Origin: Diacronema lutheri
Lineage: Eukaryota > Haptophyta > Pavlovophyceae > Pavlovales > Pavlovaceae
Reading direction: 5' to 3'
Assembly (NCBI GenBank): GCA_019448385.1
Contig: JAGTXO010000048.1
Span: 1-64,000 of the forward strand
Length of the DNA: 64,000 nucleotides
A model generated the notes under the pieces. The model made no database searches and was not told the DNA's origin. It saw only the letters and a list, made by a program, of their open reading frames with translations. Position 1 is the first letter of the stretch; the number at the start of each line of letters is the position of its first letter. The translations under genes and the position numbers were made by a program. Shown one piece after another: positions 1 through 64,000 of the stretch.

Positions 1-284
1 GACGCCGGCGGCCACAGCCGTCGAACCCGTGGCTCCGCCATCGTGCGCAACGGCCAGCAGCAGGCCGATTCGGACTTGTCGAGTCAAATCTTCGGGACTC
101 GGGACTCGGGACGGTGTGCGCAGTGCGAACCGTCCCCGCGGCACGTGTCCTCCATCGCAACCGCTGCTGCCGCCGCCTCGTGTTCGGTCGCCCCAAGCTG
201 GGCGGCCACGCTTGACACCCTAACGCGCAGCCGTCCGCCTAACTGCCGCGCGCGGGCGTGCGCTCCAAGCGCTCGGCCGCGCGC

Positions 285-1486
285 TCAGATGAACGGTAGA
301 GCGCATACTGCAGATAGAGACTGCCAGATGCCGCCGTAGAAGCGCTTGATCGAGCCGAGCGACGTCGCGTCGAGGCGGCGGTACGTGGCAAGCCGCTTCA
401 CGGCCGACGCCGCTGGCCGACGGCCATCGGGGCCACAGCCGGCGGAAGACGCCGGCGGGTGCCAAGAGCGCAAGGAGCGTGCCGCTGCGTACGCGCCACC
501 GAGCGCCGAGCACGCGCCGCGCGCGACCGCGCGCACGCCGTAGCGCGTCGCCAAGGTCTTCACCTCTGTACGCCGCGTCACCGACGACGTCCGGCAGGTC
601 CTGGTGACGGCGATCACCGAGGCGAAGACGGTCATTAAGGTGGCGATGAAGCACACGACCGGTTTCCACCGAACGGCACGCCAATCGCCTCGCGCACCGC
701 GAGTAGACGCCAAAGTTGAAAGGAGCCGCGGACTGTCGAGATGACGAGGCCGGCGGCGATGGGGAGCGCTTGAGCTGGATGGGCGGGAGGAGTCGAGGCC
801 GCCAATCGAGAGCCCCAGCGCGTACAACCCGAAGATGAGCTGCGAGAAGCACAGCGCACCGTGAGCAGCCCGCCGCACAGCGAGCCGAGCACGAGTGCCC
901 ATGCGACCTGCGGCGAGATCTCGCCGGCGGCGATGGGGAGGATGGCTTGTTGATCTTGTCCACCTCGACGTCGTAGATCTGGTTGATCCCCACGATGAAC
1001 GCGTTGCCGAGCAGCAGCGCGAGCAGCCCGCGCAGCGCCTGCGGCACGAGCTGCAGGGAGTGCGCTCGGGTGCTCGATCAGCGCGCGCGCGACGCCGGCA
1101 AACGAGGCGAGGATCGTGCCGCGGATCGTGTGCGGCCGGGTGAATTTATACAGCGCGTTCGCCACCCCCGTTCGCGCCGTGCTCTCCACCGCGCTCCCCA
1201 GCTCACCGTCGCCGTCGTCCCGCACGGGCGAGACAATGCTCGCGCTGAGCGCCAATCGCGTCGCCGCTGCTGCTCGACGCCGCCGCGAGCGCGCGCGAGC
1301 GCTGCGCGATGCGTGGCGCTCGTCCGAGCTGCGGCAGCGCGCGCGCGTATTGCGCGACGCGCCCGCTCGCGCCCGCGACCGACGCGAGCGCGAGCACACG
1401 CCATAATTGCGTGCACATACGAAAGCCATCGCTCGGGCGACGTTGGCTGAGGCTGAGTCAGTCGTTGGGCGCACGTTTCCTCCCAC
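285..1486 (-). CDS. HST: Homogentisate solanesyl/phytyltransferase, frame-broken
   Basis: UbiA-family membrane prenyltransferase that joins homogentisate to a prenyl chain in plastid plastoquinone (HST) or tocopherol (HPT) synthesis. The pieces read in the family order: [38 protein letters not shown] (first Asp-rich motif), [37 protein letters not shown] (second Asp motif), KTLATRYGV and a C-terminal ALPFI. The RPHTIRGT and ARALIE segments resemble HST more than HPT. No single frame holds the gene: at least six changes among the three frames occur within about 900 bases. One lies just after DKINK, where one T seems to be missing before the LPIAAGEIS segment. Motifs are kept between the shifts, so I favour homopolymer-length errors over old decay, but a young pseudogene is possible. 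The N-terminal plastid leader is not resolved. Confidence 0.8.
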
Positions 1487-1688
1487 TCACAAGTCTGGCT
1501 TCGACGAGTCGCAGCCTCGCCGGTCACGGCTGCGCCAACCGGCTTCCCGCTGGCTTCGGCCTGGGCGGCGGCAGCAGACGCGAGGCGCCGCGCGCCGCGC
1601 GCCTGCGCCAGGCGCGCGCGGCGGCGGCGGCGGCGGCGGCGGCGGCACCAACTCCGCGCGGAGCGCACGCCGGCCCGGGCACCGCGGC

Positions 1689-2868
1689 TCAGAGCGGCTC
1701 CTCCTGCAGCCAGATGGCCGCCTGCTTGGCGTAGTAGGTGAGGATCACGTCGTCGCGCCCGCGCGCTTGAAGCAGAGGAGCGCCTCGAGCGCCGCCTTGC
1801 GCTCGTCGAGCCAGCCCCTCTCCGCCGCCGCTTTGAGCATGGCGTACTCGCCCGAGACGTGGTACGCGGCGACGGGGAGCTGCGTGTTTTCCTTGAGCCG
1901 GCGGATCACGTCAAGGTAGGGCATGCCGGCTTGACCATCACCATGTCCCGCGCCCTCCGCCTCGTCGAGCGCCAGCTCGATGAGCGCCTCGCGCCCGTTC
2001 GCCGGGTCCTGCTGGTACGTCTTCTTGTCGCCAAAGCCGGGTGCGAGTCGAGCGCGTCGCGGAAGGGGCCGTAGAAGGCGGACGCGTACTTGGCCGTGTA
2101 CGCGAGGATGCCCACCTTCTGGAAGCCGTGCGAGTCGAGCGCGTCTCGGATCGCTCCGACGCGCCCGTCCATCATGTCCGACGGCGCGACAAAGTCGGTG
2201 CCCGCGCGCGCCTGGCAGAGCGCCTGCTTGCACAGCTGCTCGATCGTCTCGTCGTTGACGATCTCGCCGCCGCGCACGACGCCGTCGTGCCCCTCGGACG
2301 AGTACGGGTCGAGCGCGACGTCGGTGAACACGACCGACTCGGGCAGCGCGGCCTTGAGCATGCGGACGGCGGTGGGCACGATGCCCGCCGGGTTGTACGC
2401 CTCCTCGCCGCGTTCGTCTTCAGCGCGTCGTCCACTTTCGGGAACAGGACGAACGCCTTGACCGCCGACGGCGTACGCGGCCTTGGCCTCGGCGACCATC
2501 GACGGGAGCGAGTGGCGCTCGCAGCCGGGCATCGAGGCGATCGGGGTCGTTGCGGTCGGCGGAGTGGATGAAGAGCGGGTAAATAAAAATCGGCGGCTGT
2601 CACCGCATTCTCCCTCACCATCCGTCGCACAGACTCGGACTTGCCGATTGCGGCGCGGGCGCGGCGCGCTGCGGGAGCCACGGCTCGCCCTGCGTGTCGC
2701 GCTGCATGAACGGGTTGGGGACCGGGTCGACCTCGACGGCCGCGGACGCGGGCGCGCTCGTCGCGCGCACGCCCTGCAGCGCAGCGCGCGTGGACGCCGG
2801 CGCGCCCGCGCCCGCCCGCGCCCCTGGCCTAGCCATGCCGCCACCAGCAGCACGCTGAGCGCGAGCAT
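1689..2868 (-). CDS. hemB: Delta-aminolevulinic acid dehydratase (porphobilinogen synthase), frame-broken
   Basis: Condenses two 5-aminolevulinate molecules to porphobilinogen in haem and chlorophyll synthesis. The pieces cover nearly the whole enzyme: KSESVRRMVRE, SMPGCERHSLPSMVAEA, VKAFVLFPKVDDALK, FTDVALDPYSSEGHDG, DFVAPSDMMDGRV (active-site region), YTAKYASAFYGPFRDA, DMVMVKPA (Schiff-base lysine region), GMPYLDVIRRLKE, YHVSGEYAMLKAA, and the end ILTYYAKQAAIWLQEEPL followed by TGA. The ATG at 2868 opens a hydrophobic stretch (MLALSVLLVAAW), which fits a signal-peptide-plus-transit leader for a secondary plastid. At least seven frame changes interrupt it. One is visible as a T5 run near 2583, one base longer than needed to keep DFIYPLFIH in frame. 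The protein text is otherwise intact, so sequencing or assembly indels are the likely cause. Confidence 0.85.
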
Positions 2869-2930
2869 CGTGGTGCCGTACAAAATAATGAAGAATTAAA
2901 AATCCGTTTCAAACTTCCACAAGCCGCGGG

Positions 2931-3990
2931 ATGGCCGACCGGACGGCGGTCGCGGTGGCGTGCGCGCTGGGGGCGACGGGCGCGCTGGCGGTCGTGATTG
3001 TTGCGATATATCTGACGGGCTGGGCGCCGCGCTGGTTGCTTAGCCTTGAGGCCCGCCTCTTCGCTCGGTCAAGCGCCGCAAGCAGTGGAGCTGGGACCGT
3101 GTCGACGAGCGCGTCTTCATCGGAAGCCTGCCTCGCTGGCCCGAGCGCTCGCCGAGCTGCGCGCGCACGGCGTGGGCGCGGTGCTCTCGCTCAACGAGAC
3201 ATGGGAGCTCGCCGTTTCCCGCCGCGTGTGTGCGTGACGACTGTGGCATGGCCATGCGCCAGCTGCCGACCGCCGACTTCTTCGCGCCGAGCCAGCGCGA
3301 CCTCGTCGAGGCCGTCGCGTTCATCGACCGGCATGCGCGCGCGGGCACGGGCGTGTACGTGCACTGCAACGGCGGCCGTGGGCGCAGCGCCGTCGCGGTG
3401 ATCTGCTACCTCATCTACGCGCGCGGCGAGACCGCCGACTCGGCCTTTGCACTCGTGCGCGCCGCTCGCCGCATAGCCAACCTGCGCGCGCTTTGCGGGC
3501 TGCGCACGCAGTGGCGCGCGGTGCGCACCTTGAGCGCGAGCTCAGGGCAGCGCGGGCCGAGCTTGCGCGGCGTGGCGTCGATGGGCACGGCCTCGACGAG
3601 CTCTTCGCACCGCCGCGCGGCGCGGAGCGCGGCGTGGGCGGTGCCGTGCGGCCGAAGACGTCGCAGGTCGTCCCGGCCGCGGACGAGGGTCCGGCAGGCG
3701 CGGGCGCGGCGGGCGTCGCACAGCCGGGCGTCGCCGCCGCACCGGCCGTGCCGGCTGGAGCGTGCGTCGGCTCGCTCGCACCGGTCGTCGAGCGGCAGCG
3801 CGCGCGCTCTCCTCTGCCGCGCTCGCCGCCGCACCTCGGCGGCTGCACGCCGCCGGCGGGTGCGTCGGAGGAGCCGATGCCGACGGCAGGCGCGTCGACG
3901 GGCAGCCGCGGACGCATGCACGGCGGCGGCACTTTGGAGGCCGTGCAGCGAGCCGTCCCGCCGGTCGCGATGGCGATGGCCGCCGCGTAG
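2931..3990 (+). CDS. PTPMT1-like dual-specificity phosphatase, frame-broken
   Basis: The catalytic P-loop HCNGGRGRS (Cys-x5-Arg) near 3362 is of the PTPMT1 / phosphatidylglycerophosphatase type, followed by VICYLIYARGETADSAF. Upstream pieces match the family order: an N-terminal membrane-anchor stretch (ATGALAVVIVAIYLTGW), KQWSWDRVDERVFIGSLP, and GVGAVLSLNETWELAV. The C-terminal tail is rich in Ala, Pro and Gly and ends with a stop at 3990. In mitochondria or plastids such enzymes remove phosphate from phosphatidylglycerophosphate during phosphatidylglycerol and cardiolipin synthesis; the substrate here is inferred. The pieces use three frames with about four changes between 3060 and 3560, like the two genes to the left. 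Some changes might be short introns, but the spacing is too tight for most. Confidence 0.65.
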
Positions 3991-4136
3991 CAACTAGCAT
4001 CGTCTCCGGGCCGACGTTCTTCGAAAGACGATGAAGAAGCCGAGCCGTTTTGAAAATCCAAGAAGCCGAAAGAAACTATCGACCCTTCCAGCAGCTTTGC
4101 ACCACCCTCTCAAGATTCCTCGCCGAGTGCGGGTAC

Positions 4137-7100
4137 ATGACCAGTGCCAACGCTGCGCCGTCCATCGGCGCGACGCCGCCCACGGATATGCTCGCGACGG
4201 ACGCGCAGCCGGCGTCGTTCACGGCGCGCCTGAAGCGCGCGTTTGATCTTGAGCACCACTTCGAGAAGATCGCGCGCGCCATCGTGGTGCGGCCGTACAA
4301 GTTCCTCGCCGCGTCGCTCGTGCTCACGCTGCTGCTCGGCGGCGGCTGGTCGTTTCAGTTCAACGAGACGCGGCCGGAGAAGCAGTGGGTGCCGCGCACG
4401 GCGATCGCTCTCGAGCACAAGGATTACGTCGACGTCGTGTGGCCCGGCGAGCTCAGCTTCTCCGCGTGGATCGCGACGCCCGCGGTCGAGGGCGGCAACA
4501 TGCTCGATGCCAAGGTCCTCAAGGAGCTGCGCGCGATCGAGGAGAAGGTGAAGACGCTCAGCGTCGACGGCGGCGCGGCGGCGGTCGCGCAATTCCCAAA
4601 CATCGACGCCGCGACGCTCGCCAAGGTCGAGGGCGACTGGTCGTACGAGGGCACGGGCCGCACGGAGCGCAAGTGCTTTCGCTTCGGGCCGACGTGCGGC
4701 CAGACGTCCATCCTCGCGATCTTCAACGACGACCGCGACGTGATCTCGCGGCTGAACAACGAGGCGGTGCTACGTGCCGTCAACTTTTGGGAGGACCAGA
4801 AGCAAAAGTGCGTCGTCTCGATCGCCGCGGCCGACTCGCCGTGCGCGGACCCGTCCGCGTGGGTGAGCGGCGCATCCAAAAAGGCGTGCCAGGCGTACGA
4901 CACGGCGAAGGAGCGCGCCGACTGCCGCGAGGCGGCCGAGCTGTATTGCGACGAATACTGCTCCGACCCCGACGACGACGCGTGCGAGGACGGCGGCTGC
5001 AAGGACGTCCTCTTCTTCAAGTCGGTCGCGAACAGCTCGATGGCCGGCGCGCAGCTCGCCTTTTTGGGCGATGGCTCCGACTTTGAGCCCTTCGCGCTCA
5101 AGACGGTTGCGTCGTCGGGCAACGGGCCCAAAAAGGATGCGGACGGCGACTACACGCGCGCCGACGCGCTGCGCGGCGCCTTCTTCCTCGAGAGCAGCCA
5201 AATCACCGTCGGCGGCGATGCGGTCGACGTGGTGGGCGACGCGTGGGAGAAGGAGGCGCTCTGCGCGGTCGGCATCCCGGCGGGCGGGTACACGACGGAG
5301 GAGTGCCCGCTGCCCGAGCACGTGCGCTTCACCGCGCTCTTCTCGCGCTCCTTCTCTGACGAGTTTGGCGGCGCGATCAACAGCGATCTCGTCCGGCTCG
5401 GCGCGGCCGTCGTCGGCATCGCCGCGTACAGTGCGCGCGGGGCGGGGCGCGGCGCGCGCGATGCGCGCCGCCGCGGCCAACGTCGCCTTCCTCCCCTCCC
5501 CCTCCCCTCCTCCCCCTCGCTGCAACAGTGATACTTATGATCTCGCCGTGCGACCCGGTGCACTCAAAGATCGGCCTCTCGTTGGCCACGGTGCTCATCA
5601 CGCTGCTCTCGTACGTGTGCACCACGGGGCTCGGCTCGTACGTGGGCATCTTCACCTCTCAATTGTCCAATCTGGTCCCTTTCTTGCTCCTAGGTTTGGG
5701 CGTTGACGATGCGTTCGTGTTGGTGACTGAGCGCAGCGCTCGCCGTGCAGCGCGCCGTCTCACCCGGGCGGCAGATGGCCCGCCGCCTTCCTCACCACAC
5801 CCGGCTGCCGTTCGCCGCCCACCGTCCAACGCGCGCCGTGCGGCGCAGGTGGGCGAGTACAACCGGGCGACGCTGATCAACCCGACGGCGAGCGCGGAGG
5901 AGCGGTGCATCGCCGCGACCAAGCACGGCGGCGTCTCGATCCTCATCACGTCGCTCACCGATGCGCTCGCCTTCCTCGTCGGCTCGAGTACGGTGCTGCC
6001 CGCACTGGAGTCGTTCTGCCTCTACGCAGGGATGGGCATCGTGTTTTGCTTCGCCTTCCAGCTGACCATCTTCTTGCCCGTCCTCCTCCTCGATGCGCGC
6101 CGCGTTGAGCGCAAGCGGTACGACATGCTCTGCTGCCTGAGCTCGAGCAAGGAGCACCCGTTCGACGACCCGCGCGGCGGCTGCTGCGTGGCCGCGGCGA
6201 CGGGCGTCAAGTTCCCCAACAACACGCTCGAGCGCGGCTTTGGCGCGTTCGCGCGCACGATCATCACGCGTCCGGGCAAGGCCTTGGTGCTCGCCGTCTT
6301 TGCCGCCATCTTTGCGATCGGCGCGACCGGCGCGAGCCGGATTTACGCCGACTTCCGCCTCGAGTGGTTCATCCCGGACAACTCGTACGTGCAAAGCTTC
6401 TTCACGCTCAACGACGCGCTCTTCGCGCAGGGCACGCCATTCTCCGTGTACACGGTCGAAGGCGACTACTTTGCACAGCAGCGCGGCTTCAAGTCGCTCT
6501 CGGCCTTCCTCAACTCGACCAAGTACGTCGATCAGAACGAGGACGTGTCCGACTGGAGCGCGGCGTTCCTCACGTACGCCAAGGAGACCGACTCGTCGTG
6601 GCTCGACCGGGACGGCCTCTTCAAGCGCGAGGACGTCTTCTACCGGCAGCTGCTCCAGTGGCTGCACGGCGCGGGCCGCGAGTTCTCGTCCGCGGTCAAG
6701 TGGGTCGACACCAAGTGCGACGACGACGACGAGTACGGGCGCTGCCAGCAGGAGCTCGGGCTGCGAGCGACGCGCATCTCGGCCGTGACCGCGCTCGAGC
6801 AGACCAACGTCGGGCGCGACCGGTACAACACGCTCGTCGCGCTGCGCGAGGCGATCGACGAGCGCGTGCCTGGTGCCTTCCCCTACTCGGGCACGTTCCT
6901 CTTCTGGGAGGAGACGGGCTCCATCGACCGCGAGCTCGTGCGCAACTTGCTCATCTGCGCCGCTGTGATCATCGTCGTGATCGGCCTGCTCATCCCGGAG
7001 AAGCGCTCGGCGGTCAGCGCACCGCATGCGTCGCGCCGCGCCGCGTTGCGCTGCGCCGCGCTCACGCGCTCACGCGCTCACAGCGCTCACGCGCCGCTGC

Positions 7101-7629
7101 GCCGCTGCGCCGCTGCGCCGCTGCGCAGGCGTTGGTGGTGATGGGCGTGTTGATGGCCGTGGTGGAGGTGGTGGGCTATCTGCACTGGTGGGGCGTGACC
7201 ATCTCGGGCGTCTCGACCATCTACATCCTCATCTCGGTGGGGCTGACGGTCGACTACTCGGCGCACATCGCGCACATCTTTGTGCTCGAGACCGGCTCGG
7301 CGGACGAGCGCGCGATCAAGGCGCTCTCGCGCATCGGCCCGTCCGTCTTCAACGCGGTCGCGTCGACGCTCGTTGCGGTGCTCGCGCTCTCGACGTCCGC
7401 CTCGTACGTCTTCCGCGTCTTCTTTCAGGCCCTGTGCCTCACGGTCGTGCTCGGCGGCGCGCACGGCCTCGTGCTGCTGCCCGTTTTGCTCTCGCTCGTC
7501 GGCGGCAAGCTCGACGCGCCCGGCGTGCCTGCGCCGATCGGCAAGGTGAAGGTTGCCGAGGCGGACGCGGAGTCGGCCACCGAGTCGGCCGTCAAGCTGC
7601 CGCCGGCGAAGGCCGTCGGCGCGGCGTGA
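4137..7629 (+). CDS. Patched/NPC1-like RND-family membrane protein with sterol-sensing domain
   Basis: Four exons: 4137-5430, 5529-5722, 5849-7012 and 7129-7629, giving 1050 residues. The introns (98, 126 and 116 bases) are GT-AG with phases 1, 0 and 0, and the first ends in a strong C/T tract before CAACAG. Residues 60-90 form the first membrane helix (FLAASLVLTLLLGGGW) followed by FNETRPEKQW. A large Cys-rich extracytoplasmic loop is followed by a sterol-sensing five-helix block containing GLGVDDAFVLV, the Patched-type GxxxDD motif. A second loop and a second helix bundle with GLTVDYSAHIAH (GxxxD) follow. This is the layout of PTCHD/Patched RND transporters, which use ion gradients to move sterols or lipids. 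The start is the first in-frame ATG; an upstream exon cannot be excluded. Unlike the genes to its left it has no frame break. Confidence 0.85.
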
Positions 7630-8091
7630 AGTCTGGGGCCGTGATCGTCGTGATCGTCGTGATCGGTCGGCGCGGCGCGAAGTGAAGTATAGATGGTCAA
7701 GCCAAATCCGATCAGGGGCACGATCGCGCCCCGAGTGCAGCGCGGGCCGTTCGGAAGGACGTCCTTGTGAGGGAGCTCTTCGCGTTTGGCGAGCGGGGGA
7801 GCACGACGCGCAGCGTTGCTGCGGCGGCGTGCGGGCGGCGAGCAGCGGTCGGGCTGCTCGCGACGAGGCCGGAGCAGACGGCGCCGTGGCCGCCGGCGCA
7901 GGTGACGCGCGCCGACGAGCCGTAGCGAGCGTCCGTGATCCGCACGGCGGTTGGAGCGGGCCGGCTGGTGCGGCGCGCTCGGCCACGGGTGGCGGCGTGC
8001 ACGGTCGTGCCGCGCGCGGCACGCGTCGCCAGCCGCGCGCGACCTGGGCAGAGCCCGCAAAGCGTCGACCGCTGCGCGGCTCGGCCGTGCG
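7630..8091. other. Intergenic stretch between the Patched-like gene and the giant minus-strand block
   Basis: No convincing gene. A short minus-strand reading near 7790-7660 (VPLIGFGLTIYTSLRAAP) has protein-like composition with a hydrophobic run, but it has no start, partner exon or recognisable family. Just after the Patched stop the sequence repeats GTGATCGTC three times (about 7641-7665). This stretch would contain the 3' ends of two convergent transcripts. Confidence 0.4.
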
Positions 8092-8278
8092 TCAACGCCG
8101 GCCGCGCTTCGGCCCGCGCGCGCTGCCGCCGCCGGCACTGGCGCTGGCAGCTCCGCGGGCGGGGGTGCGGGCGCGAGAGCCGCCGCCGCCACCGCCGCCG
8201 CGCCCGCCGCCGTCGTCGCCACCGCCGTCGCCGCCGCCGCCTCCCCCGCCGTCATCGTCGTCGTCGCCGCCGCCGCCT

Positions 8279-8311
<33 letters not shown>

Positions 8312-10840
8312 CCGCCGCCGTCGCCGCTGCCATCGTCGTCGTCGTCGTCGTCGCCCTCGTCGTCGCCCTCGTCGTCGCCGTCGCACTCGTCGTCGCAGTC
8401 GTCGCCCTCGCCGTGCACCATGCGCTCCTCACGCTCCCACACCTCGCCGCGCGCCCACCAGGCGAGCACGAGGGCAAAGCGCTCAGGCGTCGACGTGGTG
8501 TCGCGCCCGGCCGCGTGCGCCGCCATGTCGTGCACGTCGTAGAAGATGTTGCGCGCGGCGTTGTAGTCGCGGTGCACGGGCTTCTTGCCGCCGTTGCACG
8601 CCGGGCAGATGACGAGCGCGTGCACCGTGCGCGTGCCGCCCTTTGCCACGGGCAGGCGCGGGTTCTGCGCGAGCTCCGCGCCGCAGCGCTGCAGCCTGCC
8701 GCCCTTGGCGAGCCGCGGCATCGAGCAGTGCATCGACGTGTACGGCTCGGGCACGAAGACGGCCGCGACGCCGCGCCGCCGCAGCTCGCGCAGCAGCCCC
8801 ACCTGGAAGGCGGGCGGCGCGCCCTTGGGCTGCGCGCCCTTGTGGTCGCGCAGCCACTTGCCCACGCACACGAGCAGCCGGTCGCGCGTCACGCCGTCGA
8901 CACAGTGCGCCGCGATGAGCGCCTCGGCGACGCGCGCCGCGTTGGACCGCCCGCCGCTGTCGCGCCGCCAGCGCTCCTTCCGGCGCGCCGGCGCGTCGTA
9001 CACGTGCTCGGCGGCGCGCTCGCGCACACCGCGCGCTCTCGCGGTGGAAGGCGATGTATTTGCCCGCGTCGAGCACCTTGGCGCTGTGCGCCTCGCCAAG
9101 CCGCGCCTCGTCCGCCTCCACGCTGAACTCCTCGCCGCGCCCGTCGGTGCGCACGCGCCGCCGCGCCGCGTTGGTCTTGGCCGTCTCGCGCGCAAAGCCC
9201 GCGGCGCGCGCGCGCGCGCGCTGCGTGAACTGCCGCCAGACGGCCGCCCGCCCGACGTGCGCAGAGTAGGTGGTGATGTTGCCCATGTTCGGGTCGGCCG
9301 CGACGACGACCGCCGCCTCGACGTCGATCGCCCGCCGCAGCTCGGAGCCGAGCGCGACGGCGATGCGCCCGTCCGGCCGGCGCCAGCGGTGCAGGACGCC
9401 CGAGCCGCCGGCCGGCGCCTGCGCCTTCGGCACGAGGACGGTCCCGACGGCGTGCACGGCGACGCCATCTGTCACCACCGACTTGACGGGCTGCCGGCCC
9501 GGGAGCGGCACGCGCGGCAGCGGCGCGAGGCCAACCCACGAGCGCCGCGCGTGCCACGGCAGATCGGCCGGCGGCCGCTCGCGCCCGGCGTAGTCGAAGA
9601 CGCGGTTGGAGATGTCGAAGCGCGTCGCAAAGACCGCGTACCTGACGCGCACGTCCGACATCGGCGGGGTGTTGCCGTTTGTGCCTGTCCACTTGATCGG
9701 CTCGCCATCGTGGTCGCGCAGGTCCAGCGCCTTGAGCCGCGCGCGCAGCTCCTTGCGCTCGTCATCCGAAAGCGTCACCCAGATGGCGCTCGCGGCGAGG
9801 CGCACGTTGCGCGGCACCTGCGCGCAGCGCGCGGCGCGCGAGCGCGCGGGCGCGTGACCAACCTGGCCGCGGGGCGGCGCGCACGGCGGCGGCGCGCGCG
9901 CTTGGGCGCTCGGCGGCGGCAGCGGCAGCCACGCCTCGCGCGCACATTGTGCGTGCGCAGCGGCGCCACATTGTACCGCGGCGGCCGTCCGGTCAGCTGC
10001 GTGTGGATGTGCGCGAGCCGGCAGAGCAGCGCCTGCCCCTCGGCCACGTGCTGCAGGGTGCGGATCTGCACGAGGAAGTAGCGCGTCGTGTGCCGGTCGT
10101 AGTTCCACCTTTTCGTGGGCGTGCACTTGTAGTCGATCTTGTGGAGGACCATGTCGGGCAGGTGGCGGTCGAGCGCGGCGGGGCAGCCGACGCGCGCACC
10201 CTCCACGTCGCCGCGCAGCAGCCGCTCGCACAGCTCGCGCACGCGCGCGTTTCGCTGCATCTCGGGCAGCGCGACGAGCGCCTCGTCGCGCTCGACTGCC
10301 GCGCGGACGACGTCGCGGAGCAGCCCGTTCACGACGCGCGATGGATGCATCAGGCACGCGGTGGACACCTGCGTCGCCTCCGCCTCGAGGATCTCCGTGA
10401 GGCCCACCGCGCAGACGGGCTGGACGCCCTCGGCCATCTCGCCGACGGCGCGCGCCGTCGCCGCCTTGGTCTGCGCGGCGGCTTGCTCGGCGGGCTTGCC
10501 TCGGGGCGCTGCACCGTACGTGCTCTCGTCCTTGTGCCAGCCGATGGCCGAGAAGATCGCACGGACGGTTCCCTTGTCCATCGTGGTCGACGTGTGCACG
10601 CTGGTCGACGGGCCGCCCGACGCCGCGCCGACGGCCTGCGCGCTCGCCACCGCAGCCTCGTCGCGCACCACCTTGTTGATGACGCGGTACGCCTGTGTCG
10701 TGAGCCTGTGCACGGCCGCCGCGATGCGCCGCAGCTCCTTCCGCGCACCGGGCTGCGCCGTCACCGCCTGCGGCCCCGCGTTGAGCGTCGAGCGCTTGAC
10801 CACGAAGCCCGGGAGCACGCTGACGCGCGTGCGCGCCGTC
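8092..10840 (-). other. Fanzor (TnpB-like) RNA-guided nuclease domain
   Basis: C-terminal part of the giant downstream frame. The N-terminal helical part (AAAVHRLTTQAYRVINKVV) resembles the Fanzor/TnpB wedge-REC region. RuvC-I is VVAADPNMGNITTYS near 9292. EPYTSMHCSM near 8745 corresponds to the conserved Glu/TS segment before the zinc ribbon. VICPACNGGKKPVHRDYNAA near 8610-8555 gives the CxxC pair and the RuvC-III RDxNAA motif. The first Cys pair of the ribbon is widely spaced, as if it carries an insertion. Fanzors are eukaryotic relatives of TnpB that cut DNA guided by an RNA from the element's end, and they often ride in transposons. The catalytic residues are present, but one change of frame inside the domain is not explained by an intron. 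I did not find a guide-RNA scaffold. Confidence 0.75.
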
Positions 10841-13800
10841 GCGCCGCCGGCGGCGCGCGCGCTCGGCGCAGCGGGCTCGTCCACGCGCGCGCGCTCGACG
10901 CCGCGCGCGCGGGGAACGCTCGGCGCGCGCGCGCCCGCGGCGTCGCGCGCGCTCGCGGCGGCACCCGCCGCGGCGCGCTTGCCCGCGGCGCCCGACTCGC
11001 CGTGCGCGCGAAGCGGCGCCGACGCCAATGCCGACGCCGCGCCCGCGCCGCCGCTGCCGCTGCCCGATACGCCCGCGCGCCGCTTCTGCTCGTCGCGCGT
11101 CTTGCGGAACTGGGCGACGAGGTCCCTGCTCACGTTGGCCTCAGGCTCCCACGTGTCGGCGCTCTCGTCGTAGCCCCGCCACCTGATCCGGAACTGGAAC
11201 GTCACCTTCTTGCCCGCCTTGCGGCGCTCGTCGACGACCGCCTCGACCTCGTACGTGCGCGCCTCCTCGTCGACGCTCGCGCCCGCCGCGCTCGCGCCCG
11301 TGTCTGGCCACCCAGCGACCGTGCCGCCCAGCCTCTCGGCGGCCGCGCGCAGCTGCCGCTCGCGCTGGGCGGCCGCGGCGCCTCGCGCGACCAGCGCGGG
11401 CAGCATGCCCGCGCCGCCCGCGAGGCCGTGCGCGCCGACGCTGGCGGTCATCAGCGCGTCGAGGCACGCGAACGTTGCGAGCGCACGCGCGCCATCGTCG
11501 CCGCCGCGCGGCTGCGAGCGCACGACGGGCGATGGCCGCGGCTCCCCCTCGGCCGCGAGCAGCGGCCAGATCGCACTGGCCAGCGCGACGGCATGCGCGC
11601 CGACCGCGACGGCCACGTCCGCGTCGAGCGGCGCAAAGTCGTAGCGCACGAGCGCGGCCGGGCGCGAGTCGTCCGTCGGCCGGTCGGCGACGAGCAGCCC
11701 GACCGGGCGCGGCGGCTCGCCGGACGGCGCGGCGACGGGCACGCAGAGGAGCACGACGAGCAGGCGCGGCGTGCCGCCGAGCAGCGCGCGCGCGGCATCC
11801 GCCCCGTCGGCTCCGCCGCGCGCGGCCGCGGCGAGCAGCTCGGCCGCGCGCGTCGGGCCCAGCGCCGTGCGCGCGTCCTTGCGCGCGCGTGCGCGGGCCG
11901 TGTACGCGGCGCAGGCGTCGTCGAGCACCGCCGCGCTGGGCGCGGTGCCAGTCGTCGCCCACGCGCGCAGCGCGTCGCGCACCCGCGTGACGATCGCCTG
12001 GTCGACCGCCGCCTCGCCGGCAGCGTGCGCCGGCGCGCACGCCGGCGGTGCGGCGGCAGGCGCGAGCGCGGGCGCGCCGTCGGCGCCGTCAACGCCGACG
12101 GCGCCGTCGGCGCGCCGCCACGCGAGCTTCGCCTCGATCTGCTGCCGGACGGCGTGGCAGTGCCGGTCGATGCCGCGCGCGTCGTCGAGCGCGGCCAGCG
12201 CGTCCTCAGCGGCGGGACGGCCGCTCGCGTCCGCGACGGCCTGCAGGCAGAGCAGCGCGGCCGCACGCGCGTTGCACGCGCTCTGCGGCTCGGGCGCGAG
12301 CGCGAGCTCGAGCTCGAGCGGCGACGCGCCTCGCGCCGCGGCGATCGCGTCCATCAGCACGTCCAACCGCTGCACCAGCGCCCTGTGCGCGTCGCGCGGC
12401 GCGCCCGTCGACGGCGCGCGCGAGCGCGTCGCCAGGAGCCCGAGCGCGCGCGCCGGCGCGCCCGCCGGCGTGTGCAGCACGAGCAGCGCCGCGCCCGCCA
12501 AGCTCGCGTTGCGCGTGACGAGCGCGAAGATGCGCGTCGCCTCGTGCGCGCCCACCGACGCCCAGATCGCAGCGCGATCGGCGTCCGTCTGCGCGTCGCA
12601 CAGGTCGCGCACGTCGTCCGGCGCGAGCAGCGCGCCGCCGCCGGCGGAGCGCGCGACGATCGCCCGCGCCTCCGCCACGAAGACGGCCTGCGGCAGGTCG
12701 GCGTGGCGCGCGTCGACGATGGCGCGCGTCGCGTGCACGCCGAGCTCCACGCCGCGGTAGAAGGCGCGCGCGTTGGCCGCGCGCGCGTGCGCCGGCCGTC
12801 CGTCCGCGTTGCGCCTCGCGCGCGCCTGCTTGCTCGTGCGCGCGAGGCCGTCGCGTGGCGGTGGCGGCAGCGTGGCGAGGAAGCGCGCGGCGGGCGGCGG
12901 CGCGCGCACGCCGCGCTGCCGCCGTGCGATGGCCGCGAGCCGCCGGCCCGCCGCGCTGCCGCCCGCGCCGACGTGCTGCCAGCGGTTGAGCGCCGCCGGT
13001 GGCGGCGGCGGCGGCGGCGCGGCGGCGGGCGGCGGCGCGACGGCGGGCGGCGGCGCGGCGGCGGGCGGCGGCGCGGCGGTGGGCGGCGGCGCGGCGGCGG
13101 GCGGCAGCGGCGGCGGCGCGGCGGCGACGGCAGCACCAGTCGGCTTGTCCGCCCACGCACCCGAGACGCTGTCCCAGGCCTTGCCCGGTGGCGCGCGCCC
13201 ACGCGGCCGCGGGTGGCGGGCTCGAGCGGCGGGGGGCGGGCGGCCGGCGCGCCAGTCGAAGACAGGTGCAACCGTGGCGGCAGGCGCCGAGTGCCGCGCG
13301 TCGGTCACAGAGCGCGTGGTGCGCGCGGCGACCGTAGCACGCCTGGCGGGCGGGCGGTGAGCAGCGCCCGCCGGCGCGCCGGCGGGCGCGGCAGCCGGCG
13401 CGCCGGCGGGCGCGGCCGCCTCGAGCCCGGCGGAGGCGCCGCGCTTGCGCTTGCGCGTGCCGCCGCGCGTGCGCCTGCGCGCGCGCCCGCCGCGCGCCGG
13501 TTCGGCCTGCGCGTCGCCAGCCGCGTCGCCGGCCGCGTCGCCGCGCCGCACGTAGACGACCGCGAACGCCTCCTCGCCGGTCCCGTCGACGCCGCCGCGC
13601 GCGCGGCGCAGGGCCGACCGCCACTGCAGCCGCCGCGCGCGGCCGGGCTCGCACGCAAACCAGCGCCCACCGCGCCTGACGACGGCCACAAAGTCGTCGT
13701 CGCGCCGCCCGCGCCGGCGCGTGCGCAGCAGCACGCACTGCACGTCGAGCCAGCCCTCGTGCCATTTGGCCGTGCTGGGGGCGACGCGAATCGACTGCGG

Positions 13801-16800
13801 GAGCTCGACGCCAAAGCCGGCGAGGCGCACGATGTGCGCGACGATGACGCTCGAAATGGCGGGGGCGCTCGACGGGTCGCCCGCTGCAGCGAGCACCGCC
13901 CCGCCCCAGTGCTCACGCGTGACGCAATCCGCGTCCTCGACGTGCACGTGCGCCACGCTCGCGCCGAGCTGGTGCAGCAACGCGCAGATGTCGGCGTCGA
14001 CCGTCCTCTCCTCCTCGGCCGCCTCGGCCGTGCCGCGGGCGGCGGCGTCGCCCGCCGGCTGCCCGAGGTACGCGATCGCCCGCTCGACGGCCGCGCCCTC
14101 CGCACGCGCTGCGCTGGCGATCGCCGCATTGCCGACGGGCGCGCGCAGCGCCGCGATCGCGTCTTGCAACGCCGTCGCGCCGCCCGTCGCCGCCGCCGCC
14201 GTCACCGCCGCCGCGCTCGCGGTGCCGTGCGCGACGGCGTGCAGCGCGGCGGCGCGCGCGGCGGGGATGCGCCCGTCCAGCGCGAGCACGAGCGGCGGCC
14301 CGGCCGGCGTCTGCTGCCGCCGGTGCCGCCGGCTCGCAGCCGGGTGGTCGGCGCGCGCGCGCTCGAGCCGCGCGCGCCGCTCGACGACGCGCGCCCAGAA
14401 GGCCTGCACCCTCGGCTGCGCGAATGCAAGCCAGCCGGCGCCGCGCGTCACGACGTGCACGACGATCCGGTCCTCGTGCCTGAGGTACTGCACATAGAGC
14501 GCTTTGCTCACGCCGAGGACGTGCATGCCGAGCTGCAGCTGATCGCGGTGCGGCTGCGGCGGCCCGTCCTCGTGCGCCGTGGCGCCCGCCTTGGTGAGCG
14601 TCTTCACCTCGACGAGGACCTGCTCGTTGTTTTCGGGGAGGATGGCGAGCCCGTCCGGCGAGAAGGCGAACGGCGCGCTCTTGTCGTGCGGGTCCGCACG
14701 CACCATCGGCAGGTTGCACACGACGGTGATGCCGTACGCGGCCGCCAGCTTGCGCAGCGCGACGGCCTCGCCGAGGATGCCCGCGGTCGTCGCCTTGGTC
14801 CGCACCTCGCGCCGCCGCCGGTGCACGTACTCGTCGGTGAGCGTCTCGTGCGCGACGCCGGCGTTGTCGTTCACGACGTCGCCAACCTTGCTGCCCGTGA
14901 CCTCCTCCCATCGCTCGTCGTGCCAGCGCGGGCTGCGCTGCGCGGGCGCGCCCGCGCCGACGGCGTCGAGCACGCGGCGCAGCGCTGTGCCGTCGGGCGC
15001 AGCAGGCACGCGCGCGCGGTCCTGGGCCTCGCGAGCGTCGAGGACGCAGCCCGTAGTGGAATCTTGGGGTAGGTCGAGCTTGCTCGCCTCGCCGTAGCGG
15101 CTCTCCAGCTGGCGCGGTGCGTCGGCAGGGCCGCCGTCCGTGCGCGCACCCGACGCGCCCGCCAGTGCACGGGGCGCAGCGTCCGAGGCGCCCGCCGCGC
15201 CCGCGCCGCCGCCAATCGCGCCAGCGCACGCGCGCGCCGCGACCTGCGGACGGCCAGCCGCAGGGACCTCGTCCGCTCGGCCGGCCGCTGCGTCGGCCGT
15301 CCGCTTGGCCACCTCGCGCACGTCTCCGAGCGCGAGCGTGGCTGGCGCCGTCCAGCTCCCGTTGCGTTTGTCCCAAAATTTGAGCAGCCCGCCAAGGAAG
15401 GGCGTGCCCGTCGGGCGGTCCTCGGGCACCTCCGCCAGGATCGCGTCGACGCGCAGCGCGGCCGCCACATCGCAAAACGCGCGCGCGGCGCGCGCCATCC
15501 GCTCGGCGCGCGCGCCGCCGTCGTCCGCCGCGCGGCGGATGGCGTGGCTCACGTGCGCGACGCGGAGCGAGACGACGGCGTGCGCCGGCGCGCCGGCGCC
15601 CGTGCCGAGCGTGTGCCGCCGGATGGCCAGCTGCCCATCGCCCATGCGCGGCGGCAGCGACGCGCACGCCGCGATGGTCGTCTTGCCGGCCGCGCTGTCG
15701 CACAGCCAGCTCGCCTCGCCGCCGCCCGCAAACTCAAAGGTCGCGAAGCCCTCGCGGCCGAAAAGCGCGACGAAGTGGTCGAGCACCGCCTTGTTGATCG
15801 CGCGCGCCGCCGGCCGCGTCGATGCGCCGCGGGCAGCGCCACCCGCCGCGCCGCGCGCATCGCTGCACGTCGCAGGGCAGGTGCAGCCGGACGCGCGCAC
15901 GCCGTCCGACCGCGTCCGCGGCAGCTCGAGCTCGCGCACCTTGGGGCAGAACCAGAGCGGGTTGGACGCCTCGAGGCACAGCACGACGAGCCGCCCGTCC
16001 GTGCCGGCCAGCGCGCGCGCGTCGCGCAGCAGCTCGACGGCGAGCTCGGACGTCGCCGCGTGCACCGCCGGCTCGCCCGTCGCGCGGTCGGGCGGGAAGA
16101 GGCCGCCGCCGACGAGCGGGCTGGGGCAGCGGCCGAGCATCACGAGCAGCGGCGGCGGCGGCGTCTGCGGCGCCTGCTGCCCGACCGCAGCCGCCGTCAG
16201 CCCGGCCAGGTCGGAGCTCGTGCGGAGGGCCTTGAGCGCGACGCGCGAGCCGGTGCCCGCCTGCTCGGAAAACGTTGCGAGCATGGCGCACGTGCTCGCC
16301 CTCGCGCCGCACTGCCAGCTGACGCGCGCGAGGAGGCCTTCCAGCGTGTCGTTTTTGCGCGGCCGCGTGACCGCGTCGAGCGCCGCCGGGCCGAGCTGGA
16401 GGCTGCCGGGCGTGACGCACAGCACCGCCTCGTGGTAGGCGCGCAGCAGCTCCCTCGGCAGCTGCTCGGCGGGCGTCGCCGCCTGCCCGCCCACCCACCG
16501 CACACCGTGGCCGCCGTCGCCCGCGCCCGCGAGCCGCACCGCCGGCCCGCCCGTGATCGCCGAGGTCGGTGGCGTGCCGAGCGCGTCGACGAGCGCGCGC
16601 ACGGGCGCGACACGCCTGCGCGCAGCGTCCGCGCCGACGGCGAGCGCGGCGATCTGAGCGCCCTCCCATGCGCGCTCCCTCGCGTCGTCCCGCGCGGCCG
16701 CCGGCGCGGCGCCCGGCCGCGCGCCGGGCGGCACCGCGCACGCCGCCGCGACGACCTCCGCGCGCGCGCCGGCGGCGTCGGGCGCGTGCAGCTGCGCGAG

Positions 16801-18205
16801 CGCGCCAAAGAGCGCGGCGGCCGAGCGGTAGCGGCCGTGCGCCGCGACGAGCGCGTAGAGCACGCGCAGCGCGGTCACGCCCGCCTGGTCGGGCGCGTCG
16901 TCAGCGATGCGCTCGACCTCCCACGTGCGCGTGGGCGGCGGGCTGCCGTCGGCCGGGTCCGGACGCAGCGCCCACGCGCGCTCGACGATCGCGTTGAACA
17001 CGTCGCGCGCGGCGCCCTCGTCAAACTCGGCGGCGCCCGCCGCGTGCGCGCACCACCCGTGCACGCGCGACGTGGGCGCGTCCACGGCGCGCTGCACGAC
17101 GAGCACCGCCGGCCGGTCGACGCAGCCGAGGCTCACCGCCGCGTGCTTGCCCTCGAGCAGCGCCGCCGCCGCAGCCTCGACCAAGGCGTCATCAGGCGCG
17201 TCGCCGACGACGACGGCACAGCCGTCGCCGTACTCGGCCTGCATCGCGGCGACGCACGACGCGACAAAGTCGCCGCCCGCGGCCGCCGCGTGTCGCGCCG
17301 CCAGCATCCGGCGCGCGATGGCAAGCCAGACGTACTCGGCCGGCGCGCGCGCGGCGCGCGCGCGAGGCACGCCGGCCGCGCCGCGTGCGCCAGCGCGTGC
17401 GCCTCCAGCGGCCGCAACGGCCGAGGCGGCTGGAGCGGCGGTGAGCGTGCGCCGCGCGCGCTTCGCCGGCCGCGCGATGGGCGATGCACCCGCCGTCGCA
17501 CCGCCCGCAGCAGCCGGTGCGGCCGCCACAGCGCCCGCCGCAACGCCACTCGTCACGACGCCCGTGGCGGGCGGCGCGGCGTCGGACGCGGCCGCCTCGA
17601 CGGGCGTCGCGCAACTACCGCCAGCGGTCGCGGACGCGCCCGGCGACGCGTCGGCGAGGAGGTGGCGCAGCACGCCGCGCGCGAGCGCGACTCGCACGGC
17701 GAGCGTCAGCGCGCGCAGGCGGTCGGAAGGCGAGGCGTCGCGCTCGGCGTCGGCGGACGTGGCGGCTGCAGGCGGGGCGGCGGGCGGCACGGCGGCGGAC
17801 TGGGCGGCCGCCGGCGCAATCTCGTCGGCCTTGGCCAGCCAGACGAGCCCGGCGACTGCGAGCACGACGCTGTACGCGCCGACATCGTCACCCGCAACGC
17901 GCGCCAGCCGGGCGTGGGCGTCGGCCTCGGACACGGCGACGTGGAAGAGCACGTCGTCGCGGGCAGCTTGCTCGGCAAACTGACGCAGCTGCTTGGCCAT
18001 CGTCACGCCGGCGACGCACGCCTCGCCCGCCTCTGCCTCGACCTGCTCGTCCTGGCCGATGGCGGACGCGCCGGCCTCGGCGCCAGCGTCGAGCGTCCGG
18101 CGGCGCTCGAGGGCAAAGCCACGCACACAGACGCTCTGGAGGCCGCCGAGCGCGCCCGCCTTCTCGTGCAGCGCGCACGACAGCTCGACCACCGAGTCCA
18201 CGCGC
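8092..18205 (-). CDS. Giant multidomain protein, downstream part: YqaJ exonuclease, chromodomain and Fanzor nuclease
   Basis: The frame is open without a stop from 18201 to 9775, about 2800 codons. The first ATG is at 18000 (MAKQLRQFAEQ), though coding-like text starts upstream. A YqaJ-type exonuclease spans about 14960-14350 (FAFSPDGLAIL, then VLVEVKTLTKAG, then QLQLGMHVLGV: the Asp, Glu-x-Lys and Gln motifs of lambda-exonuclease-like recombinases). A Pro-rich linker lies near 13130-12990. A chromodomain spans about 11290-11100 (YEVEAVVDERR, FRIRWRGY, DTWEPEANV). Fanzor homology starts near 10830. An intron at 9818-9945 (128 bases, GTGCGC to GCAG, phase 0) joins RYNVAPLRTHN to VPRNVRLAASAIW. 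Several stretches look like decayed protease folds lacking catalytic residues. The C-terminal tail is Asp/Gly-rich and ends in a basic, nuclear-signal-like GPKRGRR. Confidence 0.6.
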
Positions 18206-18250
18206 CTCGCGGCGGCGCCCCCCCCGCTCGCCGCGCGTGGCCGCGCGCAC

Positions 18251-18635
18251 GACGAACACCGTGAATTGCGCGCGCTTCGCCGCGCGCGCCGACGCGCACG
18301 CGTGCTTCAGGAGCCGGCAAAGCGCGGGCCTTTGCGCCGCTGCGCCCCGCGTGCACAGCAGCAGTTGGCCGCGCTCGTCGCCCAGCTCCTGCTCGACGGC
18401 GGCCTCGAGCGCGTCGTCCGTCAAATCGCCGTGCTCCGTCGAGGCGAGCGCGCGCGCAGCCGCGAGCGCCAGCTCGCCTGCGCCCGCGCGCCGCCGGCGG
18501 CGCGCACCGGCGGGCGCGTGCGGCGCCGACGCGTGTGACGACGCCGCCGCGTCCGCGCGCGCACACGCGGCGCGCAACGCCTCACGCGCCGAGGCGGCCG
18601 CGCGCGCCCTGGGCGCGAGCTTCAAGAATGTGCGC

Positions 18636-18728
<93 letters not shown>

Positions 18729-21700
18729 TCGCCCGCGTCGCCGGCCGGCGGCGGCGGTGGCGGCGGTGGCGGCGCGGCCACGGCGGCGGCAGCAGCGGCG
18801 GCGGCGGCGGTGGCGGCGGCGGCGGCGCCCAGCGCGGGCGGCGGCGGCGTGGCGGCGGCGGTGGCGGCGGCGGTGACGCCAGCGGCGGCCTTGGCGCCGC
18901 GCGTCTGCGGCGGCGTTTCGGCGCGATCGGGGCTGCCCCCGCCACGCACTGCGCTCGTGCCCGCGCAGACGCCGCCCGGCGCACGATCGCTGGCCGCGCC
19001 GGTCAGCGCGACGCGGAGGCGCTCGCCGACAGCGTACATGTCCGCCACGCTGAACGTGCGCGGCGCGGACGAGCAGCCCGCCGCGGCGAGCGCGTCGTTG
19101 AGTGCGCCCACTATCGCGAGGCCGCACGTCGCGCCACGCTGCGCCGCCTCGTCGAGCAGCCGCGCGCGGCGCACGCGCGAAATGTCGAGACCCGCCGCGT
19201 GCAGCGTGGCAGTTATCGCCGTGGCGAGCACGAGCGCCCGCCTGCAGGGCGACGCGAGCGTGTCGACGAGCACCGCGTCGTAGCGATGCTCGCCCGCGCG
19301 CGCGACGCGCACAAGGCGCAACGCGGTGAAATGGCCGGAGGCGAGCTGCGCGCCGTCGTCACCGCCCGCGCCGCCGCGCTCGTCCGACGGGCTCCACACG
19401 CCGATGACAGCCTGCGTCGTCGCCTCGCTGCGCAGGCGGTGCAGCAGCGCGGCGCGCTCGGCGCCGTCCTGAAACACCGCGGGTTGCGCGGCGAGCGGCA
19501 CGTGGCAGACATGCCCGCCGCCGGCCTGCCCGTGCACGCGCAGCACGACCTCGCAGCACGCGTCGACGGTTGAGGCGAGCATGTCGCCGCTGGCGATGCG
19601 CTCCACCTCTGCCTGCGGGAGGCCGGCGCTCGCGGCGGCGGCGGCCAGCCGGCGCGCAGCCGCGTCGCCCGCCCACGCAAGCAGCGCCGAGTTGGCGGGT
19701 TGGAGGGGAAGCTCCAGGGCGGCTGGTTCGGTGGTGGTAGCCTCGTTGGCAACGGGCACGTTGGCGGTGCGCACGTTGGCGGCGGGCGCTGCGGCGATGG
19801 CTGGTGGGGCGGAAGACACGCCCGCGGCGGCAGGCGCGGACGCGACAGCGGGAGCGGCTAGTGGCGCGGGGAAAACGCCGTCGGTGGCAGGCGCGGAGGC
19901 GAATGCAGGAGCAACTAGTGGGGCGGGGAAAACGCTGTCGGAGGCGGCCTGGAGGGCGGCAGCGGCAGCGGCTAGTGGAGCGGGGAAAACGGCGTCGGAG
20001 GCGGCCTGGAGGGCGGCATCGGCAGCGGCTAGTGGGGCGGAAGACACGCCCGCGGCGGCAGGCGCGGACGCGACAGCGGGAGCGGCTAGTGGCGCGGGGA
20101 AAACGCCGTCGGTGGCAGGCGCGGAGGCGAATGCAGGAGCAACTAGTGGGGCGGGAAAAACGCTGTCGGAGGCGGCCTGGAGGGCGGCAGCGGCAGCGGC
20201 TAGTGGAGCGGGGAAAACGGCGTCGGAGGCGGCCTGGAGGGCGGCATCGGCAGCGGCTAGTGGGGCGGGGAAAACGCCGTCGGAGGCGGCCTGGAAGGCG
20301 GCAGCGGCAGCGACTAGTGGGGCGGAAGACACGCCCGCGGCGGCAGGCGCGGACGCGACAGCGGGAGCGGCTAGTGGCGCGGGGAAAACGCCGTCGGTGG
20401 CAGGCGCGGAGGCGAATGCAGGAGCAACTAGTGGGGCGGGAAAATCGGCGGCAGGCGCGAAGGCGGATGCAGGAGCGGCTAGTGCGGCGGGGAAAACACC
20501 GTCGGCGGCAGGCGCGAAGGCGGATGCAGCAGCGCCCAGTGGGGCGCAGAACACACCGTCGACGGTAGGCGCCGAGACGGCAGCAGCAGCGGCTAGTGGG
20601 GCGCACAAAACACCGTCGGCGGCAGGCGCGAAGGCGACAGCAGCAGTGGCTAGTGGAGCGGAGGCGCAGGGCCACGCGCGCGCCAGCCGTGCAAGCCCAA
20701 GCCGCGCGCGAGCGACGCACGCGCCGATGGCCGAGGCGGCGGCGCAGGCCACGACGTGGCATGGCACCGGTGTGGCCAGCCGCTCGCGGGTGTGCACGTC
20801 GAGCCGCGCCCCACGCCAAGAGCGGCGGCGCGCTGAACGGAGGCGCACGACCCCGATCGATCCGCCCGCGCACGCGCGCGCCGGCTCAGTGTGGCCAACG
20901 CGCGCCGCTATGCGAGGCGCGCGCGCGATAACGGCGGCTGTCGGCCGTGGCGTGCGCGTGGCGGCGCCGTGGCGACGGGCGCGGCACACGAGCCGCTCGG
21001 GCGCGCCGCCGCCGCGCGGCACGATGTCGAGCAGCACGGTCACGCCGCGCGCGCGCGCGACCGCCGTGCACGCGAGCCGCACGGGCAGCGGCGGCCCGTC
21101 CGGGCGCGCGAGCGCCGCCACCTCGGCGTCGGTGAGGCTGTGCAGCTCGCGGCGCGCGCGCGCGAACGCGGCTATGTCCGCGCGCAGCTCCGCGTCCGTG
21201 CCGAGCGCGGCGCGCGCGTGCACGGGGAGCGACGCGCGCAGCGCGTGGAGCACGCCGCCGCGCGCGCCGCGCGGCGCCGGCGCGCGCTCGCGCTCAGCGC
21301 GCGCGGCGCGCGTGAGCTCGCGCACCGCGCGCGCGAGATTGCGCCGCGCGGCCGCGACGGGAGGGCTAGGTGCGCGCGCGCCGGTTGTAGCGCGGCCGCG
21401 CCGAGTTGAGGGGCGGCGGACGCGGTGCGTACGCCGCGGCGCGGCCCGCGCGCCAAAAGGCCGGCGGCGGGCGCAGCTCCGTCGCGTCGACCGCGGCCGC
21501 GAGCGCGCCGAGCGCGGCGTCGCTGTCGCCCGCCGCGTCGGCCGCGTCGACGAGCACGAAGAGCGCGCCGAGCGCGCGCGACGCGGCCGCCTGCGCGGCG
21601 GTGGGGCGGGCGCAGGCAGCGACGCATGCGGCCGCCATGCCGCGCGCCGCGGCGAACACCGGTGACGTGACGGCCGCGCCGATGGCAACGGCGGCGGCGG

Positions 21701-24700
21701 CGACGGTGGAGGCGGTAGCGCCGGCGATGGAGGTGGCAGCGGCGGCGGCGCTTGCCATCGCGCGGCGCGCGAGACGCGAGGCGCCACCGACCGCCGCAGC
21801 CGCAGCGCGCGCTGCGCGCGCGCCGGTGGCGCGCATCGTCGCCGCGCCAGGCGCCGCCGCGCCGATGCCGCCGGCGCCCGCGCCGTCGCCCCTCTCGGCC
21901 GTGCAGGGCTCCGATGACGGGCCCGGCGTGCGCTGGCGCGTGATGCGCGCGCCGAGGCGCGCGCTCCGCGCCGCGCGGCCGGCGACGTCGAGGACGCGCC
22001 GTGCGCGCGCCGCGCAGAGGCCGCGCGCGCGCGGCGGCGCACCGACAGGCGCCGAGCGCCGCGGCGCGCACGCCGGCGCGTCGCTGTCGGGTTGCGCAGC
22101 GCGCGCGCGGGAACTCGGCGCGGCGTGTGCGGGCGGCGGGCGCGCGCCCGCGCGGCGCAGAGGCGCGAGGCGCCGGCCGCAGACGAGGCGTGTGCGCGGC
22201 CAGGACGGTGAGGGCCGCAGGGCGCCGTCGACGTCGCGCATCGGCGGGCCGCGAGCGCGCCGCGCAGCCGTGCGGCGCGCACAAGGCGCTCGGCGGCGCG
22301 CGCGCCGCACGGCGCGCGCGGCGGCGCGCACGCCAGCGACGGCTGCGGCCACGCCGCGCGCCAACACGGCCGCGGCGTGCGCCATCGCACCGAGCACGGC
22401 GCGTGGCGCGCCGAGCAAGCGCAGCAAGCGCGACGCCGTCGCGCGCGCCGGCGCACCGTGTGCAGGGGCCTCGCCAGCGCCAGCACCGACGCCGCCATCG
22501 CCGCAGCCGCAGGTGGCGTCGCCGCCGCCGCAGGCGTCGCGACGAACGCCGCCGCCGCCGAAACAATCGCCGCACACGTCGCCGCCGACGTTGCCACCCC
22601 AGCCGCCGTTGCGTGCGCAGGTGGCTGCGGCGCGTGCGTGCGGGAGGCGTGCCGTGCGGCGCGCTTCACACGGGCTGCGCGACGCGAGCGACGCCGCCGG
22701 GGTCCCCGCTGCGCCAGGCGCGCCGTGCGCGCCAGCCTCGCCGGCCTCGCCGGCGCGCGGTCGCGCGCTCGCCTCGACGTGGCCGCCTCCGCCGCCATCG
22801 CCGCCGTCGAACCGGGCGGCGGAGGGCTGCCGCTCGAACCGCTCGTCGGCGTCGGCCGCCACCGCCGCCTCGCGCTCCGCCGCCGCGGCGGCCGCACGGC
22901 GCGCGTGGCGGAGCGCGCGGCCGCCGTCCGCTGCGCGGCGTGGCGGCGCGGGCGCCGCCTTCGGCGCGCGCGGCCCCTCGGCGCGCTCGCGGAGCACGGC
23001 GAGCGGCGTGCCCGTGGCGACGCTCGCGCAGACGCGCCGCAAGGCGGCGCTTACGCACGCGTGGACGACGCGCGCCGTCCGCTTGTCGGCGGCGCGCGCG
23101 GCGCGGCGCGCGGCCTTGGCGGCGGCCTTTTTGGCGCGCCTCCGCTCCGCCTGCTCCGACAGCGCGCGCGCCTGGCGCTCGGCTGCGAGCGCGTCCTCGG
23201 GCGAAACGGTCGGCCTCGGCGGCCGCGCGCGCGCGCTGCGACGCTGCGCGCTGCGGCGGTCGGACGGCGGCTGCCGCGGCGGCGAGGACGGCGGGCGCGA
23301 GCTCGGCGTGGGCGACCAATCGCCGCTGACGGTTGCGAGCGGCGCAAACGGGTTGTCGTCCCCGCACCCCGCGGCGTGCGACAGTGCACGCGGCGTCGGG
23401 CGCCGGCCGACCGCTGGCGGGCCCCACTCGGACGGCGGCTCCGAGGGCGAGCGCGCCGTCGGCGCCGCGCGTTGCGCGGCCGGCGGCGCCTCCCGGTCCA
23501 GCGCCGCCTGCTCTCTCGCCGCGGCCTGCTCGTCACCCTCCGGCACGCCACGCGGCGCGAGCACCGCGGTGGCGCAGCGCGTCGCGTTGAGCAACGCCGC
23601 CTCCATCTGCCGCACGCTGGCCTTGGCGCACGCCACACCCTGTCTCGCCCGGCGCAGCGCCTCGTGCGCGCGGCGCACTTCCGCGTCGGCATCTTCGCGC
23701 ATGCCAAAGTGCGCCTGTTGCAGCCGCAGGTCCGCAGGGCGCCCCTGCGCGCGAGGGGCACGGGCGCGGCGGCGCGCAGGTGACGGAGCTGGCGCGCCGT
23801 TCTGCGCTGCGCGCACGCCAATCGACGGGCGCGCGCGCGGCGGGGCGCGCGCGCGCGCGCGCGCGCGCGCTGCCTACCCAGCCGCCGGCCGGCTCGCGCG
23901 AGCGCGCCAGCTGCTCCGCCGCCTCGGCGTCGAGCACGCGCTGCTGCGCCTCCTCCTCGCCCAGTGCAGCGAGGTGCAGCCGGCGGGCTGCCTTGCGGCA
24001 GTTGCCCTCCGCCTTGCCCACGGCCTTGCGCGCCGCGTCGACGGGGTCGTCGTTGGCTCTGGCGCGCCTGCGCTTGCCCTTGTCGGCGGGCGGCGGCTCG
24101 GCGCGCTGCAGCGTGCCGAGCGCGTCGTCGGCTCCGCGCGCGGCCGCCCGCGGGCGGCGGGCCCCAAAAAGCGCACCGGTCGCCGTGCGCGCCGCGCAAG
24201 CAACGACCAGCGCTGACATGCCGGCGAAGACCGCACCGCCCAGCGCCACGGTTGCCACGATGCGCAGCGTCCCGTGCGCAGGCCGCGCTGCCTCCGCCGC
24301 TTTGGCGGCCTCGCGCGCGCGCGCATCGGCGGCTCTCATCTCGTGCAGCAGCCCGGCCGCGCCGCTCGCGCCGTCGCGGCCGCGCGCGAGCTCGCACAGC
24401 ACCGCCGCCGCGCGCCGCGTGGGCTCGCGCGCGAGCAGCTGCGCGCCGCCGTCGGGGCGCAGCTTCTCAACGAACTCGACAAACGTCGCGTCGCGCCAGA
24501 GGGACATGCGGAAGGCCCTGTGCACCGCCCCCTCGTGCTCGCGCATCCGCCGTGCCGCCCGCCTGCCGTCGCGCGCGTGCGCGTGCGCGGCCGCGTCGAC
24601 TCCCGCGACGCCGCGCTGCGCGTCGCGCGCGGCCGACGACGGCGCCGCCGCGCTGCCCGCCAAGGGCGCCGCAGCGGCGACGCGCGCGTGCGGAGCGACG

Positions 24701-27552
24701 GGATCGCCGGCGGCCGGCGGCTCGGCGCGCTGCGGCGTGCCGTTTGCTCCGCGCGCGGCCGTCCCGGGGGAGATGGCCGCGATGGCGCCGCCAGCCGCGC
24801 CGCGCGCCAGCCACGCGCATAGGCTGCCGACGAGCTCGCCGAGACCCCCGACGGTCGCCGCGGCGGCGAGTGCGCCGGGCTTGCCGGCCGACAGCGGCTC
24901 GCGAGCGTCGTCGTCGCAGCCGCCGGCACCCGTCTTGGCGAGTGCGTCGCGCTCGCCCTCGACGCCCGCCACGACCGCCGCCCCTCCGTCGTCCGCCGCG
25001 CCGGCCGCGCGCGCGGCCGGGCGCAGAGGAGGCGTGCCGGTGCAGCCGTCGCCGCTCGTCTTCGCCGTTTCCTCCACTTTGGTCACTTCGTCGCCACCTG
25101 CGCCATCTCCGACGCCGGGGCCCTTGGTCACGCTTGCCGCCATGCGCGCCGTGCCCGCCGGCCAGCCCGCCGACTGCTCGAGCGCGGCGGCGAGCGGCGC
25201 GACGCGCGTCGACTCGGGCGCGCTCTCGTCATCGGGCTCGAGCGCGTTGTGCAGGCGCGCGAGCGCGCGCTCGACGGCCGCGGCGCCACTGCCGGGGGCG
25301 CGGCTCGCCGCGCGCACCGCGCGCCGCCAGGCCGGCGCGAACATGAGCGCCGGCTCGAGCGCCGCGAGCGCGCGCGCCTCGCGCGCGTCGCTCGCGCCGA
25401 GGCGCGGCGGCACGCGCGCGGCTCCGCGCGGCGCGGTGCCTCGGAAGCGTGGGCTCAGCGTGTAGGCGAGGTGCTGCGGCACGCCGCGCGCCTCCGCGCG
25501 CGCGCGTCCGTCCTCGACCTCGCGCCGCGCCTTCGCGATCGCCGGCGTGGCGCGCGCGAGCCAGTCGGGGTCGGCGGGCAGGTGGATCACGACGAGAATC
25601 GGCGCCCAGTCCAGCCGCGGGTTCTTGTGACGGTCGGGCACGACCCACACGAGCAGCACCGTGCCCTCCGCGCCGCACGCCGCCTCGTAGATCCTGGGCT
25701 GCGAGCGCCAATCGGGCCTGACGCGCAGCGCCCGCGCGTGGTCGATGGCGGCGGCGCGGTCGCCATTGAAGTGAACCGTCGTCACCTCGCCGATGACGGA
25801 CCGGCCGGACCGCCAGCAGAACACCGCGTCCGCCGACCCGCCGGCGATGGCCGCGAGCGATTCGGGCGCGGCGAGCCGCGGCAAGCCCTCGAAGGCGGCA
25901 AAGTCCTCGTGCGCATTGTACACGCCGCCCCAGCCGTCGTGCGCGTACGCGCGCGCGGCCGCTCGTACCGCGCGCGGCTGGTTCTCCACGCCCGACGTCA
26001 TGTGCCATGTCGTCCCCGCGAAGCCGGGCTCGCCCAGCTCGGCCCGCACGACGGTACCGTACCCCGCGCCCTGCGTCGGGGCGGCGAGGTGGTGCATGCC
26101 CGCGCCGGTCACGCCCTCCGTGCGCTGCCGCGTGACGATCGTGCCCGTCGCGTGCGCGAAAAGCGTGTCGACCACGGCGGGCGCGCGCCCGCTGTTCGCC
26201 CGTAGCCGCGCCCTGCCCGCTTTTAGCTGCTCGGGGTCCTTGGCGTCGTACACGCGCGCGTCCGCGTCGCCCTCATCAGGCGCAGTGTAGACGCAGCGGC
26301 GTTCGAGCGGCGCCGAGCCACCGCCGTCCGCCGCCGCCGGCGAGGTTGGCGCCGCGCCCGCCGCCACCGCGCTCGTCGCCGCCGTGCCCGTCGCCACCGC
26401 CGCAGCCGCCGCGCCCGCGGGGTCGTCGTCCCCGTCCTCCGCGCCCTCCCCGTCGTCAGCGGTGGTGGCGTCGCCATCGTCCCCGTCGCCCTCGCCCCCG
26501 CCGAGGCTGCTGAATGGTCGGGGCCCCCACGCCGAGGCGGCGCGCCGCTGCGGCGCACGCGGCGGTGGCGCTCGCGACGGCGGCCTTGGCGCCGCCGCGC
26601 CGCGCGGCCTGGCCGCCGTCGACAGCGCGCGGCCTGCAGCGCCCGTGAGCGCGTCGAGCGCGGCCGTGCGTGCGATGCGGTCGTCGGGCGCGCGCAGCGC
26701 CGCCTCGACGGCCTGCAGCAGCCCGTCGGGCGCGGATCCGCCGACACTGGCATCGCACGCCTCGGCGAGCCGCGCGGCCTCGGCGAGCCGCGCGGCCTCG
26801 CGGGTGAACGGGCCGAAGCGCCTGGCGCGGTCGCCGAGCAGAGCGCCGATGGCGGCGCGGAGCGTGCGCGCGCGGGTCTCCTCGTACGCGGCCGTCGTGA
26901 GGCGCGCGAGGCGCGCGTCCAAAGCCTTCTTGATGTCGACAAGGACACTCGCGCGGCGGCCGTAGAGCGTCGATGCGCTCGCCACGACCTCGGCCGCGAC
27001 TGTTGCCGCGGCGAAGCAACACGCGGCCCCACTCTGCGGGGGCGCCTTGAAGGCATCGATGGGCGGCGCTGTTCTGCCGATGCGCTGCGCAAGCTTCTTG
27101 ATGAGCACGCCGGCCGCCGTGGCGTACGCCGATTCGCCGTTGCCCAAGGTGCGCGAATCGGCGAGCAGGGCGAGCGCGGCGCCGGGCGGCGCGCCGCGCT
27201 GCGCGGGCGGCGCGAGGAGCAGGTACGCCGCCGTCCAGTGCACGAGGCCGCTGGACGCGCGGAGGCAGAGCGGTAGCACGACCACGAGCACCTGCCCAAA
27301 CCGGTCCGCATCCGCGCATGCTTTGCGCAGGTTGCGCAGCGCCACCTTGAGCGCATGCTGCGAGCACCCCGTGTCGCCCACCCTAACCCTGCTCGTGCCG
27401 AAATCCGCGTAACGCAGCAGGGCGATGAGGCAAGTGGATGGGACCACGTGGGGGTGGGTATCTCCCGGCGACAGAATGGTGCTGAGGGCCAGCGAGAAAC
27501 TGTCCGAGCCGCCCCGCCCGCCGGGCAAAGCGTCCTTCACGGAGTCCTCCAT
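18251..27552 (-). CDS. Giant multidomain protein, upstream part: two Ulp1/C48-like protease folds and a nuclease-like domain
   Basis: Starts at ATG 27552. Exons are 27552-23878, 23744-21433 and 21365 to about 18251; the introns (23745-23877 phase 0, 21366-21432 phase 2) are GT-AG with matching phases. Residues 100-180 look like an Ulp1/C48 peptidase: His105 (LVHWTAAYLLL), Asp132 (LLADSRTL), then Gln173 and Cys178/179 (QSGAACCF). Near 26000-25500 a segment with AVFCWRSGRSVIGEVTTV resembles a PD-(D/E)XK nuclease core. A membrane-like helix (VATVALGGAVFAGMSALVVA) lies near 24260. Exon 2 is Ala/Arg-rich with a Cys-Gly-rich patch. Exon 3 carries a 57-base repeat tract, a second C48-like fold near 19360-19080 (SGHFTALRL, AVLVDTL, QRGATCGLAIV) and a long Ala run. 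No known full-length relative is recognised. How this part joins the downstream part near 18.2 kb is not resolved. Confidence 0.55.
18630..18730 (-). repeat. GGC/GCC trinucleotide run encoding poly-alanine
   Basis: About 30 tandem GGC units on the plus strand, read as a long alanine run in the giant minus-strand frame. Ala/Pro-rich text continues to about 18900. Such runs change length easily and are hard to assemble. Confidence 0.9.
19806..20655 (-). repeat. Coding tandem repeat, 57-base (19-residue) unit with higher-order order
   Basis: About 15 units inside the giant minus-strand frame, each encoding a 19-residue Ala-rich module such as APLVAPAFASAPATDGVFP or APLAAPAVASAPAAAGVSS. Unit types recur as blocks: the GVSS-ending type returns after four and then five units (228 and 285 bases), so blocks were duplicated as well as single units. 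Every unit keeps the frame. The upstream units (toward 20650) are more diverged than the downstream ones, so the downstream blocks look younger. The role may be a flexible spacer between protein domains. Confidence 0.9.
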
Positions 27553-29454
27553 CTGCAGACTGTGGGCACGTCAGTGTCCGGATGGCGGCCCGGATGATAC
27601 TTGGGAGAATTTACATGATGCCCTGGAGAATGCCCCGCTCTCCCACAACCAGGACCCGCCAGCGCGCCGAGCCTACTCGTTTGCCCGCGCCGCCTCTCTT
27701 TGCGCGCCCGAGCGCGGCCTCCGAGCGCGGCCAACGTCCTCCGGGGGCGTGCATCGTGGCTGCTCGGAGGGGCTGCGACGCGGCGAAAGCTCGCTGCGCG
27801 GCCGCAACGTGAGCGCGCGCGCGCGGCCGCGCGCCGGCCTGCGCTGCTCTGCACGGCCGCGCGCCGGCCTGCGCAGCCTCGTCGCGCAGCGTGAGCGCGA
27901 GCGCGCGCGAGGTGAGCTCGGCGGATGGGTGCGCGGCGGCGTTGGCGGCGGGTGCGGCGGCAGGCTGGGCGGCGGGTTTGGACGGAGAGTGTCGGGGAAG
28001 AACGGGGCGCATCCTGGCTGGGAGTTGGACGGCGCCCACCACGCGCTGGCGGATCCTGGTTGCCACCACCACCCCCCCCCCCCCCCGGAGACGAGGACCA
28101 GGGGCATGGCCGACTCGCTGCGCCGCACAGCGCGCGGCGCGCGGCATGCTGCGCGACCTCAAGCACATCCAGCCGCGCTCCGCCCACGCAACGCGCGCAA
28201 TGCCGCGTTGCACTGCAGGTGTGCACGTGCGGCTCTCACGCGCACTGTGTTGCACGAACGGCATCACGCCACCGAGCTGCGTCCGGACCACGCGCCGCGC
28301 GCAGGCGACCACACAGGGGCGCGCCGCGCCGCGCGTGCGCGCCCTCGCAACCGTTGCAGCACGCTCTGCCGTGCACTGCGCCGAGCCGCCGCGCGCTGTG
28401 CGCGTGCATGCAGGGCGCACGCGTGCGACGAAGCGCGCGCGCGGCGAGGCGCGCGGGCGGCTCGCTGCGCGGGCGGCAACGCGCCCAGCTGCGCCCAGGC
28501 CAGGCGCGCGCCCGCGAGTGCCACCGGGACGCACTGCCCCCGCCGGGGTCGCCGCGCGCTCTGTGTGTGCGCTCGCGCGCTGCGAGCGCGGCGGAACGTT
28601 CGTGCATGGCGCGAAGAGCGCGGCACCCGAAGACGGCTGCCCCGAGCCCGCGCCGGGTGGCAGCGAGCGGCGGCACCTCCTCGGCGAGCCCGCCCCGCGC
28701 CTTCCCCTCCACGTGGCGTTTTGAGGCAGACGGACACGCGCCCACACTGCGACTGGGCACGCTGCTCGAGGCAGACACGCACCCAACGCGCGCGCACCAC
28801 GCGCCCGCGTCGGCGGGCCGGTGTGAACGAGCGAGAGCTCGGTGTCGCCAACGGGGGCACGGGCGCGACTTCGGTCCGCCTCTCGACGGACGCAGGCGAC
28901 GCTGCCGGGAACTTCCCCGACGCCTGCACATCCAGGGCTTCGAGGTACAGAGCTGGGCAACAGTGCCGCTCGTCACCGATGAGGCGGCCAAGCTCGCTAT
29001 CCTTGCTGCCCTCGGCTCCACCAAACAGCCGGGCGACCCAACGGTTCGTGATCGCCTGGCCGCCAGGTGCGAACCGCGCCCGTGCAAGCGCTTCACCCGC
29101 ATTCTCCGCCCCGCTGCGGACGTCCGCCTGCCGGCCGCGAACACGGCCGGTGCGCGTTGCCGCCTGGCCCAACACGAAAACCCGCCCGCCCCCGAGGCCG
29201 CAGGTCCTACCTGCCCAAGCGCAGCCCAACGGCACGCAGACAGCCCGCCTTGGCAACCGACTCGTGCGCGAGCGCTCCGCCCTCCACAAGAGCCTGCCCC
29301 ACGCCACCGCCGACGCGGAGCCAGCGCAGCCGACGCCCCTCCGCGACGCTCGCGCCGCAAGGCGCAAGGGCCCCGGCGAGACGGCGTCAACCAAGCCCGC
29401 CGCTGGCACAGCGCCGGCACCCGGAGCCCACCCCAAGCCCCCGCGCACGCCTCG

Positions 29455-29485
<31 letters not shown>

Positions 29486-30268
29486 ATCGGCGGACCGATT
29501 GCGTTTTGGTGCGCCAGGCTCAATGCGCCATCGCAGTGGCGGGCCCGCAGACGCAGACGCTGACATGCCCAACGCTGGGCACTGAGGCCGCAGGCCGGCC
29601 CTCCTGGACCTGGCGGGCGAGCTGCCCGCGCAGCGGCCACGCGAGCCTCGCACTGACCGTGGCGGTCGCTGCCACCGTGATAGCTGCGGGTGCGGCGGCC
29701 TTGGCCCCAACCCCATCATCCGTCTTCATCCCCGCCCTGCTCGCGCTCGCGGCCTACGTCGGCAATCCCTGCACCGGGATCCGCCCCGCGAAGTCCACAC
29801 AAGACTTATCCGTGCTGCACGCCAGCCGCGCGCGCCGACGCGCGCCGCTCCCACACGCTCACCTCCGTTTCCGCGGGCGGCCCAACGCCCCCCCCCCCCC
29901 CCCCCCTCCCCCCCCCCCCCCCCCCCCCCCGGCAGGCGGCCATCGAGCCGCATTAGCACACCCGCCCGGGGCCTCCCGCCGCACCCGCAGCGGCTCGGCG
30001 CCTTGAATCCTCCCGTCCCCCGGGGTGAGGCCTTCAACCCGGGCCCAGCGCGCTCCGACTGCCTCACGCGCGCCAGCGCCAACCTCGGCGGCATGGTAGA
30101 CCCCGAGCGAAAAGCCGCACTTCTCGCCGTCCTCGTCAGGCGCAAGTACGTTATCCTGCTCCTACTGCCGACGCGGCTCCCGCGCGCGCGGACTACTACG
30201 CCGGGCAGATCGCCGCAGACGCACGTGAGTGCACACGTGCGGACAAGGCGCACACGCTCGACGTCCAG
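27553..30268 (+). other. No confident gene; coding-like pieces and candidate exons between long poly-C tracts
   Basis: The region has no long coherent gene. Plus-strand pieces with natural composition are GFEVQSWATVPLVTDEAAKL near 28940-29000, a hydrophobic exon candidate at about 29519-29807 (LALTVAVAATVIAAGAAAL), and a piece at 29936 to about 30145 (LGGMVDPERKAALLAVLVRR). The last two are each preceded by a very long C tract and an AG, as a 3' splice site would be. A candidate donor GTACGT follows near 30146. I cannot chain these into a gene. The 14 bases CCGGAGACGAGGAC occur both at 28085 beside the C tract and at 30524. Confidence 0.3.
29455..29930 (+). repeat. Very long poly-C tracts (representative pair)
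   Basis: C30 at 29455-29484, and C19-T-C23 at 29888-29930. Related tracts lie at 28072-28086 (C15), 30492-30513 (G22 after a TG repeat from 30473) and 32859-32882 (G24). The 30.5 kb tract lies inside a well-phased minus-strand intron, where it reads as poly-C upstream of the acceptor, so at least one is a polypyrimidine tract. Exact lengths may be unreliable. Confidence 0.85.
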
Positions 30269-30477
30269 TTAGCGCACGTGCACGTGCGCGCCACTGGTCA
30301 CATTTGAGCGTCCGTGCTCGCCCACAGCGTCGCCATCCACAAGATGCGCGCTGGAGCCATCCAAGCAGGGCTCTGCCTGCTCGGCTTCCGCAAGGCAATT
30401 TGGGCCGCGGACAGCGGACAGCGGACGGCGTGCGCGTGCGAGGTGCGAAAGGAGGAAGAAGGTAGGGAGAGTTGTGT

Positions 30478-30508
<31 letters not shown>

Positions 30509-31942
30509 GGGGGCACAGCGGCCGCCGGAGACGAGGACGCACTCACCGCTGTTGGCAATGCGCGCGTCACGGAGACAACTTGGCGGGCCTCGCACGCAGC
30601 TGGGCCGATCGCCGCCGTAGAGATGTCTGCAGCCGTCTCCGCGATGCCGATCGTCGCATCTGTTGGCACCGCTGCCATCTGCCGCACCCGCGGCCAGGCT
30701 GCCGGCAAGGTCGGCGCGTCGGGCTCCGAGCTCGGCCACGCAGGCGATGCGGCCGACGGCGGTGACGCTGAGCCCAGCGCCGGGTCCAACGGCTCCACGT
30801 CGAGCCGGCTGTGAACGAGCATGCTCGCACCACTTGCCCACGCCAGCGCGTCGGACTCAGGCACGTTGTAGATCTGCGCGGGCAACGCGCGTGCGTGCGG
30901 CAGGCGCGCGCGCGAGCTTTCAGGCCACGCGCGCGTGCCGCGCGGGAGGACGGGGCGGTCGCGGCTGCGCTCGACCGCCGGTCGCGGCACCGAGCGACCG
31001 TGCGCGCCGCCGCACGTTGTAGTCGTCGCACGGAAACCAAGCCTCGTTGCGGAGCACGATGGCGACAAGGTGCCCGCTCATCGGCCCCTCGCCCACGTGC
31101 ACCACGCCGGCGACGGGGAGGTGGTCGCGCCCGCCGAGCAGCAGCCGCGGCGCGCACACGAGCGCGCGGTTGTTCTTGCACTGCGAGCCATTGCCGCGCG
31201 TCGTGCGCGGCGCCTCGACAGCAATGCTGGCTGGCGTGAGCACGCCCGAGTGGCCCGCGTTCGTGTGGCGATCCCGCGGCGGCCCAGCGGCGCCCCCCAG
31301 AGCGTGTGCAAGCGCGCGCGCCGCATCGCCGCCGACGCTGACGAGTACGGCGATGCCCTCGCCGGCCTCTGAAGGCACGGCGATCTGCTCGAGCACTGGC
31401 CCGACGCGTGTGTCGGCTTCAAAGGCCGCAGCGAGCCCGGGCACTCGGCCGAGCAGCAACCGGAAGAACTCAGCGGCATCCTGCGGCGTCCTTCGCGCGC
31501 CACGGCCCGAGATGACGTCGATGACGGACACAAGACACAGCCGTGTCGGCGCCCTGGTGTCCTCGATCAGCGTGCCAAAGTCCCGAAAACGCGCCCTCTC
31601 GACGCTGTTGGCACGGCGCGAAGCGGAGCGAAGCATCGCACGGAGCATGTTCAGGGCGAAGAGCGATTGCATAAGGACGGTCGTGTAGCACGCGCTGCCC
31701 TCGTTTTTCGCGCCTGCGCCGCGCCGCGCAGCGCCGGGTGTGCGGGGTGCGCACGCACGGTTTGCGGCGGGATGGAGGGAGGCTGGCTGGGCGCGCGCCG
31801 AGCCCGGCAAGCCGTGCAGGCGCTCACCACGCGGCACGCCGGGCACTCTCACCGGCCACATCGGGCCGTCAAACGCGTCTTCCACAGGCTGCCGACCGAC
31901 GACGTAAAACTTGCTCAAGGCGCCGCGCCGTGCACGCGCCAT
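30269..31942 (-). CDS. Ubiquitin-specific protease-like (peptidase C19)
   Basis: Four exons read cleanly: 31942-31828, 31713-31016, 30873-30547 and 30376-30269, for 415 residues. Introns are 114, 142 and 170 bases, GT-AG, phases 1, 0 and 0; the last has a GTGAGT donor and a poly-C/CA tract. The Cys box is NEGSACYTTVLMQSLFAL. PQDAAEFFRLLLGRV matches the usual DAxEF segment. The His box is VHVGEGPMSGHLVAIVL, followed by WFPCDDYN with the catalytic Asp. SGASMLVHSRL matches the end of the USP fold. Such enzymes remove ubiquitin or related modifiers from proteins. It is short for the family and lacks a clear Cys4 zinc site. The frames are intact, unlike the neighbours on both sides, so it is probably a functional gene. 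The ATG used is the nearest in-frame one; an upstream exon is possible. Confidence 0.7.
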
Positions 31943-33449
31943 GCGCGCGCTGTTGCGGGCTGCGCAGCAGGGACGACGGGGGAATTGGCGAGCGAGGGTT
32001 GGGCGCAGATCAGCGTGGTGGCGCGGCAAGACGAGCGCGCGCCGGGCGCCTGGCGCGGAGGCGCCCCGCGCGAGGACGCGAGCCGCTTCTCGCACCGGAC
32101 GGGCGCCCACGCGCAAGCCGGCTTTCGAGGGCTGGTGGATGGTGGCAGATGCCGAAACGGACACATGGAATGATGCGTCGGCGGCGCGAGCGCGGGACGA
32201 TCTTGCCCGGGCAATTTTGCGCACGCTGCCAGCGCGCGTATGCGTGCGCATGCAGCGGGCGGCGCGCACGTTGCGCGTGACGGGGCGCCGAGCGGCACAC
32301 CGGCGGGGACGCGCTCGCCGCTGCCGTGGCATCGTACGCTGCCTGCGTGCTGGCCCGCACGCACGTTGCCGGCGCGAGGGGACGGCGAGTGCGCCTCGGC
32401 CGAACAGGCGCGAACGTTACGCCCGAGCGCGTGGCCGGGCCCCGCCGACTGCACGCAGCGCCGGCCCAGGCGCGCATCCGCCCGACGCGGATTTGGACGA
32501 CGCATCGACCGGCACGCCGAGCGTCTGCGCCCGCCTCGCGGCCGGTCGCGCCGGCCCCTCTTCGGCCCGAGGCCGCACGTCCGCCGCGCGCCGCTTTGGC
32601 GCGCGGCGCGGCGCTCCCGGAACGCGCATGGCACACGCGCGGTGCGCGGGCACGCCCGCAACGCGCCATTCCAGCGCGAGCAGTTCGGCAAGCTTGCAGC
32701 GCGCGAGCAGCCGGGCATGTGCCGCGGAAACACAGTTCGCTGTGTGCGCCGGCCGCGACGACACGGCGTAGCGGCGCGAGGCTGGCCGCCGGGGCCACGG
32801 GCGTACTGCCGTGGCGCGACGCCATGGTATGAGCATTAAATTCATCGGGGGGTGGGGTGGGGGGGGGGGGGGGGGGGGGGGGCGCGTTGTGCGCACTTGG
32901 CGCGCGAGTAGTGCGAGTTGCGGGCGAGCCTCGTCGCCCACGGAGCCCGCCCCCGGCTCGGCGGCGCGCCGCCTGCTCGCCGGGTCGCGCACCGCCGTCG
33001 CCGCCGCTGCGCACTTGCCCAGCTTGCCGGCAGGCGGCAGGCGGCGGCGACGGCGGCGGCGGCGGCTGCGGCTGCGGCGCGAGCGCGACGCCGGGCGGCG
33101 GCAGCGCCGACGGCACGCGCGCAGCGGCGACCCACGCGGCGGCGGGCAGCGCGCCAGCGTGAGGCCCCTGCGCGCCGGCCGCATTGGCGCCGCCCTGCGC
33201 GCCCTAGAAGGGCGCGCAGGTACGCGGGCCGGTCGCGCGGCGCGCGGTGCTGGCGAGCACCCGACGGCTGCGCGTCGGCGCGAGCGGCGCGGCGGGCGTC
33301 GCGCCGGCGGGTGCTGGCCAGCACCGCGCGCCGGCGGCGCGCCCGCCGCCAGCGCGCCGCCCGCCGCCGGCGCCGCGCGCGCCGTCCGCGCCCGCCGCCA
33401 CCGCGCGCCGCCGCCGCGCATTCGCGCGCGGCGGCGACGGCGGCCGCGG
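31943..33449. other. Non-coding or unassigned GC-rich stretch with hairpins
   Basis: No recognisable gene; the open frames here are of the chance kind expected at this GC content. Two hairpins lie downstream of the helicase remnant: a perfect inverted repeat at 33193-33215 (10-base arms TGCGCGCCCT around AGA) and a longer foldback at about 33236-33331 with 22-base arms differing at one base. A G24 tract lies at 32859-32882, next to a short AT-rich patch (GAGCATTAAATTCATC). Confidence 0.4.
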
Positions 33450-35853
33450 CGAGCGCCGCCGCCGCCGCCTCGCCACCGCTGACCGCGCGGAGCACCTCTT
33501 TGAAGACGACGCTGCGCGTCACGAGGTCCGGGCCGAGCGCAAAGCGGACGCGCGACGTGTGCCCGACGCGCGAAGCGGCCACGTGGAGCTGGCCGTGCGT
33601 GAAGCACGGCTCGGCGAGCCACACGCCCGCGCACCCGAGCGCTTGCCCCTGCGCCTCGTTACGCCGGCCGCACCGGGGAACTGGCGGCGCATCCGCACAA
33701 GCGCGAACGTGCCGTCGTCGGGCGAGTGGTGGTCGACACGCGCGACGAGCACGGTGCTGTCGCGCCCGGCGGCCGCGCCGGGGCGTGCGCACTCGAGCAG
33801 CCGGCCGCCGGCGCGCATGCCGCGCACGATCAGCCGCGTGCCGCCGCACAGCCCCTCGCCGGGCGAGAGGTTGCGCGGCAGCATCACCACCATCCCGGGC
33901 TTCAGGTCGAGGACGCGGTGCGGCATCTGCGCGTGCTCGAGCGAGTCGAGGAATTCGACCGACGCCAGCGCAATCTGCTTGCCCGCCCCGTCGTCGCGCC
34001 AGCTCGTCCGCCGACGCGCACCTCGCCGCCGCGCCCGGGAAGCGGCCGATCGCCAGCCAGTTGATCCGCGCCACGTCCGTCTGCTTGGCGCAGAGCACCG
34101 CGCGGTCGCACAGCGAGCCGTCGTCGGTCCAACACGTCGCGCCGTGGACAAAGTCGTCACGAGCTCCGTCGGGTAGGCCGAGCCCACGCGGATGGGGACG
34201 CCGCCGACGGCCTCGGGCAGCTGCACGGGATCGAGCGGGAATGCGCCGGGCATGGCCCCGGCCGCCGGCACCGCCGCGGGAACGGCGCCGTCGCCGGGGC
34301 TGCGCAGCAGCTCCGCCCACTCGCCCGCGCCGAGCGCGTCGCCCGTGTCGCGCGCCGCGCTCGAGGCGCGAACGTTCTCGACCAAGGCGTGCTGCCGATC
34401 GTGCTGCCACGGCGCCGAGTACTTGAGGCAGGAGCGCACGATCTGCGCGCGCGAGCCGCGCCGCACCACCGGCAAGCACTGGCGAAAGTCGCCGGCGAGC
34501 AGCAGCGTCTCGCCGCCGAAGCGCTCGTCGACGCCCGTCACGTCGCGCAAACACCGATCAGGCGAGTCGAGGTGGCACCGCGTCTGCATCGGCGCCTCGT
34601 CCCACACGACCAGCCGCCGCGGCGGCCAGGGAGCGCCCGCGCTCGGAGCGCGGCACGCCATTGAACGGCTTGCCCGTCGGAGTCGGCACCGCCGGGCACC
34701 TTGAAGGTCAAGTGGAAGGTGCGGCCGTCGGGCAGCAGCGTGGCGGCGACGCCCGAGGACGCGCCCACGACGACCGCGTGCCCATCCGCGCGCACGGCGG
34801 CGATAATGGCGCGCTCGACGAACGTCTTGCCCGTTCCGCCCGGCGCGTCGCAAAGATGCAGCCGGTTGCCCACGCCGCGCAGCGCCGATTTGACGACCGC
34901 GCCGTGGAGCGCGCACTGCTGGCCGCCCTCGGCCATCGCCGCGCGCGCCGCCGCCGCGCTCGCAGCCCGCTCGGCGCGATGGTAGCCCTGCGCGCGCGCG
35001 AGCTCGCGCCCGCCCGGCCCGGCCGGCGCGCGCGCCGTGCGCAGACCGGCCACCGCCGCGAGCGCCGCCGCGCGCTCGCGCTCGTCGGGCACGTACAGCC
35101 CCGTGGAGTCGAACGTGTCGGCCCAGGCGGGCACGCCGTACGAGGCGAAGGCGTCCGAGCCGGGCTGCGGCCGCTGCTCGGCGCGCTTCAGGAGCATGAC
35201 CCCGCACACGTTCCACTTGGTGCCAAACATCGAGCCCGTGAGCCCCGTGTAGACGCGGTCGAGCTGCGTGGCGATGGCGCAGACGTCCTCGTGCCGGATC
35301 TCGTCGACCGGTTCGCGCCGCGCGTCGACGAGCGGCACGACGCGCTCGGAGCCCGCCCACGTGAACGTGCGCGTCGACATGTTCAGCCGCGTGTGCGCGA
35401 GCGTGTCGTCCTCGTACTTGGGCTTGACGGCGGGCGAGAGCTTGCCGCGCACCTCCTCCTTCGAGAGGCCGCGCGTGTTGAGCAGCTCCTTCTGGCGCGC
35501 GTGCACCGTCTCGACGCGCTGATCGTCGATGGCGCGCAGGGCGCCAAAGTAGGCGTCCATCTGCGCGAGCGGCGCGCCTTCAATCGGCAGCTCCTTGTCG
35601 GTCACGCCGGCCGTGTACGCCGCCTTGTCGACGTCCGTCGGCCCGTACATGGTGCCAAAGTTGCCGTCGCCCGTGAGCTCGGGCCAGTCGACGACGCAGG
35701 GCGGCGAGACGAAGGCGAGCGCGCGGCGCGACGGCCCGTAGCTCAGCTTGTCGACCGTGCGCGCCTGCTCGCTCGGCTTGACCGGCCGCGTGCTCACGAT
35801 CTCGCAGTTGACGAGCGCCGCGTCGAAGGCGCGCAGGTCGATGGCGGCCATGG
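33450..35853 (-). pseudogene. PIF1-family helicase with an extra N-terminal domain, broken
   Basis: A minus-strand superfamily 1B helicase: Walker A DAPGGTGKTF near 34840, Walker B VVWDEAPMQT near 34600, GDFRQCLPVV near 34480, LKPGMVVMLPRNLS near 33890, then NEAQGQALG and HVAASRVGHTSRV near 33650-33560. Upstream, from the ATG at 35851 to about 35100, lies a domain with GDGNFGTMYGPTD and GLTGSMFGTKWNVCGVML. It resembles the single-stranded-DNA-binding proteins of large DNA viruses and related elements, but this is only a visual match. The gene is broken, with about five frame changes. PIF1 helicases are host genes and also parts of Helitrons and virus-like elements. With no HUH nuclease, capsid or polymerase nearby I cannot say which, so I treat it as an element fossil. 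Confidence 0.65.
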
Positions 35854-35959
35854 TCGTTGTGCGCGGGAGATCACGCTGCAGGCGGCTCCACAGTAGGTTC
35901 GAGAAAAAAAAAAGCTGGGCCAACGGTCAGTCGAGCGCCACAAGCAATCCTCGGGAGCC

Positions 35960-36326
35960 GGTGGCCCAACCCAACCCAACGATCTTCGTCGCCACCCTTC
36001 GCGCGTTTTCCGTTCGCGCCCAAGCAGACAATGAGACCACAATCTCGGTGCTGCTCGGCGCGATGATGGGCCTCAGCGGCTCGGTGGCGATCGTGCTCTA
36101 CGTGCGCGCGCGACGTCGCGAGGTGCAGCACGGGCGCGTGGCGACGCCGCGCATCATCCAGCGCCAGCTCGAGCTGCAGCTGCCGTGGGGCCGGCCGGAC
36201 GAGGCATCCGTCGCCTCGCGTGCCGAAACGCCGGGCGTCGAGGCCGCGTCGCGCTCGGTGCGCGACGCGGCGCCCGAGCCGGACCCGGACGAGGGCTACG
36301 TGCGCGTGGCGAGCGCGGCGTTCTGA
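35960..36326 (+). CDS. Small single-pass membrane protein, start uncertain
   Basis: The plus-strand frame ends at TGA 36326. After a possible 3' splice site (CAAGCAG at 36027) it reads an NETT glycosylation site, a membrane helix (ISVLLGAMMGLSGSVAIVLY), a basic stop-transfer patch RARRR, and a cytoplasmic tail of about 80 residues ending DEGYVRVASAAF. No family is recognised. It is head-to-head with the PIF1-like gene. The in-frame ATG codons upstream overlap that gene, so either there is an unseen first exon or the start is further left. Composition and the clean end argue for a real gene, perhaps host. Confidence 0.45.
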
Positions 36327-36409
36327 GGCGCGCACGACGTCGCCCAGCCAGAGCAGCCCGGGGCGGGGCGAGTCCGGCTGCGCGGAGGTCCGGCTCGAGC
36401 GGGCGGGCG

Positions 36410-36755
36410 CCATGCTCTGAGGCGCCGCCGCTTTCTAAAAGGGTGTAGGGTGTAGGGTGTAGGATGCAAAACAAGCCCTCCCCACATTTGGGCCCGACGT
36501 CATTCCTTCTTCGAAGCCGTGACGTTACTCACATACGAGTACTTTTACTTAGTGTAGGATGTATCTATTCTCTAAGTATTTGCATAGTGTAGGGTGTAGG
36601 ATAAGTACGGTTACGAAAGTCCTACAGGGAGTGAAGGAATGACGCTGTGACGAAAGAAGGAATGACGTCGGGCCCAGATGTGGGGAGGGCTTGTTTTGCA
36701 TCCTACACCCTACACCCTACACCCTTTTAGAAAGCGGCGGCGCCTCAGAGCATGG
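36410..36755. repeat. MITE-like palindromic element, copy 1
   Basis: Terminal inverted repeats of about 90 bases (GGCGCCGCCGCTTTCTAAAA, then three GTGTAGG-type units, then GCAAAACAAGCCCTCCCCAC and GGGCCCGACGTCATTCCTT) flank an AT-rich core of about 150 bases. The core composition is unlike the rest of the window. It has no coding capacity. It is a non-autonomous DNA-transposon-like element; superfamily unknown. Confidence 0.85.
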
Positions 36756-36960
36756 CGGCTCGACAGCATGGCGCCTATACAGCATGGCGTCGTCCAGCGT
36801 CACGCCGCGTCGTGGTCCTGCCGCTCCTCCGTGGCGCACGGATGGCGCTCCTCCGTGACGCAGCCGAACGACGTCGCGGCGTCACGGCCCGGGCGCAGTC
36901 GCCATCCTGGACGCCACGCTGGACGACGCCATGCTGTCGAGGCGCCATGCTGTCGAGCCG

Positions 36961-37293
36961 CCATGCTCCGAGGCGCCGCCGCTTTCTAAAAGGGTGTAGG
37001 GTGTAGGGTGTAGGATGCAAAACAAGCCCTCCCCACATTTGGGCCCGACGTCATTCCTTCTTTCGTCACAGCGTCATTCCTTCTCCCCCCTATGGGACTT
37101 TCGTAACCGTACTTATCCTACACCCTACACTATGCAAATACCTAGAGAATAGATACATCCTACACTAAGTAAAGGTACTCGTATGTGAGTAATGTCACGG
37201 CTTCGAAGAAGGAATGACGTCGGGCCCAAATGTGGGGAGGGCTTGTTTTGCATCCTACACCCTACACCCTACACCCTTTTAGAAAGCGGCGCC
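36961..37293. repeat. MITE-like palindromic element, copy 2 (inverted relative to copy 1)
   Basis: Same terminal repeats as copy 1. The core reads as the reverse complement of copy 1 with only a few differences, for example around 37085-37095. The spacer 36756-36960 is itself an inverted repeat (arms contain GCATGGCGGCTCGACAGCAT and its complement), so both copies and the spacer make one nested palindrome of about 0.9 kb. Confidence 0.85.
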
Positions 37294-37708
37294 GAAGGTG
37301 GGAGGATGCCACCCGTATGCGCGCGTTTGAACGTGCGCGGACGGCCGTTGGCTTCGCGCCCTTTCGCCCACGGTTTGCGCGCCAACGGACCAGTCCTCCG
37401 CGGGCGCCGCGCATCGTCTCAGGGGCGGTCGGTGTGGTACGCCGCGCGCATCGTCAGCGCCGCGGCGTCGAGCTCGGCGAGCGAGGGCGCGTACGTGACG
37501 CCGCTCAGCACCTCGTCCGCGCCCGCCCTCGTCGCGCTCGCCGCCTCCGCAGTGCGCGCAGGCGGCTTCGTGACGGCACGCGAGGCCACGCCGCGCGCCG
37601 CAGGTGCCTTCGCGCGCTGCATCGTCTGTCTGCCGGTCCGACGCGCTCTGCTCTGAACGAACGGACGGCACGCCCGACGAGATCTCGTCGCGTGCACGCT
37701 CGCACAGC

Positions 37709-38541
37709 ATGTACCCCCAGAACGTCTCCGAGCTGCTGCCCGACGAGATCTTCGGCGACGAGCTGCTCGTCGACCGGCACTACCGCGTGCGCATCCTTCA
37801 GCGCGTCGCCCGCCGCCGCGATGCGGCCGAGGCCAACTTTTGGCTCGACGGCGGGCCCGCCGACTCGGTCGTCGGCGCGTGCATGTGCGGCCGAATCTAC
37901 GCGCTCAAGTGCATGGGCCGGCTCGTCCGCGGCGCCCGGATCCTCGCGCTGCTGCGCAAAAATGTGGCGCTCGCCATGTGCCGCGCACACCTCATGGGCC
38001 ACATGCTCCAGCGCATCGTCGGCGACAGCGGCGTCGCGCGGCTGCTGCAGCTGGTTGCAGCTCGTTCGCGAGGATCACGACACGCTCAACGCCGAGCACC
38101 AGGCCTTGGAAGCACAGCATGACACCGGCCAAGTCATGCGACGGCATGTGCGCGCGCGCCGACGCGCTCTCCAAGGACCTCGCACGGGCGCACGAGCACG
38201 CTCACAAGCTCGATGGCTATCTGGTGTGGTGCAGCGAGCGCCTCGGTGAGAGTGACTCTTTCAACGGAGCGCTCGAGAACCTGAACACGCGGTGCAGCAT
38301 GAGATGTGCTGGCTCCACGCCGAGATGTCGTCGCTCGTTGCGAGTTCGCCCGAGGCTTACGCGAACGACAGCGAGGCCACCGACTTCAAGGACCACGGCG
38401 TGTGCGTCGAGTTCGATGTCTTCAACCGCGACGGGGTCGAGGGCGCGCCCGTGCCCGCGACCGCGCCCACGAAGGCAGAGCCGGGCATCGAGTCCGAGTG
38501 CATCGCGCCCGCACAGGCAGAGCCGGGCAGCGAGTCCGAAG

Positions 38542-38574
<33 letters not shown>

Positions 38575-38710
38575 GGCAGAGCCGCGCACCGAGCCCAAGT
38601 GAGCCAACGTGCCGCCGAACTCGCCCAAGCTCTCGTCGGTCGACAGTCAGGCCACCGAGTACAAGACCTCCTACGCGAACTCACGTGCTCGCCACCTGCA
38701 ACGCCTCGAG
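37709..38710 (+). CDS. Unrecognised coiled-coil protein, frame-broken
   Basis: From ATG 37709 the text is protein-like: LLPDEIFGDELLVDRHYRVR, MCGRIYALKCMGRLVRGARI, LMGHMLQRIVGDSGVARLLQ. After about 38050 the coding signal moves to other frames: REDHDTLNAEHQALEAQHD, ALSKDLARAHEHAHKLDGYL, EMSSLVASSPEAYANDSEAT, and a Glu/Pro/Ser-rich tail with AEPGSESE repeats to about 38600. The middle is heptad-like, suggesting a coiled coil. I do not recognise a family. Three or more frame changes or undetected introns interrupt it. It lies directly beside the palindromic repeats and may be a decaying gene. Confidence 0.4.
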
Positions 38711-39331
38711 TTTACGCACGCGTTCGAGTCTGTGCAGGCCGAGGTCGCTTAGCCAAAGCGCGCCAAGGTTCCGGCCACCGGCGCATCCAGCCGCTGGCTG
38801 CGCAACACGGCGGTGCGCAACACCCGCAGCTCGGCCAACGGCAAGTAGCGCGCCGGCGCAGCGCACGGTATGCCGCGGCGAGCTCAGTCGCGAAGAGTGT
38901 CCGACTGGCCGCGCCCTCCACGGGGTGCACGCGCACTCGGCGCGGTCCGGTCAGTCAGGGGGCCTCAGCTTGCGCGATGCCAGTTGCGAGCCCCCCCGGA
39001 ATCCGCCATTCTATTCTACTAGGCGTAAATCACCCAAGCCCTTCCGGTCGCCCGCATTCCGGGGTCGGACCCTCCGTCGGCCCGGCTCGGGCCCTCCGTC
39101 CGCCGCGCCCGCTCGACCCCGAATTCTACTCCAAATCGGCCGGTCAGGAGGGTGTCTCGGTCCTAGGCTCGTCATAAGCCTCGCCCCGACCCCTCGAGCG
39201 CTCATTGGCTGGCTTTTAACCCTTGATTGTACGACCCGGGTCGTACTCTCAGCCTTACACTGGCCGGACCAGCCCGGACCGCGCCGTATATAGCTACGGT
39301 TTCTTAATGCCCGCGATTACCTGTACACGGC
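38711..39331. other. Intergenic, with a perfect palindrome and a TATA-like site
   Basis: No gene seen. The sequence has lower GC than its surroundings from about 39000. GTACGACCCGGGTCGTAC at 39228-39245 is a perfect 18-base palindrome. CCGTATATAGCTACGG near 39284 contains TATATA within short inverted arms. This is downstream of the LRR gene, so a promoter there would serve something plus-strand that I cannot see. Confidence 0.45.
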
Positions 39332-40345
39332 CTACTGCGCTCTCCCCTCGCTCGCAGCGCGCCCGACCTGCGCCGGCCAGTCGGGCGCGAGCGGAATCGC
39401 GTCGACCTGCCGGAGTGAGAGGGGCGCGACCCTCAGCAAGTCAGCGCCGTACGTGGGTGAGGCCGCGAGCGGGTTGCCCTCGAGATAGAGCGTCTGCAGC
39501 GATCGGCTGCTCGCGACGTGCGCCACCGACTGCATCGTGCCGATCCGGTTGTCGTTGAGCCAGAGATCCTCCAGGCACGGCCAGTGCGAGAGCGCGCTCA
39601 GCTCAACGATGGCGTTGCCCGCGAGGTCGAGCACGCGAAGCCGCGCGAGCGAACTCGGCAGGTCGGCAAAGGTGCGCAGGCCGTTGTGCGCGACGTAGAG
39701 TTCCTCAAGCGCGAGCAAGCCGTCGAGCCCGTCGAGCGCCTCGAGCCGATTGCTCGAGAGCCCGAGGACGGTGAGGCGGGAGAGGGCGTCGAGCGCGGGC
39801 AGTGCGCGCAGCTTGTTTCGCCCGAGATGCAGCTCGCGCAGCTCGGGCAGGTGCGAGAGGTCGGGCAGCTCGCGGATGCGGTTAGATCCGAGCTCGAGCG
39901 TGCGCAGCTGCGCGAGCCCGTCGAGCCCCTCGACGTGCTCGATCTTGTTCTGCGGCGCGAAGAGGCGCTCGAGCGCGTGCAGCCGCTGGCCGGCGAGCGG
40001 CGCGAGGGAGCGGATCTGGTTGAACGAGAGGTCGAGGGAGCGCAGGTGGCGCAGCGCCTCGAGCCCGCGAATCTCGCTAATCTCGTTCTCGTACAAGTCG
40101 AGCTCGCGCAGCGACGTGCACCCCTCCAGCCCGCCGATCTCGCCGATCGCGTTGGCGCGAAGCACGAGCACCTCGAGCCGGCCGAGGCCGTCAAGCCGCT
40201 CGATGCGCGTGAGCCGGTTGTACCCGAGGTGGAGCTCACGCAGCGCCGCGGGAAGCTCGATCTCCGCGCCGATCGCGCCGAGCGCCTCGCCCGTCCGGTC
40301 GACCACCTCGCTGGCGGTCGCGACTTCCCCGAGACCGTCCGCCAT
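39332..40345 (-). CDS. SDS22-like leucine-rich-repeat protein (PPP1R7 type)
   Basis: 337 residues, no intron. About eleven 22-residue LRRs of the SDS22 class run from residue 30 to the C-terminus (LRELHLGYNRLTRIERLDGL, SLRELDLYENEISEIRGLEA and so on), with the end cap LQTLYLEGNPLAASPTYGAD typical of LRRcap. SDS22/PPP1R7 proteins bind protein phosphatase 1 in the nucleus and cytoplasm; related LRR proteins also serve cilia. The frame runs open to 40516, but the ATG at 40345 (MADGLGEVATASEV) is preferred because the upstream part crosses a foldback repeat and has no LRR sequence. Confidence 0.85.
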   Translation of the reverse strand: MADGLGEVATASEVVDRTGEALGAIGAEIELPAALRELHLGYNRLTRIERLDGLGRLEVLVLRANAIGEIGGLEGCTSLRELDLYENEISEIRGLEALRHLRSLDLSFNQIRSLAPLAGQRLHALERLFAPQNKIEHVEGLDGLAQLRTLELGSNRIRELPDLSHLPELRELHLGRNKLRALPALDALSRLTVLGLSSNRLEALDGLDGLLALEELYVAHNGLRTFADLPSSLARLRVLDLAGNAIVELSALSHWPCLEDLWLNDNRIGTMQSVAHVASSRSLQTLYLEGNPLAASPTYGADLLRVAPLSLRQVDAIPLAPDWPAQVGRAASEGRAQ

Positions 40346-40399
40346 CGAAGCTCGCTCTGCTGAAGATCTTCCTTCGGCCGGCCACTCTGGCCACTGCGC

Positions 40400-40498
40400 G
40401 TCCACCGCGGTGGACAGCCCAACGGAGTTCGAGTGGGACTGTCCACCGCGACCATTTTCGTAAATGGTCGTCGTCGCAACCATTCGAACTCCGTTCGG
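40400..40498. repeat. Compact foldback repeat between the LRR and Lon genes
   Basis: GTCCACCGCGGTGGAC (40400-40415) is a perfect palindrome. Arms at 40418-40436 and 40480-40498 match at 17 of 19 bases, and between them CGACCATTT / AAATGGTCG (40449-40470) forms a perfect hairpin with a 4-base loop. It lies 55 bases upstream of the LRR start and 45 bases downstream of the Lon stop, so it could act as a promoter element, an end-of-transcript structure or a small mobile remnant. Confidence 0.8.
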
Positions 40499-40543
40499 CA
40501 TGCGCGTCGGTCGCACGGGCGGCCCGCGGCCCCCCTTCGGCCT

Positions 40544-41384
40544 TCACGGCGCGCCCGCGATGGGCGGGACGCTCACACCGCGCTCGGGCGGCACGATGGG
40601 CAGCTCGAACGGCGCGCGCTCGCCGATGCCGAGCGGCGCCGGCGGCGCGCCGGCGCCGTCGCCGTCGCCGTCGTCGCGCGCGCGCGGCGCGCCGTGCGGC
40701 TCGCCGGCGTCCGGCTCACCCGCGCCGCGCGCGTCGCAGAGCGCGTTCGCGAGCACGGCCGTGACGTTGCTCGCGAAGACAAACTCGATGTCGGCGGTCA
40801 CATTGGCGGGCAGCTCGGCGAGGTCCTTGCGGTTGCGCTCGGGCAGTATGATGCGGCGTAGGCCGGCGCGGTGTGCGGAGATCACCTTCTCGCGGATGCC
40901 GCCGACGGGGAGCACGAGGCCGCGCAGCGTCACCTCGCCCGTCATCGCCGTGTCCGAGCGGCACAGCCGCCCAGTGAGGAGCGAGACGAGCGCACAGACG
41001 ATTGTGACACCCGCTGAAGGGCCGTCCTTTGGCGTCGCGCCCGCGGGAAAGTGAAGGTGCACGTCTGTCCGGTTGAGCACGTCCTCCGCGGCGCTATCCA
41101 CGAGCTTGAGATCGAGCGCGTGCGCGCGCAGCCACGAGAGCGCCTGGTGTAGAGTGTGGGTGTTAGGGTTAGGGTTAGGGTTAGGGTTACGCAGCCACGA
41201 GAGCGCCTGGTGTAGGGTGTGGGTGTGGGTGTGGGTGTTAGGGTTACGCAGCCACGAGAGCGCCTGGTGTAGGGTGTGGGTGTGGGTGTGGATGTTAGGG
41301 TTAGGGTTACGCAGCCACGAGAGCGCATGGTGTAGGGTGTGGGTGTGGGTGTGGGTGTTAGGGTTAGGGTTATGTCGCGCGCGC

Positions 41385-41423
<39 letters not shown>

Positions 41424-44400
41424 CAGCGGCGGCGGCGACGGCGGCGGCGGCGGTGGCGGCGGCGATGGTGGAGGGCCCCGCGTGCACCGCGCGGACGGAA
41501 TTCGCGCGGCGCAGCGCAGCGCGGCGCGCACGCGCGCGCGCGCGCGCGCGTACCGCCGTGGCGGACTCGCGCATGACCTCGCCAATGCGCCCCGTGAGCA
41601 CGACCTTGCCCGTGCCCGCATTCTTGCTCGCCTCAATGAAGAGCAGATCGCCGCCCACCGCCGTGTACGCCATGCCGATGGCGACGCCCGGCAAGCTGAG
41701 GCGCTCCGCGGCCTCGGGTTCGTACTTGGCAGGGCCGAGGATCTCGCGCACGCGCTCGGCGTTGAGCACGGCGGGCGCGCGGACCGGCCGGTCGGCCGGC
41801 GCCGACGTCGCGCGCGCCCGCTCGGCATGCAGCTGCGGCTTGGCGCGGCGCGCGGCGCGCGGCGCGCGCGCAGGCAGCCGCAGCGCACTGCCGTCGTCCG
41901 CACCGCCGGCCGCAGGGTCGGCGGTGGCGACGGCGGTGGCGGCGGCGGCCGGCACCGCGGCCGGCTGCTGCGCCACCTCGGCCGCGCGCGGCTGGCGCGC
42001 GGCCGCCTCCTCGAGCTCCTCGGCGACCTCGGCGGCGACGGCGCGGCAGAGCGCGGCGAGCATGCGCTCGAGCTCGCGCACGCCGGCCTCGCGCGTGTAG
42101 CGCGCGGCGACGTGCTCGATCAGCTCGTCGCTCAGCTGCAGCTCCGCGTCGCGCAGCCCGTGCCTCGCAATCTGCTTGGGAAGGAGGTGGTTGCGCGCGA
42201 TGCGCACCTTGTCGTCCGTCGAGTAGCCGCTCAATTCGACGAGCTCAAGGCGGTCGAGCAGCGGGCGAGCGATGCCGTCCGCGTCGTTGGCGGTGGCAAT
42301 GAAGAGCACACGCGACAGGTTGAACGGCACGTTTAAAAAGTGGTCGCGGAAGGCGCCATTCTGCTCCGGGTCGAGGACCTCGAGGAGGGCAGACGACGGG
42401 TCGCCGTGCAGCGAGCGCGTGCCGAGCTTGTCGATCTCGTCGAGCAGGATGACGGGGTCGGCGGTGCCCGCCTTGCGGATCGCCTGCATGAGCAGCCCGG
42501 GCAGCGCGCCTACGTATGTCCTCCGGTGGCCGCGCACCTCCGACTCCGAGTGGACGCCGCCGAGAGATATGCGCTCGTATTTGCGACCGAGCGACGCCGC
42601 GACAGACTGGCCCAACGACGTCTTGCCCACGCCCGGCGGGCCCAGCAGGCAGAGGATCGTGCCGCGCGACGTCTGCGTCAGCTTCGTCGTGGCCAAGTAC
42701 TCGACAATCCGCCTCTTCACCTTTGGCAGCCCGCAATGCTCCGCCTCGAGCTGCGCGCGCGCGCGCGCAAGGGATATCGTCCCACCGGACGCGCCGCCTC
42801 CGCCCGACGTCGCCGGCGCGCCGGCGCGCGGCTCGGTGGCGGGCGCGGCGGCGTCGGGCTCAACGGCCGCGCTGCCCTCCGCCTCCGCTACTCCGCCCCA
42901 CGGCATCTCCGCGAGCCACTCGAGGTAATCGAAGGTGGTCGAGTAGTCGGAGTGCATCGGCGGCATCCGCTTGAGACGACGCAGCTCGCGCGTCGCGACC
43001 TCGCGCGCCTCGGGCGAGAGCGGCGCGCGATGCAGGCGGCCCTGCAGCAGCGCGAGCTCCGTCTCGGGCTCGTCCGCGCCCGCGCCGCCGCCAATGCCCA
43101 CCGCGCTCCCGTTGGCGCCCGCGGGCCCACCCGCGCCAAGGCCCGCGAAGCCCAGCTGCAAAAGCGCGGGAAGCGACGCGAGGTCGACCGCGCCAATCGG
43201 CACCGCGCCGGGCGGCGCGCGGCCAAAGACGAGCCGGAAATTCGGCGGCAGTCCGGGCACTGGGATGCCCGGCACGCCGCGCGGCGGCACCGTCGACTCG
43301 TTGCCTACGGGCGCACCGCCGCCGCCGGCCGTCGAGCCGTTCAGTGCAAGCGGGCTGACACCAAAACGCGATGGCAGCGCGGCGCCGGGCGGCCGCGCGC
43401 CACCGAGGCGCATCACGCCGTCGAGCACGGACGCGAGCAGCGCGCGCAGCACGACTTCCGCCGGCACGCCGTCGAGCGCGTGCGGCCGCGCGTCGTCAAC
43501 GCCGCCGCCGCCGCCGCCGGCGGCGCGCTGCGACGGCCGCACGGAGCGCGCGCCGTGCTCCGGCTCGTCGCGCTCGTCGTCGTCGTCATCGTCCTCATCC
43601 TCCTCGCACGCCTCCTCATCCTCCTCCACCTCGCCCAAGACCTCGTCGTCGAGCACGCCCTCGGCCAGCTCGCTGTGCCTCCAGCGAACGTTGGCGCGCG
43701 CGCGCCGCGCGCGCGCGCGCAGCGGCGCGCCGCGCCGCGCGCCGGCGGCCGTGCCGTCGGTGCCGGTGGCGCTCTGCGTGGCGCGCGCGGCCTCGTGCGC
43801 GAGCGCGCGCTCGAGCCCGTCGACGAGCGCCTCCTCGAGCTGCAGCAGCAGCGCATGGTCGACGACGGGCATCGCCAGGTACGCCCCTGAGCCGTCGGGC
43901 GCGTCAAGTGCGCCGACGAAGCCGAGCGCGCGCATCGCCTCGAGGGCGCGCGGCACGGCGCCAACGGTGGCGTGGAAGCGGCTCGAGAGCGGCACGAGCC
44001 GGTGCTGTGTCTCCCACGGCCGCGCCTTCACCGCGCGCACGTAGCGCAACATCGCGCGCATCGCGCGTGGCGCGGCCGGCTCGGTGCGAATCGCGCCGAG
44101 CACCGCACGGAGCGCGCGCACATTGCCCAGCCGCGAGACGAGCGTCGCGGACTGAATGAAGCGCTCGGGCACGTCGCCGTCCGGCAAGCGCAGACGCGCG
44201 CGCAGCTCGGCGTCCACCTCCGCCAGCTGCGCCCTGCTCGCGGTCGGCATGAAGAGGAAGGGCGTGCCGTCGTGCGACTGGTGGCTGCCGTTGAAGCCGG
44301 CGGCCATCATCGCCTCGACGCCACGCGCGGAGCTGCCGACGCACGTGGTGAACGTGGGCGAGAGCAGCGAGACGAGGCGCCGCTCCGGGTCCGACGGCGC

Positions 44401-44809
44401 CGAAAGCACATTCTGCACGTACATGAAGATCTGCGCGACGCCGCGTGCGCGCGCGCGCGCGGGCGGGCGGGCGACGTGCGCGCGTGTGACGCACGCGGGC
44501 AGCAGGAAGCAACTCAGGCCGCGCAGCTGCGCGCACCGCCATGAGCGTCAGCTGCCCGTTCGGATGCTCGGCGAGCGCGGCCGCGCACTTGCGGAACGCG
44601 TCAACGTCGGCGCGCGCGGGCGGCGCGCCACGGCCCGACGAGGCGGCGGCGAGGCGGCTCGCGCCGAGCGCAGCCGTTGGCAGCGCAAAGTCGTCCATGC
44701 CGTCGCGCGCCCCGCGCCCGCGCCGCCCGCGCGCCGCGGTCCAAAAAGCGCCGCCATCGACGAGCTTGGCGCACGAAAGCGCCAGCGTCGCGAGCAGCGC
44801 CGTGCGCAT
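40544..44809 (-). CDS. Lon-type AAA+ serine protease with two N-terminal PUB-like domains
   Basis: Exons 44809-44537, 44430-41554 and 41143-40544; introns of 106 and 410 bases, both phase 0; 1249 residues. The start ATG opens a signal-peptide-like leader (MRTALLATLALSCA, then KLVDGGAFWTAARGRRGRG). Residues about 65-185 and 190-310 match PUB domains: FMYVQNVLSAPSDPERRLVS with GVEAMMAAGF, and LRYVRAVKARPWETQHRLVP with ALEAMRALGF. An acidic Gly-rich linker follows. The AAA+ module has Walker A GPPGVGKTS, Walker B VILLDEIDK and sensor ATANDADG. The protease has the Ser/Lys dyad in PKDGPSAGVT and GGIREKVISAH. The usual Lon substrate-binding N-domain is not evident. The leader suggests the plastid or its surrounding compartment. 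The last intron is full of telomere-like repeats. Confidence 0.88.
41128..41425. repeat. Tandem 57-63-base repeats with TTAGGG and CAG tracts in the Lon intron
   Basis: Four copies start at 41128, 41191, 41248 and 41311. Each holds GCAGCCACGAGAGCGCCTGG (the start of the Lon exon and its acceptor, on the minus strand) followed by GTGTAGGGTGTGGGTG-type sequence and one to four TTAGGG units. A run of about twelve CAG units follows at 41387-41420. All periods are multiples of three, so the frame stays open across the array. Confidence 0.9.
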
Positions 44810-45194
44810 CGCACCTGCGCGTGCGCGGCGACGGTGCGCGTTCGCAAGGACCGAGTGCACGCAGCGCATGTCAGCTGGCGAGCGCGCGCACCGCTGCGAG
44901 CCGCACTGGAGCCGCGAGTTTGGCGACGGCCGGCCTGGCGCGCTCACCGTCCACCAGCGCAGCGCTGCGCTGGAGCGTTCAGTCACGAGCGCTGGAGCCA
45001 GTCTGAGGCAAGCGCAGTGGTGGCTCATCGCCGCCAGACTGGTTGATTCAGGGCGGGGGCCGGCCTTCCAGGAAGCGGCTCATCGCCTCGCGCGTGCCCT
45101 ACGCAGCACCGGCCGGACAGGCGCCCGTGCCGCCGCGCACGCGCGCAGGGGGCGCGAGCGGACGCCACGCCTGCCGTGCGCACCACGCCGCGCT

Positions 45195-46694
45195 TCACCA
45201 CGTCTCAAGCGCGCCGCGGATCGCGACCTCGGTGATCACCCACCGCTCGACGGAGGGGCGCGTGTCGAGCTGCTCCTCGGTGATGTCCGCGCCGGGCTCA
45301 GGCGGTGGCAGCTGCTGCTGCAGCGCGACCATGTAGTACACCGCCCGGATGTCATCCTCCGCACCCTCCATGATCTTGCCGCGCGCGTCGCGCACGCAGT
45401 TCACTTGCTGCGTCTGGAACTGCACGATCGCCGTCGGCTCCTCCTGCACGAGCCGGAACCCGACGAGCTCAACGCCACTCAGGTCGAGGATCCTGCGATC
45501 CATGAAGAGCTGCTGCGCGATGCGCGCCTGCACGTTGGAGTGCAACGACGCGTATGCCTGGTCGACGCAGATGGCGCGCAGCTCGGGTAGGTTTCCCGCC
45601 AAATAGGCTTTGATCAGCCGCGGGAGGAGGGCCACCTCCATATGCTCCACGAAGAGACCGGGTCGGAACGCGTCGTCGCGCTCCTTGAGCAGGGCGAGCG
45701 CCTCGGCGTTCTCGTTCTCGCCAAAGACGCGGTCGGACACCGTCGAGCCCACCGACGTCGCGCCCGAGAAGAGGCCGCGGAAGGCGCCGAGCACGCCGCC
45801 GAGGAGGGGCGAATCCTGCGCCTTGTTGAACGCCTGCTCCCACATGGACGGCGGCTTGATCACGACGGCGGTCTCGTCCGTGTTGTCAGCGCCCGGCGCT
45901 CGCTGCGCGCCCGCGCCGCCGGACGCCGGCGTGTCCCCCAGCAGCGCGCGCAGCCACGCGAACGCGCCGCCGGCCGATGCGCCCGCCTCGTCCCGCTGCG
46001 CGCCCTTGGCGTGCTGCTGCTGCTGCTGCGCGCGCGCGCGAGGCGAGGCGCCGCGGCGTTGGCGCAACGGGTGGAGCGCGCGCACGGTGAGCGACCCTCG
46101 ACGCCGGCGCGCGCCTGCCACGCCACGCGCGCGCTCACGGACGCGTCGCGCGCGTCACCTCAGCTGCACGCGCGCTCTCGCCGCCGGCGCCCGCTGCGCC
46201 CGCGCCCGGCGATGTCCCGCTCGCCGAGGCGGCGGCGCTGCGCGTGGCCTCGGCAGCTGAGGCTCGTGCCTCGTCAGCCCATTTGAACGCGCCCTTCACC
46301 TCCTCCTTTTCCGCAACGCTCTGCTTGAGGTCCGCCACCTACGGTCCGTGGCGACGGCGAGCCGCGATCAGCGCATGTGCGAAATGCAGCGCGCACCGGG
46401 CGCGCGCGCGGGGCGCGCGCGCGCACGCACCTTGCTCTTCGCCTCGCTCGCTAGCTCGCCCGCCTTGGCCCCCGCCTGCTTGAGCGCCTCGGTCGCAGAC
46501 TTGGCCGTCTCCCTTGCGCTCTTGATCGCATCGTGCTGCCCAAACTCCTTGAGCGACTTTTGCAGCTCCGCGTTCTTGGAGAGCTCCTCCCCCACCTTTT
46601 TGCGCAGATCGGCCAAGAAGCCCATGCTGCGCGCGCGCAGCGCCGCCGGCGCTCGCGCTTGCCGGCCGGCGCTCGCGACCGCCAAGCGTAGCAT
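45195..46694 (-). CDS. TIM44: Mitochondrial import motor subunit TIM44
   Basis: Exons 46694-46431, 46338-46159 and 46025-45195; introns of 92 and 133 bases, both phase 0; 424 residues. The first 30 residues are basic and amphipathic without acids (MLRLAVASAGRQAR, ALRARS), a mitochondrial presequence. A helical N-domain follows (FLADLRKKVGEELSKNAEL, KEFGQHDAIKSARETAKSA). The C-terminal Tim44/MBA1-like domain covers about residues 215-424 (VFGENENAEALALLKERDD, FVEHMEVALLPRLIKAYLAG, ITEEQLDTRPSVERWVITEV). TIM44 tethers mtHsp70 to the TIM23 channel on the matrix side. The third exon begins in a CAG run, so several neighbouring acceptors could add or drop a Gln. Confidence 0.9.
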
Positions 46695-46871
46695 CTCGTG
46701 GGCCACGCGGATTCTGACGGCCAGTCTGTGAAAAAAAGCATGGCGCCCCTCTGGCTCAGGCGGTGGCGCGACACGTCGTCGTGATACCATGCCGTCCTCA
46801 CGATCTCAGACTGCACGTTCGTACAAGGCATGCTACAAGTTCCAAGGCGTCAAAAAGAAGAAGAGAGGAGC

Positions 46872-48767
46872 TCAGGCGTGCAGCACGTCCGCCTCTTCGA
46901 GCCCCTTGAGCGCTGGCGCCGAATCGGCGCCAGCTTCGGCGGCCACCACGGAGCTGACGTGCTTGCTGCTGTTGCCGCGCATCCAGCCGGGTAGGCCAAA
47001 TTTGGCGTCCGTTTCGAAGCGCCTTGTGCGCGGCCGCTCGCCGCCGGCGCCGCCCGGCTCGGTTGGCTTGAGCGGCGTCGTGCGCGGCCGCTCGCCGCCG
47101 GCGCCGTCCGGCTCGGTTGGCTTGAGCGGCGGCGAGCGCGCGGAGGGCGACAAGGTGGGGCGCTCGTCGGCCGTGGGCGTGCTACCGTCCGACTCGTCGC
47201 CATCGTCGCCATCGTCTTCGCTCAGGTTGCGCCGCTGCGCGCTGGTACGCAGCAGTGCCGCCATCTCGTGCAGCTCCTTGCGCATGTCCTCCACCTCGTG
47301 CCGGCGGACCGCCTGCCGCGCCTGCGCGCGGTTGAGCGTCGTAAGCGCCACGGACGAGTTGGCCTGCAGTTCAAAGATGGATGGGCGTCGCTTGGTGTAG
47401 CACAGGTCGCTCGCGCCAGCGGACGGGCGGCTCTCGAGCGGCGCGCCGGGCGCGCGCACGCCGGGCACGTGGATCTGCCGCTCGGACGGCGGGCGGCTGT
47501 GCGCGCCTTCCCGCCGCGCAACGTGGTGAACTGTTTTGCGCTGGTCGGTGCCGTTGGTGGCAAGCGCGATCTCGGCCGCGCGCATCGACATGCGCCGCAG
47601 CAGCTCGGTGTCAAACTGCGTGCTCGCCGCGGTGGCCGCGGTGGCGGTGGCCGTCGCCCCACCGTCCGCGAGCAGGTTGCGCGACGACGCGGGCATGCTG
47701 TCGCGCTTGTCGGGCGCGTTGGCGTACCCCGAGTCCTCGGCGAGCGAGAACCCATCGCTCCCGTCCTCAAAGCCGGACGGGCCGGCGATGAGCAGCAGGA
47801 TGCCGCAGAGGAGCGAGACGAATGTCGCGCACATGCCGAGCCACGACGAGACTTCATCGTACTCGAGCAGCACGACCATCCCCATGCTCGCGGAGAGGAC
47901 GACGTTTCCGACGGTGTTCATCGGAACGAAGACCATCACGTCCGTGCGCGCGCACCCGTAGATCATCGCCATGCGCATCGAGACGAGGAAGAAGAGGTTG
48001 AAGAAGATCGCCACCCAGAATGTCGAATCGGACGCCACGCGCGCCAGCCCGACCGTGAGCGACGCGGACCACGCCTTGGTGGAGAGGTCCATGAATGCGG
48101 ATGACGTGGCCGCGATGTTGTTCACCGCAAACGCGAGCGCAAACGCGCGTGTCTTTGGCGGCATCGTCACGAGGCGCGACCACCACGGCGACGAGGGCGA
48201 GCGCGCCAGGCCCGGCTCGTCCGCGGCCGAGCGGCCGCTCATCGTGAGCGCCTTGGCGCAGCCGAGCGAGGCGAGGAAGAGGACAAACATGGCGGCGAGG
48301 AATGTGATGGCCTCGGGCCGCTGCAGGCTGTCAAAGAGCTCGTCGCGCGTGACCACGTGGGCCGCCGCGCCCTGAAAGATGGCAAAGCAGATCACGCCTG
48401 CGATCGTGATGACCGTACCCAAATAGTCCTCGCGCACGAGGTCGCGCAGCCCAAAGGCATGCGAGAATAGCGCGTTCGCCGGCAGCGTCGAGCCCGCGCG
48501 CACCACCACCACGAGCGAGACAGGGCCAAAGAAGAGCCCAACCAGCGAGGCGATCCCAAAGAACGACGAGCCAACCGCGCCGAGCAGGTGCAGACGCCGA
48601 GACGCGCTCGTGTGCTCACCGCCGTGCAGCGCGCGCTGCTTGTCCGCGTACGAGAGCACGCAGCCAAAGAAGCCGATCCCCGTGCCCGCGACTGCCGACG
48701 CGAGGACGCAGACGGCCGTCGTCGCTTGCGGATCGTCCAGGTCGATCTCGGAGAAGACGCCCGACAT
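46872..48767 (-). CDS. NIPA-type magnesium transporter-like membrane protein
   Basis: 631 residues, no intron. Start chosen at ATG 48767 (MSGVFSEIDLDD), since the upstream frame is promoter-like. Nine hydrophobic helices cover residues 17-330, among them VCVLASAVAGTGIGFFGCVL, GSSFFGIASLVGLFFGPVSL, DYLGTVITIAGVICFAIFQG and FWVAIFFNLFFLVSMRMAMI. The fold order matches NIPA/DUF803 members of the drug/metabolite transporter superfamily, which move magnesium at the plasma membrane or endosomes. The substrate is inferred. The 300-residue cytoplasmic tail is disordered and includes two copies of a 16-residue PLKPTEP-GAGGERPRT repeat encoded by a 48-base duplication. Confidence 0.72.
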   Translation of the reverse strand: MSGVFSEIDLDDPQATTAVCVLASAVAGTGIGFFGCVLSYADKQRALHGGEHTSASRRLHLLGAVGSSFFGIASLVGLFFGPVSLVVVVRAGSTLPANALFSHAFGLRDLVREDYLGTVITIAGVICFAIFQGAAAHVVTRDELFDSLQRPEAITFLAAMFVLFLASLGCAKALTMSGRSAADEPGLARSPSSPWWSRLVTMPPKTRAFALAFAVNNIAATSSAFMDLSTKAWSASLTVGLARVASDSTFWVAIFFNLFFLVSMRMAMIYGCARTDVMVFVPMNTVGNVVLSASMGMVVLLEYDEVSSWLGMCATFVSLLCGILLLIAGPSGFEDGSDGFSLAEDSGYANAPDKRDSMPASSRNLLADGGATATATAATAASTQFDTELLRRMSMRAAEIALATNGTDQRKTVHHVARREGAHSRPPSERQIHVPGVRAPGAPLESRPSAGASDLCYTKRRPSIFELQANSSVALTTLNRAQARQAVRRHEVEDMRKELHEMAALLRTSAQRRNLSEDDGDDGDESDGSTPTADERPTLSPSARSPPLKPTEPDGAGGERPRTTPLKPTEPGGAGGERPRTRRFETDAKFGLPGWMRGNSSKHVSSVVAAEAGADSAPALKGLEEADVLHA

Positions 48768-48796
48768 CCCACGTCGGGCGGCTGGCGTGCGAGACC

Positions 48797-48868
48797 CCCC
48801 TCGTGCTTCCTCTCGCGGATACCACAGGCAGCCCACGTCCCACGCCCCCTCGCGCTTCCTCTCGCGGA
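48797..48868. promoter_or_regulatory. Direct repeat upstream of the NIPA-like gene
   Basis: CCCCTCG(T/C)GCTTCCTCTCGC plus GGA occurs at 48797-48819 and 48846-48868, period 49, with one difference. It lies 30-100 bases upstream of the ATG on the minus strand and is a candidate promoter element. From there to 49034 I see no other structure, and the GC content falls near 48890-48930. Confidence 0.45.
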
Positions 48869-49034
48869 ACTTTCGTCAGTCGTAAAAGCCGAATAGGACA
48901 AGTAAACTGTTAAGACCTTAAACCTCCCTCCATCGGCGAACGCCGTCTACGACCGCGTTACCCGCAGCCACAAATGGCCGTCGAACGACGAACGCCCGTC
49001 GGCCGCGTGGGCGTCGCGACCGGCCTACGCGGGC

Positions 49035-49640
49035 TCACGAATCACGGCCTGACCGCTGTTGCGCGGACGACGCGGCGCGCGTGCCAAGCAGCTCTTGCCC
49101 CGCGTTCGAGAGCACGCCCACGCCGACGACGCCCGCAACGGCGAGCGCGGCTCCGCGACCGGCACAGAACGGCTCGAGTCGCGGGCGCGCGAGCTCGTGC
49201 CAGATGGTCGCGGCTGATGCGCCGACGAGCGCGCCCACCGCCACCTGCGCCGGCGTGTGGAAGCCTGCGGCGACGCGGTGTCGCGCCGCGCATGCCGCGA
49301 GCGCGACGAGCGCGGCGGCGGACGGTAGGCCGTACGCGGGCGGATGGCGGAGGAGCGCAAGCGCGATGAAGGCGGCAAAGAAGAAGAGCGACGAGGCGTG
49401 GCTGCTCGGCATGCCTGGGTCGTGCAGCGCCGAGCCGGAAGGCCGCGCCTGCGCGATCAGGCGCTTGAGCAACTTGTTGCCGAGCGCGTTGCCGACTGCG
49501 CCCGCAACGCAGAAGGTGACGCGCGCATCGTCGCGCGCAACGAGCGCGCAGAAGGCGGCGAGTGAGACCACGTAGCGCGTCTGTGCGAGCCACAGCCGCC
49601 ACCACCACGGCCGCGTCGTTGCACTTGCGGCTTGGGTCAT
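49035..49640 (-). CDS. PAP2-family lipid phosphatase
   Basis: 201 residues, single exon. The three PAP2 signature segments are present: KRLIAQARP (KxxxxxxRP), MPSSHASSLFFF (PSGH-like, with PSSH) and RHRVAAGFHTPAQVAVGALV (SRxxxxxHxxxD-like, with Gln for Asp). Five or six membrane helices surround them (VVSLAAFCALVA, FFAAFIALALL, ALVALAACAA, ALAVAGVVGVGVL). This resembles the short plastid lipid phosphate phosphatases and dolichyl-diphosphatases, which remove phosphate from phosphatidate or prenyl diphosphates. Which substrate applies is not shown. It is divergent from the kinesin gene, with start codons about 76 bases apart. Confidence 0.8.
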   Translation of the reverse strand: MTQAASATTRPWWWRLWLAQTRYVVSLAAFCALVARDDARVTFCVAGAVGNALGNKLLKRLIAQARPSGSALHDPGMPSSHASSLFFFAAFIALALLRHPPAYGLPSAAALVALAACAARHRVAAGFHTPAQVAVGALVGASAATIWHELARPRLEPFCAGRGAALAVAGVVGVGVLSNAGQELLGTRAASSAQQRSGRDS

Positions 49641-49715
49641 CTCACGATGGCGCCATCGTGGTTGGCGGTTTCACGTTTCGGAAACTTTGGGAAGTACTCC
49701 CCAAAGTGGTTGGCC
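49641..49715. promoter_or_regulatory. Short divergent promoter with palindromes (PAP2 / kinesin)
   Basis: Only about 75 bases separate the two opposite start codons. ACGATGGCGCCATCGT (49644-49659) is a perfect 16-base palindrome. CTTTGGGAAGTACTCCCCAA (about 49685-49704) is nearly palindromic. If the kinesin starts at the earlier in-frame ATG (49647) the gap is almost nil. Confidence 0.5.
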
Positions 49716-52484
49716 ATGAAGCGGGCCTCGACGCCGAAGTCGGCGCGAGGGGAGGCAAAGCGGCCGCCCACGCCGCCGCGTCCGAGCTCGGCGACGGCGC
49801 CCGCGCCGTCGTCGACGAGCAAGGGCAACCTCTCCGCGCGCAACGGCGTCCAGCCCGCGCCGCCGCGTTCTGCCACACCGACGTCCGCGTCGACCAGCAA
49901 GCGATTCCCGTCGCGCGCGCCCGCGCCGCCGCCGTCCAACGCGAGCACGGGCTCGAGGTCGCCAGCGCCGTCGCGAGGCAAGGCGACCTTGCGCGACGAT
50001 GATGGCGACGCCGACGACTCGGTCTTCGCACAGGCCGAGCGCGTGCGCGTCTTCCTGCGCGTGCGCGAGCCTCTCGACGAGGGGCCGAGGTGGGCGCGCG
50101 GCGCGCGCGCGAGCGCGCCGGCCGGCGCTTGCGGCATGCGCGCGCGCGCTGCGGCGCTCACGCGGCTGTATCTGATTGCGCCGTTGCGCCGCGTTGCGCG
50201 CCGCGCGCCTGCGCCGGCCGCCCGGCCGCGCAGCATCGTCGAGGTGGACGAGGGCAGCGGGGAGGCGTGGGCACTCGACCTGGCGGGTAACAAGGAGGGC
50301 ACGGTCGCGACGCTCGACGGCGTCTTCCCGCACACGGCCGGCCGCGCGCTCGACGCTGCGCTCCAGGCGCGCGCCGTCGACGCATTGGTCGACGGCTGTC
50401 TCGGGAGCGCGAACGGTTCTGTGGGCGCGTTGGTCTGCTACGGGCAGGACGTGTCGCACACGGCTGCGACGGTCTTCGGCAGCGCGCACTCGGGGCCGGG
50501 CCTCGCGCAGCGCGCGCTCGAGCAGGCGGGCAAGTATGGCCCCACGCCCGAGGTGTCCATCTGCCTGTGCTACCTCGAGACCATTTACGACCTGCTCCAG
50601 CCGGCAACCGAGCTCGTGCTCGCTGAGACGCGAGCAGGCGTGCGGCTCGCGGGCGCCTCCTTTCAAAAGGTGCGGCCGGGCGGCACGGCGCTCGACGGGC
50701 TGCTGCGCGACGCGTTCGGCAAGCGCGAGCGCATCGTCGCGGGCATCGCCACCTCCCTCCGCGCGCTGTGCCACACGATCGTCTCGATCCGGCTGCCCAC
50801 CGCGCCAGAGTCAATGTTGCTCGTCGCGCAGCTCGCGCCGCCGCCGCTCGTGCGCGTGTCGGGCGTGGCGGGGCTGGCGATCGAGGAGTACTGCTCACTC
50901 AACACGTCGCTCAAGGCGTTCGAACGGTGCATCGCCGCGATGGCCAAGCGGAAGGTCGGACGGCCGCCGCTGCGCGAGTCGAAGCTCACACGCCTCCTCT
51001 CGCCGGCGCTCGGCGCGGAGGGCGGGCGTGTAAGCCTTGTCGTCTGCGTCTCACCCGACCGCTCGGACCAGCAGGAGACGGCGGCGGCGCTCGAGTTTGC
51101 CGCGCTCGCCGCGCGCGCGCGCATCAAGCCCGACGGCGCCACGCCCTCCGACCCGAAGGCGCTCGCCGCGAAGCTGCAAGCAGACCTCGCGGGCGTCGAC
51201 GGCCCGTCCGCCGAGCTCGAGCGCGAGATGGAGTCGCAGCTCACGCTGCCGGAGGACGCGCTCGACAAGCTGCGCGCGCACGTGCGCGACGCGGAGGCCG
51301 CGCGCACGCGCGAGCAGAAGGCCGCCGCCGAGGCCGCCGACGAGCTCGCGGCCGCGGAGCGCGGCGTCACGTCGAGCCGGGCGGACGCGCGCGCGGAGCT
51401 CGACGCCGTGCGCGCGCAGGTGGACGAGCTCGGGCGGCAGATTCGCGGCGTGCAGTCCGGCGCAGGGATGGAGCAGGCGATGGCCACGCTCCGCGCGTCC
51501 GCCAAGGCCGAGTCGGACTCGCTACGCAAGGAGCTCGCCGCGACGCGCCAGAGGGTGGGTGAGGCGAAGGCGACGGCGAGCAGCCTCGCATCCCAGGGCG
51601 CGCAAATGGCCGCGGTGCTGCCCGACGTCGCGGCGCGGCTGACGGCGCTGGGCGCGGGGTACGCGAAGGACGGGCTGATCAAGGAGGCGCTCCTCCTCTT
51701 CATGAACGCCATCACCATCGTCGAGTCGGTGTGCGGCCCCGAGGACGAGCGCGTCGTGCTGCCGCTCGTCAACCTCGCCGAGCTGTACGTCGCGCAGAAG
51801 CGCGACGACGACGCGGTCGCTCTGTACAAGCGCGCGTATGCGGTGGACAAGCAGGCGCTCGGGCCCGACCACGCGCGCGTCGGCCGCCACCTCCTCGCCC
51901 TCGGCAGCGCGTACAACCGGCAGGGCAAGGGCGAGGCCGCCGCGCTGACGCTCGAGGAGGCACGCGCTGTTCTCACCTTCGCCCTCGGCGAGCACCACGA
52001 GGACGTGCAGCTCGCGCGCGACCGGATCAAGAAGCTCGCGGTGATTGACGTGGACGTGGGCAAACGCACCGACGGCTCCGCCTCCGCGCGCGGCTCCGCC
52101 TTCGTCTCGCGGATGGAGGCACGCCTCGCCGCGTCGGGCAAGTCGGCACTGCGCGAGTCGGACGACCTCGCGCGCGAGCTGGCGGAGCGCGAGGAGCGCG
52201 CGCAGGCGAACCGCGACGCGATGCTCACGGCGCGCGCGCTCCGCTCGTCGTCGCACAATCAGAAGGTCTCAAACGTCGCCATGTCGCGCGGCTATATGTC
52301 GGCGCGCGGGCCGGCGCGCGGCGGCGCGGCGGGCGGCGCCGGCGGCGCGGACGGCGACGACGACGGCGACGGTGTCGGTGGGAGCAAGCCGTCGCATGAG
52401 GCGTCGGCGCTCATGGAGCAGAAGCGCGACATCTTTGAGAGGAAAATGCGCTCGCGCGCCGCCGCCGCCGCCGAGCCCAACACC

Positions 52485-52518
<34 letters not shown>

Positions 52519-53856
52519 GCGGCGGCGGCGGCCTGCGCGACATGCACAGCGACGAGGAGGCGGACGCGCTCGCCGACGCCGAGTCGCGCATGGCGGAGAT
52601 CCTCGCGGCGACGATCAAGAAGGCCGTGCGGCGCGAGGCGTGGGCCGAGGTGGTGGACGGCGCGGAGCACATCGCGCGCATCGTCCAGGGCGCGCGCAAC
52701 GCCAAGCCCGCCTTCGCCGCCGCCGCGCTGCGCGTGCTCACCAACGGGCTGCGCGCGGGCGGACTCGACGACTCGCGCAGCAAGGCGACACTCGCCGTGC
52801 TCATGGTCTTGGAGTGGTGCGTGCCGACGGTGGACGCCATCTTCCGGCAGCTCCTCGCGGCGGAGCGCTGGACGCGCCGCCTCGCCGATCTTGCGCGCAA
52901 GGACTCGACCGACAAAGCGCTCGTGCGCAACACGGTCTTCCAGCTCATCTCCAACTGGGCCGACTGGTACGCGCACGAGCCCGCCTGCGCCGGCTTTGTC
53001 GAGGCGTACGACACCCTCGACCGCGAGGGCTTCCGCATGCCGCGACCCGCGCCGCGCGATGGCGTCGGCGCCGACGGCGCCGACGGCGCCGGCCGCGACG
53101 GCGCGTCTGCCGCGCTCGGCGGCGGCGGCGGCGGCGGCGCGGCCAACGGCGGCGGCGGCGCGGCGGGCGCGTCGGACGCGAAGCTCAAGCAGGAGGTGGC
53201 AGTGATGCGCGAGGACCTGGACAAGCTTGCGCACTGCCTCGGCCTGTCGGACGATGGCACGCTCGGCTCGACCGATCTGGCCGAGGCGACGCAGGCCGCG
53301 CAGGACTGCCGTGGCTGGATGAAGCGGCTCGATGTCTTCCTCGGCACGCAGGGCGGCGGCTCGACCGCGCGCACGGCAGGCGCGTCCGCCTCGATGGTCT
53401 CGCGCTCAATGCGACCGCAACTTCAGTCGCTGCACGGCGAGATGCGCGAGTTGGTGCAGCGGTGGGAGGTTGTTGCACCTATCGAGAAGAAGCAGTCGCG
53501 CACACGCATTGCCCTCCGGCAGGGCGCGCCCGTGCCCGCCTTCACGCCGCGCGGCTCCGTCGCCAACGGCGTCTCCAACGGCGTGCGCGGTGGCGGCGAC
53601 GGTGGCGGCGGCGACTACGCGGGCAGCACGCCGCGAACACGCCAGCTCTTCATGCTGAACAACCCAAAGCTGCTCCACGCACAGGGGCCGCTCGCCAGCC
53701 TCGCCTCAGGCTTCACGCCGCGCGCCGGCCGCGGCGGCCCAATGACCGATCGATCGGGCGCACGACCGGCTCACTACGGCGGTGGCGCGCGCGACGGCCG
53801 CCGGTCGGCCAACGATTCGTCCGCCGTGCCTGAGTCGCCGAGGCGCCGCGGGGTGC

Positions 53857-53899
<43 letters not shown>

Positions 53900-56800
53900 G
53901 CGCATGCTCGGCGCCGCCGCGCGCGTCGCGCCGCGCCTGCCGCCGCTCCACCCGAACGCGACGCGCCTCTCCGTCTCCAACCCGGCCGTGCCCGGCCTCG
54001 CGCTTGCGCTCCCGGCCGGCGCCGGCGGCCGCGCGAACGGCAAGGGGCTCGTGGCGCTTGACCTGGCGCAGGGCTCGAGCGAGGAGCGGCACATGTCCAT
54101 CGACCTCGCGCCCGCCAAGCAGCTGCAGCACCTCGACCTCGCCACGCAGGACGGTGGCGGTGGCGGGCCGGGCGACGGCGTCGCCGACGGTTGGTTTGAC
54201 GACGCCTACTCCAACTCGTGGCACGGCGCGGACGGGATGCACGAGGCCAACTCGCAGCTCTTCCTGCAGGAGGTGGCGTTGCTGCAGATGCAGGCGGACG
54301 GGTGGAAGAGCGAGTGGAGTATGGCGATGCAGGACAACGAGCGGCTGCGCGCCGCGCTCTACGACGCGCAGACGGCGCTCGCGCAGCACGCGGACGGCTC
54401 GACGGCCGTCGACATGACCGCCGCGTCGCACGCGGCCGAGCGCGCGCTCAGCTCGGCGGGCGGTGGCGGCGGGATGGGCATCTCGCTGCCCGATGCCAAC
54501 TCGCAGTCGGCCGAGCAGTGGAAGGAGCTCTGCGCGCAGATCGCGCGCGGCGCGGGCGATGAGCGCGCGGCGCTGCTCGACGAGATCGGCCGGCTGCGCG
54601 CCGAGGTGGACGAGGTGCGAGACCGGTTCGGCGAGCTATCGGCGCAGCGCGACGAGGCGGAGCAGGCGTTGCACTCTGAGAAGGCGAGCGTCGCGCACTG
54701 GAAAGCCTCTGCCGAGCGCGAGGTCGCACTGCGCGCGCAGCTCGCGCGCGACCACGCCAAGGCGCTCGCGCGCCGCGCCGAGCTTGCGTCGAGCGCAAAG
54801 GCGGGCTCGGCGGACGAGATGAAGGCCAAGCTCGTCGAGGCGCTCGCGGCGTACGACGCGAAGAACGACGAGTTTGAGCGCACGCGCTCCGAGCTCGAGG
54901 GCAAGCTGACCGCCGCGTTCTCGGAGCACCGGATGGAGGTTGAGCGGCTCGCGCGCGAGAAGGAGAGCAAGGATGAGGCGCTCCAGGCGGCGTACGGCGG
55001 CGTGCAGCGGTGGAAGTCGCAGTGGCAGGACCTGCTCTCGGAGAAGCACTCGCTCACCGCCGAGCTCACCACGCTCCGCGCCGAATTCCAAAAGTCGTCG
55101 CAGACGTACGACAAGGAGATCGACGTGCTCAAGGAGGCGCTCGACAAGCAGCGGCGCGCGGCCGACGAGCTGCGCGAGCGGTGGGAGTCGGAGATGGCGG
55201 AGAAGAACCAGTTTGAGGTCGAGCTGCAGCTCTCGGCGCGCGGCGGGCACAAGGTCACCGAGCAGGAGCGCCGCCAGCTCGTCACGCAGCTCTCGACGGC
55301 AAAGTCGGCCGCCGCGCGCGCCGAGCAGGCCGCCGCGACAGCGTCCGACGAGCGCGACGCGCTCGCCAAGGAGTTGGCCGGCCTCAAGTCGGAGGTGGAG
55401 GAGTTGACGATCTCGCACGACCTCGAGGTGGAGCGACTGCGCGAGAAGTGGGCTGAGCTCGAGGCCGAGGTCGAATCGCTCACCGCCGACGTGGCCGAGA
55501 AGGGCGAGGCGCTCGACAAGGCGAACGCGTCGAGCAGCGTTGACAGCGAGCAGGCCGTCGCGCAGCTGCGCGAGCAGGTTGACTCTCTCACGTACCGGCT
55601 GAACGAGACGCAGTCACTCGTGCGCGAGGCCAAGGCCGCGCTCAAGCGCGAGCAGAAGGCGCGCGAGGAGGCGGAGGAGGCGATGCGCGAGGCGCGCGAG
55701 GCGGCGGACGAGCTCGAGAAGGAGCTCGATCTCAAGGACGAGGCGCAGGGCTCCGAGCTCGCCGAGCTGCACATCGCGAGGGACAAGGCGAGCAACGAGC
55801 TTGCCGACCTGCACGCGCGCACGGCCGAGTCGATTGGCACGCTGCACGCGCAGCTGAGCGCCGCCAAGGAGGCGCACAAGGGGGCGGAGGAGCGCGCGAC
55901 CGAGTTTGCGCGCAAGTACGGCAACGAGTTCTTCTTGCGCAAGCAGCTGCACAACCAGCTGCAGGAGATGGTGGGCAACCTGCGTGTCTACTGCCGCGTG
56001 CGCCCGCCCAACAAGCACGAGCTCGCCGTCGACGGCGACAACGGTATCGCCGTGAGCACGCCCGACGAGCAGTCGCTCGTCGTGACGGACAAGGACGACG
56101 CGCGCAATCCGACTCGCCGCTTCGACTACAACATGGTCTACGGCGCGAGCTCGACGCAGGACGACGTGTTCCGCGACACCGAGCCGCTGATGACGTCCGT
56201 GCTCGACGGGTTCAACGTGTGCATCTTTGCATACGGCCAGTCGGGCTCGGGCAAGACCTTCACGATGGAGGGGACGGCCGAGCAGCCGGGCCTCGTCTTC
56301 CGCGCGGTCGCGCGCCTCTTTGAGGTCGTCGCCGAGCGGCAGGAGCAGGGGTACGCCACCGAGCTCTTCCTCGGGATGGTCGAGATTTACAACGAGGCGC
56401 TCCGAGATCTCCTTGCCGACCCCAAGGAGGTGCGCGCGACGCGCGCCGCCGCGCGCCACGCACGGCCGCTCACGCGCGCGCTCGCCGCCGCGCCGTTGCG
56501 CGGAGCACGTCGCAGGACGTGAGCGCCAAGAAGTACGAGATCCTGAAGGACTCGCTTCTCGGCATGTACGTCAAGGACCTCACCTCGACCGCCGTGCACA
56601 CCGCGTCGCACGTGCGCAACCTCGTGCAGCAGGGTGCGCGCGCGCGCGCCACGCGCGCGCCGCGCGCGCGCCGGCTGCGCCGCGCGGCTCACTCTTCTCC
56701 CACCCGTCCCCTCCCGCGCGCGCAGGCAACGAGCACCGGCGCACGTCCGTGACGAATCTGAACGAGCATTCGTCACGCTCGCACATGGTCGTAACGATCG

Positions 56801-57683
56801 TCTCGCGCACGACGAACGAGCAGACGGGCGAGTCGTGGGTGGGCAAGCTGTCGCTCGTCGACCTCGCCGGCTCGGAACGGCTCTCAAAGGTGCGCGCGTG
56901 CGCTCCTGCGCGCGCCTGTGCGCCGAGTGGAGCAGGTCACGCCCCCTCCCCTACCCCCCCCCCCCCCTCCCCTCCCCTCCCCTTCCCCTCCCCGGGTGCC
57001 GCGGCCGCACTCCGCGCCAAGCTGCGCTCACTCGGCACGGTGTGCCGCGGCGTGCCGCCCGCCCATGCGTGCGCCACGCCGCTCGCGCGCAGTCCGAGAC
57101 CACCGGCGCGGCGGCGAAGGAGTCGATGAGCATCAACAAGTCTCTCACGACGCTCGGCACCGTGATCGCAGCGCTCGCCAACGGCGAGAAGCACATCCCG
57201 TACCGCGACTCAAAGCTCACGTACCTGCTGCAGGACTCGCTCGGTGGCAACTCGAAGACGCTCATGTGCGGCGCGCGCGCCGCGCGGAGCGCGCGCGCCG
57301 TCCGCGCCGCTCACGCGCGGACGGCGAGGTGCGTCCCCTCGCTCTGCGCACGCAGGTTCGTCAACGTGAGCCCGGCGCAGTTCAACGTGAAGGAGACGAT
57401 CAACTCGCTCAACTTTGCCAACCGCGCGAAGAGCGTCGCGCTTGGCAAGGCGAGCAAGAACCGCGAGGCCGCGCAATCCGCCGTCAACAAGGTGACGACG
57501 ACGCTCTCCGCGCTGCAGGAGTCCAACGACGCGGAGAGCAAGAAGCCGGCGGGCGCGGCCAAGCCCGTGGCTGGCACAGGGGCGCAGGCCGTCGCGAACG
57601 GCGCCGCCAAGCCAGCGGCGGCCGCGGGCGCAAAGCCCGCCGCGGCGGCGAGCAGACGACCGGCCGGCGGCGCGCGGCGCTGA
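49716..57683 (+). CDS. Giant kinesin with two motor folds, TPR and VHS-like domains
   Basis: Six exons: 49716-50089, 50234-56429, 56516-56633, 56726-56889, 57093-57265 and 57356-57683, giving 2450 residues. Introns (144, 86, 92, 203, 90) are GT-AG, mostly GTGCG donors. Residues 109-425 form a degenerate kinesin motor: [21 protein letters not shown] where the P-loop should be, [34 protein letters not shown]. Residues 580-720 are kinesin-light-chain-like TPRs ([39 protein letters not shown]). About 910-1060 is VHS-like ([12 protein letters not shown]). Coiled coil covers 1460-2030. Residues 2030-2380 are a complete kinesin-14-type C-terminal motor: neck [17 protein letters not shown]-loop [38 protein letters not shown]. 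The C-terminal motor should move to microtubule minus ends; the first looks unable to bind ATP. An ATG at 49647 could add 23 residues. Confidence 0.9.
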
Positions 57684-57735
57684 GCCCCAAATTTCAAAAT
57701 CAGACACTCTTACAAATTTAAATTCAGAAACTCCT

Positions 57736-57780
57736 TATTATATCCCCATATGGCGTCGTTAGTATTATATCCCCATATGG
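57736..57780. promoter_or_regulatory. AT-rich intergenic stretch with a duplicated 18-mer
   Basis: TATTATATCCCCATATGG occurs twice, at 57736-57753 and 57763-57780, identical, in the AT-rich gap between the kinesin stop and the next ATG at 57872. The copies lie about 90-135 bases upstream of that ATG and are the best promoter candidates for it. Confidence 0.5.
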
Positions 57781-57871
57781 AGGTATTACTTTCCGAGTTG
57801 AAGTTTCGAGTTTCGCGAGCGGTGGCTTTTACACCAACGAGAGCGAGCTCCAGCCGACAAACCCGTCCGCG

Positions 57872-58900
57872 ATGGCCCGCCTGATCACCAGCCACGACAA
57901 GCTGCACGCCCACGCGATCAGCGGCGCGCTCTGCCTCGCGCAGCTCCTTGTACGATGGCTTCTTCTTTTCATGACTGGCTCGGCCTTCGCCGCCGCCGAA
58001 TCGGCCATCTTCAGCGTCGCCGCGCTCGCCGTCCACGCGCTCGCGCCGCTCTTGTCGCTGTCCATCGGCGTGCCGGCCAAGCGCAACATGTCTTCGCCGA
58101 TGGTGTGGCCCGAGTTCCGTATGCACAGCCTCATCTTCTCCACGCGCCATGTCGCCTCGTGCACGGCTGCGCTCCTGCTCCCAAGCCCGCTCGCCAGAGT
58201 CGCGCAACTCGCGATCGCGCACGCCGCGATGGTTGCGGCGAGCATCACCACCGAGCGGCTCGGCGACCCAAACCAGCGCACGACGAGCGCAATGCCCTAT
58301 CCACCCGGTGTCGGCGCGTCGGACGTTGCGATGGTCAAGGACGCGTACGCCTACGCGCAGCTGCTGGCAACCGCGCAGTCACTCGCCGGCGATGCGCACC
58401 TCTCCTACATGGCGCTTCTCGCGATCCAGCTCGCGCCGCTCATGATGACGCTCGTGCGCAAGGGACTTGCAAAGAGCGAGCACTATCACTTTGTCTACGC
58501 GTGCGCGCTTGCGATGCCTGCCCTCGGCATGGCGTCGGCCAGCACGCACAACGCCGTAGCGATGCAGGCCTCGGCGTTCACGCTCATCTGCGGCGTCGTC
58601 GCGCGCGAGCTACGCTTCCGCTTCCGCTTTGGCAAGCACCTCACGTGGCTCGTCGCGCCAGCGCTTGGATGGACGCTTAGCACCGCAGCCATTGGCGTGC
58701 TGCCCGTCCGTGCCGCGACGGCGCTCGTCGTGTGCGCGCTCGCGCTCGTCTTCGCCGGTTTTCGGCCGCCGCGCCTTGCGGCCACGTGGCTCGTGCTCGC
58801 GTTCCGCGCGCGCGAGGGGCGGCGCAGCCTCAAGCCGGCGCCCAAGCTATCGGCAGCGCGTGCGGGCAGCGCGTGCGTTGCTTGCGTCGCCGCTGCATGA
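57872..58900 (+). CDS. Multi-pass membrane protein of unknown function
   Basis: 342 residues, single exon. About eight hydrophobic helices, including ALCLAQLLVRWLLLFMTGSA, FSVAALAVHALAPLLSLSIG, AQLAIAHAAMVAASI, LVAPALGWTLSTAAIGVLPV and ATALVVCALALVFAG. Polar loops hold MARLITSHDKLHAHAISGA at the start and SEHYHFVYACAL. I do not recognise a family. The last 13 codons run into a 51-base tandem repeat, and the stop lies inside its first unit, so the C-terminus was probably remade by the repeat. Frame and composition are clean. Confidence 0.75.
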   Translation: MARLITSHDKLHAHAISGALCLAQLLVRWLLLFMTGSAFAAAESAIFSVAALAVHALAPLLSLSIGVPAKRNMSSPMVWPEFRMHSLIFSTRHVASCTAALLLPSPLARVAQLAIAHAAMVAASITTERLGDPNQRTTSAMPYPPGVGASDVAMVKDAYAYAQLLATAQSLAGDAHLSYMALLAIQLAPLMMTLVRKGLAKSEHYHFVYACALAMPALGMASASTHNAVAMQASAFTLICGVVARELRFRFRFGKHLTWLVAPALGWTLSTAAIGVLPVRAATALVVCALALVFAGFRPPRLAATWLVLAFRAREGRRSLKPAPKLSAARAGSACVACVAAA

Positions 58901-59066
58901 GAGTGCCCGCCATCGGGCAGCGCGTGCGTTGCTTGCGTCGCCGCTGCACGAGAGTGCCCACCATCGGGCAGCGCGTGCGTTGCTTGCGTCGTCGCTGCAT
59001 GAGAGTGCCCGCCATCGGGCAGCGCGTGCGTTGCCTGCGTCGCCGCTGCATGAGAGTGCCCGCCAT
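58863..59066. repeat. 51-base tandem repeat, four units
   Basis: Units at 58863, 58914, 58965 and 59016, each CGGGCAGCGCGTGCGTTGCT... followed by GAGAGTGCCCGCCATC, with a few substitutions and a partial fifth unit. The first unit supplies the stop of the membrane-protein gene. From 59067 to 59437 I see only intergenic sequence leading to the next ATG. Confidence 0.9.
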
Positions 59067-59437
59067 CGGGCGCCGCTTGGCAGCGGGTGAGGGCGGGCGG
59101 CTGGACGCGCGCGCAACCTTGGCCCTACTCTGCGATCACTGCTCTGCGCACTGGTCGCGCACGGAGACAGCCTGTGCTCGCTCGCCAGCGCGGCGCGCAC
59201 AGGCGGTCGGCGGGGCTAGGGGAGGACCGGCCAGCGGACTCCCTCGGCAGGGCGCCGCACAGTCAGTCTTTGAGCCCGCGCAGTCGGGACGACGCTTGAT
59301 GACAGTCAAGGTGCCGTCCCGTCTGTCAGTCGTGGTCTCGTGGACTCGCACGAGTACCAGTAGTCCAGTACGCATCGTTCCGGACAACCGCCATGGCGGG
59401 CGCGAAGTGAGGGTCGATTGAGACGCTTGCGCGAGCC

Positions 59438-60091
59438 ATGCTCCCGCGCAAGGGCAAGGCCATCGAAGGCGTGGACACGTCGTCGCTCGTCGGGCTGCAC
59501 GCCGCCGTGTATCGCGCCCAGCAGCAGCGCCTCGGCCAGGCGCCGCGTGACCTGCCCGCCGCGGCGTCTATCGGGCGCGGACGCGACCTGTTTGCCACGC
59601 GCAACCGAGGCGTGGACGAGCGCGACGAGCGCGTGCGAGAGAGCGAGGCGCGAGCGCAGGAGCGCGCCGGCTCGTCACTCGCGCGCAAGTCGGAGCTGTA
59701 CGCGCAGCTGATGCGCGGCTCGGCTGCGGAGGACGCGCTCGGCTCGGCCGCCGACGAATCGCTCGTCGACTGGGGCCGCAAGCAGTGCGCGCGCGCGACG
59801 CTGGTGTCGGCGGACATGGAGCGCGACGCGGAGCGGCGGGCGTGGGAGCGGGACGCGGCTGCGGAGGTCGAGCGCGGAGGCCCACCGTCGGCGGCCGTCG
59901 AGCGCAACAGCTCTGTGAAGCGCTTCCTCGACGAGGTCGTGCAGGACACAGCCGCCGAGCGCGAGCGCGCGGCGGTCGAACGCACGCAGCGCGATCGGGA
60001 GCGGGCGACGAGGAGCGAGCTCATCGCCTCGAAACGCGCAGCGCTCAAACGCGCGCGCGTGGAAGCAGGCCGAGCCACAGGCATGCAGTGA
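59438..60091 (+). CDS. CCDC174-like coiled-coil protein
   Basis: 217 residues, single exon, highly charged. Family-like segments in order: SSLVGLHAAVYRAQQQR near the start, RNRGVDERDERVRESEARAQ, SLARKSELYAQLMRG, ADESLVDWGRKQ, and a long Arg/Glu-rich helix to the end (ERERAAVERTQRDRERATRS). CCDC174 proteins are nuclear and linked to the exon-junction and splicing machinery in animals; function here is by analogy. The gene is short for the family, ending soon after the central motif. It converges with the sulfotransferase gene, whose stop is about 100 bases away. Confidence 0.6.
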   Translation: MLPRKGKAIEGVDTSSLVGLHAAVYRAQQQRLGQAPRDLPAAASIGRGRDLFATRNRGVDERDERVRESEARAQERAGSSLARKSELYAQLMRGSAAEDALGSAADESLVDWGRKQCARATLVSADMERDAERRAWERDAAAEVERGGPPSAAVERNSSVKRFLDEVVQDTAAERERAAVERTQRDRERATRSELIASKRAALKRARVEAGRATGMQ

Positions 60092-60197
60092 AAGGACAGT
60101 GTTCGACTCGGAGGGGCGTATAGGTGGCGCGCACGCGCGCAATACATGACAGCAATTCTGGCCCCTGAGGGGGAGGCTCCGCCTCCGCTCCCCCGGC

Positions 60198-61520
60198 CTA
60201 CTTTGCGATTACTGAAAGTCTGCCGCCGCACGCCGCTGCGACGCACGCCTCGCAGCGCGCGCGCAGCCACAGCTGCTCGCACACCGAGCGGTGGTAGAGC
60301 TCAAAGTCATCGGCAAAGAGGCAGCGCACGTGCTCCCACAGCGGACGGTTGGTCGCCTGCATCTGCTCGTACGTGCCTGGCGCGGGCGCACAGATCTGCT
60401 TGTTGTCGCGCGCCTCGGCGCGAGCCCTGCGCGGCACCGGCAGGCCTCCGGGGTGGCCGCAGAGTGCCGAGGCGAACACGTCGGCGTGAGCGCCGCCTTG
60501 CGTCTGGCGTTCGCCAGCCACAGTTTGCCGCGCCCGTGCAGCGGCGGCAGCGAGCGCGCCAGGATCGCTCCGCCAATGCGACGAGTGCAGGCCGACCGCG
60601 AGGGCGCCGAGCCCGAGCCGTGCGCTCCGAAACTCAGCGTCCGCAGCGGCCAAGCCATGCGGAAGGAGGTCGATGGGCACCAGCTTGAACGGCGGCTGCC
60701 GGTCGTGGCGCCCGCGCTTCGCGCGCTGCGTCTCGCCCGCGCGCGCGAAGAAGGGCTCGAGCCACTCGGAGTACTGCGGCAGGACGTGCCCGACGCCCCA
60801 GCCGTCCTTGGAGAAGCCGAGCTTGCCGCTCCTGCCGCCGCGCTGCGGCATGCGCTCCAACGCCTGCACGTGCTGGCGGAAGGTGTAGTTACCAGCGCGC
60901 ACCTTGCGCACATCGCCGACCACGCGGATGAGCTCCGACCAACGGTCGCACATCTTGGAGGCCGCCGTGTGGAAGAAGGAGGAGAGCGCCCTGTCGAGCG
61001 GGTTGCGCACGAGCACGAGGCACAGCCAGCCTGCGAGACGCACCCGCGCACGGGCGCGCGCGGATGGACGAGGCCGCGTGAGGCTGCAAGCGCGCACCCC
61101 GCGCTGGTCCCGCGGGCGTAGGGCAAAGAACGAGCGAGAATCACCGGGGGCCGCGCACTGCTCGGCGGCGTGCGCGTGCGCCGGCATCTTGTGGTCTGGA
61201 TCCGAGTTGAAGACCTGGCGCGCGTATGAGAGGATGCGCGTGGACATCCCGGTTGCCTTGCCATTGTCTGCGAGCCATCGCTCTGCCGCGCGCGTCGAGT
61301 TCGTGTGCGCGAGCATGAGCGCGACGCTCGTCGTCTTGCCAGCCTTGGGCGCGCTGCAGAGCATCAGTTTGGACGGCACGTCGACGACGCACTTTGGCGC
61401 CGGGTACGGGTCAAACCGGTGTCGCGGAGCGCAAATGCCCCCATCAGCGTTTAAGATAGTGCTCGCCGGACGGGAGAGGAGGAGGGCAGCAAGGGCCGCG
61501 CGTGAGGCGTGCCTCCCCAT
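60198..61520 (-). CDS. Carbohydrate-type sulfotransferase (Sulfotransfer_2 family)
   Basis: Exons 61520-61145 and 61030-60198, intron of 114 bases (GTGATT to CGCAG, phase 1), 402 residues. Start at ATG 61520 opens a signal-anchor-like helix (ALAALLL) typical of Golgi type II enzymes. The 5'-phosphosulfate loop of the PAPS site is LMLCSAPKAGKTTSVALML, and the 3'-phosphate motif is LVLVRNPLDRALSSFFH, followed by LPQYSEWLEPFF. Such enzymes move sulfate from PAPS to sugars on glycans. The C-terminal third is Cys-rich (CEACVAAACGG). The intron is a multiple of three, so retention would keep the frame. Confidence 0.75.
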   Translation of the reverse strand: MGRHASRAALAALLLSRPASTILNADGGICAPRHRFDPYPAPKCVVDVPSKLMLCSAPKAGKTTSVALMLAHTNSTRAAERWLADNGKATGMSTRILSYARQVFNSDPDHKMPAHAHAAEQCAAPGDSRSFFALRPRDQRGVRACSLTRPRPSARARARVRLAGWLCLVLVRNPLDRALSSFFHTAASKMCDRWSELIRVVGDVRKVRAGNYTFRQHVQALERMPQRGGRSGKLGFSKDGWGVGHVLPQYSEWLEPFFARAGETQRAKRGRHDRQPPFKLVPIDLLPHGLAAADAEFRSARLGLGALAVGLHSSHWRSDPGALAAAAARARQTVAGERQTQGGAHADVFASALCGHPGGLPVPRRARAEARDNKQICAPAPGTYEQMQATNRPLWEHVRCLFADDFELYHRSVCEQLWLRARCEACVAAACGGRLSVIAK

Positions 61521-61717
61521 GCCGTCCACCACGTTTGACAGCCGTCCACCACACACCAAGGGTACCACGTTTGCCGCTCGCAGACTCGTTTCAATCATAT
61601 GAAGCCTTTCTATTCTGGGCATTGCGACCGACACCGGTCGCGCTCTCGGCCCCCGGGGTCGAAAGGTGCGCTCCGCCGCTCCCGCACACGGCGCACACGG
61701 CACACACCCCTCGCATC

Positions 61718-63585
61718 TCACACACGCGCGGGCGCGCCTGCGGCAGCGCTCGCGGCCGTCCCGGCCGGCTGGTCATGCGCGACTGCTGCCGAGTTGTGCC
61801 TGCGTGCGAGGCCGCGCAGCTTGTAGTACGGCTGGCAGAGCCAGCTCTCGTTGTTCAGCTGCCGCTCGCTCGCGGCCATCTCCAAGCGCATGCGCCGCTC
61901 GCGGCTGCGCAGCGAGAGCTGCTTGGCGTCCATCGCCGCCGTCGTGCGCCCCCACCGGTCGTAAGCTGTCGGCAGCGTGTGCGTGAGGAGGTCGCCGGCC
62001 ACGGGCATCAAGAAGATCATGAACGGGAGCGCGACGAGCCCGTAGACGGTGCGCGCCCAGTAGAGCACCTCGGTGAGCCGCCGGTCCGGCTCGGACACGC
62101 CGATGCCCGCAACGTCCTCGGGCGCAACGCCGAGCAGGCTGAGGTCTCCAAGGACACTGATGGTCTCCTCTGGCCGACCGGCATATGCAGCGATGGCGAC
62201 GGCGCTCAGCACGATGAAGCAGAACAGGTCGTAGATGAAGAGCTGCGCGAGTCGGCCGCCGCGGCCCTTGTACCGGCGCACGCCGCAGCATTCGCCGACA
62301 AGGTCCTCGTCGCTCTGTACGCTGCGGTGTCGCCCTTTCTCCTCGGAAAAGGGGAGCAGAAGAAACGCCAGCCACACAACCAGCACCTGCAGCACAAAGA
62401 GCGCGATTGAGAAGATCGAGACGGGGAAGACGACCGGCTTGCCGTCCGCCTGGAAGTAGAGCGCGGCGCCCACAAAGGTCGAGATGATCCCGATTGAGAG
62501 GAATTGCGATGACTTGAAGACAAGAATGAACCGAACGAGAAGGTACCTGCACGCAAAAGGGACGGGCGCAGCGCAGGGGCCGCGCGCGGGCACGGGCCGA
62601 CGTCGGAACGAGCGCGCGCGCAAGCGTGGCGGCGGAGATGCGCGCGCGCGCACTCGTCCCAATGGTCCATGAGCAGGAACTGGACGAGGAAGAAGACGGG
62701 CTGCACGGGCGGCGGGTAGACGGACAGCGCCTTGAGCACGTAGAACAACGGGTCCTTGAGCTGCAGCCACACTGACTTGTCGTACGGGAAGAGCGTGTAC
62801 AGAAAGCGCGCGCGCACGGCCTTGAGCGCGTGGAGCACGCAGTTGGTGTACGAGGGCGGTGGCCGCTCGGGCGCGAGCTTGCTGATCTGGTGCTTTGCGA
62901 TCTCTTTCACCTCGACCCGCAGGTCGTCCACGGCAGACGAGAGCACGCGCTTTGACGCCGTTTGAATCACGTGCGGCATGTCGATGTCCACAAAGTCCTC
63001 GACGAGCATCGCGTGCAGCCGGTCGATCACAAGATCGACGATAGGGTCGGTCGCCGAGAGGGCGGCGTCCTCGACGGCGTCGTGGCCGTACTGTTTGACG
63101 CGCTGCGCTTGCTCGGCGGCGGCGCGCATGACCTGGTACGTGACCGGCGGGAACAGCGCAGGCCCTGCGTGCGCGAGGAATTCCTCGAACGACACGGTGT
63201 TGGAGCCGTCGGCGTCGATCTGCGCCCAGAAGATGTTGAGCTCGGCCTCGGAAAGCCACTTGCCGGTGAGGCGGTAGAGCGCGTGGCGCAGCTCCTGCTT
63301 GTCGAGCGAACCGTCGTGACGCACATCGCCCTCGTTGTACAGCTCGCGCACGCGCGCGACCTGCTCGGCCGTCAGGCTGTTCACTTGAGAAGCGCGAACG
63401 AGCGCGTCCGTCTGTGCGATCGCCAGCTGCGCGACGCCGACGGTCGCGTCGACGACGACGGTCGCGTGCTGCACAGCCTGCTGACCGTATGACATTGCAC
63501 TCATCAGCCAGTTCCCCGCGCCCTTCGCCTGCACAGCCTGCACAGGCGCCATCTCAGGCTGCGCCGACGCGGGCCTCGGGGGCAT
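61718..63585 (-). CDS. EF-hand protein with C-terminal multi-pass membrane domain
   Basis: Exons 63585-62654 and 62546-61718, intron of 107 bases (GTGCGC donor, phase 2), 586 residues. Residues 70-140 hold an EF-hand pair: the first loop is degenerate (NEGDVRHDGSLDKQEL) and the second canonical (DADGSNTVSFEE). A helical region without membrane segments follows. Then come a hydrophobic block (FFLVQFLLMDHWDE, YLLVRFILVFKSSQ) and helices such as SIGIISTFVGAALYF, FSIALFVLQVLVVWLAFLLL, LFIYDLFCFIVLSAVAIAAY and VALPFMIFLMPVAGDLL. It may be a calcium-regulated membrane protein; I cannot name the family. A second in-frame ATG is at 63552. Confidence 0.75.
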
Positions 63586-63686
63586 GGCGGGCCAGTGTAG
63601 TGCTTGACTTTCGCCGAGGCTGCGAAACAGCGTTTCCGCTCTTTTAAAATCCGGGCATGGCGCGCATGCCGCTTACCGCAGGCGCG

Positions 63687-63920
63687 CTACAAGAACGCCT
63701 CATGGCCCTCATGGCCATGCGCCAGCCGGAGGGCGCCGCGCCGCCGACGGAAGAGCTCGAGGGAGAGCTCGCGCGCGTCACGCTCGGTGATCAGCGCGCA
63801 GCTGCTCGCCAGCTGCTGCTGCTGCCGGTAGTCCGTGAGGATGCGCGAGATCTTGTGCACGAGGCCGGGAATGTGCGCGTCGGCCGGCAGCTGGCGCAGC
63901 AGCTCAGTCGGCTGCAGCAC
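63687..63920 (-). CDS. Possible C-terminal exon of a gene continuing past the window
   Basis: The minus-strand frame ends at a stop at 63687 with protein-like text (ELLRQLPADAHIPGLVHKIS, RILTDYRQQQQLASSCALIT). A C-rich stretch with CAG just upstream (about 63907-63920) could be a 3' splice site, so the rest of the gene would lie beyond 64000. The plus strand is also open over the same bases (63657-63980, starting MARMPLTAGALQERLMALMA); which strand codes is undecided. No family is recognised. Confidence 0.35.
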   Translation of the reverse strand: MLQPTELLRQLPADAHIPGLVHKISRILTDYRQQQQLASSCALITERDARELSLELFRRRRGALRLAHGHEGHEAFL

Positions 63921-64000
63921 GTCACACCCACCTGCACGCGGCCACGCCGCGCGGTCGCGAGCGCGCTTCGCGGCGCGTGAGCGCGCGGAGCCCTGCGCCG

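What the first reader, a model, noticed from the sequence alone, without database searches (positions are those of the whole stretch)
8092..27552. Giant minus-strand locus joining C48-like proteases, YqaJ exonuclease, chromodomain and Fanzor
One strand carries about 19.5 kb of nearly continuous coding sequence. A single open frame of some 2800 codons contains a YqaJ exonuclease, a chromodomain and the start of a Fanzor nuclease. Further upstream lie Ulp1-like protease folds and a nuclease-like domain. I know of no described Fanzor carrier with this set: RNA-guided cutting, DNA end resection, chromatin reading and de-modification of proteins in one product or one operon-like unit. Introns are well phased, so it looks recent or still in use.
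Basis: partly seen in the sequence, partly recalled or inferred. Interest (0 to 1): 0.9.

Follow-up and report, generated by a model that had tools for sequence, protein, structure and literature searches.

The report
Giant algal transposon carrying chromodomain-Fanzor nuclease
The locus is one damaged copy of a huge (about 31 kb) jumping-DNA family present in roughly 200 copies in a single-celled marine alga; it carries an RNA-guided type of DNA cutter fused to a chromatin-reading module and inserts mostly next to one short DNA word, which makes it an unusually testable case of how such cutters serve their transposons.

Summary
Chromodomain (Pfam 3.6e-12), lambda-type/YqaJ exonuclease (PHROG 5.5e-17) and Fanzor zinc ribbon (4.4e-6) hold. 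Ulp1/C48 folds were not confirmed. A USP-type deubiquitinase and a Pif1 helicase split over frames lie upstream, outside the interval.

The stretch is the inner part of a 31.6-kb element (window 7687-39285, minus strand) of Diacronema lutheri. The genome holds 221 3' ends and 203 5' ends (up to two mismatches; reversed control 0). The 131 scored YqaJ regions are 99-100% identical; 64 lie in a frame of about 4,500 codons. The window copy is frameshifted, also inside Fanzor. Size classes of 31, 29, 26 and 21.5 kb share intact ends.

In 18 of 19 site pairs there is no target duplication. The element lies 3' of CTATATA[C/G/T] at 20 of 23 distinct sites, and its own 3' end is CTATAC; 43 of 72 CTATATACG words checked abut an element. 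These asymmetric ends resemble Helitron2 and IS200/IS605, but no HUH transposase was found, so membership is not claimed. Best reading: a giant, young, motif-specific transposon whose chromodomain-Fanzor presumably cuts empty sites.

The parts
7687..39285 (-). Complete transposon copy, 31,599 bp; coding-strand 5' end at 39285 (GGCGCGGTCC...), 3' end at 7687 (...GACCATCTATAC)
   Evidence: family-wide edges in DNA searches, junction alignments, length
39286..39293 (-). Target motif CTATATAC left 5' of the element (genomic flank)
   Evidence: varies between sites; 20 of 23 distinct sites are CTATATA[CGT]
7687..7692 (-). Element's own terminal CTATAC, resembling the target motif
   Evidence: 29 of 30 distinct 3' junctions identical; 221 3' ends genome-wide
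8092..9817 (-). Fanzor exon 2: RuvC residues and zinc ribbon; frameshifted near 9.0 kb in this copy, open 574 codons in 5 of 5 other copies, which were picked for a long upstream frame
9818..9945 (-). Phase-0 GT-AG intron of 128 nt in the Fanzor part
   Evidence: sequence; same splice RTHN|VPRN in NCBI protein KFE25_006464
9946..10821 (-). Fanzor N-terminal part, continuous with the chromodomain frame (start approximate, by eye)
11101..11253 (-). Chromodomain; Y, W and Y line up with residues of HP1 in 1kna
   Evidence: Pfam PF00385 3.6e-12; PDB alignment
14515..14925 (-). YqaJ / lambda-exonuclease-like nuclease; GxxxE, PDG and ExK residues read by eye
9775..23873 (-). Region that is one open frame of about 4,500 codons in many other copies; interrupted in this copy
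   Evidence: with count (64 of 131 scored copies at 4490-4525 codons)
19799..20661 (-). 57-bp / 228-bp tandem repeat array inside the big frame
23533..27570 (-).
   Evidence: present with 1,345 codons in the five other copies read; no Pfam match at E up to 0.1; two pieces at E up to 10 gave none or only matches under cutoff
31010..31714 (-). USP-type deubiquitinase with Cys-box and His-box
   Evidence: PF00443 4.3e-8, 33.5 bits, cutoff 23.9; alignment to USP12 (E 0.045)
33519..35926 (-). Pif1-type helicase split over two or more frames (lesions likely, introns not excluded)
   Evidence: PF05970 1.8e-24 and PF21530 5.3e-13; the same 686-codon frame reappears in 4 of 5 other copies, the C69 copy is rearranged here
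36423..37294 (.). 872-bp internal palindrome (91% self-complementary), probably a nested insertion
   Evidence: seen in 24 of 24 scored hits
39229..39246 (.). Perfect 18-bp subterminal palindrome GTACGACCCGGGTCGTAC near the 5' end
   Evidence: 0.006 of shuffles reach it

Best explanation
The finding lies inside one copy of a giant DNA transposon family of the haptophyte Diacronema lutheri. SHOWN: a 31-kb unit with fixed ends, about 200 copies of its ends, 99-100% identity in the parts compared genome-wide, insertion 3' of CTATATA[C/G/T] in most sites sampled, no target-site duplication in nearly all pairs sampled, element 3' end CTATAC, and several amplified size classes that keep both ends. 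SHOWN: it encodes a very long frame carrying a YqaJ/lambda-type exonuclease and a chromodomain directly continuous with a Fanzor-type nuclease, plus a USP-like deubiquitinase and a split Pif1 helicase. INFERRED: it moves by a strand-transfer mechanism of the Helitron2 / IS200-IS605 type. The nuclease cuts 3' of a TATAC-like word, the target word stays at the 5' junction, and the element brings its own word at the 3' end. The transposase is either unrecognised here or supplied in trans. INFERRED: Fanzor, encoded beside the 3' end, takes its guide from the 3' flank, uses the 5' insertion word (CTATATAC) as target-adjacent motif, and recuts empty sites so that the element is copied back. YqaJ would resect the cut end; the chromodomain would hold the nuclease on methylated-histone chromatin, where silenced copies lie.
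For: Edges: of 40 scored hits 37 stop at window 7680-7690 (the other three are the window itself and two loci that share its flank). Of 24 scored hits 20 stop at 39286-39300 and 3 at 39191-39199; the 24th is the window itself. Ends: 221 and 203 with up to two mismatches, reversed-pattern control 0 and 0. Protein identity 99-100% in 131 of 131 scored copies (239 candidates). No duplication in 18 of 19 pairs: no shared string beyond the mispaired maximum of 11. Target: 20 of 23 distinct 5' flanks CTATATA[CGT]; no 3' flank motif except +1 G in 17 of 30, p 0.0007. Motif use: 134 CTATATACG words against 12 of the reversed word; 43 of the 72 listed on contigs C1-C48 abut a listed 5' end. Junction variation sits on the 5' side (7 of 23) and hardly on the 3' side (1 of 30), Fisher p 0.015. 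Size classes of 62 pairs: 31 at 30-33 kb, 8 near 29, 8 near 26-27, 14 near 21.5-22, 1 of 12.6. Fanzor: published D-X(125,275)-[TS][TS]XX-C4-RD motif met in near-identical intact protein P0003, 0 of 1000 shuffles (motif from the abstract of PMC3627910). Precedents: Fanzor1 in Chlamydomonas Helitron2 elements, with a fixed 5' tetranucleotide and no duplication at full-length 5' ends (PMC3627910 sections 8 and 9); SpuFz1 adjacent motif 5'-CATA (PMC10432273 passage).
Against: No HUH, Y1, DDE or tyrosine-recombinase domain was found in the 26 frames scanned at E up to 0.1, the ten pieces at E up to 10 or an HUH-motif scan; smaller frames and many plus-strand frames were not scanned. Y1_Tnp is absent from the whole genome. 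The only Helitron Rep in the genome (C63) shows no protein similarity to the helicase or USP in the 4.8 kb I could read, and only two short DNA matches of 30 and 50 bp to the element. The first bases are GG, not T or TC. One pair has a 13-bp duplication. No empty site was found for six joined sites (40 of 762 candidates scored), so absence of duplication rests on junctions alone. No RNA evidence. Fanzor's guide and motif are untested; the TnpB model gives 14 bits against a cutoff of 100, and no Fanzor chain was found among solved structures. pN/pS 0.96 among copies gives no sign of selection for the proteins.
Confidence: 0.6

Rival explanations
1. Tyrosine-recombinase (Crypton-like) element: a circle carrying TATAC recombines with genomic TATAC, leaving a short direct repeat at both ends.
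For: TATAC stands at both junctions in most copies and there is no long duplication in 18 of 19 pairs.
Against: Variation sits almost only on the 5' side (7 of 23 versus 1 of 30). Target information extends to -8 on the 5' side and hardly at all on the 3' side, whereas recombinase sites have two arms (recalled). No recombinase domain in the frames scanned.
Confidence: 0.15
2. Non-autonomous giant Helitron2: Pif1 is the remnant of RepHel, and a Rep supplied from elsewhere moves all copies.
For: Pif1 helicase present but split over frames; shorter size classes with intact ends amplified; Fanzor-bearing Helitron2 precedents; 5' palindrome.
Against: No Rep found in the element; the genome's single Rep locus shows no clear similarity in the 4.8 kb read; 5' GG instead of T; terminal inverted repeat inconclusive (9 of 10 letters, reached in 2.7% of shuffles at that length but in 22-26% at three other lengths); no clear 3'-end excess (221 versus 203).
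Confidence: 0.3
3. Endogenous virus or Polinton-like provirus.
For: YqaJ and deubiquitinases also occur in large DNA viruses (recalled); Fanzor does (PMC3627910 Table 1).
Against: No capsid, packaging ATPase, PolB or integrase match among the 26 frames scanned; no relative found in IMG/VR by four scans, which reach close relatives only, or in phage records; about 200 dispersed copies mostly at one target word.
Confidence: 0.03
4. Assembly artefact or segmental duplication rather than transposition.
For: Many copies lie at contig ends, where a long repeat breaks an assembly. Two other loci share the window's 3' flank.
Against: 23 distinct 5' flanks and 30 distinct 3' flanks among the sampled junctions, nearly always at the same element base and motif.
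Confidence: 0.02

Closest known systems
CRe-1, -2, -3: Fanzor1-bearing Helitron2 elements of Chlamydomonas reinhardtii (PMC3627910, sections 8 and 9 read)
   Same: Fanzor cargo; insertion directly 3' of a fixed short motif (TTTT there); no duplication at full-length 5' ends; internal deletions; algal host
   Different: Those share their ends with a RepHel Helitron, are often 5'-truncated with 3'-end excess, and truncated copies carry duplications. Here 31 kb, motif CTATATA[CGT], chromodomain fusion, YqaJ, USP, no Rep found, and no clear 3'-end excess (221 versus 203).
IS200/IS605 insertion sequences with TnpB
   Same: TnpB-type nuclease gene beside the 3' end; target word kept 5' of the left end; own cleavage-like word at the right end; no duplication (IS605 details partly recalled)
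   Different: No TnpA (Y1) match anywhere in the genome; eukaryote; more than ten times larger (IS size recalled)
SpuFz1 and other characterised Fanzors (PMC10432273, passages)
   Same: D-x-N, E, zinc ribbon and final D line up by eye with D383, N385, E541, D606; 5' A/T-rich adjacent motif (CATA for SpuFz1)
   Different: SpuFz1 is a single protein of 633 residues (SPu-1-1p, PMC3627910); this one continues a frame of thousands of codons and follows a chromodomain
Chromoviral integrase chromodomains (recalled, not tested)
   Same: a chromodomain on a mobile-element DNA-cutting protein
   Different: there on a DDE integrase of LTR retrotransposons, here on an RNA-guided type of nuclease
Large DNA transposons with cargo such as Starships (recalled)
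   Same: tens of kilobases, multi-gene cargo
   Different: Starships use a tyrosine recombinase captain; none found in the frames scanned here

Membership tests
Fanzor / TnpB-type nuclease | D-X(125,275)-[TS][TS]XX-C4 zinc finger-X(5,50)-RD motif | tested here: met
   met in P0003 and in the C71 copy (gap of 184 from DPN to TS), 0 of 1000 shuffles of P0003. The window copy breaks it by a frameshift.
Fanzor / TnpB-type nuclease | profile match to the TnpB/Cas12f zinc-ribbon (TNB) domain | tested here: met
   PF07282 27.2 bits and 28.0 bits for P0003, cutoff 26.3
Fanzor / TnpB-type nuclease | full-length match to TnpB model or to a solved Fanzor | tested here: inconclusive
   NF040570 14 bits, cutoff 100; no Fanzor chain at E up to 1
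Fanzor / TnpB-type nuclease | guide RNA from the element end and RNA-guided cleavage | not testable with these tools
   RNA fold of the last 254 nt z = -2.0 is no proof
Helitron2 | RepHel protein with HUH Rep domain | tested here: not met
   no Helitron_like_N in the 26 element frames scanned or ten pieces; the genome-wide search finds one Rep locus, on C63, outside any copy seen
Helitron2 | Pif1 helicase | tested here: met
   PF05970 1.8e-24, split over frames
Helitron2 | no target-site duplication, fixed motif 5' of the insertion | tested here: met
   18 of 19 pairs; 20 of 23 flanks; the motif itself differs from that of the Chlamydomonas elements
Helitron2 | T at the 5' end | tested here: not met
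   5' end is GG if the variable CTATATAN is flank
Helitron2 | hairpins at both ends and asymmetric terminal inverted repeats | tested here: inconclusive
   5' palindrome reached in 0.006 of shuffles, 3' stem 0.36, inverted repeat 0.03-0.26 by length; DNA folds z -0.3 to -1.9
IS200/IS605 | Y1 transposase TnpA | tested here: not met
   PF01797 gives no match in the genome; control rings in 5 of 14 named genomes
YqaJ/lambda exonuclease family | family profile and catalytic residues | tested here: met
   PHROG 434 5.5e-17; 1 of 150 scored places in the genome over the Pfam cutoff; the window piece is 1 bit under it and under the TIGR03033 cutoff; residues by eye
Chromodomain | profile match and aromatic residues at the HP1 cage positions | tested here: met
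   (cage positions recalled)
Ulp1/SENP peptidase C48 | profile or fold match | tested here: inconclusive
   no C48 match in six pieces; structure pLDDT 38.5, one piece only
Endogenous virus / Polinton | capsid, packaging ATPase, PolB or integrase | tested here: not met
   no match among the 26 frames scanned

The most novel reading that the evidence does not exclude
A eukaryotic giant transposon that spreads by RNA-guided homing. The chromodomain brings Fanzor to silenced (histone-methylated) chromatin, Fanzor uses the transposon's own insertion word CTATATAC as its adjacent motif and the 3' flank as guide, the encoded lambda-type exonuclease resects the cut, and repair copies a 31-kb unit into the site. 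Repeated over time, this would have occupied a large share of the genome's CTATATACG words.
Probability: 0.22. Interest if true: 0.92.

Novelty: new variant of a known kind. Interest (0 to 1): 0.78.

Why it matters
What Fanzor nucleases do for the transposons that carry them is open; the 2023 Fanzor paper says so itself (PMC10432273 discussion passage). Here nature has done much of the experiment. About 200 young insertions of one Fanzor element in one small genome give the insertion word, the candidate adjacent motif, the candidate guides (3' flanks) and deletion classes. A chromodomain continuous with an RNA-guided type of nuclease would be a first natural case of chromatin targeting of such a cutter, as far as listings from an open-access library go. 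The 62 complete copies that I could pair already make 1.72 Mb, 4% of the assembly. The genome paper's repeat passage reports 22.9% repeats and names LTR and LINE elements as the main annotated classes.

Tried and rejected
Subtelomeric element: many copies sit about 6.57 kb from contig starts, but that equals the distance from YqaJ to the element end, and contigs such as C1, C12, C3 and C33 begin or end at the element edge; they simply break at the repeat. 'TATAG' target duplication: dropped when the junctions of ten further copies showed the left side constant. Promoter targeting of a TATA box: at the window site both neighbours (Patched SSD gene on +, LRR gene on -) have their 3' ends towards the insertion, so no promoter is hit there; other sites were not examined. 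Ulp1 domains: no support. HUH motif scan of all frames of at least 70 codons: only chance-like matches. Relatives: IMG/VR scans gave none, phage records none. In the large protein set the YqaJ-chromodomain-Fanzor query gave none, the Pif1 query gave the window's own protein and one distant helicase, and the Fanzor query gave P0003 and P0004. These searches reach close relatives only, each scored about 8,000 candidates, and alanine-rich words probably flooded. Rfam: no match.
Full report
WHERE IT IS. The window is G000:C98:1-64000 of a 43,492,796-bp assembly in 103 contigs. The genome paper of Diacronema lutheri gives 43,502,671 bp, 103 contigs and 73.25% GC (PMC8379373, passages only). An NCBI protein of that species (KFE25_006464) lies on a contig of 1,863,016 bp, exactly the length of contig C69 here. 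The host genes around the element are ordinary: a Patched/sterol-sensing gene to the left; LRR, Lon and kinesin genes to the right.

THE OBSERVATION. The 2,843-codon minus-strand frame is there, with a chromodomain (Pfam 46.4 bits) and a YqaJ match. The YqaJ match is weak by Pfam in this copy but firm by PHROG (RecE-like exonuclease 5.5e-17); TIGR03033 gives 3.9e-7 at 30.3 bits, under its cutoff of 68. Another frame carries the Fanzor zinc ribbon. Ulp1/C48 folds found no profile support in six pieces, and one structure prediction from a single sequence failed (pLDDT 38.5).

THE REAL UNIT. A 301-residue piece around YqaJ matched 131 places in this genome, all at 99-100% protein identity; 131 of 239 candidates were scored, so the count is a lower bound. 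DNA searches across the edges stop sharply: 37 of 40 scored hits at window 7680-7690, and 20 of 24 at 39286-39300 with 3 more at 39191-39199. Junction reads place the element at 7687-39285, 31,599 bp. End patterns give 221 3' ends and 203 5' ends with up to two mismatches; the reversed-pattern control gives 0. From the 100 listed of each, all exact, 62 pairs form size classes: 31 at 30-33 kb, 8 near 29 kb, 8 near 26-27 kb, 14 near 21.5-22 kb and one of 12.6 kb, together 1.72 Mb. If the average length holds for about 200 copies, the family would be some 13% of the assembly (inference; contig breaks cut many copies). Amplified shorter classes with intact ends suggest that the missing parts are not needed in cis. 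Full-length alignment of five copies to the window gives 98-99.8% identity over most pieces, less in the 5' module of the C69 copy.

THE WINDOW COPY IS DAMAGED. 64 of 131 scored copies have a frame of 4,490-4,525 codons and 82 of 131 at least 4,490; here it is 2,843. In five copies that I picked from those rows and read in full, the Fanzor second exon is open for 574 codons in 5 of 5; in the window it runs out of frame inside the nuclease part. Two further places, on C97 and C75, also show a 2,843-codon frame; the C97 one shares the window's 3' flank. The Pif1 region is split over frames in the window, the same 686-codon frame reappears in 4 of 5 other copies, and the C69 copy is rearranged there; lesions are likely, introns not excluded. 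Differences among five open copies have pN/pS 0.96: they are young, and no purifying selection among them is visible.

THE PROTEINS. In the copy on C71 there is no methionine between the chromodomain and the Fanzor part as I delimit it; the first one is 84 residues inside it. The two are therefore probably one protein, unless an internal start or an unseen splice intervenes. The splice RTHN|VPRN that I inferred (intron 9945-9818, 128 nt) is also that of the NCBI protein KFE25_006464, whose first 107 or so residues are a 94%-identical Fanzor piece. The published Fanzor/TnpB motif is met by P0003, a 99%-identical protein from a source given only as 'ena', and by 0 of 1000 shuffles. The residues D-x-N, E (VPEPYTS) and final D correspond by eye to D383, N385, E541 and D606 of SpuFz1 (PMC10432273, passage). 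The chromodomain aligns with HP1 1kna with its Y, W and Y (cage role recalled).

HOW IT INSERTS. After dropping duplicates and short flanks, 23 distinct 5' flanks and 30 distinct 3' junctions remained of 25 and 34. Positions -8 to -2 carry 1.5-2.1 bits: CTATATAC 15, CTATATAG 3, CTATATAT 2, and TTATATAC, CTATAGAG, TGTATTAA one each. The 3' flank carries nothing beyond a G at +1 (17 of 30, p 0.0007). The element's 3' end is ATCTATAC in 29 of 30. In 18 of 19 pairs there is no shared string beyond the mispaired maximum of 11 letters; one pair shows 13 bp next to the junction, which could also be a local tandem repeat of the target. The genome holds 134 CTATATACG words against 12 of the reversed word. 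Of the 72 listed on contigs C1-C48, 43 abut a listed element 5' end, and 43 of the 99 listed 5' ends there have exactly CTATATAC. The occupied words borrow their last G from the element, so the share of all CTATATAC sites that are occupied is lower than 43 of 72. For six joined sites no empty site was found; 40 of 762 candidates were scored.

MECHANISM. Target information on one side, variation on that side, a similar word at the element's own 3' end and no duplication together fit strand-transfer transposition as in IS200/IS605 and Helitron2 better than a recombinase with two-armed sites. The closest precedent is the Fanzor-bearing Helitron2 group of Chlamydomonas, which inserts 3' of TTTT without duplication at full-length 5' ends (PMC3627910 sections 8, 9). 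But no Rep, Y1, DDE or recombinase domain was found in the 26 frames and ten pieces scanned or by motif. Y1 gives no match in the genome, and the single Rep locus shows no clear similarity in the 4.8 kb that I could read. I therefore do not file it as a Helitron or an IS605. The role of Fanzor as a cutter of empty sites, with the insertion word as adjacent motif, is an inference from family knowledge: the Fanzor paper raises the same parallel and leaves it open, and SpuFz1's motif is CATA.

NOVELTY. Word searches of the open-access library (listings only) and term searches inside PMC3627910, PMC10711439 and PMC10432273 showed no description of this element, of a chromodomain-Fanzor fusion, or of Fanzor with YqaJ. 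Repbase, supplements and subscription journals were not available. New variant of a known kind: a Fanzor-carrying, duplication-free transposon, some fifteen times longer than SPu-1 (about 2.1 kb), with a domain set of its own and an unknown transposase.

Noticed in passing
window 41127-41372: Tandem array of about 63-bp units containing nine TTAGGG words and TGTGGG/TGTAGGG runs within the Lon protease gene region (40942-44547 -); each unit starts with the same CGCAGCCACGAGAGCGC, so it looks like a tandemly duplicated telomere-like insertion.
   Followed up: partly
window 36423-37294: 872-bp palindrome with GTAGGGT-type ends inside the element, present in 24 of 24 scored hits; probably a nested element carried along in the burst.
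   Followed up: no
G000:C97 around 276.5-286 kb and G000:C98 around 216-226 kb: Two other loci share the window's 3' flank (Patched gene side) as well as the element. C97 also has a 2,843-codon frame, C98:224 kb has 4,508 codons: the host locus with its insertion seems duplicated or present as haplotypes.
   Followed up: no
G000:C69 copy (L050-L053), window-equivalent 32.8-36.9 kb: The C69 copy is 98-99% identical over most of its length but only 88-96% in the helicase part of the 5' module and about 2 kb shorter, as if subfamilies exchange 5' modules.
   Followed up: partly
P0004 / KFE25_006464, contig of C69 length: Annotated host protein that starts with a 94%-identical Fanzor piece and continues into SAM domains: an older, diverged copy captured in, or mis-joined to, a host gene.
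   Followed up: partly
query 865-964; 31 rows at 100% identity: A 100-bp repeat family, identical at 31 listed places, lies beside several of the insertion sites (C69 1.69 Mb, C71 0.245 Mb, C75 1.26 Mb); its nature is unknown.
   Followed up: no
G000:C63:35738-36019 (L099): The only Helitron Rep match in the genome (86 bits), one place; worth testing as a helper for the ends of this element.
   Followed up: partly
window 49566-56522: A single 2,318-codon plus-strand frame joins TPR, VHS and kinesin-motor matches; one gene or several fused by a lack of stops in GC-rich DNA.
   Followed up: no
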